This document shows, in pieces, positions 1 through 43,338 of a stretch of DNA of 43,338 nt. The notes under the pieces were generated by a model, which saw nothing but the letters and a program-made list of their open reading frames with translations, was not told the DNA's origin and ran no database searches. The position numbers and the translations under genes are program-made. Position 1 is the first letter of the stretch. Every line of letters starts with the position of its first letter. The DNA is from Candidatus Kapaibacterium sp. (GTDB taxonomy: Bacteria; Bacteroidota; Ignavibacteria; Kapaibacteriales; UBA4661), in the NCBI GenBank assembly GCA_025455065.1, contig JALONG010000041.1:1-43338 (forward strand). Reading direction: 5' to 3'.

Positions 1-264
1 GGCTTCATGGCAAAGAACATGGGCTGTGAAACAAGTGTTTATCGGCTAATCTACGCAACTTTATACAAATAAAATCACTAACCTTACATTTTGTCTAATC
101 ATAATATCGCTCATTACATGATGACTTTAGGTATCATTTCAATTTATTGCTAAAAAGCTGGGCTGCAAAGAGAAATTAACGATACTCCGCCTCACGCTTG
201 GAAATACTCACCAGTGTTTCCTCAAAAGACTTACGGTTGCTGCGTTCTACAGGAGAAGGTACTA
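1..264. other. Left-edge stretch without a recognised gene
   Basis: No gene could be recognised here. The plus strand is open from base 1 to a TAA at 70-72 in one frame and to about base 49 in another, so the last codons of a gene entering from the left are possible, but too little sequence remains to identify it. The rest is AT-rich, with stops in all frames, and lies downstream of the minus-strand KTSC gene. No clear terminator hairpin was found. Confidence 0.4.
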
Positions 265-825
265 TCACCACCGACCAAGTTTTATCGGCACTTCAGGATA
301 GCAACCGAGAATATTCGACCGCATATAACTTCCCTTCGAGCTAGATTTCATCAAGCCTTCGTATTCTTTTTGCCCCACATCGCTGTAACACCAAACCTTG
401 CCTGAATTATACAAAACGTCCATTTCCTTGGTTTTCGCATTATAGCGCACTGCCTGAATCATACTGGAATCAACGGGGATAAACGTGTTTTCGTTAGTTG
501 CTTTCGTTGAAGATGAAGTTTGAGAAACGGGTTTTAATGCAGCCTTGGAAGCCGCTTTTTTGCTTGATGTTGGCGGTGGGGTACTTTCTTCTTCGTCATC
601 GTCGTCATAACCAAGTTCTTTCTTCACTGCTTCTTCAACAGCATCAAAGAGCGCGTTAATGCTTGGGTAGCTATTTTTTCCCTCCCAAAGCATACCACCC
701 TCGTCAAGGACTCGTGCCATAGAGCGGCTCATATCATTTGCGCCAAGTTCAATCCAGCCGCAAGTGTCTATCCATTCAGCTATTGCCGGATAAAGGTCTT
801 CAAAGGTTTTGGTTGATTTTGCCAT
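265..825 (-). CDS. KTSC-domain protein
   Basis: A 186-residue cytosolic protein with no signal peptide. The N-terminal half (about 1-80) is a helical region rich in aromatic and acidic residues that I do not recognise. A very acidic stretch (DDDDEEES) and a Ser/Thr/Pro/Lys linker (about 75-118) follow. The C-terminal part (about 118-178) matches the KTSC domain: an initial Ser/Val-Arg-Tyr strand, LYNSGKVWCYSDV, then the diagnostic KSSSKGSYM segment with the Lys, Ser and Gly of the family name. KTSC domains are small and poorly characterised, and are proposed to bind nucleic acid or to assist other proteins. The start at 825 is the only ATG with full-length coverage. The SEC-C gene upstream on the same strand is 61 bases away, so co-transcription is plausible. 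Its role is unknown. Confidence 0.85.
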   Translation of the reverse strand: MAKSTKTFEDLYPAIAEWIDTCGWIELGANDMSRSMARVLDEGGMLWEGKNSYPSINALFDAVEEAVKKELGYDDDDEEESTPPPTSSKKAASKAALKPVSQTSSSTKATNENTFIPVDSSMIQAVRYNAKTKEMDVLYNSGKVWCYSDVGQKEYEGLMKSSSKGSYMRSNILGCYPEVPIKLGRW

Positions 826-886
826 AGTTGCTCAAAGAAAGTTGTGAATAAAAAAAATAGCCCAAACTTCTGCGCACCGCTTCAAA

Positions 887-1912
887 TCAGACACTCTGAC
901 ACATAGAATGTCCCTTCGCACCGCAACATTTCTTGAATTTTTTCTTGCCGTCCAGCGGACACGGGTCGTTGCGCCCGATTTTAGGCTCTGCGCGAACCAG
1001 CGTTGAAGAGCTTGCAGACAGTTTTACCATACCTTCGGGCAGCCCTTTGGAAACTAGTGCGGGGGAGTCAAAAGCTGGAATTGGTCGTTCCTGATAAAAC
1101 GTTTTGTCAATCCATTGATACGTTTCGGCAAGCGGTCGTTCAGGTAGTAGCTCAATATCAAGAATGGCTGACGAATCAGCCATACATCGGCGAATTGTCG
1201 AAACATCAATAATGCCCGGAAATGCCTTATACTCGGCGAAGAATTGTTCTATTTCCGGCAAAAGTTCGATGTACTGCACTATTGCCAGATGCGAGCAAAC
1301 CATCGCGGGAAAATCTTCGTCTCCGTCGGAAAACCACAGACCTTTGAAAGTTCTTGAATCATAGAGTTTCTGCTCTTCTTCAAAAGTTTGGTGGATGTCA
1401 GAGGTAAGATAACTCCGAAAAAACTTGACGACATGTTCACGATTTTCGGGGTACAATTTCCCCAACCAGATGGCAGCCTGAGAAAAGTGAAGTCTTTCAA
1501 ATTTGTTACGTTGCGTATCTTCAAAAGCCTCTAGCATATCCTCAAGGTTATGAAACCCGCAATGTATGAGAGCATAATCCAGAACAGCAAATTTTACATC
1601 ACCCAAGAGATCCATAATACCATCTTGTGGCATCTGTGTGAATGTGCGAATTGTCGAGAACGCTGTATGCGCCTTGAGTTCACCTAGTATGAGCAAAGCA
1701 TGAATAATTCCATTGCCATAATCTTCCTCAATATTTTCTAATATCGCATCAAAATTTTCCGTACCAAAATTGATAAGCAATTCCAAATCAGGGATAATCG
1801 CCTCGCCAAGCCCGATGATTTCTTGCACACGCTGATATGCTTCAGGTGTGTATTTCAACGTAAACAACTCGGCAATTTCTGCATGATGAAAATTGGGGGC
1901 AAGAACATTCAT
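887..1912 (-). CDS. DUF1186/SEC-C motif protein
   Basis: A 341-residue protein that is almost entirely alpha-helical (HEAT/TPR-like) over residues 1-290. It ends in a SEC-C zinc-binding motif, visible as GRNDPCPLDGKKKFKKCCG, where the C-x-C-type and CC residues are the ligands. The helical body followed by SEC-C resembles the DUF1186 family. SEC-C motifs are best known from the SecA C-terminus, where they bind zinc and contact SecB or ribosomes, and they recur in many helical-repeat proteins of unknown role. I start it at the ATG at 1912; an in-frame TTG at 1921 would add three residues. Upstream is an A-rich stretch containing the near-duplicate AAAAAGTGT. It lies between the GNAT and KTSC genes on the same strand. 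No catalytic motif is visible, so a binding or adaptor role is inferred. Confidence 0.85.
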   Translation of the reverse strand: MNVLAPNFHHAEIAELFTLKYTPEAYQRVQEIIGLGEAIIPDLELLINFGTENFDAILENIEEDYGNGIIHALLILGELKAHTAFSTIRTFTQMPQDGIMDLLGDVKFAVLDYALIHCGFHNLEDMLEAFEDTQRNKFERLHFSQAAIWLGKLYPENREHVVKFFRSYLTSDIHQTFEEEQKLYDSRTFKGLWFSDGDEDFPAMVCSHLAIVQYIELLPEIEQFFAEYKAFPGIIDVSTIRRCMADSSAILDIELLPERPLAETYQWIDKTFYQERPIPAFDSPALVSKGLPEGMVKLSASSSTLVRAEPKIGRNDPCPLDGKKKFKKCCGAKGHSMCQSV

Positions 1913-2009
1913 AGCGCTCAACGGATTGAAAAAGTGTAAAAAAGTGTGAAAAAAAATGCAAAAACAACGTCAATTTCACCAAATAACCATCAGCCCACAA
2001 GCCGTTTCA

Positions 2010-2567
2010 TTACTTTGCCGGCAGGACATACACCGCTCCGTGCATTTCATAACCCGGCAACACTACTTCGCGGTCAAAGACCAAGCCGCATTTCTCCATA
2101 ACCCGCGTCGAAGCACGGTTTTCGGTGAGTGCCAGCGAAACGATTGCTTTTGTGCGCTCTTCGAGCAATGCCCTCCGCACAAGTTCCCGTGCGCCTTCGG
2201 TGGCATATCCCTTACCCCACGCGGCATGGTGAAATCGGTAGCCGATTTCTACCTCACCAGCCTTGTAACCAGCTTCGTTGGCAAAACGGTAATCCGGCGC
2301 GGGACGCAGCAAAAACCACCCCAAAAACGCGCCCCTTTCGAGCTCTTCCGCAGCCCAAAAGCCATAGAGCGGCGATGAATCCTTGTTGTCGAAGTATTTG
2401 GGATACAGTACCGCAATAAATTCTTCATAGCCTTCCGGCGACGTTGCTATCGGCATACCGATATACCGCAAGACATCCGTATCTGCGTCCAACGCGGCAA
2501 GTCGTGGTGCGTCTTCGAGGGTTAAGGCGCGAAGATTGAGCCGAGAAGTTTGGAAAAGTTGTCGCAT
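2010..2567 (-). CDS. GNAT-family N-acetyltransferase (RimJ/RimL-like)
   Basis: A 185-residue soluble GNAT acetyltransferase that would transfer acetyl from acetyl-CoA to an amine. It opens with TSRLNLRALTLEDA, typical of the RimJ/RimL (Acetyltransf_3) branch. The acetyl-CoA pyrophosphate loop (motif A) is visible as HHAAWGKGYATEGAREL (about residues 110-128). Motif B follows as LTENRASTRVMEKCGLVFDRE, where the Asn-x-x-Ser-x-x-x-x-x-x-x-Gly pattern is characteristic. Length is usual for the family. Substrates range from ribosomal protein N-termini to antibiotics and small amines, and nothing here decides between them. It is transcribed toward the SEC-C gene with a gap of about 97 bases. Confidence 0.92.
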   Translation of the reverse strand: MRQLFQTSRLNLRALTLEDAPRLAALDADTDVLRYIGMPIATSPEGYEEFIAVLYPKYFDNKDSSPLYGFWAAEELERGAFLGWFLLRPAPDYRFANEAGYKAGEVEIGYRFHHAAWGKGYATEGARELVRRALLEERTKAIVSLALTENRASTRVMEKCGLVFDREVVLPGYEMHGAVYVLPAK

Positions 2568-2624
2568 GGTATTGTGAATAGTGGATGAGCAAATCTACTC
2601 TTTTTCAGACTTACCCCAAAAAGA

Positions 2625-2657
2625 AAAGCCCTGTAATGCTCTTGATTACAGGGCTTT
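2625..2657 (-). terminator. Rho-independent terminator of the CocE-type hydrolase gene
   Basis: A perfect 13-bp inverted repeat (AAAGCCCTGTAAT / ATTACAGGGCTTT) with a 7-base loop lies 15 bases beyond the stop of the hydrolase gene. Read on the minus strand, the stem is followed by TTTTCTTTTT. The plus-strand exit is less T-rich, so it mainly serves the minus-strand gene. Confidence 0.9.
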
Positions 2658-2671
2658 GTGTAGAGGCAAGA

Positions 2672-4588
2672 TTAGTCAATTACCTCCACTTGCAGATAAC
2701 TCGCATTGTCCTTCGCATGATAAACGCGGTGCGTCGCTTTTACAAAATCTTCCGCATTCGCTTTGTAAATGTTTTCCACGAATTTCTGCGGATTGCGGTC
2801 AAAGGCAGGAAACCACGTGCTTTGTACCTGAATCATAATCCGATGCCCTTTTTTGAACGTGTGCATTACGTCCTGCAAACGGAAGGTTATTGGCGTGATT
2901 TCGTTTGGTTTGAGTGCTTCAGGTTTCTCGAAGCTATTGCGGAAACGTGAGCGCATAATTTCCGAACGCACCATTTGCTGATACCCGCCCAAAACGATGT
3001 TTTTATGCGGCATATAGGCATGATTCGGTTCATAGCCCGGATAGACATCAATCAATTTCACAATCCAATCGGCATCCGTGCCGCTTGTCGCCACTTTCAG
3101 TGCAGCCGTGATTTCACCACCGAGCGTCATATCTTCGGTCAGCGTGTCGGTCTGAAACGTTAGCACATCAGGGCGCTGCGCGGCAAAACGTTGATCCTCG
3201 CTCATATATTTGCGAAAGACAAAGCCCAAAAGTGTTGTGCGGTCTTCGGTATAAGGGACGGGCTTCGCGGGGTCGCTCACATATTCGCTAAATTGCTGTT
3301 TTGATGCGCTGTCCGGCGGAATTTGCGCGAGCCTGCCGTTATCGTGAAAATAGAGTTTCGTTTGCTTTGCCGTTTTAATCGGATATTCACCGAAGGTGCG
3401 CCAGAGTTTTTTACCCGTATCGAACATATATGCTTCCGGCAAGCCCGATTTTCCATCGCCCGATTCTTTCAAGAAATGGCGGAAAAATTTTGCTTCAATC
3501 TCGCGCTGGTAAAAGGTGGAAACGCTGTCACCGAAGTAAATGTGATTGTGCAAATGATGCCCCTGTTCACGCGCCCAGTCGCCATGACCGAAGGGACCCA
3601 TAACGATAGTGTTATACGTGCCGGGATTATTTTTCTCCAGCGTTTTGTAGATATTGAGCGGTCCATAAAGGTCTTCGGCATCGAACCAGCCACCAACAAT
3701 CATCACCGCGTGTTTCACATTTTTCAAATGCGGAAGCAAATTACGTTTTTGCCAGAACGCATCATAATTGGGATGTTCTACCATTTCATTCCAGAAAAAA
3801 TTGTCCTTGTAAAATCGCTCTGTTGCGTTTTTGAGTGGACCAATATCCTGATGAAATTGCCAGCCATCGAATGTCCCAGGCTTGATAATCGAGTACCAAG
3901 GCTCAGTGACAGGCTTTGTTTTCTGTACGCCAAATACCGGATATGCCATAAAATATCCCAGCGTCATTGCGCCGTTGTGGTGAAAATCATCAAAGAAAAA
4001 ATCGGCAATCGGCGCTTGTGGCGAAGAGGCTTTCAGCGCCGGATGCTGCGCCAATGCACCTGCTATGGCATAATAGCCCGGGTATGAAATGCCCCATTGC
4101 CCAACGCGACCATTATTGAACTTTACGTTTTTAATGAGCCACTCAATCGTGTCGTAGGTGTCGGAACTTTCATCCACATCTGTTTTTGCCTTTTTGTTCG
4201 GGATTTGGGGAGTCATATTTGTCCACGTACCTTCTGACATCCAGCGTCCGCGCACATCTTGATACACAACGATATATTTTTCCCTCATCATCCATCGGCT
4301 TGGAGACACGAGTTTCTCGTACTTATCCGCGCCGTATGGCTCTACGCTGTAACAGGTACGCTGCATGATAATCGGGTATTTATTAGTCTCGGAAGCATCT
4401 TTCGGTGAGTAAATCGTTGTAAAGAGCTTCGTACCGTCGCGCATGGGAATATAGGCTTCCGTTTTCACGTAATTATTCCGCACAAAGGCGGAATCTTCGT
4501 TTATCGTTGGTGATTGTGCAAATACGTGTGTTGAAGCCATAACGCAGGCAACAACACAGCCCCAAAAAACAAGAAAAAATCGGTGCAT
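2672..4588 (-). CDS. Secreted CocE/NonD-type alpha/beta hydrolase (X-Pro dipeptidyl-peptidase S15 family)
   Basis: A 638-residue exported hydrolase. I choose the ATG at 4588 because it begins with a clean signal peptide (MHRFFLVFWGCVVACVMAS, cut after VFAQ); an in-frame upstream ATG at 4672 would put 28 unlikely residues before it. The N-terminal domain starts IPMRDGTKLFTTIYSP, the standard CocE/NonD opening. The nucleophile elbow is GQWGISYPGYY (Ser about residue 168). The acid is probably the Asp in GGWFDAEDLYG and the base the His in GPFGHGDWAREQG. The last 230 residues form the jelly-roll domain typical of S15/CocE enzymes. Family members cleave Xaa-Pro dipeptides, cocaine esters or glutaryl-acylases; the substrate here cannot be told. 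It diverges from the Uma2-like gene and has its own terminator. Confidence 0.93.
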   Translation of the reverse strand: MHRFFLVFWGCVVACVMASTHVFAQSPTINEDSAFVRNNYVKTEAYIPMRDGTKLFTTIYSPKDASETNKYPIIMQRTCYSVEPYGADKYEKLVSPSRWMMREKYIVVYQDVRGRWMSEGTWTNMTPQIPNKKAKTDVDESSDTYDTIEWLIKNVKFNNGRVGQWGISYPGYYAIAGALAQHPALKASSPQAPIADFFFDDFHHNGAMTLGYFMAYPVFGVQKTKPVTEPWYSIIKPGTFDGWQFHQDIGPLKNATERFYKDNFFWNEMVEHPNYDAFWQKRNLLPHLKNVKHAVMIVGGWFDAEDLYGPLNIYKTLEKNNPGTYNTIVMGPFGHGDWAREQGHHLHNHIYFGDSVSTFYQREIEAKFFRHFLKESGDGKSGLPEAYMFDTGKKLWRTFGEYPIKTAKQTKLYFHDNGRLAQIPPDSASKQQFSEYVSDPAKPVPYTEDRTTLLGFVFRKYMSEDQRFAAQRPDVLTFQTDTLTEDMTLGGEITAALKVATSGTDADWIVKLIDVYPGYEPNHAYMPHKNIVLGGYQQMVRSEIMRSRFRNSFEKPEALKPNEITPITFRLQDVMHTFKKGHRIMIQVQSTWFPAFDRNPQKFVENIYKANAEDFVKATHRVYHAKDNASYLQVEVID

Positions 4589-4699
4589 AGCAGGGTTAAA
4601 AATGGTGGGAAAGAAAAGAATTGAAGAAAGCGCAATATAGGAAAAATTGTGCGAAACAGGACTTGCAATCACAGACTTGGAAACACGCCGTTCTTTCGG

Positions 4700-4718
4700 T
4701 ATATTTCCAAGAAATATA
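4700..4718. promoter_or_regulatory. Palindrome between divergent genes, possible operator
   Basis: A perfect inverted repeat, TATATTTC-CAA-GAAATATA, lies 25 bases before the Uma2-family start and 111 bases before the divergent hydrolase start. Its position and symmetry suit a dimeric repressor site or an mRNA 5' hairpin. No cognate regulator is visible nearby. Confidence 0.35.
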
Positions 4719-4743
4719 TTGTTCCACCATTCCCCAAACGGCT

Positions 4744-5631
4744 ATGGTCAGCACCAAAGCATCCCCCGCCACTGACACAGGATACCGCATAGACCCTGAT
4801 TTGGAGCCGGATTTGAGCCATATTGAAACGGAGGACGAAACGCCTGTGGATAACGTTATTGCAGAACGCCAGCACAGACTCTTGGTTGAAGCCCTCTATG
4901 CCGGCTGGAATACCGAGGAACCCTTTGTTGCCATGACAAACGTCGGTTTATTTTACGGTGTCAAGTTGCCGCCGCTTGTACCGGATATGCTTCTCAGCAT
5001 GGGCGTAACTCCGCCGCCGCATTTGAGCGATTACACAGAGAAGCGTAACCGTGCCTACTTCATCTGGGAATACGGCAAAGCGCCGGATTTGGTCATTGAA
5101 GTTGTATCGAATTTCAAAGGCGAGGAACTGGGCGAAAAACTCACGAAATATGCGTCTTTGGGGATCGAATACTACGTTGTTTATGACCCCTTGGAAGAAT
5201 ACGGCAAACCTCCTTTGCGAGCATTTGTACGCCATGCACGAGGTTATACGCTGCTCGACGAAGCCGTATTCCCCGAAATAGGCTTGCGCTTGGGAATGTG
5301 GTATGGCACCTATCAAGGCATTGAAGGCGAGTGGCTGCGCTGGTTTACCGCCGATGGAGAACTCATCGTCAATGCTGAAGAACTCGACGACCTTCTCACG
5401 CAAGAACGCGCTTTGAACAAACGTACCCAAGCCGAACTTCTCGACCAACGCAAACGCGCCCAACAAGCACAAAAGCGCATGGAACAAGAACGGCAAAAAG
5501 CTGAACAAGAGCGACAAAAAGCAGAACAAGAACGGCAAAAAGCTGAACAAGAGCGACAACGCGCCAATGACGCTGAAGCCCGTGCCGAAGCACTTGCAGC
5601 AAAACTTCGTGCGTTGGGAATTGAACCCTAG
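4744..5631 (+). CDS. Uma2-family (DUF820) PD-(D/E)XK nuclease-like protein with coiled-coil tail
   Basis: A 295-residue cytosolic protein. The Uma2 restriction-endonuclease-like fold spans about residues 25-205. Visible core elements are PLVPDMLLS (first acidic residue), PDLVIEVVSN (Glu of the E-V-x-S element), then GEKLTKYASLGIEYYVVYDP, where Uma2 proteins have K-x-x-x-Y-x-x-x-G-V-x-E-Y-W. The catalytic acidic pair therefore appears present. From about residue 215 it becomes a long charged helix with four 21-bp units encoding (EQERQKA), predicted as a coiled coil, then ends ALAAKLRALGIEP, a tail typical of this family. I use the ATG at 4744; upstream frame to 4621 has no signal of coding. 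Uma2 proteins are numerous in cyanobacteria and Chloroflexi and their role is unproven. It converges on the propeller gene across a shared hairpin. Confidence 0.9.
   Translation: MVSTKASPATDTGYRIDPDLEPDLSHIETEDETPVDNVIAERQHRLLVEALYAGWNTEEPFVAMTNVGLFYGVKLPPLVPDMLLSMGVTPPPHLSDYTEKRNRAYFIWEYGKAPDLVIEVVSNFKGEELGEKLTKYASLGIEYYVVYDPLEEYGKPPLRAFVRHARGYTLLDEAVFPEIGLRLGMWYGTYQGIEGEWLRWFTADGELIVNAEELDDLLTQERALNKRTQAELLDQRKRAQQAQKRMEQERQKAEQERQKAEQERQKAEQERQRANDAEARAEALAAKLRALGIEP
5482..5565 (+). repeat. In-frame 21-bp tandem repeat, 4 units (EQERQKA)
   Basis: Four 21-bp units alternate in two sequence versions (GAACAAGAACGG... and GAACAAGAGCGA...), giving a 42-bp super-period. The alternation implies duplication of a two-unit block. 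Each unit encodes one coiled-coil heptad. Confidence 0.9.
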
Positions 5632-5654
5632 AAACCAAAAAAGATACAACAAAA

Positions 5655-5681
5655 AAAGGTCTGACCTTGTGTCAGACCTTT
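5655..5681 (-). terminator. Terminator between convergent genes
   Basis: An 11-bp perfect stem (AAAGGTCTGAC / GTCAGACCTTT) with a 5-base loop lies between the Uma2-family gene (ending 5631) and the minus-strand propeller gene (ending 5726). On the minus strand it is followed by seven Ts. The plus-strand exit is short of Ts, so it is best assigned to the minus-strand gene but could act on both. Confidence 0.88.
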
Positions 5682-5725
5682 GAGAGAAATACGAAAAAAG
5701 AGGAGACCCCAATGAAGACGTTCAA

Positions 5726-7009
5726 TTATGGAACCCGCACCACTGCTTGTGTTTGGCTTTTTCCCCCGACGCTCACGCGGCAATAATACACACCGCTTGG
5801 AAGTGTTTGTACGTTTGCTGTTACAGTGTGTTTTCCTGCTGGAAACCGCTCACGGTCTTTGATGACAAGTACAACGTTACCCAAAGCATCGTGAAGCGTA
5901 ACGGAAGCCTCAACAGTGCGGTCTGTGGTGATGGAAATGTTGGTTTCTTGGCGTGTTGGTTGGGGAAAGGGACTGCTGATGTTTAACCCTGAAATCTCTG
6001 CCTCACGCCCTACACTGACGGTTGTAAGCGGCATTGACCACAAACCGCGCCCTGCTGAAAGCGACGCAAACAAATGATTGTTAAACACATAGATTGCGCT
6101 CACAAAATCGTCTTCTATGGGCAAATTTTTTGTCAATGAGTACCATATTCCCCATTCACCATTATCACCAAAAAATATCCCTTCCCCGTCCACAGCCGCA
6201 TATATACTTGCATTTGCACCCTCTGCAAGAGCAATAACTCTATCCACAAGTTTCCCTTGCAAGCCGATATTACGCCACGTTTTGCAATTATCGTTGCTGA
6301 AATAAATGCCGTTACTCGTGCCTGCAAACACACTGTTTCCCACAATATGAACGCTGAACACCTGAAAAGCGTCAGCAATTCTGCGGTCTTGCCATGTTCT
6401 GCCAAAATCTTCGCTCACGTAGATATTGCCACGACGAACACCGTTATTCGATGACGGCGCAATCAGCACATTCGATGCCGTTTTGTGCAGCCCGCTAAAT
6501 TCCGGCACTGTCGTCGGCATACCTGTTCCGAAGCGCACCCATTCTGCTTTGTGGACGCTCGTGCGATACACACCGCTTGGCTGTAAACCAAACGCATTTT
6601 CTACCGCAGCAAACAATGTGTCGCCAATTTGCACAACACCGCCCACAAATGCTTGTGTTTGAAAGCCCTCATTGAAGCGTTGCCACGTCCTGCCGCCGTC
6701 GGTACTAAGGCAAACGCCGCCTCCGCGAAAGCCCGCCCAGAGCCTGTTTCTGCCTTCAGCGAAGCCGCTTACGTCAAAGGTCATTTCGTACAACGATGAA
6801 TTAACACGATACCACGTTTGTCCGCCGTTATCACTTGCCCAAACTCCCGTGTCTTCGCTTGCCGCAAAAAGTTTGGAGCTATGCTGGGTGATAGAAAATA
6901 TGCGGTCTTGCGGGCTTTCAACCCGCCGCCATTGTGCAAAAGAGAGTTGCGAAAAAATGATGCTCAAAAAAAGAATGAGCAATACCACGAATGTCTTGAT
7001 TCTGTGCAT
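5726..7009 (-). CDS. Secreted Asp-box (BNR-like) beta-propeller protein with T9SS sorting domain
   Basis: A 427-residue exported protein. Residues 1-26 are a signal peptide (MHRIKTFVVLLILFLSIIFSQLSFA). Four Asp-box motifs (S-x-D-x-G-x-T-W) are visible: SDNGGQTW, STDGGRTW, SEDFGRTW and SNDNCKTW, the last with Cys replacing Gly. They mark a sialidase/Ycf48-type beta-propeller of about 310 residues. The final 80 residues (from SPFPQPTRQETNISI to SQTQAVVRVP) form a type A T9SS C-terminal domain, with LHDALGNVV and LPSGVYYCRV in the expected places, so the protein should be exported by T9SS and surface-attached or released. No catalytic residues of true sialidases are evident, so a binding or structural role is more likely. 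A copy of the 18-bp box lies 102 bases upstream. Confidence 0.9.
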   Translation of the reverse strand: MHRIKTFVVLLILFLSIIFSQLSFAQWRRVESPQDRIFSITQHSSKLFAASEDTGVWASDNGGQTWYRVNSSLYEMTFDVSGFAEGRNRLWAGFRGGGVCLSTDGGRTWQRFNEGFQTQAFVGGVVQIGDTLFAAVENAFGLQPSGVYRTSVHKAEWVRFGTGMPTTVPEFSGLHKTASNVLIAPSSNNGVRRGNIYVSEDFGRTWQDRRIADAFQVFSVHIVGNSVFAGTSNGIYFSNDNCKTWRNIGLQGKLVDRVIALAEGANASIYAAVDGEGIFFGDNGEWGIWYSLTKNLPIEDDFVSAIYVFNNHLFASLSAGRGLWSMPLTTVSVGREAEISGLNISSPFPQPTRQETNISITTDRTVEASVTLHDALGNVVLVIKDRERFPAGKHTVTANVQTLPSGVYYCRVSVGGKSQTQAVVRVP

Positions 7010-7111
7010 GGTTGTAAGAAAAATTGTATTGAAGATTGAATTTCTTTATACCCTCTGTTACTGAAGATGTCGTTACTATGATTCTCTTTTACGAGCTGAA
7101 ACAAAGGCTGT

Positions 7112-7129
7112 TGCTCCATTTTGCCCACA
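7112..7129 (-). promoter_or_regulatory. 18-bp intergenic box, copy A
   Basis: TGCTCCATTTTGCCCACA (plus strand) occurs identically at 9556-9573 and 18168-18185. In each case it lies 61-102 bases before a minus-strand start codon and in the same orientation. On the minus strand it contains GG-N10-GC in a TGG...GCA setting, a weak sigma-54 resemblance. Its function is unknown. Confidence 0.55.
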
Positions 7130-7158
7130 CTTGAACGAAAAAAATGTTGTTCTAACAA

Positions 7159-7188
7159 AAGCCGCACAAGCGAGATTTCATGCGGCTT
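7159..7188 (-). terminator. Terminator of the class C beta-lactamase-fold gene
   Basis: An 8-bp stem (AAGCCGCA / TGCGGCTT) with a 14-base loop lies 18 bases past the hydrolase stop codon. On the minus strand it is followed by TTGTTAGAA, a weak T-tract. Stem and loop are nearly identical to the terminator at 9584-9615. Confidence 0.75.
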
Positions 7189-7206
7189 ACAAGAGGCTTT
7201 ATTTTG

Positions 7207-8766
7207 TTATTCGACTCTACGAAATTCATACCCGTCTGCTTCAACAAAAGCATCTACAAAGAGCGTAAACCCCTTCACCACACCATTTTCAATACTCAAA
7301 GGAAATTCGACAGTGCCAAACATCGGATGATTATATTGACACTTCAGGTGATGATTTTCCGGCATTGTAAGAACACCTTGAAGAGTAGGATGATGCTCCA
7401 ATCGAAGAATGATTGAGTTACCCGTTTGTGTTATGAAGGCTTTTCCGTAAGAATCGCATGAATACACGCCTGTCATGGTGCTGAGAGCGAGTGTGGTATT
7501 GTTCGGAACGTTTTTCACTATTTTTGTCTCTCCGCCTGATTTTATCGTACCTTCAGCCTTATTTTTCTTGCGTTCATTCCTCCTTTTGAAAAATTCCTCT
7601 GCATAATCGGGTGCTGAAACGTTCAAGAAAGCATCAACGATTTGCCACGATAAAAGTTCATGAAACACATGAGCATCGGAATTAGTCAAAACCGCTATAC
7701 CTAAACGTTCAGAGGGAATCATACATATCTTCGTCAGCACGCCCGAATACGCCCCATTATGACCAAGAAGTTCTTGTCCGCGATATTGCATAATTTCCCA
7801 GCCGAGACCGTATGTTTTCAGATAGAGCCGTTGGTCGGCAGCTTTGCTTTTGCCAATAATCGTGTAACTACGCCACATTCGCTCAATCGCTTTTGCAGGA
7901 ATCACCTCTTTACCACCATGAAGAGCATTATTGAGCAGAACATTCATCCACGTCCCCATATCGCTAATGCTCGCAAACATCCCGCCATACCCGCGAGGTT
8001 CTATCTTTTCTTTCGGCACTGTAACAAGGCTATCGTTCACGAGAGTATGTCCCGCCGCGACATCGGCATCTTGCTCAATATCTCGCGCTTGCACAAATGT
8101 TCTCGTCATTTGGAGCGGGTTCAGCATCCGTTCCTGAAGAAATTCTTGCCACGTGAGGCCTGATGCAGGCTTGAAAACTGCCTCCGCCAACAAAAAACCA
8201 AAATTTGAATAGCCGAATCGTGTGCGAAATTGATAGGGTGGTTTCAACATGGCAAACTTTTCCAGCATCTGTCGTGTAGTCATGGAAGATTCTGTATTGA
8301 GGAAATCGCCCTGAAACGTCTTCCATCCTGAACGGTGCGAGAGAATATCCGTCAGGGTAATTTGCCGACCGTACAGCGAATCGTTCATTGAAAAATACGG
8401 CACCCAGCGCATCAACTTATCATCAAGAGAAAGTTTTTGCTCTGCTTCCAGCATTGCCATTGCTGTTCCAGTAAACGTTTTGGTAATGGAAGCAATCGGA
8501 AAAATCGTCCTGGGAGAAATACTCTTGTGTTCAGAACACTTTTGCTTTCCATATGTTTTCATCACAATGACTTTGCCGTCTTTCACCACACAGAGCGCAA
8601 GCCCGGGCATCCGAAATGCCTGCATATTACGCCGAATGTAGCTATCCAAACTGTCACTAATAAAAGTCGGTATCTGCTGTGCGCTGACGATACTTGGCAT
8701 AAAAATGAGAAACAAGAATATTCTTGCACATAACACTCGCAATGAGGTTCTTGATAAGAAATTCAT
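7207..8766 (-). CDS. Secreted serine hydrolase, class C beta-lactamase/penicillin-binding fold
   Basis: A 519-residue exported serine hydrolase. I start at the ATG at 8766 because it gives a signal peptide (MNFLSRTSLRVLCARIFLFL..., cut near IVSAQQ); other in-frame starts lie at 8802 (ATG) and 8841 (TTG). The beta-lactamase-like domain has S-x-x-K as ASITKTF (about residue 75), Y-x-N as FGYSNFGF, and the third element as LGHNGAYSG (H-x-G form). All three catalytic motifs are intact. After about residue 390 comes a Lys-rich linker and a C-terminal lipocalin-like (DUF3471-type) beta region of about 110 residues. Known family members include D-aminopeptidases, esterases and peptidoglycan-recycling enzymes. 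The outer-membrane barrel gene ends 71 bases upstream, so the two probably share a transcript. Confidence 0.92.
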   Translation of the reverse strand: MNFLSRTSLRVLCARIFLFLIFMPSIVSAQQIPTFISDSLDSYIRRNMQAFRMPGLALCVVKDGKVIVMKTYGKQKCSEHKSISPRTIFPIASITKTFTGTAMAMLEAEQKLSLDDKLMRWVPYFSMNDSLYGRQITLTDILSHRSGWKTFQGDFLNTESSMTTRQMLEKFAMLKPPYQFRTRFGYSNFGFLLAEAVFKPASGLTWQEFLQERMLNPLQMTRTFVQARDIEQDADVAAGHTLVNDSLVTVPKEKIEPRGYGGMFASISDMGTWMNVLLNNALHGGKEVIPAKAIERMWRSYTIIGKSKAADQRLYLKTYGLGWEIMQYRGQELLGHNGAYSGVLTKICMIPSERLGIAVLTNSDAHVFHELLSWQIVDAFLNVSAPDYAEEFFKRRNERKKNKAEGTIKSGGETKIVKNVPNNTTLALSTMTGVYSCDSYGKAFITQTGNSIILRLEHHPTLQGVLTMPENHHLKCQYNHPMFGTVEFPLSIENGVVKGFTLFVDAFVEADGYEFRRVE

Positions 8767-8837
8767 AGATAAAAGTTGAAATAAGTGGAACAATATGTTC
8801 ATCGGTAAAATGTCATTCGGATTTTTGAGACAAACAC

Positions 8838-9494
8838 TCAAAACGCCCAGCCAATACTCGCCCCAAGAGCATAGCCAAAGCCGCTTGCAGACAAGGTAGG
8901 ATTCCCAAGAAAACCCTGAACACGGCGCGGATTACCGATAAACGCCGATGCAATCACATCGCCCACATAATACGGCATCACGCCCACACGCAGCATAAAA
9001 CCACTCTCCAGAGAGCGATACCGATAGCCGATAGTGGAAGTGGGAATAAAACTTGCGCCGGCAAAAGTTATCTGCTCATTCGAGCCAAGTTGCCGCGCTT
9101 GCAATGCACCCACAAACATCGTTGTTCCAATGCCCAATTCCAATGCGTGAGACTGACCAAAAAGATAATTCAGCATAAGAGGCATAGGAATACCAGCCAC
9201 TTGTACATCCCCACCGCCGCTTTGCACCTGACCTGCAAGCACACCTATTCCTGCACGGAAGTACAGCGATGGTGCGACTTCCCGCTCGTAATTGAGTGAA
9301 AACGTGAGTGCGTTGCCGTTCCCTTCGAGGAAGACAGCATTGGTACGTGCGTTTAATGGCTGTACGACTGATGTTTGTGCTTGCGCTGATTGCGTTTGTG
9401 CTAAAGTCGAACAAACAGTGAGAATAATCACAAACACAATCCAAAAGCTGATGAATACTGCTTTTGAGCGTAGGGTGCGAATGAGTGGTTGCAT
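8838..9494 (-). CDS. Putative outer-membrane beta-barrel protein
   Basis: A 218-residue protein. The ATG at 9494 gives a plausible signal peptide (hydrophobic AVFISFWIVFVIILTVCS, cut near TLAQ). The mature part alternates polar and hydrophobic residues with frequent Gly, Tyr and Phe (LTFSLNYEREVAPSLYFRAGIGVLAG) and ends in GWAF; a terminal Phe is the usual outer-membrane barrel signature. I see about eight likely strands, in keeping with a small porin-like or OmpW/OmpA-like barrel, but no specific family is recognised. An upstream extension to 9593 is open but overlaps the terminator of the preceding gene and the 18-bp box, so it is unlikely. It is followed by the hydrolase gene. Confidence 0.8.
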   Translation of the reverse strand: MQPLIRTLRSKAVFISFWIVFVIILTVCSTLAQTQSAQAQTSVVQPLNARTNAVFLEGNGNALTFSLNYEREVAPSLYFRAGIGVLAGQVQSGGGDVQVAGIPMPLMLNYLFGQSHALELGIGTTMFVGALQARQLGSNEQITFAGASFIPTSTIGYRYRSLESGFMLRVGVMPYYVGDVIASAFIGNPRRVQGFLGNPTLSASGFGYALGASIGWAF

Positions 9495-9555
9495 AGTTGT
9501 TTTCGATTGTTGGAAAAAATTGTTTCCGAACAATACGTGGCGCATTTTTTCGCGT

Positions 9556-9573
9556 TGCTCCATTTTGCCCACA
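9556..9573 (-). promoter_or_regulatory. 18-bp intergenic box, copy B
   Basis: Identical to the boxes at 7112 and 18168. It lies 61 bases upstream of the barrel-protein start and 10 bases beyond the terminator at 9584-9615. The terminator-plus-box arrangement therefore repeats that at 7112-7188. Confidence 0.55.
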
Positions 9574-9583
9574 GGAAATAAAA

Positions 9584-9615
9584 AAAGCCGCATGAGCGAG
9601 ATTTCATGCGGCTTT
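9584..9615 (-). terminator. Terminator of the HExxH lipoprotein gene
   Basis: A 12-bp perfect stem (AAAGCCGCATGA / TCATGCGGCTTT) with an 8-base loop lies 21 bases past the stop. On the minus strand seven Ts follow the stem. It shares its loop and most of its stem with the terminator at 7159-7188. Confidence 0.92.
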
Positions 9616-9636
9616 GCAAAGCAAATTATTAACTAT

Positions 9637-10626
9637 TCACTGCGGATTATAGCCGCTTTGCGTCAAAAATTCTTGCGGGTTTTTCATGCTCATGATCTCA
9701 CGCAGAGCCTTGTGTTTGTCGGTCGCTTTGGCGTAGTATGCTTCCGTAATTTTGTAGCCGATGTAATAGCCTAAATCTGCGGGGCGACCGACAGAAGCAT
9801 TCGCATTGTAGAGCCATTTGCTAATATCCGTACCGTTCATTTCCCGCGAAAATTCTTGCCAAAGCTCCTTTTGACGCGGGTTTCCGTACTCCTTCAAATG
9901 CTGATTGATATTTTTTTCGGTAAACAACTCCGCAACAAAATCTGCACTTCCTTCTTGAAGTGCCTTGCCAAGCAGCGTATTTCCATAGTTCATGCCAAAA
10001 TGCGCTTGCTCAATGTGAATGAGTTCGTGAGCAATAATCACAGGCAAATCGCTTATCGGCTTGGTTACTGCTTTGTGCCAATCCCCAAGTTCTTCGGTCG
10101 GCGTGGAAGCATCACGCCCAAAGAGTTCCGTACCGATAAGAATGGAGTTGTTCGTAATTGTCCCGCCCGTAGCCATGCTGCCCATCATCAAATACACATC
10201 CGAAAAAACGGCATCGGGAAACATCCGTTTGAATTTGGCGAACAAACGCTGCACTTCCGTACCAACGCTTGGTGCTTGGAGAGTGAAGGGGCGTATCGAA
10301 GCGAAATAACGCGGTTTTGTGCGGACGACATTAGCGAGCGACGTAGGATTGACGCTGGATGCGCGGACACGCACGAAGTCTTTCAGACCGTTACTAGCTT
10401 TGCCGAAATACAACGTTTCAAAATCGGATGCCTTCGCGCCCGCATCAAATGCAGCCCAAAAATTCACAATGTCGCTGCTGACAATGCGAGCGTTGGTTGG
10501 GTCTATGTGTAAAGTTCCGGCTTGGGAAGGACCGAGCGAAAACTGAGGATTGGAGCAGGAATACAGAGCAATACTTACCGCCACAATACTCAGAATACGA
10601 AGAGTGGTGTGATTTGATAAACGCAT
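9637..10626 (-). CDS. HExxH zinc-protease-like lipoprotein (DUF2268/GldB-like)
   Basis: A 329-residue predicted lipoprotein. The ATG at 10626 gives MRLSNHTTLRILSIVAVSIALYSC, a type II signal peptide with lipobox LYSC; an upstream ATG at 10665 would lengthen it to no purpose. The zinc-binding motif is intact as IIAHELIHIEQ (about residue 205). A downstream acidic segment, GKALQEGSADFVAEL, supplies the E-G-x-A-D-F third-ligand pattern of DUF2268-type predicted Zn-dependent proteases, which are related to gliding protein GldB. The C-terminal LGYYIGYKITEAYY matches the G-x-x-I-G-Y element of the same group. It is therefore probably a membrane-anchored metallopeptidase or a peptidase-fold lipoprotein. 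The substrate is unknown. It stands 68 bases after the stop of the giant kinase/phosphatase gene and may be co-transcribed with it. Confidence 0.88.
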   Translation of the reverse strand: MRLSNHTTLRILSIVAVSIALYSCSNPQFSLGPSQAGTLHIDPTNARIVSSDIVNFWAAFDAGAKASDFETLYFGKASNGLKDFVRVRASSVNPTSLANVVRTKPRYFASIRPFTLQAPSVGTEVQRLFAKFKRMFPDAVFSDVYLMMGSMATGGTITNNSILIGTELFGRDASTPTEELGDWHKAVTKPISDLPVIIAHELIHIEQAHFGMNYGNTLLGKALQEGSADFVAELFTEKNINQHLKEYGNPRQKELWQEFSREMNGTDISKWLYNANASVGRPADLGYYIGYKITEAYYAKATDKHKALREIMSMKNPQEFLTQSGYNPQ

Positions 10627-10694
10627 AAATGTTGGAAATGAACATGAAAAGTAATGACGATTCAATTCAAAAAAAGAACGCAGCCTACAATTCG

Positions 10695-13600
10695 TTACAG
10701 CAAACGCTTTATCGCCAAAAGCGTCATATCATCGTACTGCGCTTTTGCGCCCTGAAACGTGTGGACTTTTTCGACAATACCCTCTAAAGCCTCTTGGGGA
10801 CTTGTTTCCGGCAGAGCGTCCATGATTGCCGCCCAATACCGATTGTTGCGAAATTCTTCGGCGTGTTCGTTTTTTGCTTCTGTGATGCCGTCGGTATTCC
10901 AAAAAATCATTGCTCCCGGCTCAATGGTGATGCGGCTTTCGCCTGTTTTTGCCGCAAAGACCTCTTCTGAACCAAAATTGCAGGCGATTCCGTCCGTGCG
11001 AAGCTGCTCCAAGGCTCGCTCGTGGGGATTCCATTTCACGGCGGGGTCGTGTCCTGCCGAACTAAAAGTGAGCGTATGCCGCTCTGCATCAAGCACAGCG
11101 ATGGTCATTGTTACAAAATCCCTTCGTGTCATGCTCTGACGCGCCATTGCGTTAGCAATTTCCAGCACACGCTTGGGCGAAATTTCCGCCGCTTCCTCCA
11201 ACATCAAGTATTTAACCTGTGTGCGGACGGTGTTCACCATTGCACTCATAAAGAGCGCGGCGGGCATTCCTTTTCCCGAAACATCCCCAATCACCAGCAA
11301 ATATCGGGTCTTGCCAAGGGGTAATACATCGTAAAAATCGCCGCCGGCCTCTTTTGCCATGCTGAGAAATGCCGCAATGTCGTAGCCCGGAATCTGCGGA
11401 AAATCCTTTGGAAGCATCGTTAATTGGACGCTTGCCGCCATTTCCATTTCTTTTTTCAACCGCTCCATTGTGGTCATCCGCTCCACCAAAAGCGCATTTT
11501 CAATCGAAATCGCCATTTGGCTACTCAGCATCGTCAATATCTGCACACGGTCTTCCGTAAACGCGCCTGCAATCAAGCTATTCTCCGCATACAGCACACC
11601 AAGCACTTTTCCCTGATTCTTGACCGCAAGCGCCAAGACCGATTGTATGCGGTGTTCGCGGATGTAGGAATTGTTCATATAAGCGCCTTCCGCCGCAGCA
11701 TCGCGTAAAATCACGGGTTCGAGGCTTGCAGCACAATGCTCGATAACACTTTTCGGCAAACGCTCTTCCGTGCCTAGCGGTGAATGGGCAAGCACCGTCA
11801 TTTCGCCGGACACGCTCAATTCGGCTTGTACAAAGAGTTCCGCCTTATGCGCCGCATTGGGGCGCTCTTCCGCAAGAAGCAGTACCACACGCTGCGCACC
11901 GGAGCTTTCCGCCGTAACACGAAGCATTTTCTCCAAAAGGCTTGGTAATGCTATTTCTCCGGCGATTGCTTGCGAAGCCTTCATCACTGCCAGCATATCG
12001 AACGTTTCCTGTGAAGATGGTTGAAAATTCGTGGCGGCAACAGTGCGAGAATCAAGCAATGAAGCGGTTTTGAGGGGTAATTCTTGCATATCATCAACAT
12101 ATTCGCCGTACTCGCGTCGCATCATTGCTTGCAGCGCAAGCGCACCCCATTTGCCATAAAGCGAGTATGCCTCACGCAAGTATTCACGAGCCTTTGCGGC
12201 ATTGCCCGCTTGGTGCATCCACATTCCTGCCCGTTCTGAAATGAGCGCCTCATCACCAAGAAAACCATAGCTCCGTGCAGAAATAACGGCTTTTTGAAAC
12301 CAAAACTCTGCTTCGTCAGTATTTCCGCCGTGTGCGAGGTACTCTGCTTGCAAACATTGGTAACGGTGATGAAACATTTTTGACCACCCCGCCCAACGTT
12401 CCAGCGTTTTCAAAACGCGCAGAAACTTCCTCCAATACCGCTTTGTACCTTGTTGCACAAGCGAACTGTATGCAAGCCCCAAATACAAATGTTGCCAATG
12501 GTAAAGGCTTGAAACAGTGCCTGTATCTCTGTGTTTATTAAATTCCCGATGAAATTCTATCGCTTTGTCATACTGATGCGCCAACAAAGCTAAGTGCAGC
12601 TTATGACAATACGAATACCCCAGAATCAAGGAATTATTCTTTTCAAAACAAATACGAAAACGGTCTCGTTCTAAGAAAAATTTTCCGTCAAGTGTACTAA
12701 ATTCGCTCCACGTTGGCTCCGGCTCTTGCAATCGCATCATCACGTGATACCACAATTCACTAGCATAAATGCTTATTTCAATACGTTTTTTGTGAACCAC
12801 AAGAATTTTTTCATGAATGATGCCCGCCAATTCTTGCAAGGGCATCGTACTTTGCAATCCTTCAGCTGAGTAATGCAGCGAGCAATATGTGGCTTCCTCT
12901 TCCACACCCAAGGCAAAAAGATTCTGTTCCCACGTGATTATTTGCCGCATATTATCCGATGGAACAGCGTACCAATAACCCGTTGTAGCGGCAAATGAAA
13001 CCAGACCTCGCAAAACATCCGGATGTTCCTCGCCATCGTGCTGCGCGTAATACATACCAGCCTTTAAGCATCGGTCGGCAAGAAGATTATTGGAAAAAAG
13101 TGAACGCATGATGATACCGGCAATAAACATAAAGTACCCCGATGCAGGATTCAAGCCATGTTTCAAACTAATCTCGCATCCAAAATACACAATCGTCGGC
13201 AACACATTTTGTGCCACAGCAATAGCAGGCACGGTAAATCGCCGAAGAATACTCATTACTTCTTGTTTCTCCTCGGACGGCGTTTGTTGCTGCCCCGCGT
13301 TTGGGTGATGTTGTAGCAGACCAATAACGCCCCGCAGTTTCAGCAAGAATATTCCGGCTGTGAATTTTGTGGGATTATGTGGAAGTTTTACCCCAAACAT
13401 CGCCAAAAGCCGCTTCCCCACAGCAACCGCGTCGGCATAGCGTCCTTCGGCAGAATACGCCTCAATCTTCACTTTTTCTCCTTGCACTCGGTCAATGAGG
13501 GTGCGCCCGTATTGCATGAGTGCGGCGCTGTAATGTTCCAGAAGCGCCGAGTTTTCGGTGATATAACCCACCTCAGCCGCAATAATGCTTGCTTCGCGCA

Positions 13601-16214
13601 TGGCTTCATAGTGCGTTTTCCAAAAACCGTCGTGCGAACACTCCCCGAAAACCCTGATATACTCTGTCGCTGCCCCATAGACCGCATTACGCTTGGCTTT
13701 GCGGGCAGCAGCAAGATTGAGCAAGGAGAGATATTCCCGCTCATCTGCACTTTGAACAAGGCTCAGAGCCTTGTTGTACTGCCCAAGCATCGCAAAAAGC
13801 ATTTCCTCTCGTTCCTCTTCGCTGAATGTAGCACGGAGCAAACGGGCAATCTTCAAATGCAAAGTATCACGCTCGAAGGCAGGAATCATGCTGTATGCAG
13901 CCTGTTGTACGCGGTCGTGAACGAACTCAAAAACGGTTTGAGTATTATTTGTTTGAGTATTATTTGTTTGAGTATTATTTGTTTGAGTATTATTTGTTTG
14001 AGTAATATGAGTTTGAGTATTCTGCTTGGTATCACTCAAACACCTCACCAAACCTGCATTTTCAGCCTGTTGGAGAATGTCTTTCACACGCTCCGGCGCA
14101 CTTTCAGCGATAATGCTCAAAACCTCAACATCAAAACGATTTCCCACACACGCCGCCAAAAGCAAGATGCGCTGCGCCTCTGCGGGAAGTTCTCTCATGC
14201 GCTCAGACAGTAGTTCCACAACATTTTCTGCAAGGCTCACCTCACGAGCGGCTTCAATACGCCATTTCCAAGCATATTCTTTTGCGTCAAACCAAATTGC
14301 GCCCGCACGATGCAAGGATTGGAGCAGTTGCACCAAAAAGAGCGGATTTCCATGCGTTTTTTCAAAAAGAATATGTGCCAAACTCTTGATTTCATGAGGC
14401 TTTTGGGAAAGTGTTTCGGCAACCAACAAGGACACCTGTTCTTCAGTCAATGCGTGAATTTCTGTCCGCACCGTTGCGATGCCCTCAAATTCAAGGCGTG
14501 AAGCGGTTTTCACAAACTTGTGTTCTGCATCAATTTCATTATTGCGAAAAGCACACATCACAAGGATTGGCGCGGTTTCGTGGCATTTCAGGATATTGCC
14601 CAGGAGTGCCATTGTTCCGGCATCTGCCCACTGCATATCATCCCAAAACAGCACGAGTGGATGATCCTTTTGAGCAAGCACACGGACAAACTGCTCCACA
14701 ACAAGGCGGAAGCGGTTTTGCGATTCCTGCACACCTATTTCCGGCACGGGAGGCTGCTCACCGAGAATGCGCTCCAACGGAGGAAAAGCACTCGTCAGCA
14801 CACGCCCGTTATTGCCGACAGCCTCCAAAATACGCGCCTTCCACGCCTTTACTGCTTCTGCGCTTTCGCTCACAAGAGCGTGGGCAAATGCTTCCATGCA
14901 CTGTACAAAGGCTCCGTAGGGAATATCGCGCTTCACTTGGTCAAATTTGCCGCTCAGAATTATTGCTTTAGAGTGAGGTTTGACGGGGCTTGCAGGAACA
15001 TTCTCGCTCATTGTTCCTTGCTGAATTGTGTTTTGATGAATTGTGTTTTGATGAATTGTGTTTTGATGAATTGTGTTTTGCAATTCCCGCACAAGGGCAG
15101 ATTTTCCCACTCCGGCAGAGCCTCCAAGCAAGACCAGATGAGGCTTTCCGCTTGCCGCCGCATGATAAATTTTCGTCAAAATGCCCAGTTCCTGCTCACG
15201 CCCGATAAGGCTTGTGGGAATGGAAAAAAGAGAACTGCGGTCAAGTGAACCCACAACGAAACCACGTAACGAAGCCGTTTTCTGCCAACGTTCTCCACAT
15301 TCTTGCAATTCTCGTTTCAGTCCTTGTGCGCTTTGGTAACGGTCATCAGGATTTTTTCTGAGTAGTTTCATCACCATCTGCGATAATTCTTGCGGCACTG
15401 CCTCATTGACCACATTTGGCGGCACAGGTTCAACGGCAATATGAGCATGGAGAATTGCAAGCGAATCAGGAAACTCCAAACCCGCTTCAAATGGTGCTTT
15501 TCCGGTAAGTAACTCGTAAAAAATGCAACCAATCGCGTATAAATCCGTTCGGAAATCTACCCCGCGTTGCACTCGTCCGGTTTGTTCGGGGGCGCAATAG
15601 CGCACATCGGGAGGCAGCACAGATGCTTGTGTTGATGTGGTTTGTGCAGTAGTGTTGTCGTCGCTCATGCGTAATGCGTGAGCAAAATGCAGGAGGAATA
15701 TATCGGAAGAACTAAGGCTGGATGAGGCTTCTGAGGCACGAAGCGAGCAAAGAATATGCTCCGGCATAAAGGAACAATGAACGATGCGGGCGGAATGAAG
15801 AGCTTCAGTACATTCGGTAACGGCTTGCATCAAAGCGAGTATTTGTGCTGTGTTCAGTGGGGCACCATGACGAGAAAACTGACGCGATTGTTGTTGCTCA
15901 TGCAGCTTTTTTTGCCGATGCAGCACATCCCGCAACGTGCGCAAGCCCTGTTCCAGCGATGGAGGGACGTTCATCACCAAGGCTAATTCGCCGCACACTT
16001 CCTCAATTCCTCGCACTTCCGGCATACACGGCAGGGCAGCATCACGCATAAGAGCAAACTCATTTGCAAGCAATGATGCGGCATTTGAGGCATGAATGAT
16101 TTTGTACAAACAATCGAAATGCTCCTCCTCACGATGCCGTCGAAAGAGCGTCATATCCGTCGTTTGCAGCAAAACCTCTTCAGCATTGGTCAAACCCAAA
16201 AGTGGTTCGGGCAT
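10695..16214 (-). CDS. Giant signalling protein: degenerate kinase, AAA ATPase, helical region, GAF, SpoIIE phosphatase
   Basis: An 1839-residue cytosolic protein. Residues 1-310 have a protein-kinase fold: a Lys in DCLYKII, the APE element in YCAPEQTGR and the F-helix DLYAIGCIFYELLTG. The catalytic loop reads VHCSFMPEHI instead of HRDxKPxN and the DFG position reads HFA, and no glycine loop is seen, so it should be a pseudokinase. Residues 340-600 are an AAA_16-type ATPase (Walker A GGSAGVGKS about 370; Walker B LVLFWDDMQWAD about 525). Residues 600-1380 are helical, TPR-like. A GAF domain spans about 1420-1576. Residues 1595-1839 are a SpoIIE/PP2C phosphatase with GGDFYD, GDVSGKGMPAALF, SSAGHDPA and YDDMTLL, so its metal-binding Asp residues are intact. 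The order resembles HstK-type proteins of cyanobacteria with the histidine kinase replaced by PP2C. It is last in an operon with STAS and RsbW-like genes, whose STAS protein is its likely substrate. Confidence 0.9.
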   Translation of the reverse strand: MPEPLLGLTNAEEVLLQTTDMTLFRRHREEEHFDCLYKIIHASNAASLLANEFALMRDAALPCMPEVRGIEEVCGELALVMNVPPSLEQGLRTLRDVLHRQKKLHEQQQSRQFSRHGAPLNTAQILALMQAVTECTEALHSARIVHCSFMPEHILCSLRASEASSSLSSSDIFLLHFAHALRMSDDNTTAQTTSTQASVLPPDVRYCAPEQTGRVQRGVDFRTDLYAIGCIFYELLTGKAPFEAGLEFPDSLAILHAHIAVEPVPPNVVNEAVPQELSQMVMKLLRKNPDDRYQSAQGLKRELQECGERWQKTASLRGFVVGSLDRSSLFSIPTSLIGREQELGILTKIYHAAASGKPHLVLLGGSAGVGKSALVRELQNTIHQNTIHQNTIHQNTIQQGTMSENVPASPVKPHSKAIILSGKFDQVKRDIPYGAFVQCMEAFAHALVSESAEAVKAWKARILEAVGNNGRVLTSAFPPLERILGEQPPVPEIGVQESQNRFRLVVEQFVRVLAQKDHPLVLFWDDMQWADAGTMALLGNILKCHETAPILVMCAFRNNEIDAEHKFVKTASRLEFEGIATVRTEIHALTEEQVSLLVAETLSQKPHEIKSLAHILFEKTHGNPLFLVQLLQSLHRAGAIWFDAKEYAWKWRIEAAREVSLAENVVELLSERMRELPAEAQRILLLAACVGNRFDVEVLSIIAESAPERVKDILQQAENAGLVRCLSDTKQNTQTHITQTNNTQTNNTQTNNTQTNNTQTVFEFVHDRVQQAAYSMIPAFERDTLHLKIARLLRATFSEEEREEMLFAMLGQYNKALSLVQSADEREYLSLLNLAAARKAKRNAVYGAATEYIRVFGECSHDGFWKTHYEAMREASIIAAEVGYITENSALLEHYSAALMQYGRTLIDRVQGEKVKIEAYSAEGRYADAVAVGKRLLAMFGVKLPHNPTKFTAGIFLLKLRGVIGLLQHHPNAGQQQTPSEEKQEVMSILRRFTVPAIAVAQNVLPTIVYFGCEISLKHGLNPASGYFMFIAGIIMRSLFSNNLLADRCLKAGMYYAQHDGEEHPDVLRGLVSFAATTGYWYAVPSDNMRQIITWEQNLFALGVEEEATYCSLHYSAEGLQSTMPLQELAGIIHEKILVVHKKRIEISIYASELWYHVMMRLQEPEPTWSEFSTLDGKFFLERDRFRICFEKNNSLILGYSYCHKLHLALLAHQYDKAIEFHREFNKHRDTGTVSSLYHWQHLYLGLAYSSLVQQGTKRYWRKFLRVLKTLERWAGWSKMFHHRYQCLQAEYLAHGGNTDEAEFWFQKAVISARSYGFLGDEALISERAGMWMHQAGNAAKAREYLREAYSLYGKWGALALQAMMRREYGEYVDDMQELPLKTASLLDSRTVAATNFQPSSQETFDMLAVMKASQAIAGEIALPSLLEKMLRVTAESSGAQRVVLLLAEERPNAAHKAELFVQAELSVSGEMTVLAHSPLGTEERLPKSVIEHCAASLEPVILRDAAAEGAYMNNSYIREHRIQSVLALAVKNQGKVLGVLYAENSLIAGAFTEDRVQILTMLSSQMAISIENALLVERMTTMERLKKEMEMAASVQLTMLPKDFPQIPGYDIAAFLSMAKEAGGDFYDVLPLGKTRYLLVIGDVSGKGMPAALFMSAMVNTVRTQVKYLMLEEAAEISPKRVLEIANAMARQSMTRRDFVTMTIAVLDAERHTLTFSSAGHDPAVKWNPHERALEQLRTDGIACNFGSEEVFAAKTGESRITIEPGAMIFWNTDGITEAKNEHAEEFRNNRYWAAIMDALPETSPQEALEGIVEKVHTFQGAKAQYDDMTLLAIKRLL
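13936..14025 (-). repeat. In-frame 15-bp tandem repeat in the giant signalling gene
   Basis: Four exact copies of GTTTGAGTATTATTT fill 13936-13995, followed by two degenerate copies to 14025. On the coding strand they give a Thr-Asn-Asn-Thr-Gln pentapeptide array around residue 730-760, in the helical region after the ATPase domain. Confidence 0.95.
15021..15080 (-). repeat. Second in-frame 15-bp tandem repeat in the same gene
   Basis: Four units of ATGAATTGTGTTTTG (the first begins CTG) encode Gln-Asn-Thr-Ile-His pentapeptides at about residues 378-398, directly after the Walker A helix of the ATPase domain. The unit is unrelated in sequence to the array at 13936. Confidence 0.95.
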
Positions 16215-16305
16215 AGCGGTGTCAAATTATGGAAGATTGTCAAGTTCCAATAGTCGAACAGTCATGCGGACTGTGTAATCAACATTCAAAAGAAGAGCCT
16301 GAAAC

Positions 16306-16662
16306 TCATGCACTCAAGCGGCTTTCAGCATCTTCAATCGTTTCGCACAACAAAAAATACTCCTTTGCGCCGACAAGGTTCAAAATGTGCAGGAGCGATT
16401 CTTGGACATTCACCATTGCCACTCGTCCGCCCTGTTCGCGCACCTCCTCTTGAAGCGCCATAAACACGCCAATTCCAGCACTTGAGACGTATTCCACATT
16501 CGACACTTCCACAACCAAATTGCGGGAAGAATGTACTTTTATCTGCGTTTGAATGAAGGTGTAGATTTCATCCGCCGTGTCGAAATTCACATATCCTTCC
16601 AGCGCAACAACGGCAGCATCAGTGTTTGCCGAGAGCAGCGAGTATTGAGCAGTTTCGTTCAT
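16306..16662 (-). CDS. STAS-domain anti-sigma factor antagonist-like protein
   Basis: A 118-residue single STAS domain, the usual length of RsbV/SpoIIAA-type antagonists. The phosphorylation site region reads NVEYVSSAGIGVFMAL, where the first or second Ser after Val corresponds to the Ser that RsbW kinases phosphorylate; the S-S-A-G-I-G pattern is intact. Helix and strand order (VVALEGYVNFDTADEI; GGRVAMVNV; NLVGAKEYFLL) fits the fold. By family knowledge, the unphosphorylated form binds the RsbW-like partner, and a PP2C enzyme regenerates it. The partner kinase gene lies directly upstream and the PP2C gene 91 bases downstream, so all three parts of a partner switch are encoded together. The target that is finally released is not evident. 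Confidence 0.93.
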   Translation of the reverse strand: MNETAQYSLLSANTDAAVVALEGYVNFDTADEIYTFIQTQIKVHSSRNLVVEVSNVEYVSSAGIGVFMALQEEVREQGGRVAMVNVQESLLHILNLVGAKEYFLLCETIEDAESRLSA

Positions 16663-16669
16663 TGGTTTT

Positions 16670-16709
16670 TGGTTTTTCGTTGTTGGTTGTTGGTTTTTCG
16701 TTGTTGGTT
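16670..16709 (-). repeat. Two 19-bp direct repeats between RsbW-like and STAS genes
   Basis: TGGTTTTTCGTTGTTGGTT occurs at 16670-16688 and 16691-16709 with a 21-bp period. It lies in the 84-base gap before the STAS start codon, in what would be the leader or spacer of the message. Confidence 0.85.
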
Positions 16710-16746
16710 TTGAAATGCTGATAAAACCTTGCTTTGTGGGAATTGT

Positions 16747-17367
16747 TTACACCAGACGTTTTTTCATGGAAATGCGATTGTATTCTCCGGGAACAACTTC
16801 GTAGCGCACTTCGTCCATAATTTTTCGTACTAAAAACACGCCCAAACCCCTCATTCTACCTTGGTTTTTGTTACGGAGTTCCGTGAGCGTTTTGTAATCT
16901 CCGACACCGTTCAGCGAATAATTTTTGCCGCGCTCACCAAAATCTTCGACATCAATCGCAATATCCTCAGACGTAATCGTAAAACGAAAAACAATTTTTC
17001 CTTTTTGTGCAAGACTACCCTCAACCCCGCTTACATCCTCGCCGTAAGAGTGTTCGATGATGTTGGAAACAACTTCCTCCAAAGCTAAACGGATGTTCAG
17101 AAAATGCTCGCCGGACAAGACAGGTTCAAGTATTTCAGCAATTCGCCGCATGATTGGCGTAACTTTGAACGGCGTTCCAAGGTCATCGGTTGAAAATGCA
17201 AACGACACCGTAATCGAAGGCAGAATCGCTCCAAGCAGCTTTTGACGCGCTTCGTACTGCGCTTCATCGCTCATGGTCTGCTCCCGCGAAAAACTGTCGT
17301 CGGTGAGCAATTTCCCGATGAGCGTTGCCAAAGAACTGAGGTCAGGCATCATAGAATTGAGATACAT
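16747..17367 (-). CDS. RsbW-like anti-sigma/serine kinase with GHKL ATPase domain
   Basis: A 206-residue protein. After an N-terminal stretch of about 60 residues with no recognised motif, a HATPase_c_2 (GHKL) domain fills the rest. The N-box is LALEEVVSNIIEHSYG, the G1 box VEDFGERG and the G2 box GRMRGLGVFLVRKIMDEV. The E-x-x-x-N and R-G-L-G-V-F patterns are those of RsbW/SpoIIAB-type Ser kinases. It would phosphorylate the downstream STAS protein and sequester a partner, classically a sigma factor. The start is the ATG at 17367; a second ATG at 17352 is possible. The N-terminal extension is longer than in RsbW and might be the contact site for another partner. It begins 52 bases after the Rep_3-like gene. 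Confidence 0.92.
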   Translation of the reverse strand: MYLNSMMPDLSSLATLIGKLLTDDSFSREQTMSDEAQYEARQKLLGAILPSITVSFAFSTDDLGTPFKVTPIMRRIAEILEPVLSGEHFLNIRLALEEVVSNIIEHSYGEDVSGVEGSLAQKGKIVFRFTITSEDIAIDVEDFGERGKNYSLNGVGDYKTLTELRNKNQGRMRGLGVFLVRKIMDEVRYEVVPGEYNRISMKKRLV

Positions 17368-17419
17368 AGCGGTTTGGGAGAGAATTGATGAAACATTTCA
17401 CAATGAAGTTTAGGCGCGT

Positions 17420-18103
17420 TTACGCTTGGAATCGCACCTGTTCGCGCTTTTGAATGGCAAAACGAATATGCGTGATTTTGCTGCCTTCTTTCACGGTCTG
17501 CATTGTCAGACGAAACGGCGTAGAATGGTGCAGTTGCTCTATTGGTTCTTTGATAAGACGCTTTTGGACATCGCGCCATTCCATAGCCCCAACGCCCATC
17601 ATTGCGCGGTACTGCTCGACGGGAATAAGCGGCGTAGAGCCTTCGCGCCAATAGGATTCGCAAAGTTCGTAGAGGACAAGTGCGTACTTGCTTTTGAGGC
17701 GGAGTTGGTGCGAAAGATTGATGCGGGCGTATTTGGGCGGATTATGCAGAAGTTTTCGCAAACGCGGATGATAGCTGTATGTGACCGTTCCGCCAACGAT
17801 ACTCACACCGGAAAACATCGTGCAAACGTTCCATTCTTCGCGGTTTGAATCGCTTGTGTTCAAGATATTCCACGCGACCACCGTTTCGACAAGCGCCTGC
17901 AAATCCTCCTTCAAACGCTCGTAGCTGCTGCGCGGATACTCCAACATCACCGCCAATAGCCGCAGCGAAATCGTATGCTCCTCACGAAAAAGAATATCAC
18001 TGTACGCAAACCCCAAGAGAACATTCCAGATTTTACGCTGCTGTCCGCTTATTCCGCCGGAAATCTCGACTGCGCCTGTATGTTTTATGACGCTCTCTCG
18101 CAT
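17420..18103 (-). CDS. Rep_3 (RepB/RepE-type) replication initiator-like protein
   Basis: A 227-residue soluble protein with the two-winged-helix layout of Rep_3 initiators (pi, RepE, RepA). The first domain (about 15-130) includes SGQQRKIWNVLLGFA, then a Y-x-x-L-K-x-x-L-x-x-L helix (SYERLKEDLQALVETVV). The linker shows the diagnostic LKSKYALVLYELCESYW, followed by IPVEQYRAMMGVG and a Lys/Arg-rich helix with FRLTMQTVKEGSKITHIRFAI. Such proteins bind iterons to start plasmid replication and repress their own promoter. I see no iteron array within 400 bases. It heads a run of four minus-strand genes with the RsbW-like, STAS and PP2C genes, so here it may act as a transcriptional regulator or mark an integrated plasmid. 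An 18-bp box lies 64 bases upstream. Confidence 0.85.
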   Translation of the reverse strand: MRESVIKHTGAVEISGGISGQQRKIWNVLLGFAYSDILFREEHTISLRLLAVMLEYPRSSYERLKEDLQALVETVVAWNILNTSDSNREEWNVCTMFSGVSIVGGTVTYSYHPRLRKLLHNPPKYARINLSHQLRLKSKYALVLYELCESYWREGSTPLIPVEQYRAMMGVGAMEWRDVQKRLIKEPIEQLHHSTPFRLTMQTVKEGSKITHIRFAIQKREQVRFQA

Positions 18104-18167
18104 ATGTGTTTATGCTGTTTTTCGGAAATAGCTTTGATACGAAAATACGCTGAAAACCCCTTGAAGA

Positions 18168-18185
18168 TGCTCCATTTTGCCCACA
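18168..18185 (-). promoter_or_regulatory. 18-bp intergenic box, copy C
   Basis: Third identical copy of TGCTCCATTTTGCCCACA, 64 bases before the Rep_3-like start. Unlike copies A and B it has no terminator hairpin beside it, because the gene upstream is divergent. Confidence 0.55.
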
Positions 18186-18517
18186 TTTGTAGGATAAAAT
18201 ATATTTGTGGTTAAACACAAGCACCCAATACCGCATAAACACTATATTGGTGGCGTTTTCACCTTGACCCGCCTATTGCTCATACGTGGAGATCCTCATT
18301 CCAAAGTTCATCAACTCACCCCCTCCATTCATTGATGAGGACTAGCAATTTATTGACGGATTTACGCTTTCGGTTGAAAATTTCCCTCCTCTTTATCGTG
18401 GCTTACCTAGATTGACATTGAGTTTGAAATTGAGATACAACTCTGCTTGAATACGGATATTTCACATTTACCTTTACGCAAAATCGCGCTTGATTTCATC
18501 ATTATTCACAAACTGCT
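18186..18517. other. Intergenic region between divergent operons
   Basis: With the 64-base leader of the Rep_3-like gene, about 414 bases separate the two divergent operons. TTGACA at 18412-18417 and TACAAC at 18436-18441 are 18 bases apart on the plus strand, a possible conventional sigma-70-like promoter for the hydroxylase operon about 75 bases downstream. A partial inverted repeat (TCCTCAT near 18293 and ATGAGGA near 18336) is also present. No iteron array, DnaA box cluster or small ORF was found. Confidence 0.4.
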
Positions 18518-19369
18518 ATGACTCTTCCAACTGATAATTACGCCCTGATGGGAATTATTGTGCTGACGCTTCTTGTCGCACGATACACCGCTATTTCCGG
18601 AACGTTGTTTGTTTGGTGGTACGCGCTGAAACGCGGAAATTCTTCGCGGAAAATTCAAATGAAATATCCGACAACAAAAGATTACCGGCGCGAAGCCGGG
18701 TACTCGCTTTTGACGATGTTGGTATATGCTACCTTTATTGCCCTCGTCTATATCCCGCAAGTTCGCCCATATACACGAATGTACGATTCTATCAGCGATA
18801 TGGGCGGACCGGTTTGGGGTTGGCTATATTGGGTTTTGTCTATTGTATTGATGCTTTTGCTGCACGATTTGTACTTTTATTGGATGCACAGAGCCGTTCA
18901 TCATAAAAAAATTTACCCCTTTGTCCACAAAGTGCATCACCTTTCGCACAATCCTACACCGCTTGCTGCCTTCGCTTTTCACCCGCTCGAAGCCTTTACG
19001 GAATTTTTAATTTTGCCGATTGTTGCCTTCATCATACCTCATACTACAAGTGCTATTGCGGTATGGATGTTTTTCATGTCTCTTTCCAATGCGTACGGAC
19101 ATTTGGGTTTTGAATTTTATCCGAAAGGCTTTAATAATCACCCCATCGGACGCTGGATTAACACATCGGTCAGCCACAATATGCACCATCAATTTGCGCA
19201 GCAAAATTATGGCTTATATACGCTTATTTGGGACAGACTTTTTGGTACCGTTCACTCGAAATATGATGAAACCTACAATGAGGTTACTTCAAGGTATCAT
19301 TCTGAAGGTACAAATGCCGTAACTCCCGTAAGCACAGCGATTTCCACTCCTCCTTTGTTTCATCAATAA
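18518..19369 (+). CDS. Fatty acid hydroxylase/sterol desaturase family membrane enzyme
   Basis: A 283-residue integral membrane di-iron enzyme. The three histidine clusters are in place: HDLYFYWMHRAVHH (His 116, 124, 128, 129), HKVHHLSHNPTP (His 137, 140, 141, 144) and SHNMHHQF (His 220, 223, 224), with the additional conserved H-x-G in NAYGHLGFE. Hydrophobic stretches at about 10-35, 62-80, 100-118 and 160-190 suit four membrane segments. The end, YGLYTLIWDRLFGTVH, is the usual family C-terminus. Members hydroxylate or desaturate lipids such as sterols, carotenoids or sphingolipid chains; the substrate here is not determinable. It opens a tightly spaced plus-strand operon, with only two bases to the next gene. 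Confidence 0.94.
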   Translation: MTLPTDNYALMGIIVLTLLVARYTAISGTLFVWWYALKRGNSSRKIQMKYPTTKDYRREAGYSLLTMLVYATFIALVYIPQVRPYTRMYDSISDMGGPVWGWLYWVLSIVLMLLLHDLYFYWMHRAVHHKKIYPFVHKVHHLSHNPTPLAAFAFHPLEAFTEFLILPIVAFIIPHTTSAIAVWMFFMSLSNAYGHLGFEFYPKGFNNHPIGRWINTSVSHNMHHQFAQQNYGLYTLIWDRLFGTVHSKYDETYNEVTSRYHSEGTNAVTPVSTAISTPPLFHQ

Positions 19370-19371
19370 TT

Positions 19372-20145
19372 ATGCGTATTCAAACAATCTCCTCCGCGTT
19401 GAGAATCTCCGCGTTGAGAAGAAACGCTGTATCCCTCAAAACCGTTGTATTAGCGGTACAAACGCTCATTCTCATCTTCTGCTATTGTTCGGTATTCGCT
19501 CAGGTGCATACCAATCACAAGGCTACGCTAACCATTGACGGCAAACAACTCTACTCTTCAAGCATACAATTTTCCCGACAGGGCGATACAACTCGCCGTT
19601 TGACAGCATACTTCGACCATACTCAACGCCTTGTACGCGCAGAAACGACGCTATTTCGTGAAAAACCCCTTGCGCTGTATTCCAACATCATTGATGATTA
19701 TCGTAATGGTGAGCATATTCGCCTGACAGCATCGGGAAACTCCTACACCATTCAACGGCGGAAAAAATCTGATGCAGCCCTCGAAGAAAAAACAATGACC
19801 GCAGAAAATGCTATTGTTGGTGCGCTTTTGGGTGAACGAGTTGCTCAAGCAGTTCCACAAATCATACGCGGCGAAGAAGTTCAATTTCCGCTTGCCATTC
19901 CGTACTTGGGAATAAGTACAACGATGAAACTGGTTAAAACAGGCACGGAAACTATCAAAGGAAAAGGGTGCATCATTGCAAAACTGGAAGCCTCGAACTT
20001 CCTTTTGCGTGCTGTGGTAGGCGAAGCCTCGTATTTCGCCTTTGAGCAATCCAAACCTTATCGGCTCATCCGTTATACCGGGCTTTTAGGTATTCCTTCC
20101 CCTGAAGGCAGCCAACAAAGCGGCATTGCGGACACCCATTATTAA
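19372..20145 (+). CDS. Secreted protein of unknown function
   Basis: A 257-residue protein not assigned to a family. A long N-terminus (about 1-42) ends in a hydrophobic stretch, TVVLAVQTLILIFCYCSVFAQ, read as a signal peptide; a 15-bp duplication at 19392-19421 produces the repeat SALRISALR before it. The mature part is beta-rich with alternating residues (KATLTIDGKQLYSSSIQF; HIRLTASGNSYTIQRRKK), resembling the DUF3108-like or LolA-like half-barrels of periplasmic lipid-binding proteins, but that is only an impression. It starts two bases after the hydroxylase stop, so translational coupling is likely, and a function linked to the lipid made by that enzyme is a reasonable guess. Confidence 0.8.
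   Translation: MRIQTISSALRISALRRNAVSLKTVVLAVQTLILIFCYCSVFAQVHTNHKATLTIDGKQLYSSSIQFSRQGDTTRRLTAYFDHTQRLVRAETTLFREKPLALYSNIIDDYRNGEHIRLTASGNSYTIQRRKKSDAALEEKTMTAENAIVGALLGERVAQAVPQIIRGEEVQFPLAIPYLGISTTMKLVKTGTETIKGKGCIIAKLEASNFLLRAVVGEASYFAFEQSKPYRLIRYTGLLGIPSPEGSQQSGIADTHY
19392..19421 (+). repeat. Two-unit 15-bp tandem duplication
   Basis: CTCCGCGTTGAGAAT and CTCCGCGTTGAGAAG are adjacent. The duplication is in frame and lengthens the region just before the signal peptide core by five residues. Confidence 0.85.
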
Positions 20146-20188
20146 AATTCACGTTTTATTATCACCTTCATTTTTCCCAAAACGTACT

Positions 20189-21406
20189 ATGAAAAATTCA
20201 CACATTTCTACCGGACTTGCAAGTTTTCTCGCAAGTATTATCGTTGCAAGTACGCTCTACCTGACAGCTTGCAACACTACACCAACAACTCCGCCGGAAA
20301 CCAATATCAGTGATTCTACCGACGTTGGTGTAACACATTTGGAATTTGGAGAAACATTAAGCAGTTTGCCGCTTCAAATTACCGTTCCCAATGCTTCTGA
20401 CCGTTGGACGTTGCAACGTCGCCGCGCTTCACCTTGGCTGTCTATTGATGCAGAGCAAGGTTCAGGCTCACGACAACTCACCGTTTCGATAGACCGGAGC
20501 AAACTTCCCCCGGGAATTTCCCGTGATACGCTTGTGATTCGCGGCTTACGCTCATTGACTACGGCTTCAAAAAATGGCGCACAACTTACGGCAGATACGG
20601 CAAAAACGATTGCTATTTCCGTTACTAATCCCGGAACTGCGCAAGCAATGGTACAAAGTGCCGCACAAATTCTTCAGCAGCAACTTTCCTCCGTTCTTTC
20701 CGGCATGACACTTCCAACTCGCGTAGATACTACGATTTCTATGGTTGGCTCGTTTGCCCTGACTTCTCCCTCCGGCACCACAAGCTATTCAAGTATGGGT
20801 GCATTCGTCGTTGGAACAAATTTTCTGGCAGATGTCGGCTCTGCAATTCAACTCACAGGCAAAACAGGCGGCACAGCCATTTCGATGGCAAAACGCGGAT
20901 TGTCGTACACAAGTTCCCGTTCAGGCACAACCGTTTCCGGCAGTATTTATGCGCCCTCTAGCGTTGTTATTGTTCCGCGCAATATTACCTTTGACGGCAC
21001 AACACCGCATACATTCACTGTCCCGGCAAGCAGCGGATTTGCAGGGTTCACGGACAATGTTATTTCTGCTGCTCCCATTGCACTCAATTCCGCGCCAACA
21101 AGTGTTGCTCAAAGTCGCAGCTTAACTTTGACATGGCAACCAACCGCCCAAGCCGATGACAGCGTGTTTGTGGTGCTGACCTTAGCCGCAGATTCCATTC
21201 CTCGCGCCGTTCCGACTATTGCCGATGATAATGCAGGCACAGTAACAATCGCCCAACAAACACTCGCAACACTCTTAGGCGGCAAAACAGGCACAGGAAC
21301 GCTTTCCGTTGTCCGTTTCCGCTACAAAATTGTTCGCTCTTCCGCTCCCGCACGAGGTTTACTCTCAGAGGCACAGCGCAGCTACACAGTAACAATCACT
21401 CAATAA
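20189..21406 (+). CDS. Lipoprotein with BACON-like N-terminal domain
   Basis: A 405-residue predicted lipoprotein. The ATG at 20189 is chosen because it gives a type II signal peptide (MKNSHISTGLASFLASIIV..., lipobox LTAC). After a Thr/Pro linker, residues about 45-130 look like a BACON/Ig-like domain: LEFGETLSSLPLQITV, WTLQRRRASPWLSID, GSGSRQLTVSIDRSKLPPG and SRDTLVIRG follow the order W-L-x-V, G-S-x-x-x-x-V-x-V, R-x-x-x-I found in BACON repeats. The rest is Ser/Thr/Ala-rich beta-sheet protein with no recognised family. Such domains usually tether to carbohydrate or mucin-like ligands. It lies 43 bases after the secreted protein gene and 19 before the LytS-type kinase gene. Confidence 0.8.
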   Translation: MKNSHISTGLASFLASIIVASTLYLTACNTTPTTPPETNISDSTDVGVTHLEFGETLSSLPLQITVPNASDRWTLQRRRASPWLSIDAEQGSGSRQLTVSIDRSKLPPGISRDTLVIRGLRSLTTASKNGAQLTADTAKTIAISVTNPGTAQAMVQSAAQILQQQLSSVLSGMTLPTRVDTTISMVGSFALTSPSGTTSYSSMGAFVVGTNFLADVGSAIQLTGKTGGTAISMAKRGLSYTSSRSGTTVSGSIYAPSSVVIVPRNITFDGTTPHTFTVPASSGFAGFTDNVISAAPIALNSAPTSVAQSRSLTLTWQPTAQADDSVFVVLTLAADSIPRAVPTIADDNAGTVTIAQQTLATLLGGKTGTGTLSVVRFRYKIVRSSAPARGLLSEAQRSYTVTITQ

Positions 21407-21425
21407 TTTTCTTCAAGCAAAAACG

Positions 21426-22478
21426 ATGAACAACCCTGCACACCATAGCCCAAAGCAACAATCCACAACGTGGCACACTATTCTTGTGCATTCTTCAATG
21501 TGGTTCATTGTTGTAGCAGGAGTCATCGGGGTGCAGTTTATCAATGGTGCATACCCACGCCTCATCCGCACTGTGCTGGCGTTGGTATGCATTATTGGTG
21601 GATATTATCTGAATGCGGAAATCTTGGTGGAACGCTTTTTTGAAAAGCACCTGTATCTGCGGTATTGCGCTATTGTTGTTGTTTGCATTATTTCCGCCAT
21701 TACGCTTAATTTCACGGCAGAGATGGTATTTGCACAGGGGGAAATCATCAATAAATTCTTTATTGAGCAGCGCCGCTACTTTGCTGCGCTGATTTCCATG
21801 TCGCTTATTATCACGCTTGTCGGGTTGGTCAGTACCACGCAGCGCACAAGCCGACGGCGCGAGAGCGAAGCGCAGGAACTGCTCACAAAGCACAAAGAAG
21901 CAGAATTACTTTTTTTGCGTTCGCAAATCAATCCGCATTTTCTTTTCAATACGCTCAATAATATTTATTCACTTGCCATCTCGCAATCGCCGCAAACAGC
22001 ACCAATGCTGATGCGGCTTTCCAAACTTTTGCGGTACAGTATTTATTCCACTCAAAAACAGATAGTGCCTTTAATTGAAGAAATCAACGAAATACAAGAA
22101 TTGCTTTCACTCTTCCAACTTCGCAGCGAAGAACCGATGAAGATAGAGTTTACGACGGAAGGAAGTATTATCGGACAATGTATAGAACCGATGATACTTT
22201 TTTCACTCGTGGAAAATTGCCTCAAACATAGCGACATCACGCATAATCCTAAAAGTTTTATTGCTATCAATCTTGCTGTTCAAAACGATATTCTCTATTT
22301 TACCACACGCAATTCCAAAGACCCGACAAATACGCAGAAAGACGGTGTTGGCGGCGTTGGTTTGCACAATATTCGACAGCGTTTAGCACTCAAATATGGA
22401 AAAAATGCTGCTTTGATTACAAATGACACGGAACGTGAATTTGAAGTTGTATTAACCCTACCAATTCAAACAGCGTAA
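21426..22478 (+). CDS. LytS/YehU-type sensor histidine kinase
   Basis: A 350-residue membrane kinase of the His_kinase (PF06580) class. Four hydrophobic segments occupy about residues 18-36, 44-66, 79-98 and 118-138. The kinase part has the family signature LLFLRSQINPHFLFNTLNNIYSL, where His of NPHFLFN is the autophosphorylated residue. The ATPase part has LVENCLKHS (N-box) and GGVGLHNIRQRL (G box). There is no periplasmic sensor domain of size, so the membrane part itself probably senses. The response regulator lies 35 bases downstream, giving a complete two-component pair. The 5TM Lyt domain of LytS is absent, so the short four-segment type typical of Bacteroidota is the better comparison. 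Confidence 0.94.
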   Translation: MNNPAHHSPKQQSTTWHTILVHSSMWFIVVAGVIGVQFINGAYPRLIRTVLALVCIIGGYYLNAEILVERFFEKHLYLRYCAIVVVCIISAITLNFTAEMVFAQGEIINKFFIEQRRYFAALISMSLIITLVGLVSTTQRTSRRRESEAQELLTKHKEAELLFLRSQINPHFLFNTLNNIYSLAISQSPQTAPMLMRLSKLLRYSIYSTQKQIVPLIEEINEIQELLSLFQLRSEEPMKIEFTTEGSIIGQCIEPMILFSLVENCLKHSDITHNPKSFIAINLAVQNDILYFTTRNSKDPTNTQKDGVGGVGLHNIRQRLALKYGKNAALITNDTEREFEVVLTLPIQTA

Positions 22479-22513
22479 CAAAGCCTTTCCCACCAACAAT
22501 CAGCCGTAATGTT

Positions 22514-23251
22514 ATGAATATTCTGCTTCTTGACGATGAATATCTTGCACTCAATCTTTTAGAAACATACATCCGACGGCTTGTAGAGGAAGGGCGCGAT
22601 ATACGACTTGTGGATAAAGTAAAACACCCCTTAAAGGCGCTCGAAATCTTGGAGCAAGAGCATATTGATATTTTATTTTTGGATATTCAAATGCCGAATC
22701 TAAGCGGCATTGCGTTCCTGAAAAACATCCATATTGACCCCGTTACTGTTTTTACCACAGCGTATAGCGAGCACGCAATCGAAGCATTTGATTTGAATGT
22801 GGTTGATTATTTGGTGAAACCAATAGCCTTTGAGCGCTTTGTGCAGGCTCTTCATAAAGCCACTAATGCTGTTTTGGCAAAACAGAAAAAAATTGAGCCT
22901 GTCAGTTCCGCGCCTACTTCGCTCTCCACGTCTGCGGCATCAGGCTTTATCAGTGTTGTAGCCGATGGTAAGTTCATAAAAATTGCCTTAGCCGATATTC
23001 TTTTTTGCGAAGCTGCTAAAGAGTATGTCATTTTGCATACACTTCAAGGCAACATTATGACGCTGGAACGCATGAAACGAATGGAAGAATTGCTGCCCAC
23101 GCCTGAATTTGTGCGCGTTCATCGCTCGTATATTGTCGCTTCCGATAAAGTCAAATCACTGGAAGGCTCAATGTTGAACGTTGCAGGGCAGATGATTCCT
23201 GTGAGCCGCGAACTTCGTGAACAAATTATTGCGAAAATTTTCCGCGCATAA
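22514..23251 (+). CDS. LytTR-family DNA-binding response regulator
   Basis: A 245-residue response regulator. The receiver domain (1-120) has the acidic pair in LLLDDEY (Asp 7, Asp 8), phosphoacceptor Asp 57 in ILFLDIQMPNLSG, Thr in VFTTAYSEHA and Lys in VVDYLVKPI. A Ser/Ala/Pro linker (about 125-145) leads to a LytTR DNA-binding domain (about 146-245) with DILFCEAAKEYVILHT, the FVRVHRSYIV element and the end IPVSRELREQII, all typical. It is the partner of the LytS-type kinase upstream and the last gene of the plus-strand operon. Its target promoters cannot be told from this window; autoregulation of the operon is likely but no direct-repeat LytTR site was identified. Confidence 0.95.
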   Translation: MNILLLDDEYLALNLLETYIRRLVEEGRDIRLVDKVKHPLKALEILEQEHIDILFLDIQMPNLSGIAFLKNIHIDPVTVFTTAYSEHAIEAFDLNVVDYLVKPIAFERFVQALHKATNAVLAKQKKIEPVSSAPTSLSTSAASGFISVVADGKFIKIALADILFCEAAKEYVILHTLQGNIMTLERMKRMEELLPTPEFVRVHRSYIVASDKVKSLEGSMLNVAGQMIPVSRELREQIIAKIFRA

Positions 23252-23304
23252 ATTCCCGCTAGCAACTGCCATTACTGCTCTTGACCATATATTTTGCCCC
23301 TTGC

Positions 23305-26001
23305 TCAAAACGGCAAACTACACGTTATCGAAAACCCAAAATTATTCCCCGGAAGCACGTTTTTACCCAATCCCCAGAGCAAATCCACGCGGAAATTCAG
23401 GAAATCCGAAATAAATGACGGGATACGAGAAATACCCAAACCCACTTCCGCATGAATACCGTCCGACGGTGAGAATGCTTGCTCGCCGTATTCTCCCACT
23501 CTTGGAACAGGCATTGTTCCTTGTTGGCGATACTGCCCCGCACTTGCAAGTAGCACAAAATCTATGCCGCGCCCTTTCCACGTGGGAAGATTGAGCAAAC
23601 GCCACAGCATATCGGAACAATTATGCTCCGCGTGCAACGCCCAATACTCCGTGCCTGCAAGCCCGTTCACGGGCAACGTAGCAAAATCAAACGCCCGTCC
23701 GGCAACCGCCAAACGGCGAAAAGCGATGAACTGCTCCTGCAAAGGCGCATTGGCACTTGCGTAGCCGACATTTGCCGTTAAACGCAAAAACATCGGTGCA
23801 TAGCCTGTGTAAAAGGTAGGTTGCAGAAATTCCGCCCGTGCTTCGACAGAGCCAAAGACCGCATTATTACTGGCATTGCGCCCCAAACGCCCCATAATTC
23901 TTCCGCTTAGTGTTGTTTGCGGGTCATCCATAAACGACGCGGTAGCGAGAAACAACGTGCTTGTCGGCATATTCCACGCTGCTTCTGCCTGCAAAACCTG
24001 ATAGGAGCTTGCTTCTGCGGGAATGTTCACGCGCTCGTTTGTCCACACAAGCGGTAAATTCGTTATGCCATACTGCTGCGCCCCCAAAGCCGCTTCAAAT
24101 CTACCACTATTGACCGTCAGTGAAGTTCCGAAGCCCTCTTGACGGTAATAATCCAGAAAATGCTGGTACAAAATGTTGCCAAAGGGCAGACGATTAAAGC
24201 GTTCTCCCAGAAAACGGCGTTGTTGCAGGCTATTCATCTGCGAAAAAATCTCACCCGTCAGCGACAATACACCGGCATCCCACTTTGCCAAATCCAAACG
24301 CAAGGCTGCATCGCCAAAAAATTTTCCGTAATGCAAATTCATCACGCCCGCAGCCAGTAACGAAGCGCCAAAGGTGTCGTTTTCGCCCGGTGCTTCCCAT
24401 TGCACCAGCGCCTGTGCGCCGTAAAGCCAGCCCGTAACGCGGGTTTGATTGAAAGCGGGAAGCAAACTCACAACGGCATTACTTGCCAAACGAAATTCCA
24501 CCAAAGCGAAGGGATTCACACGCCCGGGACGCGGTTTGGAGGTATCACGCGGCATGGCTTTCATCACGCTATCCACAACGCGGTATGTTTCCTGCTCTTC
24601 GGCAGTAAGTTCGGTGAGAGCATTATTGTTCCAAAAGTTGCTATCAACAGAATCCGCTCCCGGAGCCACTTCCACAAGACCAAGTTCGTTATCCGACGTA
24701 ATTTTTGCTTGAGCGTTTGTGCTTTGAGGATTGGGGCTTGGTGCGTTGGGGCTTGGTGCAGGTTTGATGCTCCTTCTGCCGCCTGACGAAGAGCCGAAAC
24801 GTACCCCGAAGGATTGCGAACTTTGTGTGCGGTCGCTTGCTTTCACGGTTGCTTTTGCAGGAGCGAAGTTCGCCGGAAGTGCCGAATTTACGTCCAATTC
24901 GCTGACGATACTTTTGGTTTTCAGCGATAAACCCACTTCCGCTACACCTGAAAGCACTTCAACATTAAACCGATACGCGCCTTCCAGCAAGGTGGGAAGC
25001 CATACCTCAGCCTCTTCCCCCGAACCGCTTTTGTTATTGAAACGTTCAAATTTTTGAAAAAACGACACACGGTCGAGATATTTTATCGCGGTCTTGGTAG
25101 TCGGAGAAGCGCTTATTTGCACGATGGAGTAATTGCCGTCAATAATCTGCACCGCACCTTCAAAGCCCGGAAACACCTCTGAATATGGCTTAAAACCTAT
25201 CACATAGACTATGCGGTCGCCGAATTGTTTGCGCTCTTGTACCCAGAAATTATAGCTGTCAAGCGCCTTTGCGCCAAGCGGCGTAACAAGGCGCGTCCCG
25301 TTCAAATTCATCTGTTCGTCGGAAAAATCGAAAAATTCATCTAAAATGAGCGTGTTTGCATCGGCAGGAACATTCGCCGTTTGGCGACGTTGGAGAATAG
25401 TTTTTCGGGAATAAACCGTCGGTGTGTACTGCTTTTGCACACGAGAATAAGTCTCTAATTGGACGTTTTTCATCTGTTCCAAGCGGGTTTTCATTTCTTT
25501 GCTCAGAAGCATCGGCAGAAGTTTCGGCACTGCAATTTCCATTGTGGTTTTGGAATAGACTAAACCCGTTGTAGAGCGCACTTTTGCGCGGTTCGCGTCC
25601 TTTTGTTGAATGGCGCGGCGAACAATCTCTTTTGCGGAGACTTCCGCAACAACATCCACCGCACCAAGTTTGACCGTCGCGGGAAGAAGTTCGATGCGAA
25701 GCGGCTTTGCGGCTACATCCGCGTCCAGCGCTATTTCTTGTGCTTCAAATCCAAGCGAGCGCACAAGCGCTTTGTAGCTACCTTTGGGGAGCGGCAAACG
25801 GAATTTCCCGTTTTTGTCGGTGTAGGTGCCGCGATTCATGCCCTGAACCCGCACCGATGCTGCATTCACCGGCTCACCCGATTGTTTATCAACAACCGTT
25901 CCTTCGATGAGCATGAGATTTTGTGCGGGTTCTTGGGCAACCACAGCACAGGTGCAAGATTGCAGAAGAAAAAAGCAGATTACGACAAAAAACCGTTGCA
26001 T
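23305..26001 (-). CDS. DUF5686 and carboxypeptidase-regulatory-like outer-membrane protein
   Basis: An 898-residue exported outer-membrane protein. The ATG at 26001 gives a signal peptide (MQRFFVVICFFLLQSCTCA..., cut near VVAQ). Residues about 32-110 are a CarboxypepD_reg-like beta sandwich (IEGTVVDKQSGEPVNAASVRV; GTYTDKNGKFRLPLPKGSYKALVRSLGF). The remainder fits DUF5686, beginning DVVAEVSAKEIVRRAIQQK and ending in a beta-barrel of outer-membrane type with a terminal Phe (NNFGFSITCSLPF). A low-complexity region near residue 425 carries a 15-bp duplication at 24731-24760, giving PSPNAPSPNP. The protein has the layout of a TonB-dependent-like receptor without a plug domain; its ligand is unknown. 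It converges with the LytTR gene, 53 bases apart, with no clear terminator between. Confidence 0.93.
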   Translation of the reverse strand: MQRFFVVICFFLLQSCTCAVVAQEPAQNLMLIEGTVVDKQSGEPVNAASVRVQGMNRGTYTDKNGKFRLPLPKGSYKALVRSLGFEAQEIALDADVAAKPLRIELLPATVKLGAVDVVAEVSAKEIVRRAIQQKDANRAKVRSTTGLVYSKTTMEIAVPKLLPMLLSKEMKTRLEQMKNVQLETYSRVQKQYTPTVYSRKTILQRRQTANVPADANTLILDEFFDFSDEQMNLNGTRLVTPLGAKALDSYNFWVQERKQFGDRIVYVIGFKPYSEVFPGFEGAVQIIDGNYSIVQISASPTTKTAIKYLDRVSFFQKFERFNNKSGSGEEAEVWLPTLLEGAYRFNVEVLSGVAEVGLSLKTKSIVSELDVNSALPANFAPAKATVKASDRTQSSQSFGVRFGSSSGGRRSIKPAPSPNAPSPNPQSTNAQAKITSDNELGLVEVAPGADSVDSNFWNNNALTELTAEEQETYRVVDSVMKAMPRDTSKPRPGRVNPFALVEFRLASNAVVSLLPAFNQTRVTGWLYGAQALVQWEAPGENDTFGASLLAAGVMNLHYGKFFGDAALRLDLAKWDAGVLSLTGEIFSQMNSLQQRRFLGERFNRLPFGNILYQHFLDYYRQEGFGTSLTVNSGRFEAALGAQQYGITNLPLVWTNERVNIPAEASSYQVLQAEAAWNMPTSTLFLATASFMDDPQTTLSGRIMGRLGRNASNNAVFGSVEARAEFLQPTFYTGYAPMFLRLTANVGYASANAPLQEQFIAFRRLAVAGRAFDFATLPVNGLAGTEYWALHAEHNCSDMLWRLLNLPTWKGRGIDFVLLASAGQYRQQGTMPVPRVGEYGEQAFSPSDGIHAEVGLGISRIPSFISDFLNFRVDLLWGLGKNVLPGNNFGFSITCSLPF
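24731..24760 (-). repeat. Two-unit 15-bp tandem duplication in the DUF5686 gene
   Basis: TTGGGGCTTGGTGCG and TTGGGGCTTGGTGCA are adjacent and in frame. They encode a Pro-Ser-Pro-Asn repeat in a disordered linker. Confidence 0.85.
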
Positions 26002-26156
26002 GGGAGACGTGCTGGAAAAGCTCATAAATACTGGGTTTGAGGGTAGAATCTAAAAACGTGTTATTTCAAAGGTGTTGCCGGGTACATGACACTTTACTGA
26101 CAATGATGGCAATTTGCACAGACAGGAGTTTCTTTGTCATGATTGACTTGGTACAC

Positions 26157-26275
26157 ACTCGTACTTGATACATACTCGTACTTGATACATACTCGTACTT
26201 GATACACACTCGTACTTGATACACACTCGTACTTGATACACACTCGTACTTGATACACACTCGTACTTGATACAT
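26157..26275. repeat. 17-bp minisatellite, seven tandem units
   Basis: Seven head-to-tail units of ACTCGTACTTGATACAC/T fill 26157-26275; the last base is T in units 1, 2 and 7 and C in units 3 to 6. Partial units flank both ends (about 26146 and 26276-26281). It lies in the 347-base gap between the DUF5686 gene and the propeller/IPT gene. The minus strand stays open in all three frames because the unit has no stop and 17 is not a multiple of three, giving spurious ORFs. No spacers exist, so it is not a CRISPR. The rest of the gap shows no recognisable gene or terminator. Confidence 0.97.
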
Positions 26276-26348
26276 ACTCGTCGCGTCGGCACAACTGCCT
26301 GTACTTTCTTCAATTTTCTCCATTTGTTACGTTCATTGCCACGCGAAA

Positions 26349-29300
26349 TTATTGCTTCACAAACGGCAGACAATATCTCGCCGTCTTGCCGACAAGTTCA
26401 AGAATATACATTCCACGCGGAAGCGATGAAAGTGGCAGAACGATATTCCCACGACAGTTTTCGTCGAGAGCGTGTTCGTATCGCAGCAAGCCAAAGGTAT
26501 CGTAAATGCGGGCTTTCGTGCAAATGCTCAAGCCATTATGTTCTTCGCTACCTGTGTCAATGACGAGATAGTCGGCGGCAGGTTGCGGAAAAATAGTGAT
26601 TCGGCGCACAGAAGATTGTTGTCGAGGAATCGCGTTTTGAGGCGGCTTTGGAGCGGTTTGGACAATGGATTTGTGAGGTAATTCCTGTGCGTTACCGAGG
26701 GCAGCGACAGCCCAATCAAACGCGGAAGATGATTCCCCCAACGGCAGAACTGATGCGGTTTGTGTGGCAAATGACAATCGCACTTGCGCACTTGTACTGA
26801 GCCTTGCGTTGCGTGTAGCAGGGTTCTCGAAACGAAGTGTATAGCGCTTTTCGGGCTGTTCAGGAAACACCAGCGTTTGCGGTATGCGAACAACACAACG
26901 ACGCGAGGACACGGAAAGCACTTCCAATGCTATGGTGTCAAGAAATACACGGCTTCCGGGTTGAAAACCCGTTCCTTCCAAGGGCAGACCAATCAAGAAA
27001 GCAGCATTGCGGCGAGTCGTCACCAGTCCGCCAACACGCTCAATCACAGGCTGCACGGGGTAAAACAGCGTCGGAGCAAGGCGAAAACCGTATATTTGCG
27101 TGTCGCTGTTCGTCAAAACCAAGACACCGGGCGGCTCGTCAAGCTGTGGACGCGGCAGTGTCGGCGGAATAACAACGCGGACGCTCATGGTGTCTTCTTG
27201 AACAACATGCACAGTTCTCGAAGTAACGCGCACACTCAGAGGTGGCATAAAATTGATGCCTTTGACAACAAATTCCAAGCGCGGCGAATCATCGGGATTG
27301 TTTTGCCATTGTGCTTCAACGTCGGTAATGAGTGGTCCTTCTCTCGGCACAACGCGTACAACGGCTTCGGTGCTTTGTCCGTCGAAATTTGTGATGCGAA
27401 CACGATAATTTCCCCCACGAATATTCAACGCACGCGGTATTTCCACCCAAAACCGCGATGAATCAAGAACGTTCCCTTTCGCCAATACACCATTAAGCAA
27501 GAGCGTCGCTGTGCCGCGTGTAAAAAAGCCGCTTCCGCCAAACAATACCGTAAATGCCTCGCCATTGGCAAGCGTCGAAACAACGCTTTGCGTGGAAATC
27601 ACTGGAGCGGCTGCGGCACTCACGGAAAACGTCGTCGAAAGCACCGCAGAGCCGATATTCACCAACAGACGATACTGCCCAATCTGCCGAAATGCCAAAG
27701 GTACGGTTAATTGTGCCGACGTGGAACTAAGATTATACGCCATCAAACGAGTGGGAGAAAGATTTGCCGTCGTGGAAAGCGCTTCAACGGTATATTCGCC
27801 CCACAGCGCCAAATTACGCCCCACAACGGTCAGTTCGTAATTTCCGTCGCCCGTCAGCACGGGACGTGGCAAAAGCCGCGTAATAACAGGCTCCGGTGGG
27901 GGAAGATAAGTAAAAGCATCATTCAAAAAAAGCGTTCCTTGTGGGCGCACAATCGTGATAGTGCCGGAAGCACTCCCCCCCAACACAACCGTAATTTGCG
28001 AATCAGAATCTACACGGAAACTCTGCACGGAAACTCCGCCAAAGCGCACATCGGTTGTTCCTGTGAACCCTCGTCCCGTCAGCACGATACGTGAACCAAC
28101 CGTCCCGACATTTTGGCTGATATTTGCAATAATGCCTTCAAGATTCGTTTCCACAAAGGTAAATACCTGCGCCGAAAATACGCTCGTATCACGCCGAAGG
28201 AGTTCAATTCGCCCCGAAGTACCATTATCCACCGTTGCAATGATGAGGGAATCGGAAACTACGGTACTTGTTCGCGCCAGTACACCGCCAAATCGTACGC
28301 CCAAAACATTCGTCAAACGACTTCCTCGAATAAGCACCTGCGTTCCTTGACCGCCCGAACTCGGTGAAAAACTTTGGATAATCGGTGACGGTGCGGGTGG
28401 TAATGCGGCTTGCGTAGCGCTGTCAATAAACTGAATCCTGAGATTTTGTGTGTTTAAGCCATTTATCAAACTTGCGTTTCCGTTCTGCACGGCGGCGTTA
28501 GTGAACGTGAAAGCGATAGACGCTGCGTCGCTTGAAGTGTGTGAGGCTGCTCGCCCTAAAAACTGCAATTCCACACGCTGCCGCCCCACAACCCGTAAAA
28601 ACACCGATAAACCATTCGGCACACCACTGACCGTGTAATGCGTTCCGGTGCTGAGAATTGTTCCGAAAGGAGGAAGCCACGATGTTCGATTTAGCGTGAT
28701 AGAGCCGATACTGTCAATCGTTCCATTATCGGCAGCAGATTCGGTGAAGAGCGTCGGTGAATATGTTGCACTTGGCGAGGGTTGGTCTAAAACGGCAAAA
28801 TATCCGCGTGGAGTTCCGCCGATAGTCGTAAACTGTCCGCTGGCAAGCACAGTCGGCTCACCGCTCACCGCAGCAAGCCCGTTGAACTCAATTTGCCCGT
28901 TTGTGCCGGAGTTTGTCCACTGCGTAGCATTGCCCGTCGCAGCATCAATAATAGCGAGATTCGCAAGAGCAGAGCCGCCTATTGAGGTATAATTCCCACC
29001 AACAATAAGCTGTGAGCCGCGAGGAAGGATTTTCAATGCGCCGTTATTACAATTCGCATTAAACGCCGGCAACAGCAGCCCCGAAGCGGGGTCTAAGGCA
29101 GCAATTCCCTGACGCGCACCGCCACCAATGGTAGCAAAAAAGCCTCCCGCATACACACGGGACGAGTCGGCAGCAACAGACAGCAAAATGTTATTGGAAG
29201 CGGGATTCCATCCTATGGAGATGCCTGTTGTCGCATTGATAGCCGCAACACGCGGTCGCCCCATGCCTCCCACATTCAAAAACTGCCCTCCGGCATAGAT

Positions 29301-29906
29301 CGTATTTCCTTGTTTGGCAAGCGAAAACACAAAATCATCCGCCGACGGATTCCACGCTAAAAGGCTTCCCGCGCCGCTTGCACTCACGGCTCCAAGAAAA
29401 AAACGATTTATTCCGGCAATTTGAAAAAACGCTCCGCCCATGTACATCGTCGTTCCGTCCAGCAGCATAGAAAATACCGTTCCGTTTGGCTGCGGGTCCC
29501 ATGGCAAAAGTGAACCGCCTACATCCACAGCCGCAGCACGGCTTCGCGCCTGCCCTGAAACCGTCATAAATGCACCGCCCAGATAAATCGTATTTCCGCT
29601 AGGAACAATCGCAACGACATCACCATCAACATCGGGATTCCACGCCGTAACAAAGCCCGAACTCGCGTCAATAGCCGCAGCGCGGTTACGTGCGACCACC
29701 GATCCATCGGGATTGATAACGGTCGTAAATGTACCGCCGATGTAGTAAATACCTGCACTTTCGGCAACACATAGCACCGAGCCGTTCGTTTGCGCCATAT
29801 CGAGACGAATAGCTTGAGCAGAAATTCCAATCGGCAAAAGCAGAACCAGCGCTACGCTCAGAACGAACCTAGCGCACATCAGGGTGAGAGCTAATTTTTG
29901 TTGCAT
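26349..29906 (-). CDS. Secreted propeller and IPT/TIG-domain protein with T9SS sorting domain
   Basis: A 1185-residue surface protein. Residues 1-31 are a signal peptide (ending GISAQ). Residues about 32-370 contain about seven repeats of the pattern GG-x-F-x-x-x-G-G-x-x-R-x-x-x-A-x-D-x-x-x-G (IYLGGAFMTVSGQARSRAA; IYAGGQFLNVGGMGRPRVA), a propeller of the delta-60/PQQ-like type. A beta domain at about 380-505 is unassigned. From about 510, IPT/TIG Ig-like domains follow, seen as FSPSSGGQGTQVLIRGSRL and NVGTVGSRIVLTGRGFTG, with further degenerate copies to about 1040. The last 80 residues (FPQPAADYLVIDTGS, ARIYDTFGLLRYEHAL, LPRGMYILELVGKTARYCLPFV) form a T9SS type A sorting domain. It has a good promoter 80 bases upstream. 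Adhesion or surface display is inferred. Confidence 0.9.
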   Translation of the reverse strand: MQQKLALTLMCARFVLSVALVLLLPIGISAQAIRLDMAQTNGSVLCVAESAGIYYIGGTFTTVINPDGSVVARNRAAAIDASSGFVTAWNPDVDGDVVAIVPSGNTIYLGGAFMTVSGQARSRAAAVDVGGSLLPWDPQPNGTVFSMLLDGTTMYMGGAFFQIAGINRFFLGAVSASGAGSLLAWNPSADDFVFSLAKQGNTIYAGGQFLNVGGMGRPRVAAINATTGISIGWNPASNNILLSVAADSSRVYAGGFFATIGGGARQGIAALDPASGLLLPAFNANCNNGALKILPRGSQLIVGGNYTSIGGSALANLAIIDAATGNATQWTNSGTNGQIEFNGLAAVSGEPTVLASGQFTTIGGTPRGYFAVLDQPSPSATYSPTLFTESAADNGTIDSIGSITLNRTSWLPPFGTILSTGTHYTVSGVPNGLSVFLRVVGRQRVELQFLGRAASHTSSDAASIAFTFTNAAVQNGNASLINGLNTQNLRIQFIDSATQAALPPAPSPIIQSFSPSSGGQGTQVLIRGSRLTNVLGVRFGGVLARTSTVVSDSLIIATVDNGTSGRIELLRRDTSVFSAQVFTFVETNLEGIIANISQNVGTVGSRIVLTGRGFTGTTDVRFGGVSVQSFRVDSDSQITVVLGGSASGTITIVRPQGTLFLNDAFTYLPPPEPVITRLLPRPVLTGDGNYELTVVGRNLALWGEYTVEALSTTANLSPTRLMAYNLSSTSAQLTVPLAFRQIGQYRLLVNIGSAVLSTTFSVSAAAAPVISTQSVVSTLANGEAFTVLFGGSGFFTRGTATLLLNGVLAKGNVLDSSRFWVEIPRALNIRGGNYRVRITNFDGQSTEAVVRVVPREGPLITDVEAQWQNNPDDSPRLEFVVKGINFMPPLSVRVTSRTVHVVQEDTMSVRVVIPPTLPRPQLDEPPGVLVLTNSDTQIYGFRLAPTLFYPVQPVIERVGGLVTTRRNAAFLIGLPLEGTGFQPGSRVFLDTIALEVLSVSSRRCVVRIPQTLVFPEQPEKRYTLRFENPATRNARLSTSAQVRLSFATQTASVLPLGESSSAFDWAVAALGNAQELPHKSIVQTAPKPPQNAIPRQQSSVRRITIFPQPAADYLVIDTGSEEHNGLSICTKARIYDTFGLLRYEHALDENCRGNIVLPLSSLPRGMYILELVGKTARYCLPFVKQ

Positions 29907-29985
29907 AAATCACACTTGCACAAAAATTTTATGGCTACAGTGGTGAATTTCCAGCATCATAACAAGCAGATAGTTGATAGAGGCA

Positions 29986-30017
29986 CAAAGGTACGAAATT
30001 CTTCTAACGTTCAAAAA
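29986..30017 (-). promoter_or_regulatory. Bacteroidota-type promoter for the propeller/IPT gene
   Basis: Read on the minus strand, TTTTTTG (30017-30011 region; core TTTG at 30015-30012) is followed after 18 bases by TACCTTTG (29993-29986). This matches the known Bacteroidota form TTTG-N17-23-TAnnTTTG. The start codon at 29906 lies 80 bases downstream. Confidence 0.6.
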
Positions 30018-30049
30018 ACCAATTATCGGACTTTCCGGCAAGAAGTAAC

Positions 30050-30098
30050 GGTATGGTTACACTTAAGTGAGTCCGCCAATATAACCCTTAACCATACC
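30050..30098. repeat. Ten-bp inverted repeat
   Basis: GGTATGGTTA at 30050-30059 and TAACCATACC at 30089-30098 are perfect inverted arms separated by 29 bases. They sit upstream of the promoter at 29986-30017 and could be an operator pair or part of the adjacent repeat-rich block. Confidence 0.6.
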
Positions 30099-30114
30099 AC
30101 TACTTGGTACCGAT

Positions 30115-30153
30115 GTACAGTGCTAGTGTACAGTGCTAGTGTACAGAGCAAGT
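30115..30153. repeat. 13-bp tandem repeat, three units
   Basis: GTACAGTGCTAGT occurs twice exactly and then as GTACAGAGCAAGT, followed by ACACTGT. It lies within the 492-base intergenic stretch between the propeller/IPT gene and the sensor kinase gene. Confidence 0.9.
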
Positions 30154-30180
30154 ACACTGTTTAGATAAATGTTATACTTT

Positions 30181-30390
30181 CCGGCTGTCCGATTCTTATC
30201 GGGCTGTCGGATTGACTAATTACACGATTCTTAAATTAAGCGGTTATTTTTAGCCAAGTATTTATGCGGCGTTACAAAATCAAAGCAGCTTCAACGCTTA
30301 TTTTCCAATAGTTATTTATTTCAAGAATAACGTACTAAGCGACATCGGACAGCCCGCCCACGTAAGAACGTGGAAGCGGACAGCCCGGAC
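30181..30390. mobile_element. MITE-like element with imperfect terminal inverted repeats
   Basis: About 210 bases with no ORF are bounded by related ends. The left end has CGGCTGTCCG (30182-30191) and CGGGCTGTCGG (30200-30210). The right end has, inverted, CGGACAGCCCG at 30346-30356 and again at 30377-30387. Each end is thus a pair of the same motif, and the right pair encloses a perfect hairpin (CCACGT-AAGA-ACGTGG, 30358-30373) missing from the left. The AT-rich middle is noncoding. This is what a miniature inverted-repeat element would look like, but no clear target-site duplication was found. An alternative is a long structured RNA or the terminator of the kinase gene. Confidence 0.5.
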
Positions 30391-30398
30391 TATAAAAA

Positions 30399-33300
30399 TC
30401 AACGCAACAACGTACCGGTTGGTAGAGTCAGAGTAATGGTCGTTCCCTTTCCCTCGCAACTTTCCACAGCAATCTGCCCGCCGTGCTGTTCGATAATTTT
30501 TTTCGTAATGCTTAATCCCAAGCCGCTATTTCCCACATTTTTTGTTGTGAAAAAGGGTTCAAAAATATGTGATTGCACTTCTGCGCTCATCCCTTTGCCA
30601 TTGTCGCAAACGCAGAGTGTCATCGTGCCGTTTTTATGCGGGTCTGCAATAATGTCAATTTTCGTTGCTCCGGCTTGCGCCGCATTAACCAGCAAATTGA
30701 GTATTGCCTGATTCAGTTCCGCCCACGAGCCTTCCACGCGCCAATCAGGCGGTATGGTTGCTTCAACCTGCACATCCTTAAATTGATAGCCGAAAATCTG
30801 CACCGTCGTGTGAATTTCTTCCGCAATGCTGTTTGTTGTTTTACCTTCGTATTGATGCTTTGTGAAACCTTGCAACGATGCTACAATGGTTCTTATACGT
30901 TCGGTGCCGTTAAAGGCAACGTTGAGAATTTCCTTTGCTTTGTCAATCATCATGACAAACTTCTGTGCTTCGGGCGAGTTACGGTCACGGTCATCAAGCA
31001 ACGAAATGAAATACTGCCCTAAACTGCTTAAACGCTGCTCGACAAGCTCCAATGCCGATGAAACCGAAGCAGTCGGATTATTGATTTCGTGCATCACGCC
31101 TGCCGTCAGCATCCCTGCTGCATTCAGCCGCTCACTTTGAACAAGTTGCCCTTGTGTTGCTTTCAAATCCAGAATTGTGTTATCTAGCACAAGATTGGTC
31201 TCTTGCAGTTGTGAGTTCGTAATTTCAATCTCTTTTGCCTGCTCATTCAAAATTTCCAGTTGCCGACTAATTTCCACATTTGCCTCTTGCAAAAGGTGCG
31301 TTCTCTCGCCCACAAGCCGCTCTAGTTCTCGGTTTTTCGCCTGTATTGTCCGAACACGCCACGCATACCCCACAAACAACCCGCCAAACACCACCACACC
31401 AACGAGCGCATAAAACCACCATGTTCGCCACCAAGGAGGCAAAACAGTGATGCGCAGTTCCGAGACGGTTTCACTCCACACGCCGTCGGCATTGGCAGCT
31501 TTGACGATAAAGGCATACTCACCTGCGGGAAGGCTTGTGTACTTGGCACTGCGCAGCGTTCCGGCATCGCACCAATCCGCATCAAATCCTACAAGTTTGT
31601 AGGCATATCGAAATTTTTCCGCTTCGCCCGTTATGTCCGGCGCGGCAAAGTGAATCGAAAAAACTTTATCGTCATAGCTCAGTTCAAGCGCTTGGTTGCT
31701 TGTTTTTGCGCCCCAAGTGGCTTCGGCGCTCATCTCCGGCAAAGCACGCTGCGTACCCAAAACGCGCAATTCCGTGATTCGCGCAATCGGTCGCACAAGA
31801 CTTGGCGCTATATCGTCGGGAGAAAACACCGTCAATCCACTGGCGGTGCCGAAATACAAACGCCCGTCATTTGCACAAAGCGCCGCACGGTCAAGAAATT
31901 CCATGTCAGCAAGACCGTCATTCACCGTAAAATGGCGAAATGCCGTCGCCCCTTTTTGACGAGTCATGCGACAAAGCCCGCGCTGCGTACTAACCCAGAT
32001 ATTTCCTTGGTTGTCGCGCACAATCGCCGCCACGTGCGCGTCCGGCAGACCTTGCGTGATGCCGTCTTGTTTGGCAAAATGCTCCAAAACCTTGCCTGAA
32101 GCTGTTTCCAGCCTGTACAAGCCTGTTCGTGTTCCCACCCACACCGATTCTCCGTCATCAAAAAAACACGTAACCGCAGACATCGGTACTGATGCTTCAT
32201 TAAGGCTATTGGTGAGGATGTGAGTAAACTGCCTGTTTTTCGGGTCGAATCGGTCTAATCCGCCTTCATGCCCAATCCAAAGAACACCATTTTTGCCTTT
32301 TAGCAGCGCCGTAATGATGTTATTTCCCAAACTATTATCGTTATTCGGTTTATTGACGAAACGCTCCACTTTGCCTGTTGTGCGGTCAAGAAGTGCCAAA
32401 CCAAAAGCGCTCCCAACCCAGAACCCGCCCGCATTATCCTCGCAAAACGCCGTCACGGGAACAGTTTCGCCGGGCAGCACGGAAAAATGCGTTACGGCAT
32501 TACCCGCACCTTGCCAACGGTCTGCGGCATATCCGCCGAACCAGATTTGGCGCTGTGTGTCCTCGTAAAGAGCAAGAATACTCGTTTGTCCGTCCAAACC
32601 GCTCAGGGACTGAGGATTTGAGCCATCATGCCGAAGGTGTGTGATTGCGCCTGTTTTGGGGTCTAAACGGCTTGCGCCCTCACCTGAGCGATAGCCAATC
32701 CAAACCGCACCGTCGCTTGTTTGCAGCAGTGCAGAAACGCTTTGCGCCAAAAGTTGCGGAGAAGCAAGTTGTGGTGACGTATTCCACTGTTTGAATGTTG
32801 GGCGATTTGCCACAAAACGCTCTATTCCGGCATTGGCACGGGCAAAAACGGGGATTTGCGTGGCATTATCCACAACAACAGCAGGCACAGGCATTACACC
32901 ACGAGAAGCAGAGCCGTTTTCGGGGGAAAATTGTTGTAATTCCGCACGGAATTGTTCCGATGAGAATGTGAGTACGCCGTTACCCATGCCCCACCAAACA
33001 TTGCCTTTCGCATCAGTAGTAATGCGGCTTCGTTGCATTTTCCCTTCCAGAAGCAGCACCGAAACAGCGTTTGTACTTTCAATTCCCTCACCCATTTGGG
33101 CAGAAGTTCCCGTAGCAGTAATGGCGGTAACACGCTGAAAGCGGAGAGTATTGGCGGCAGTTCCGGCTTGCACTATTGCCGCAAAGAGATGATTTTGGTA
33201 AGGAAGCAAAGCAAGCACTCCGCCTTCGGTCGCAGACCACGTAACAGCGCCTTCCAGAGCGCCTTTTCCCGTATCGGCAATGTATCTGTCCGTATCGGCA

Positions 33301-34088
33301 ATGTACCCCAGCCCTGCATCGGTGCCAATCCACAAAGCATTGCCCAAACGAGCAACCGCATACACACGAGAACGCGGCTGCTTTGCGAACAGGGAGGCAG
33401 ATTCATCAATGAGAAACGGCGTAAACACGTGCTTTGAGCGCTCATATCGGTACAGACCATTTGCCGTTGCCAACCAAAGACGTTGTTGCGCATCTTCTTG
33501 AATATCGTGGATAACAGAAGAACGCAAGCCTTTTTGCCCCGCTTCAAAGTGCCGTTCTAAGGCGGTATTAGGGTCAAAGGCACATAACGACTGCGTTTTT
33601 GTGCCGATAACCCGCAAGATAAGCCAAAGTATTCCTTCGGAATCCTCTGCAATATCAGCAATGGTGCGCCCTCGCAGATATGTTGTGAAGGTTCTTTTTG
33701 CAGCATGATATAACGCCAAACCCGATTCCGTCGCCACCCAAAGCCGACCACGCTTGTCCACGTGCAAATGCGTAACGGCATTGCTTGGAAGCGAGGCAGA
33801 ATCACCGTTTGCGTTGAAGACCGTTATTTCTACGCCGTCATAACGATTCAAACCGTTTTGCGTCGCTATCCAATACATTCCTTCGCGGTCTTGCACCATT
33901 GCAGTCAGAGAGCGCGAAGAAAGACCTTGTTCTACGCCGGTGCGTAGGATAATGGGAGGAGTAACTGGGCGGGTTTGAGCAGGGCTTTGTACGAAAAAAA
34001 GCACAAAGCCAGACACAATACAGGCTGCCAAGCACAATGGCAAATATGCCTCAGAACTGCACCACCGCCGAAATAATGATATTGTCAT
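30399..34088 (-). CDS. Reg_prop/Y_Y_Y sensor histidine kinase
   Basis: A 1229-residue membrane sensor. Residues 1-40 include an N-terminal export or anchor segment. Residues about 45-760 form two Reg_prop (ligand-gated) beta-propellers; repeats such as REGMYWIATQNGLNRYDG and KRGRLWVATESGLALYH are clear. A Y_Y_Y domain follows (about 790-880: FRYAYKLVGFDADWCDAG, YTSLPAGEYAFIVKAANADGVWS). A membrane segment lies near 890-912 (WWFYALVGVVVFGGLFVGYAW), then a coiled coil to about 985. The kinase core has the H-box GVMHEINNP (His about 1000), N-box NQAILNLLVNAAQAG, DNGKGM and SGLGLSI. There is no receiver and no AraC HTH, unlike Bacteroides hybrid two-component systems. A 15-bp duplication (33270-33305) gives RYIADTG twice. 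It is the fourth gene after a receiver-kinase and SusC/SusD. Confidence 0.94.
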   Translation of the reverse strand: MTISLFRRWCSSEAYLPLCLAACIVSGFVLFFVQSPAQTRPVTPPIILRTGVEQGLSSRSLTAMVQDREGMYWIATQNGLNRYDGVEITVFNANGDSASLPSNAVTHLHVDKRGRLWVATESGLALYHAAKRTFTTYLRGRTIADIAEDSEGILWLILRVIGTKTQSLCAFDPNTALERHFEAGQKGLRSSVIHDIQEDAQQRLWLATANGLYRYERSKHVFTPFLIDESASLFAKQPRSRVYAVARLGNALWIGTDAGLGYIADTDRYIADTGKGALEGAVTWSATEGGVLALLPYQNHLFAAIVQAGTAANTLRFQRVTAITATGTSAQMGEGIESTNAVSVLLLEGKMQRSRITTDAKGNVWWGMGNGVLTFSSEQFRAELQQFSPENGSASRGVMPVPAVVVDNATQIPVFARANAGIERFVANRPTFKQWNTSPQLASPQLLAQSVSALLQTSDGAVWIGYRSGEGASRLDPKTGAITHLRHDGSNPQSLSGLDGQTSILALYEDTQRQIWFGGYAADRWQGAGNAVTHFSVLPGETVPVTAFCEDNAGGFWVGSAFGLALLDRTTGKVERFVNKPNNDNSLGNNIITALLKGKNGVLWIGHEGGLDRFDPKNRQFTHILTNSLNEASVPMSAVTCFFDDGESVWVGTRTGLYRLETASGKVLEHFAKQDGITQGLPDAHVAAIVRDNQGNIWVSTQRGLCRMTRQKGATAFRHFTVNDGLADMEFLDRAALCANDGRLYFGTASGLTVFSPDDIAPSLVRPIARITELRVLGTQRALPEMSAEATWGAKTSNQALELSYDDKVFSIHFAAPDITGEAEKFRYAYKLVGFDADWCDAGTLRSAKYTSLPAGEYAFIVKAANADGVWSETVSELRITVLPPWWRTWWFYALVGVVVFGGLFVGYAWRVRTIQAKNRELERLVGERTHLLQEANVEISRQLEILNEQAKEIEITNSQLQETNLVLDNTILDLKATQGQLVQSERLNAAGMLTAGVMHEINNPTASVSSALELVEQRLSSLGQYFISLLDDRDRNSPEAQKFVMMIDKAKEILNVAFNGTERIRTIVASLQGFTKHQYEGKTTNSIAEEIHTTVQIFGYQFKDVQVEATIPPDWRVEGSWAELNQAILNLLVNAAQAGATKIDIIADPHKNGTMTLCVCDNGKGMSAEVQSHIFEPFFTTKNVGNSGLGLSITKKIIEQHGGQIAVESCEGKGTTITLTLPTGTLLR
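33270..33305 (-). repeat. Direct repeat inside the sensor kinase gene
   Basis: CGTATCGGCAATGTA occurs at 33270-33284 and 33291-33305, a 21-bp period. It duplicates a Tyr-Ile-Ala-Asp-Thr segment in a propeller loop. Confidence 0.85.
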
Positions 34089-34118
34089 AACAAGAACTGA
34101 GAAATAGAAGAGAGGATA

Positions 34119-35399
34119 CTATTGGCTCAAATTCGGATTAAAATTACGCTCACTTTGCGAAATGGGCAAATGCCGCCATGCAATATCACGCATGGCAGGA
34201 GAAAAGTGCCACTCATTAAAGCGACGTTGGTCAATCGTGCGTAAGCCTGTCGCAAAGAGTTGTTTTTTACGCTCTATTTTTATCGAATCCAGATTTGTCG
34301 TTGTTCGGAGAGAAAGCGCAGGAACGCCCATTGTACGCGGCACGGCGGCGCGGACGCGATTCACTTCTTGAAGCGCACCGAAATCGTCGTTTTGCAGAAC
34401 CAACGCCTCAGCAATCATCAGCGATACTTCCTGCCACGTGATAAGGTCAATCGGAGAGGTGTCGGTGGTGTATTTATCTTGCACAAAATAAGGTACAGTG
34501 CGGCTTGGAACAGGATTTTGCCCACGCACCAAAGGAATACGCCCTGCTTCTGCGGGGTCTGCTTCCACAAAAGCGCGGTAACGCGGCGTTGGGATGATGT
34601 GATGATTTACTCCGGCATTGTCATACCAGATATTGGCTGATGTTGGCGGATACAAGAGCGAGAGGGGACTATCTCCCTCACGCAAACCCAAGCGTGCCGC
34701 AAGCAAACACTCGTTCCATCTGCCTTCGATAAGGTGAATCCGCGCAAGGAAGCTGTTTACAAGCCTTCGTTCATAATCTGAGCGCGTAAATTCCAGTGCT
34801 TTGGTAAAATTGCGTAGCGCCGTGTCGTGCATCGCAGCCGAAGGAATAAAAGGACCGCCAAGCAAGACACCACCGCCTCTTTGGGGCGTAAGCCCCCAAA
34901 ATGCCGCTTGATGATGCTGAATTAACGCAACATGAAAATACCCGATAAACAAGCATTTACGCCGATTACTGTCTTGTGTAAACGTAATTTTCGGAACGCG
35001 GTCAATCAAGTCTTGTGCATGAAATCTTGCAGCACCCAAATTGCCCCATTCCCTGTCCGTGCGCTCCAGACGCGGCATTCCATTGTCAAATTCCTGCATT
35101 ATTAGTGGCAGAAAATTTGTCGCAATACCTTCTGTGGTCTGAAATTCGTCGGAAAGCGTTGCCAAATACAATGATGCAAAGCGCCAATACTGTCCCAAAT
35201 AGCCCGATATGCTTGAAAATAGCGTCATTATTTGGGATTCGGAGTTCAAATCCTTGTCAATAATAGTATTGATAGGACTTGCAACGCCCTGCACAAACGC
35301 TTGACAAGACCAAGCAGAACAACACAGTACCAACCAAACGCACAGCGTAGCAATGCGAAAAGCAAGATTTGAAAAGGCTTTGGAAGAGTTATGCGGCAT
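34119..35399 (-). CDS. SusD/RagB-family outer-membrane nutrient-binding lipoprotein
   Basis: A 426-residue predicted lipoprotein. The N-terminus (LAFRIATLCVWLVLCCSAWSCQ) carries a lipobox-like SAWSC, so residue about 34 is the lipidated Cys. The mature part is helical (TPR-like) as in SusD/RagB, with ARFHAQDLIDRVP, AALIQHHQAAFWG-like helices and the C-terminal LITWQEVSLMIAEALVLQNDDFGALQEVNRVRAAV, followed by RKKQLFATGLRTIDQRRF, the usual closing motif of the family. It lies 40 bases after SusC and is presumably co-transcribed; the two form a pedestal-lid complex at the outer membrane. The substrate (glycan, peptide or other) is not indicated by neighbouring enzymes, since no glycosidases are present. 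Confidence 0.92.
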   Translation of the reverse strand: MPHNSSKAFSNLAFRIATLCVWLVLCCSAWSCQAFVQGVASPINTIIDKDLNSESQIMTLFSSISGYLGQYWRFASLYLATLSDEFQTTEGIATNFLPLIMQEFDNGMPRLERTDREWGNLGAARFHAQDLIDRVPKITFTQDSNRRKCLFIGYFHVALIQHHQAAFWGLTPQRGGGVLLGGPFIPSAAMHDTALRNFTKALEFTRSDYERRLVNSFLARIHLIEGRWNECLLAARLGLREGDSPLSLLYPPTSANIWYDNAGVNHHIIPTPRYRAFVEADPAEAGRIPLVRGQNPVPSRTVPYFVQDKYTTDTSPIDLITWQEVSLMIAEALVLQNDDFGALQEVNRVRAAVPRTMGVPALSLRTTTNLDSIKIERKKQLFATGLRTIDQRRFNEWHFSPAMRDIAWRHLPISQSERNFNPNLSQ

Positions 35400-35439
35400 G
35401 TTGTCTCTTTGTTTTGTTGTTGTTCGATTTGGAGCAAGA

Positions 35440-38400
35440 TTAAAAGCCTAGATTCAGCGTAAATTGAAATGCTCTGGGCTGAACCAAAACCCACCGATCT
35501 GTGGCTTGCGCTTGCGCTTCGGACGGCACTGTACCGGGCGAATTAAATTCGGTATCAATTCCGGAGTATTCCGTCCACAGCGCCAAATTCCGCAGTGCAA
35601 TCCCAACGGATAATTCACGAATAACGCTCTCAAAAAGCGGAGCAGATTTTACGAGGATGGGACGAAGATTCCAACGAAAGGCAATCTCCCGAAGCCGCAC
35701 CCAATCAGCACGTTCAAGGAAGTTCCCCACAATGCCGCGTCCCGGGTCAAGTCGCATAAATTCTTCGGATGCGGCGCGGTATTCTACCGTATTCGGCTGT
35801 AAGACCGTTACGCCCTGCACTGGTGCAATTCCCATGTTGTTGTCGGCTGCTTGACCACGCGCCAAACCTAGTGCGGTAAGCAGTTCATTAAATCGTTTGT
35901 CATTGCCGACGCGAATGTTTTCTTGGCGGGTGATGTTGAGCATATTTTTCCCTACACCGAAATCAACCATTGCGTAGAGCGTAAAATCTTGCAGGAAACG
36001 GTAGGTGAGCGCCAGAGAACCCGTCCAAAGCGGCACCGTAGAACCAAGTGCCGTGCGCATTGTGTCGTATTGCGCTCCGCGTAACCAATCGTAATAGCCA
36101 TTTGGCAAAAACTGCGGTCGCAATGGCAGAAAGTCCATAAACTCACCACGCCGCATACCGGGCGCAATGAAATTTGTCCGCACAGGCGCACCAAAGCTAA
36201 AAATACTATTTGAAGCGCCGATGTTCGTAATGATGTTGTCCGAATAATTCACAATTCCAGACAGCATCACATCGTGGTCAATTTCATTGACAATTTTCCC
36301 ATAGACTTGACTTTCAAAGCCCCATCCGCTAATGCCGCCGATATTCTGTGGAACGCCACCCACGCCAACGGATGGAGGAGTAGGAGTATTCAAAATTGCA
36401 TCACGGGAATTTTGCTGGAAGTAGGTAAATTCCAGCCCCCAACGATTTGCAATTTCAACATCTACACCGATTTCGATTTCTTGAATGCGCTCAGGACGAA
36501 TATCAGGACTGCCCGCTCTGCGCAAGTATAGTTGATTGAGGACAGGACCAATAATGCTTGATCCCGAACCAAAAAAGAGTTGCCACGAGCGCAATGATTG
36601 GTCAAGCGAAGGTAAGCGCCCCGATTCTGCAAATGCAGCACGGACTTTGAACAAATTCCACTCTCCGTGTAGAAGCCCTGTTTTGTCCAAGCGCACAGCA
36701 CCACTTATTTGAGGGTAGAAAATAGACGGTACATTGAAGCCAAGCGTAGAAGCATAGTCATTACGCCCTCCAAAAGAGAGAAAATACGTCTCACGGAAAT
36801 TCGTTTCGACGCGCCCGAAAATCCCCGCTTGCCTGTCATGAGAAAAAAATTCTGTCGCCGAAATACCGCTACCCGTTTGCAGCGCCTGTACAAGCGGCGT
36901 TTGGAAATTCGTTGCGGATGAAAAGTCTGAACCGAAATAATTGTCAAAAAGTTGCGTGCCAATAATACTGTTCACCGTCAGCCCTTCGACAATCTCCCGT
37001 GAGTACGAGACACTAGCATCAATATTGAAGCGACGGGCGTAACTACTGCGAATAGAACGTGTACCACCCATTCTGGCATCATTTGGAGAAAAGCGAAAGC
37101 CGGGCGGGAAATACGTCAAAAAGCGCGAATGATTATTTTCAATACCGACAAGACCACGAAAGCGCAAACCTTCGATAATTGCAGGCGTGTATGTCAGTTC
37201 GGCAGAACCGATGAACTGCTCAACCGACAAACGATTGTCCACAGCCATTATCGCGGCACTGTCCGAAAAGAAAAAACGTTTTCCGGCGGCTTCATTGCCC
37301 AAGAGCAAATTGCGTAAAAGCGATGATTCAATCTGGTCAAACCCAAGCGGCAAACGACTATCGTTCTGCACGGCATTAGCGCTCAATTTTGCACTCAGAC
37401 CTTGTGCAACCGTAATGTCCATATTGACACGCCCCGAAGTACGTCCCATCGAATTTAAGGGAAGGATGCCGTTATCGTCGCGTCGCTCAAACGACGCATA
37501 ATAACTCATTGCCCCCACAGCACCGCTTAAATTCAAGAAATGTTGCGCCATCGGTGCTTGCCGAAAAGCACGATTGACGGATTGATACGAAAGCGTCATA
37601 TCCTCGGTGTACAAGCGGCTTGGCTCTTGCCAGCCCGTCGCATACTGATAATTAACCGTTAGTTCGGGGGTAAGTCCGTTTTTCTTACGTCCGCGTTTGG
37701 TATTAATAAGAACAATCCCATTTTGTGCTGCTGTCCCATACAAACACGCGGAAGCGGGTCCTTTCAACACTTCGATAGATTCGATGTCGTCAGGGCTAAG
37801 ATTGATAAGCGGTGAGAGTTCATCAACTTCAAAAACTTTGTAATAATCCACCGACAAAAGTCGCGTTCCGTCAAGAAAAATTATCGGCTGACCGCCCAAA
37901 AGCCCCGCATTGGAGCGCACCGTAAGGCGTATTCCCGTTCCGACAATGCCGCTTGAAGGCGCAACATTGAGTCCGGAAATTTTGCCAACAAGTAATTGCG
38001 CAGGGTCGCTAAAACGCATATTTTCGGTCAGCGTCACGGCATCAACACGCCCTATGGCTGTTTCGGAAACGCTCTTTTGCCGCTTCGATGCAACACCCGT
38101 TATCACAACAGCATCCGTGCCTTGTATGTCCGATACAAGTCCGATTGTCTGAACATCCAGCGTTTCGTTATCTCTTACCGTCACGGGTACGGAGTAGGTT
38201 TTGAATCCGAGTGAGCGTACGGTAAGTTGATACTCTCCAGCCCGAACATTACTCACCTCAAATGTTCCATTATTCAAGGCAATAGCACCTGTGCGCTGCG
38301 GACGGGAATCGTCACCACTCAATACGGGCATGGTAACGCGCATATCCTGAAAAGCATAGACATATTCGTTAGCACGGGCAGTTTCTCGCGGCGTGAGAAG

Positions 38401-38544
38401 AATACTTGCGCCAATCAAGCCTTCGCGGGTTTGTTGATTGGTTATCCTGCCTTTGACTGAGCCGTTTTTGGCTTGCACCGTTGAACACGAAGCAATCATT
38501 ACCAACCACAGAAAAAAGATTCTCAACGGTAATTGCAACGCCAT
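35440..38544 (-). CDS. SusC/RagA-family TonB-dependent outer-membrane transporter
   Basis: A 1034-residue outer-membrane transporter. The ATG at 38544 gives a signal peptide (MALQLPLRIFFLWLVMIASC, cut near VQAK). Residues about 22-115 are a CarboxypepD_reg-like domain (SVKGRITNQQTREGLIGASI; GTFEVSNVRAGEYQLTVRSLGF). A plug follows at about 135-260, with VVITGVASKRQKSVSETAIGR, the TonB-plug signature PAQLLVGKISGLNV, RGxxS-like TGIRLTVRSNAGL, FLDGTRLL and IESIEVLKGPASACLYGT. The remaining 770 residues are a 22-strand-type barrel ending in RAFQFTLNLGF, with the terminal Phe. It precedes the SusD gene and follows the receiver-kinase hybrid. The plug lacks nothing obvious. Energy would come from TonB/ExbBD located elsewhere. 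Confidence 0.95.
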   Translation of the reverse strand: MALQLPLRIFFLWLVMIASCSTVQAKNGSVKGRITNQQTREGLIGASILLTPRETARANEYVYAFQDMRVTMPVLSGDDSRPQRTGAIALNNGTFEVSNVRAGEYQLTVRSLGFKTYSVPVTVRDNETLDVQTIGLVSDIQGTDAVVITGVASKRQKSVSETAIGRVDAVTLTENMRFSDPAQLLVGKISGLNVAPSSGIVGTGIRLTVRSNAGLLGGQPIIFLDGTRLLSVDYYKVFEVDELSPLINLSPDDIESIEVLKGPASACLYGTAAQNGIVLINTKRGRKKNGLTPELTVNYQYATGWQEPSRLYTEDMTLSYQSVNRAFRQAPMAQHFLNLSGAVGAMSYYASFERRDDNGILPLNSMGRTSGRVNMDITVAQGLSAKLSANAVQNDSRLPLGFDQIESSLLRNLLLGNEAAGKRFFFSDSAAIMAVDNRLSVEQFIGSAELTYTPAIIEGLRFRGLVGIENNHSRFLTYFPPGFRFSPNDARMGGTRSIRSSYARRFNIDASVSYSREIVEGLTVNSIIGTQLFDNYFGSDFSSATNFQTPLVQALQTGSGISATEFFSHDRQAGIFGRVETNFRETYFLSFGGRNDYASTLGFNVPSIFYPQISGAVRLDKTGLLHGEWNLFKVRAAFAESGRLPSLDQSLRSWQLFFGSGSSIIGPVLNQLYLRRAGSPDIRPERIQEIEIGVDVEIANRWGLEFTYFQQNSRDAILNTPTPPSVGVGGVPQNIGGISGWGFESQVYGKIVNEIDHDVMLSGIVNYSDNIITNIGASNSIFSFGAPVRTNFIAPGMRRGEFMDFLPLRPQFLPNGYYDWLRGAQYDTMRTALGSTVPLWTGSLALTYRFLQDFTLYAMVDFGVGKNMLNITRQENIRVGNDKRFNELLTALGLARGQAADNNMGIAPVQGVTVLQPNTVEYRAASEEFMRLDPGRGIVGNFLERADWVRLREIAFRWNLRPILVKSAPLFESVIRELSVGIALRNLALWTEYSGIDTEFNSPGTVPSEAQAQATDRWVLVQPRAFQFTLNLGF

Positions 38545-38602
38545 AACGCAAAGCAAAATTTGGGGGAGGGGAATGAATTGGAAGGACTTTGATCGAAAAG
38601 GA

Positions 38603-39793
38603 CTAAATGCGAACACGAGGAAATTCCAGCACAAAGGTAGAACCTACGTCCGTGTTGCTTTCATACCACACACGTCCGCGCATAGTTTCCATCAACTTTT
38701 TCACCGTAGAAAGCCCTATACCGGTTGAACTTTCCCCTGCTGTCGGTCGCACGGAGAGTTTTTCAAAACGCTGAAACAGTCGTGGTTGTTCTTCTTTCGG
38801 GATACCGGGACCGTTATCGGAAATACGAATCTGAACGGTTTCCGGAAAAGTTTTGAGGCGAATTTGAATGTGCTTTCCATGAGGTGAATACTTCACGGCG
38901 TTGGAAACAATATTCTCCAGAATTTGGTGAAACCACACTTCATCTACCGCAATACTTGGCTCTTCATCAGCATCAAGAGCGATGGTGATATTTTTTTGCT
39001 CTGTCAAGCGACGAAATTCTTTCATGTCCAACCGAAGAATAGGAACAACGTTGAGTTCGATGATATTGAGTGGTAATTTCCCGTCTTCTATTGCCTGAAT
39101 GTTGAGCAGATTGTTGATAAGTTTGTTCATTCGCTCGGTAACAGCGAGAATATCTGTGGCGTGTTTCACCAGATTCGCAATTTCTGAGTCATTTGCAGGG
39201 GTATTGACAATCGAATCGGCTAAATTTGCAATAATACCAATGGGATTCTTCAGGTCATGGGCAACAATAGAAAGCAATTCCGACTTTTCCTTGCTAACGT
39301 ACTCAACCCGCTCCAATGCGCGTGTAAGAGCAATTTTCTCTTCGGACAAATAATAATGTTCAAAGCATACCCGAATAATTTCCAGCAAATCCGCATTGCG
39401 CCAAGGTTTCGTTAAAAAACGATACACATTACCTTGATTGATGCTGTCAGTGAGGTCTTTTACATCGGTGTAACCCGTCAGAACAACGCGCACGGTCTGA
39501 GGGACAAACGTAATGGTTTGGTGTAAGAACTCCGTACCCGACATACCGGGCATACGCTGGTCAGCGAGAATTACTTGAGGAATAAAGCCGCTCTCAAGAA
39601 TTGCCAGAGCATCCGTTCCTGATGCTGCGGTGCGTACGGTGTAAAACGGTGAAAACAGTTCTTTTAAGGTAAGCAGAATATCTTTCTCGTCATCAACGAT
39701 GAGCAAACGTTGTTCTTCTTTCGGATACTGCTGCTCCGTTGGTGAAAAAGAACGTATCCCAAGTTCAGTTTGGGGTGATTTTATCCGCAACAT
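38603..39793 (-). CDS. Receiver domain fused to histidine kinase (no DNA-binding output)
   Basis: A 396-residue cytosolic protein. Residues about 28-145 are a CheY-like receiver: LLIVDDEKDIL, phosphoacceptor Asp about 78 in VILADQRMPGMSG, Thr in VLTGYTD and Lys in YRFLTKPW. A helical linker joins it to a HisKA domain (LLSIVAHDLKNPIGIIANL, His about 180) and a HATPase domain (N-box ENIVSNAVKYSP; DNGPGI; STGIGLSTVKKLM). All catalytic elements are intact. The receiver-first order places it downstream of another kinase in a relay, possibly the Reg_prop kinase four genes on. No output domain of the usual type is fused to it. The SusC start is 59 bases downstream. Confidence 0.94.
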   Translation of the reverse strand: MLRIKSPQTELGIRSFSPTEQQYPKEEQRLLIVDDEKDILLTLKELFSPFYTVRTAASGTDALAILESGFIPQVILADQRMPGMSGTEFLHQTITFVPQTVRVVLTGYTDVKDLTDSINQGNVYRFLTKPWRNADLLEIIRVCFEHYYLSEEKIALTRALERVEYVSKEKSELLSIVAHDLKNPIGIIANLADSIVNTPANDSEIANLVKHATDILAVTERMNKLINNLLNIQAIEDGKLPLNIIELNVVPILRLDMKEFRRLTEQKNITIALDADEEPSIAVDEVWFHQILENIVSNAVKYSPHGKHIQIRLKTFPETVQIRISDNGPGIPKEEQPRLFQRFEKLSVRPTAGESSTGIGLSTVKKLMETMRGRVWYESNTDVGSTFVLEFPRVRI

Positions 39794-39869
39794 AGATAGA
39801 AAAAATAGTAAAAATCCAATGCAAATAGCGTGTGAGGGTGTTTCCCGTAGTTCAATACCCCTTCAGTCT

Positions 39870-39877
39870 CAAATATA
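39870..39877 (-). promoter_or_regulatory. Possible -7 element of the receiver-kinase/SusCD operon
   Basis: The minus strand reads TATATTTG (TAnnTTTG form) 77 bases before the receiver-kinase start. No TTTG lies at the right distance upstream; two GTTTAC hexamers at 39892-39897 and 39901-39906 are nearest. The call rests on one half of the promoter only. Confidence 0.35.
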
Positions 39878-39934
39878 CAAGAATTTTCGCAGTAAACGGC
39901 GTAAACAACGATGTTTTCGCAGTGTCATCCCCAA

Positions 39935-40210
39935 TCACCTCGAAAAATCAAGGTACATCAGCCACGCAAAATATACCGACAAGCCAATACCGACAATTAT
40001 CATCACCAAACCGGAAACCCCGTATATCAAAATACGAACATCCTGCTTGTAGCCCGAAAAAGGATTATGCGTAAAGATATGCCTCACAACAAGCATAAAT
40101 CCGCCTTCGTTAAAAAAATCCTCCGGCGATAAGGCTCTTCCCGACAATGCACCGGAACGCAAAACGGCAAGAATGCCGCATAAAATCAGGAACATAGCGG
40201 TAATGAGCAT
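39935..40210 (-). CDS. Small two-segment membrane protein, unknown
   Basis: A 91-residue protein. A hydrophobic helix occupies about residues 3-18 (ITAMFLILCGILAVL) and another 60-85 (ILIYGVSGLVMIIVGIGLSVYFAWLMYL); between them is a polar loop (SGRALSPEDFFNEGG) and an amphipathic stretch. No family is recognised. It begins 33 bases after the MetH activation domain gene and probably shares its transcript. A role as a small membrane partner or stress protein is possible, but nothing in the sequence supports a specific function. Confidence 0.7.
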   Translation of the reverse strand: MLITAMFLILCGILAVLRSGALSGRALSPEDFFNEGGFMLVVRHIFTHNPFSGYKQDVRILIYGVSGLVMIIVGIGLSVYFAWLMYLDFSR

Positions 40211-40243
40211 GAGGTTTGTTTATCTTCGGTGAGAAAATGGAAG

Positions 40244-41173
40244 TTATGCTTCATATCCCAGATTTGGCGCTAACCAGCGTTCTGCCTCTTCTACCGTCAT
40301 TCCTTTGCGACGAGCGTAATCTTCCACTTGGTCGCGTTGGATTTTTCCCAAGGGAAAATACTTGGCTTCAGGGTGCGCAAAATACCAGCCGGACACCGAC
40401 GCAGCAGGAAACATCGCGTAACTTTCCGTGAGAATCACACTTGTATGCGCCTCTGCCGACAGGATGTCAAAAAGTTTCCGTTTTTCCGTGTGTTCGGGGC
40501 AAGCGGGATAGCCGGGTGCAGGGCGAATACCGCGATATTCTTCTTTGATAAGTGCTTCATTCTCTAAATGTTCGTCCGAAGCATACCCCCAAATTTCCTT
40601 GCGTACCTTTTCGTGAAGCCACTCTGCGGCTGCTTCGGCAAGGCGGTCGGCGATTGCTTTGACCATAATCGAAGAATAATCGTCGTGGTCTTGTTCGTAG
40701 CGTTTGCATAGTTCATCCGTGCCGATTCCTGCCGTAACAACAAATGCGCCGATATAATCTTTGAGACCTGTTTCTTTCGGCGCAATGAAATCCGCAAGGC
40801 AAAGATTGGGATTATTCGCGGCTTTTTGGCTTTGTTGGCGAAGAAAATTCAGTGTTGTTAGAAGTGTAGAACGCGATTCATCCTGATACAATTCTACATC
40901 ATCATCCTGAACGGCATTCGCAGGAAAAATGCCACAGACAGCTTTTGCCTGTAAGGATTTCTCAGCAATAATGCGCTTCAGAAGAGTTTGTGCATCATCA
41001 AAAAGTTTTCGTGCTTCACTGCCCACGACGGCATCATCAAAAATTGCGGGGTATTTGCCGCGTAATTCCCATGATAAAAAAAATGGTGTCCAATCAATGT
41101 ATGCGGTGAGTGTTTCAAGCGAAACGTCGTCAAACGTTGTCAATCCTAGTGTGCGAGGTTGTGCTATGGTCAT
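40244..41173 (-). CDS. Stand-alone MetH activation (AdoMet-binding) domain
   Basis: A 309-residue soluble protein matching only the C-terminal reactivation domain of cobalamin-dependent methionine synthase (about 330 residues in the 1227-residue E. coli enzyme). Visible signatures are [18 protein letters not shown] near the start and [19 protein letters not shown] near residue 220, which forms the AdoMet-binding region, then [24 protein letters not shown]. The homocysteine, folate and cobalamin domains are absent and no part of them lies upstream, where the gene is preceded after 17 bases by a cupin gene. By family knowledge, this domain uses AdoMet and reduced flavodoxin to remethylate oxidised cob(II)alamin. 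It could act in trans on a MetH encoded elsewhere, as in organisms with split methionine synthase. The ATG at 41173 is the natural start. Confidence 0.93.
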
Positions 41174-41190
41174 GGTGTTGTTATTGGTGA

Positions 41191-41685
41191 TTATTTTTTC
41201 GGTGCAGAGATCGGTGCAACAAAGGGCTTTTGCGTGGTGTCGTTAAACATAGTTTGCATTGGTCCCATGCCGGAAATCTGCAAAATTGTTTCTCCGACGG
41301 TATATTCAAAATGCGATACACCGGGCGCAAAGTGCATAAACTGTCCGGGCATGATACGCTGAACCTTCGTAGAATCCCATGTTTCCCCCAAACCAACGCA
41401 CAACATTCCTTGTAAGACCGTCGAGTGTAATTCCAAAACGTGTTTATGCGGTGGAATGTGTAGCCCGTCAGGATATTTCACGCGAATAGTAAACATTCCC
41501 GATTTCATGCGGTCTCCGGCGAGTGTCATCGAAGCCGCTCCTTTGAGCGTAGGGTGCGGTTGCCATTGGGGCATTTGGACGGAATCGCGTGGGATGCTTG
41601 TTGTGGCGGGACTTTGTGCAAACATCGTACCTGCAACGAAGTAAAGGCAGAACACTGTCACACGACATAATACTTTATGAGGCAT
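41191..41685 (-). CDS. Secreted cupin-domain protein
   Basis: A 164-residue exported protein. Residues 1-23 are a signal peptide ([23 protein letters not shown], cut at FAQS). A single cupin domain follows: motif 1 is [18 protein letters not shown] (His-x-His...Glu-like spacing, G) and motif 2 [16 protein letters not shown] with the final His. A possible metal site is therefore present. The mature part begins with [19 protein letters not shown]. Such small periplasmic cupins are often annotated as uncharacterised DUF4437-type proteins. It is separated by 17 bases from the MetH activation domain gene, so the two are likely co-transcribed, though no functional link is obvious. Confidence 0.88.
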
Positions 41686-41997
41686 TGGCTTACAGTAGTT
41701 AATTTTATGGTAAATGTATTATGGTCTCCGTCATTGGTTGTCACCGCAAAAATACGAGAAAAATACGTGATGTCCCTAGAAAATTCGTTGTATCCAACAC
41801 CAATACCCGCATTAGGAACGTGAAATAAATAAAAGCGCGTTAATTGATTGTTCGATCAAAGAGTTCACAGGGCGCATAGAATCTCGCTCATAATACTTTT
41901 TCTCCGTGAACTCTGTGTCTTCGATGGCTCATTAAACCTTGCTTTTTAACCAAAGTGCCTGGTGGTGAAAAATAGCCGCTTAAAACGCGCCTTTATT
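41686..41997. other. Intergenic region with inverted repeat
   Basis: About 310 bases contain no confident gene. The perfect arms AGAGTTCAC (41860-41868) and GTGAACTCT (41906-41914) enclose a 37-base loop that includes GCATAGAATCTCGCTCAT (41874-41891), close to the loop of the terminators at 7159 and 9584 but in the opposite orientation. The minus strand reads CACAGAGTTCACGGAG beside it, reminiscent of the widespread CACAGAG-type dispersed repeats of environmental bacteria. No terminator or promoter was identified. Confidence 0.5.
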
Positions 41998-42210
41998 TCA
42001 AACACGTTCCTTAGGCTTTGCAAGCCCCAAAATGACAATTTTGTCATTGGCGTTTCTCATGGATTCAGCAATCTCGGCGTAAGTTTGCGGACTGTTTTTT
42101 TTTGCAACCTCAGATGACAATGGTCGTGGTAGTTCACGTTTTTTCTGCGCATTTCCCCGCTTCATTTTGTGTATAAAATGTGTTTTTTTTCTCTCAATTT
42201 TGAGAGTCAT
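41998..42210 (-). CDS. Possible small basic protein (uncertain)
   Basis: A 70-residue ORF, or 55 residues if it starts at the internal ATG at 42165. It is basic (MKRGNAQKKRELPRPL) with a conserved-looking C-terminal half (QTYAEIAESMRNANDKIVILGLAKPKERV). I recognise no family. The longer start overlaps a hairpin (CTCTCAA-TT-TTGAGAG) and a 21-bp direct repeat, so the shorter form is preferred if the gene is real. It lies in an otherwise gene-poor stretch and could be spurious. Confidence 0.3.
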   Translation of the reverse strand: MTLKIERKKTHFIHKMKRGNAQKKRELPRPLSSEVAKKNSPQTYAEIAESMRNANDKIVILGLAKPKERV

Positions 42211-42248
42211 GTCCCGCTCAGCGCTTTATATGTCCCGCTCAGCGCTTT
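42209..42248. repeat. Two 19-bp direct repeats
   Basis: ATGTCCCGCTCAGCGCTTT occurs at 42209-42227 and 42230-42248 with a 21-bp period. Each copy contains the AGCGCT palindrome. It lies between the doubtful small ORF and the IPT-repeat gene. Confidence 0.9.
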
Positions 42249-42384
42249 TTGGCGTTGGAAATTTTTTCTTGAGAAAGAATACGAATAATTTTGCATTTGA
42301 AATAAAATCGCAAATATCAGTGCGAGATAACAAACAGTAAAAATGTCATCATGTTCACTTTTTCAACCATCTTTGTTTTCGTAT

Positions 42385-43338
42385 ATGCAGAATAATCGTT
42401 CATCTTTGAGCGCTGCGCTCCCTTCATTCAGTCTTCGGCGCTTCGTTCATCAGCCCATTTCGGCGCTGTTTTGTATGCTCTTGCTCTCTATCTGGGCAAC
42501 AGTGCTTCTACCCCTCTACGCGCAGCAAGAAGCCAACGCAATTTCTTTATATCCTGCACTGCATCTGGCTAGCGCCGATGCTTCTAGTATTGCTGCGAGT
42601 CGTAATGCATTGGGAATCGGCATTACGAGTTTTTCTCCGTCCAGCATTAATGCCGGAACTAATGGCTTCCAACTCCGCATCTACCTCTCCGGGCGGGTTT
42701 CACAAACAATACCAACAGCCAATTTCGGTAGTGTACCAGTCAGCGTTATAGAGTCGAATCTCAATGACATCCTTGTAGATGTTCCAGCAAGCGCCATAGC
42801 CGACGCGGGAACGTATCAAGTTTCTGTCACTGACCCGGCAACAGGAACAACAGGTTATGCAAATTTTAACGTCATTCAGCAATCCAACCCAACACCTACC
42901 GTTGGTGTATTACAACCGCCAAGCGTACAAGCCGGAAGTGGTAGTTTTTCTCTTGTCATCAATGGCCGGGGTTTTGTTAGTGGTGTTACTCAGTTCACCT
43001 TTAACGGCTTGCCTCTCACGAATCCCTCGACACTTGGTTTTACCTACGCAGTGTTTACTGTTCCCGCGTCATACATTACCAATACTGGTACCATTCAGAT
43101 TTCGGCTGTCAATCCAACGCCTGGCGGCGGTTGGGGATCCAACACATTCACCATAACAGCACCTGCTTTACCTGCGCCAAGCATCAGCAGTTTTACACCT
43201 ACACAACTGATCGCCAATGGATACGCGCAAACCCTAACGATTTATGGAAACAATTTTCGCAATCCATCAGTAACTTTCAACGGCTCCGGCGTATCAATCA
43301 CCTCAAACGGTAGCAATACATTAACGATAAGCATTCCG
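42385..43338 (+). CDS. 5' part of a secreted IPT/TIG-repeat protein, cut by the window end
   Basis: An open frame of 318 codons running to the last base with no stop. It begins MQNNRSSLSAALPSF and has a signal peptide core ALFCMLLLSIWATVLLP, cut near LYAQQ. The mature region is a series of IPT/TIG Ig-like domains: ITSFSPSSINAGTNGFQLRIYLSGR, VGVLQPPSVQAGSGSFSLVINGRGF and ISSFTPTQLIANGYAQTLTIYGNNF are equivalent starts, about 90 residues apart. The protein thus resembles the propeller/IPT surface protein at 26349-29906 and probably also ends in a T9SS domain outside the window. Upstream, TAATTTTG at 42286-42293 has the TAnnTTTG form but lacks a proper -33 partner. Confidence 0.88.
   Translation, partial: MQNNRSSLSAALPSFSLRRFVHQPISALFCMLLLSIWATVLLPLYAQQEANAISLYPALHLASADASSIAASRNALGIGITSFSPSSINAGTNGFQLRIYLSGRVSQTIPTANFGSVPVSVIESNLNDILVDVPASAIADAGTYQVSVTDPATGTTGYANFNVIQQSNPTPTVGVLQPPSVQAGSGSFSLVINGRGFVSGVTQFTFNGLPLTNPSTLGFTYAVFTVPASYITNTGTIQISAVNPTPGGGWGSNTFTITAPALPAPSISSFTPTQLIANGYAQTLTIYGNNFRNPSVTFNGSGVSITSNGSNTLTISIP

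Follow-up and report, generated by a model that had tools for sequence, protein, structure and literature searches.

Within the analysed window, the whole 43,338-nt stretch of contig JALONG010000041.1 from Candidatus Kapaibacterium sp. (genome G000), four successive minus-strand genes encode a Rep_3-family protein (227 aa, positions 17420–18103), an RsbW-like HATPase serine kinase (206 aa, 16747–17367), a STAS antagonist of the RsbV/SpoIIAA type (118 aa, 16306–16662) and a giant 1839-aa sensor/phosphatase (10695–16214). ORF coordinates and Pfam matches bear out this order and the intergenic gaps of 52, 84 and 91 nt, both given by the initial annotation, which had also named a separate promoter and terminator between Rep and RsbW as evidence against a joint unit; we looked for terminator-like sites on the minus strand between the four genes and found none. 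The four-gene description needs one correction: a fifth co-directional gene (9637–10665, minus strand), encoding a GldB-like lipoprotein or DUF2268 protease-like protein (GldB_lipo, 2e-13), follows the giant-protein gene, lies ahead of a hairpin terminator at 9584–9615, and is probably the last member of the operon. Partner (stress) switches usually keep a sigma factor at the gene position occupied here by Rep_3, and Rep_3-type DNA-binding proteins normally start plasmid copying. None of the five genes of the unit carries a Pfam sigma domain. Scans for sigma-70 sites were uninformative, with 6 found where 3.4 were expected (sd 2.3) and, in a second scan, 2 where 6.3 were expected.

The three genes downstream of Rep carry the sequence hallmarks of a partner switch. 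The kinase (HATPase_c_2, 2e-16) has the N-box Glu and Asn, with E98 and N102 aligning with those of RsbW (6m36), and the STAS protein (4.4e-17) has the conserved serine, S61 within SSAG, opposite the SAG of TM1442, which we take to be the phospho-site. The giant protein combines Pkinase (6.8e-15), AAA_16 (1.9e-34) and GAF (9.1e-14) domains, a weak TPR match under the Pfam cut-off, and a SpoIIE/PP2C phosphatase domain (7.2e-38) with the metal-site motifs GGDFYD, GDVSGKG, NTDG and YDDMT. By eye, its kinase domain can fairly be called a pseudokinase, because the catalytic-loop Asp and the DFG are missing (HCSFMPEH, LHFAHA). A HATPase serine kinase, a STAS protein with the conserved serine and a PP2C phosphatase in one operon are also found in the RsbU-RsbV-RsbW-SigB and SpoIIE-SpoIIAA-SpoIIAB-SigF switches of Bacillus subtilis. 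Unlike those switches, the Rep operon has Rep_3 in place of a sigma factor, a kinase whose N-terminus is longer by about 65 aa, and a phosphatase fused to a pseudokinase/AAA/GAF sensor.

The Rep protein belongs to the Rep_3 family, matching Rep3_N (8.9e-19) and Rep3_C (1.2e-9), and consists of the WH1+WH2 core only. An AF2 model (mean pLDDT 70) matches the RepE-operator and RepE54-iteron structures, with a Foldseek E of 1.7e-9 against RepE for a model of that confidence, and the WH1-WH2 architecture and fold are shared with RepE of F, Acinetobacter RepM and rhodobacteral Reps. In the alignment, K181/R182 lie opposite RepE R206/R207, presumably DNA-contact residues, while E175 lies opposite R200, which we take to be a third. 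The core-only length sets this Rep apart from its closest relatives: it and its ortholog in a second genome, G002, stop at the end of the core, whereas 24 of 24 aligned relatives extend further, two of them (L033 and L034) reaching contig ends so that their C-terminal lengths are lower bounds. RepE of the F plasmid (251 aa) is likewise without a long C-terminal extension, and a short C-terminus is therefore compatible with initiation.

The four-gene order recurs in G002 within a different gene neighbourhood, which makes it more than a chance arrangement. The initial annotation had proposed checking related genomes for this order, and had held that a Rep gene unlinked from the other three would speak against the unit; the sole close ortholog that we found adjoins the same three genes. 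Of the operon's proteins, Rep (83% identity) and RsbW (89–91%) differ least between the two genomes, STAS being 71–72% and the giant protein 68% identical, and a dN/dS of 0.13 over 227 codons points to purifying selection on Rep. The G002 giant-protein gene has an in-frame TAA. We considered the G002 RsbW as a frameshifted pseudogene and rejected this, as the break is a 10-base run of N in the assembly. A genome of the same genus, G007, encodes a STAS-PP2C-P450-oxidase-dipeptidase-RsbW set without Rep alongside, related to the Rep operon at 43% (STAS), 35% (giant PP2C protein) and 41% (RsbW).

No third four-gene set was seen when Rep was searched in 61 genomes, a Rep profile in 294 genomes of the class and an RsbW profile in 395 genomes of the phylum, a comparison that covered matches other than the 21 weak RsbW ones. 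A Rep scan of genome contigs returned the G002 contig again and no third set, a scan of viral contigs three distant Reps and no set, and an RsbW search in plasmids no match. The 61 genomes held 20 other Rep matches, of which all but G001:C12 make up the 19 related Rep loci used below. Outside G002 (L025), relatives of RsbW, STAS or the giant protein were found near Rep at none of the fetched loci. L029 has a single weak STAS match, some 8 kb away from Rep.

Comparison of the Rep upstream regions of the two genomes revealed a conserved element. The regions are 56% identical overall, and the longest word that they share, the 20-mer TGTGGGCAAAATGGAGCAWC, is identical in both; in 2000 first-order random resamplings the longest shared word had a mean length of 8.5 nt and a maximum of 16. 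In G000 (5.6 Mb, up to 3 mismatches) the 20-mer occurs three times, always within the window, compared with one match for the reversed control. All three copies are on the minus strand, each 5' of a minus-strand unit. The first (TGTGGGCAAAATGGAGCATC, 18166–18185) lies 62 nt before the Rep start and has the tetramer CGTA at 18146–18149. The second (TGTGGGCAAAATGGAGCAAC, 9554–9573; CGTA at 9534–9537) lies 59 nt before position 9494, the likely start of an outer-membrane-type gene, and the third (7110–7129; CGTA at 7090–7093) lies 100 nt before the start at 7009 of a T9SS gene. All three fall outside the four-gene span. CGTA follows exactly 16 nt past the motif in four of four sites, three in G000 and one in G002, and a matrix built from the sites scored the three copies at 41.5 in a scan of the window, with the next best position at 8.8.

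The genes behind the second and third copies are candidate targets. An ORF at 8838–9494 (minus strand), without a Pfam match, encodes the proposed outer-membrane-type target, with a signal peptide recognised by eye and matches in relatives that are 27–41% identical; downstream of it and overlapping it is a beta-lactamase-family gene (7207–8841; Pfam Beta-lactamase). The other proposed target (5726–7009, minus strand) is a secreted BNR/beta-propeller-type protein with a T9SS sorting tail (Por_Secre_tail), its BNR match being under the cut-off.

In its exact form, the complete motif-N16-CGTA pattern is as restricted among ten genomes as this Rep. With up to two mismatches it occurs in 17 places across the ten, where the reversed control has 7; we used zero-mismatch sites only. 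There are three in G000, one in G002 and none in the other eight of the ten, and the motif and this Rep co-occur in the same two genomes and are both absent from those eight. One place in G003 matches with one mismatch. The single zero-mismatch site of G002 lies upstream of its own Rep operon, and the notion of a multi-gene regulon accordingly rests on G000. Three further G002 matches to the 20-mer, each with three mismatches, were rejected as sites: two lie in ORFs and one between ORFs (C292), and none has CGTA at 16 nt. Across the 294 class genomes, a sample in which G002 is not included, the 20-mer with at most one mismatch was found three times in G000 and once in each of two other genomes, in both cases within an argG-like ORF (gene name from translations).

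Two accounts of the origin of the motif were not supported. As a derived iteron it fared poorly: over nine iteron groups, 36 of 300 shuffles of the motif and 87 of 300 random 20-mers from the window reached its score. By eye, it has AAATGG or CAAAATG in common with the iterons of some relatives. Because the similarity to iterons is not significant, the link between Rep and the motif rests on their co-occurrence in two genomes. Passive duplication together with the terminator that adjoins two of the copies is not supported either, as the flanking bases differ among sites and the terminator word itself is scattered across the genomes (up to two mismatches: 19 copies in G000, 10 in G002 and none in reversed controls).

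On these sequence comparisons, we tentatively favour reading Rep as a transcription regulator that has a small local regulon and stands in for the sigma factor as the target of the partner switch. The initial annotation had suggested that Rep is the regulated target, acting on replication or as a repressor. This is partly supported, and it is the role of regulator that gains from the evidence: the Rep operon shares the motif with two nearby units, Rep is under purifying selection, and both iterons and a C-terminal extension are absent. Less firmly, we consider it possible that a plasmid initiator was domesticated as a sigma-like output, sequestered by RsbW and, once freed, working in the manner of a class II activator through a 20-bp operator that precedes its own operon and two gene units for the cell surface. 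At rest, the RsbW-like kinase would hold Rep while continually phosphorylating STAS. Once the pseudokinase/AAA/TPR/GAF portion of the giant protein perceived a signal, the PP2C domain would become active and dephosphorylate STAS, which would then capture RsbW and release Rep. Released Rep would bind the motif, centred near −41 of a promoter with a −10 of the CGTA type, and activate its own operon, the outer-membrane/beta-lactamase unit and the gene for the T9SS-secreted protein. The operon, its conservation in one relative and the motif with its rarity and spacing are observed; the binding of Rep to the motif, the binding of RsbW to Rep and the sign of regulation are inferred. The alignment of K181/R182 with RepE speaks for this scheme, whereas E175 opposite R200, the in-frame TAA in the G002 giant protein and the N run in the G002 RsbW speak against it.

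Parts of this scheme have parallels among plasmid initiators. RepE represses its own gene, according to an excerpt of PMC13028717, and TrfA binds and regulates the host PexsC promoter in Pseudomonas, according to an excerpt of PMC12691604 in which TrfA is the initiator of a plasmid and a partner switch is not mentioned.

The strongest competing explanation, a serious one though in our judgement doubtful, is that the output of the switch is some unlinked regulator, a sigma factor or another, that itself reads motif-N16-CGTA, with Rep merely co-transcribed or feeding back as an autoregulator. The motif together with CGTA could be taken for a long promoter of the alternative-sigma type, the motif is unlike iterons, and the related set of G007 has no linked Rep. 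Gram-negative and cyanobacterial systems such as SypA/SypE, HmpUWV and RbaVW share the RsbW/STAS/PP2C logic and have an output either unknown or other than a linked sigma factor, and no replication-initiator-type target is named for them (excerpts of PMC8256260 and, for SypA/SypE, PMC12826045). Yet G007, with its RsbW/PP2C set, has zero exact copies of the motif and lacks this Rep, 20 contiguous conserved bases exceed what a −35 element needs, and Rep is, with RsbW, the best conserved protein of the operon.

That Rep is still a replication initiator, on an integrated plasmid or chromid fragment with the switch gating its replication, is unlikely. Its family membership would fit, as would the ParA-like genes close to 10 of the 19 related Reps and its plasmid matches, the best 25 of 619 being alphaproteobacterial replication initiation proteins at 35–38% identity (gene neighbours were looked at in five of the 619 records), and one DnaA-box-like TTATTCACA lies at 18502. 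However, this Rep sits in a signalling operon and, unlike Rep_3 plasmid initiators, has neither iterons nor a ParA-like neighbour. No iteron array was found in the window or at the G002 locus, and the absence of any direct-repeat family at 18050–18560 agrees with the initial annotation, which had seen no iterons; by contrast, in 16 of 18 relatives a 14-mer occurs four or more times near Rep (raw counts without a shuffled background, from all fetched loci but L035). The same count gave 4–7 matches in five alphaproteobacterial plasmids and is uninformative for them because the matches are mostly scattered and GC-rich. A ParA-like gene lies within four genes of Rep at 10 of the 19 related loci, whereas the window and the Rep surroundings in G002 lack one, and none of the 19 has a gene matching this RsbW; both results weaken the earlier suggestion that a plasmid brought the module in. 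The surrounding genes have a chromosomal look, with a SusC/RagA-like gene and a MetH fragment in the window and a glucosamine-isomerase gene in G002, and the contig, which we checked for circularity, has no exact terminal overlap of 20–399 nt.

It is very improbable that the Rep gene is a decaying passenger left by chance upstream of a signalling operon, a reading that would fit the missing origin repeats and the stop in the G002 giant protein but not a dN/dS of 0.13 over 227 codons or a 20-bp element identical in two upstream regions that as a whole are 56% alike.

Among the papers searched, we found none joining Rep_3 with a partner switch, and among the matches listed (titles and abstract starts) no described system of this composition, in line with the initial annotation, which knew of none. 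If Rep is indeed the regulator and target that we favour, partner switching can hold a DNA-binding protein of the replication-initiator type, beyond sigma factors or enzymes. Rep_3 proteins could then leave plasmids to become dedicated regulators with operators of their own, the putative operator here being short, exact and present at three places in the genome.

On the minus strand of the window, a Rep_3-family gene (17420–18103), whose 227-aa product we call Rep, is followed by genes for an RsbW-like kinase (16747–17367), a STAS protein (16306–16662) and a giant protein of 1839 aa (10695–16214) with degenerate protein kinase, AAA_16, weak TPR, GAF and SpoIIE/PP2C domains. The coordinates, the domains and the intergenic gaps of 52, 84 and 91 nt in the initial annotation were all reproduced, and the four-gene operon is real. 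No minus-strand terminator-like site was found in its three gaps. A GldB-like lipoprotein gene (9637–10665, minus strand) comes next after the giant gene and is followed by a hairpin terminator of 12 pairs with a T tract (9584–9615), so that five genes probably make up the transcription unit. The window spans the full length of contig C118, one of 131 in a 5.6-Mb genome, and its ends share no exact terminal overlap of 20–399 nt. Elsewhere it carries a 17-bp tandem array, ACTTGATACACACTCGT, between two minus-strand genes and upstream of a SusC/RagA-like gene (26129–26315), and a stand-alone 309-aa ORF (40244–41173) that matches only the C-terminal part of methionine synthase MetH.

Judged by their residues, the operon's protein parts look functional. 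The PP2C domain retains the motifs GGDFYD, GDVSGKG, NTDG and YDDMT, S61 of the STAS protein falls in alignment on the conserved serine of TM1442, which we take to be the phospho-acceptor, and E98 and N102 of the RsbW-like kinase align with N-box positions in RsbW. By eye, the giant protein's kinase region lacks both the catalytic-loop Asp and DFG and is therefore probably a pseudokinase. The giant gene also contains two in-frame 15-bp tandem repeat tracts (13921–14036 and 15010–15084) encoding TNNTQ-like and NTIHQ-like repeats.

Among 61 genomes searched, its own included, a Rep more than 80% identical was found outside the window only in G002, a related MAG labelled as an Ignavibacteria bacterium (contig JAAFHM010000108.1). 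There the four-gene order recurs at a different locus, preceded by genes for a response regulator and a glucosamine-isomerase/PIG-L protein, while G007, another genome of the genus, has the block that adjoins the operon in the window (FA hydroxylase, 20126–21406, histidine kinase, LytTR regulator) without the operon; thus the four genes either travelled together or were retained together. In a sample of 294 genomes of the class, to which G002 does not belong, no Rep match other than the window's lay in such an operon context within contig reach. Between the two genomes dN/dS is 0.13 for Rep, 0.07 for RsbW (first 97 codons) and 0.10 for STAS, the last with dS near saturation. The break in the G002 RsbW gene is a run of N in the assembly. 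The G002 giant protein mostly lacks tract 15010–15084 in the alignment and has one in-frame TAA, which, unless an assembly error, speaks against a working sensor there.

The Rep upstream regions of the two genomes are 56% identical in alignment and have a single 20-mer in common without mismatch, TGTGGGCAAAATGGAGCATC; across 2000 random resamplings the longest word common to both had a mean length of 8.5 and never exceeded 16. At up to 3 mismatches this motif occurs three times in the window's genome (reversed control, 1), always in the window and on the minus strand: 62 nt before the Rep start (18166–18185), 59 nt before that of an outer-membrane-type protein (9554–9573; start set at 9494, since the longer ORF would have its first codon within the terminator) and 100 nt before that of a T9SS-tailed protein (7110–7129). 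In G002 it lies 100 nt before Rep. CGTA follows exactly 16 nt downstream at all four sites, and in a matrix scan of the window the three sites score 41.5, by construction of the matrix, with the next best at 8.8. Zero-mismatch bipartite sites, motif plus CGTA, number three in the window's genome, one in G002 and none in the eight remaining genomes of the ten scanned; when up to 2 mismatches are allowed, the ten together hold 17, versus 7 in the reversed control. If CGTA is the −10 element (T at −12), the motif would span about −50 to −31, centered near −41, where a class II activator would sit. A hairpin terminator with AGCCGCATGAAATCTCGCT lies at 7153–7188 and 9584–9615 and recurs in both genomes (with up to 2 mismatches allowed, 19 copies in the window's genome and 10 in G002; reversed controls, 0).

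Several features suggest that Rep is probably not a replication initiator. As the initial annotation had observed, no iteron array was found at the window locus, nor at that of G002; in 16 of 18 relatives examined, a 14-mer occurs four times or more near Rep. Among 19 related Rep loci, a ParA-like gene (by Walker motif) lies within four genes of Rep in 10, a DUF1285 gene adjoins it in three, and none contains a match to the operon's RsbW. Both Reps stop at the WH1-WH2 core in alignment, and all 24 aligned relatives (19 of this order and five from alphaproteobacterial plasmids; two cut by contig ends) extend 27–180 residues past it; this is no more than suggestive, as RepE of F is also short (251 aa). 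The Rep structure model (mean pLDDT 70) best matches the RepE dimer on its operator, then RepE54 with iterons, pi and RctB. Of the RepE residues that we take to touch DNA, R206 and R207 align with K181 and R182, and R200 with E175, an unconserved position; residues 174–199, including the proposed recognition helix, are identical between the two genomes. Another type of Rep_3 gene in the genus (L027:9085–10886, L028:8730–10288 and L029:8493–10163, on G005:C12, G007:C111 and G003:C111, contigs of 92–240 kb) has an adjoining DUF1285 gene, a long iteron array in front (TCCCCATTTACAGG type) and no ParA-like gene within four genes; it may belong to a replicon that is chromosomal or a chromid, or be a further domesticated Rep.

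Most economically, the operon can be read as a partner switch in which Rep stands where a sigma factor would be: RsbW would hold Rep, the sensor-phosphatase would yield unphosphorylated STAS to replace Rep on RsbW, and released Rep would act at the three motif-bearing promoters. The strongest alternative has the motif serving an unlinked regulator, with Rep no more than a co-transcribed autoregulator. The motif's likeness to the iterons of relatives does not exceed chance, targets beyond the operon itself occur only in the window's genome, and co-occurrence involves two genomes only, all of which count against a Rep-motif link. On the other side, motif and Rep are both present in those two genomes and both missing from the other eight of ten, and G007, which lacks both this Rep and the exact motif, carries related genes as a set (STAS, 43%; giant PP2C protein, 35%; P450; ALO-type oxidase; M19 dipeptidase; RsbW, 41%), so by sequence comparison the motif appears to track Rep, not the switch. 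The G007:C68 set (L143:3203–3559, L049) adjoins a divergent adenylate/guanylate cyclase gene, upstream of which two repeated-DNA stretches (L049:8217–9085) translate as SRAYTF/VRAYSVL repeats; this partner switch seems to be linked with a small biosynthetic cluster. Judging from their C-termini, giant relatives within the genus on G002:C260, G000:C131 (the window's genome) and G005:C12 have a histidine-kinase-type end; the end of that at G005:C2 lies outside the displayed locus.

Both halves of the reading with Rep as switch output have precedents: RepE acts as a repressor of its own gene (PMC13028717), a promoter of the host is bound by TrfA (PMC12691604), and for several partner switches the output is either unidentified or something other than a linked sigma factor (PMC8256260; PMC12826045). 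Among the matches listed from the open-licence literature, we found no description of Rep_3 combined with a partner switch. Of the two interpretations first proposed, the regulatory one is strengthened and that of a module carried in on a plasmid weakened. The operon would represent an altered form of partner switching, and its candidate operator is specific and cheaply testable.
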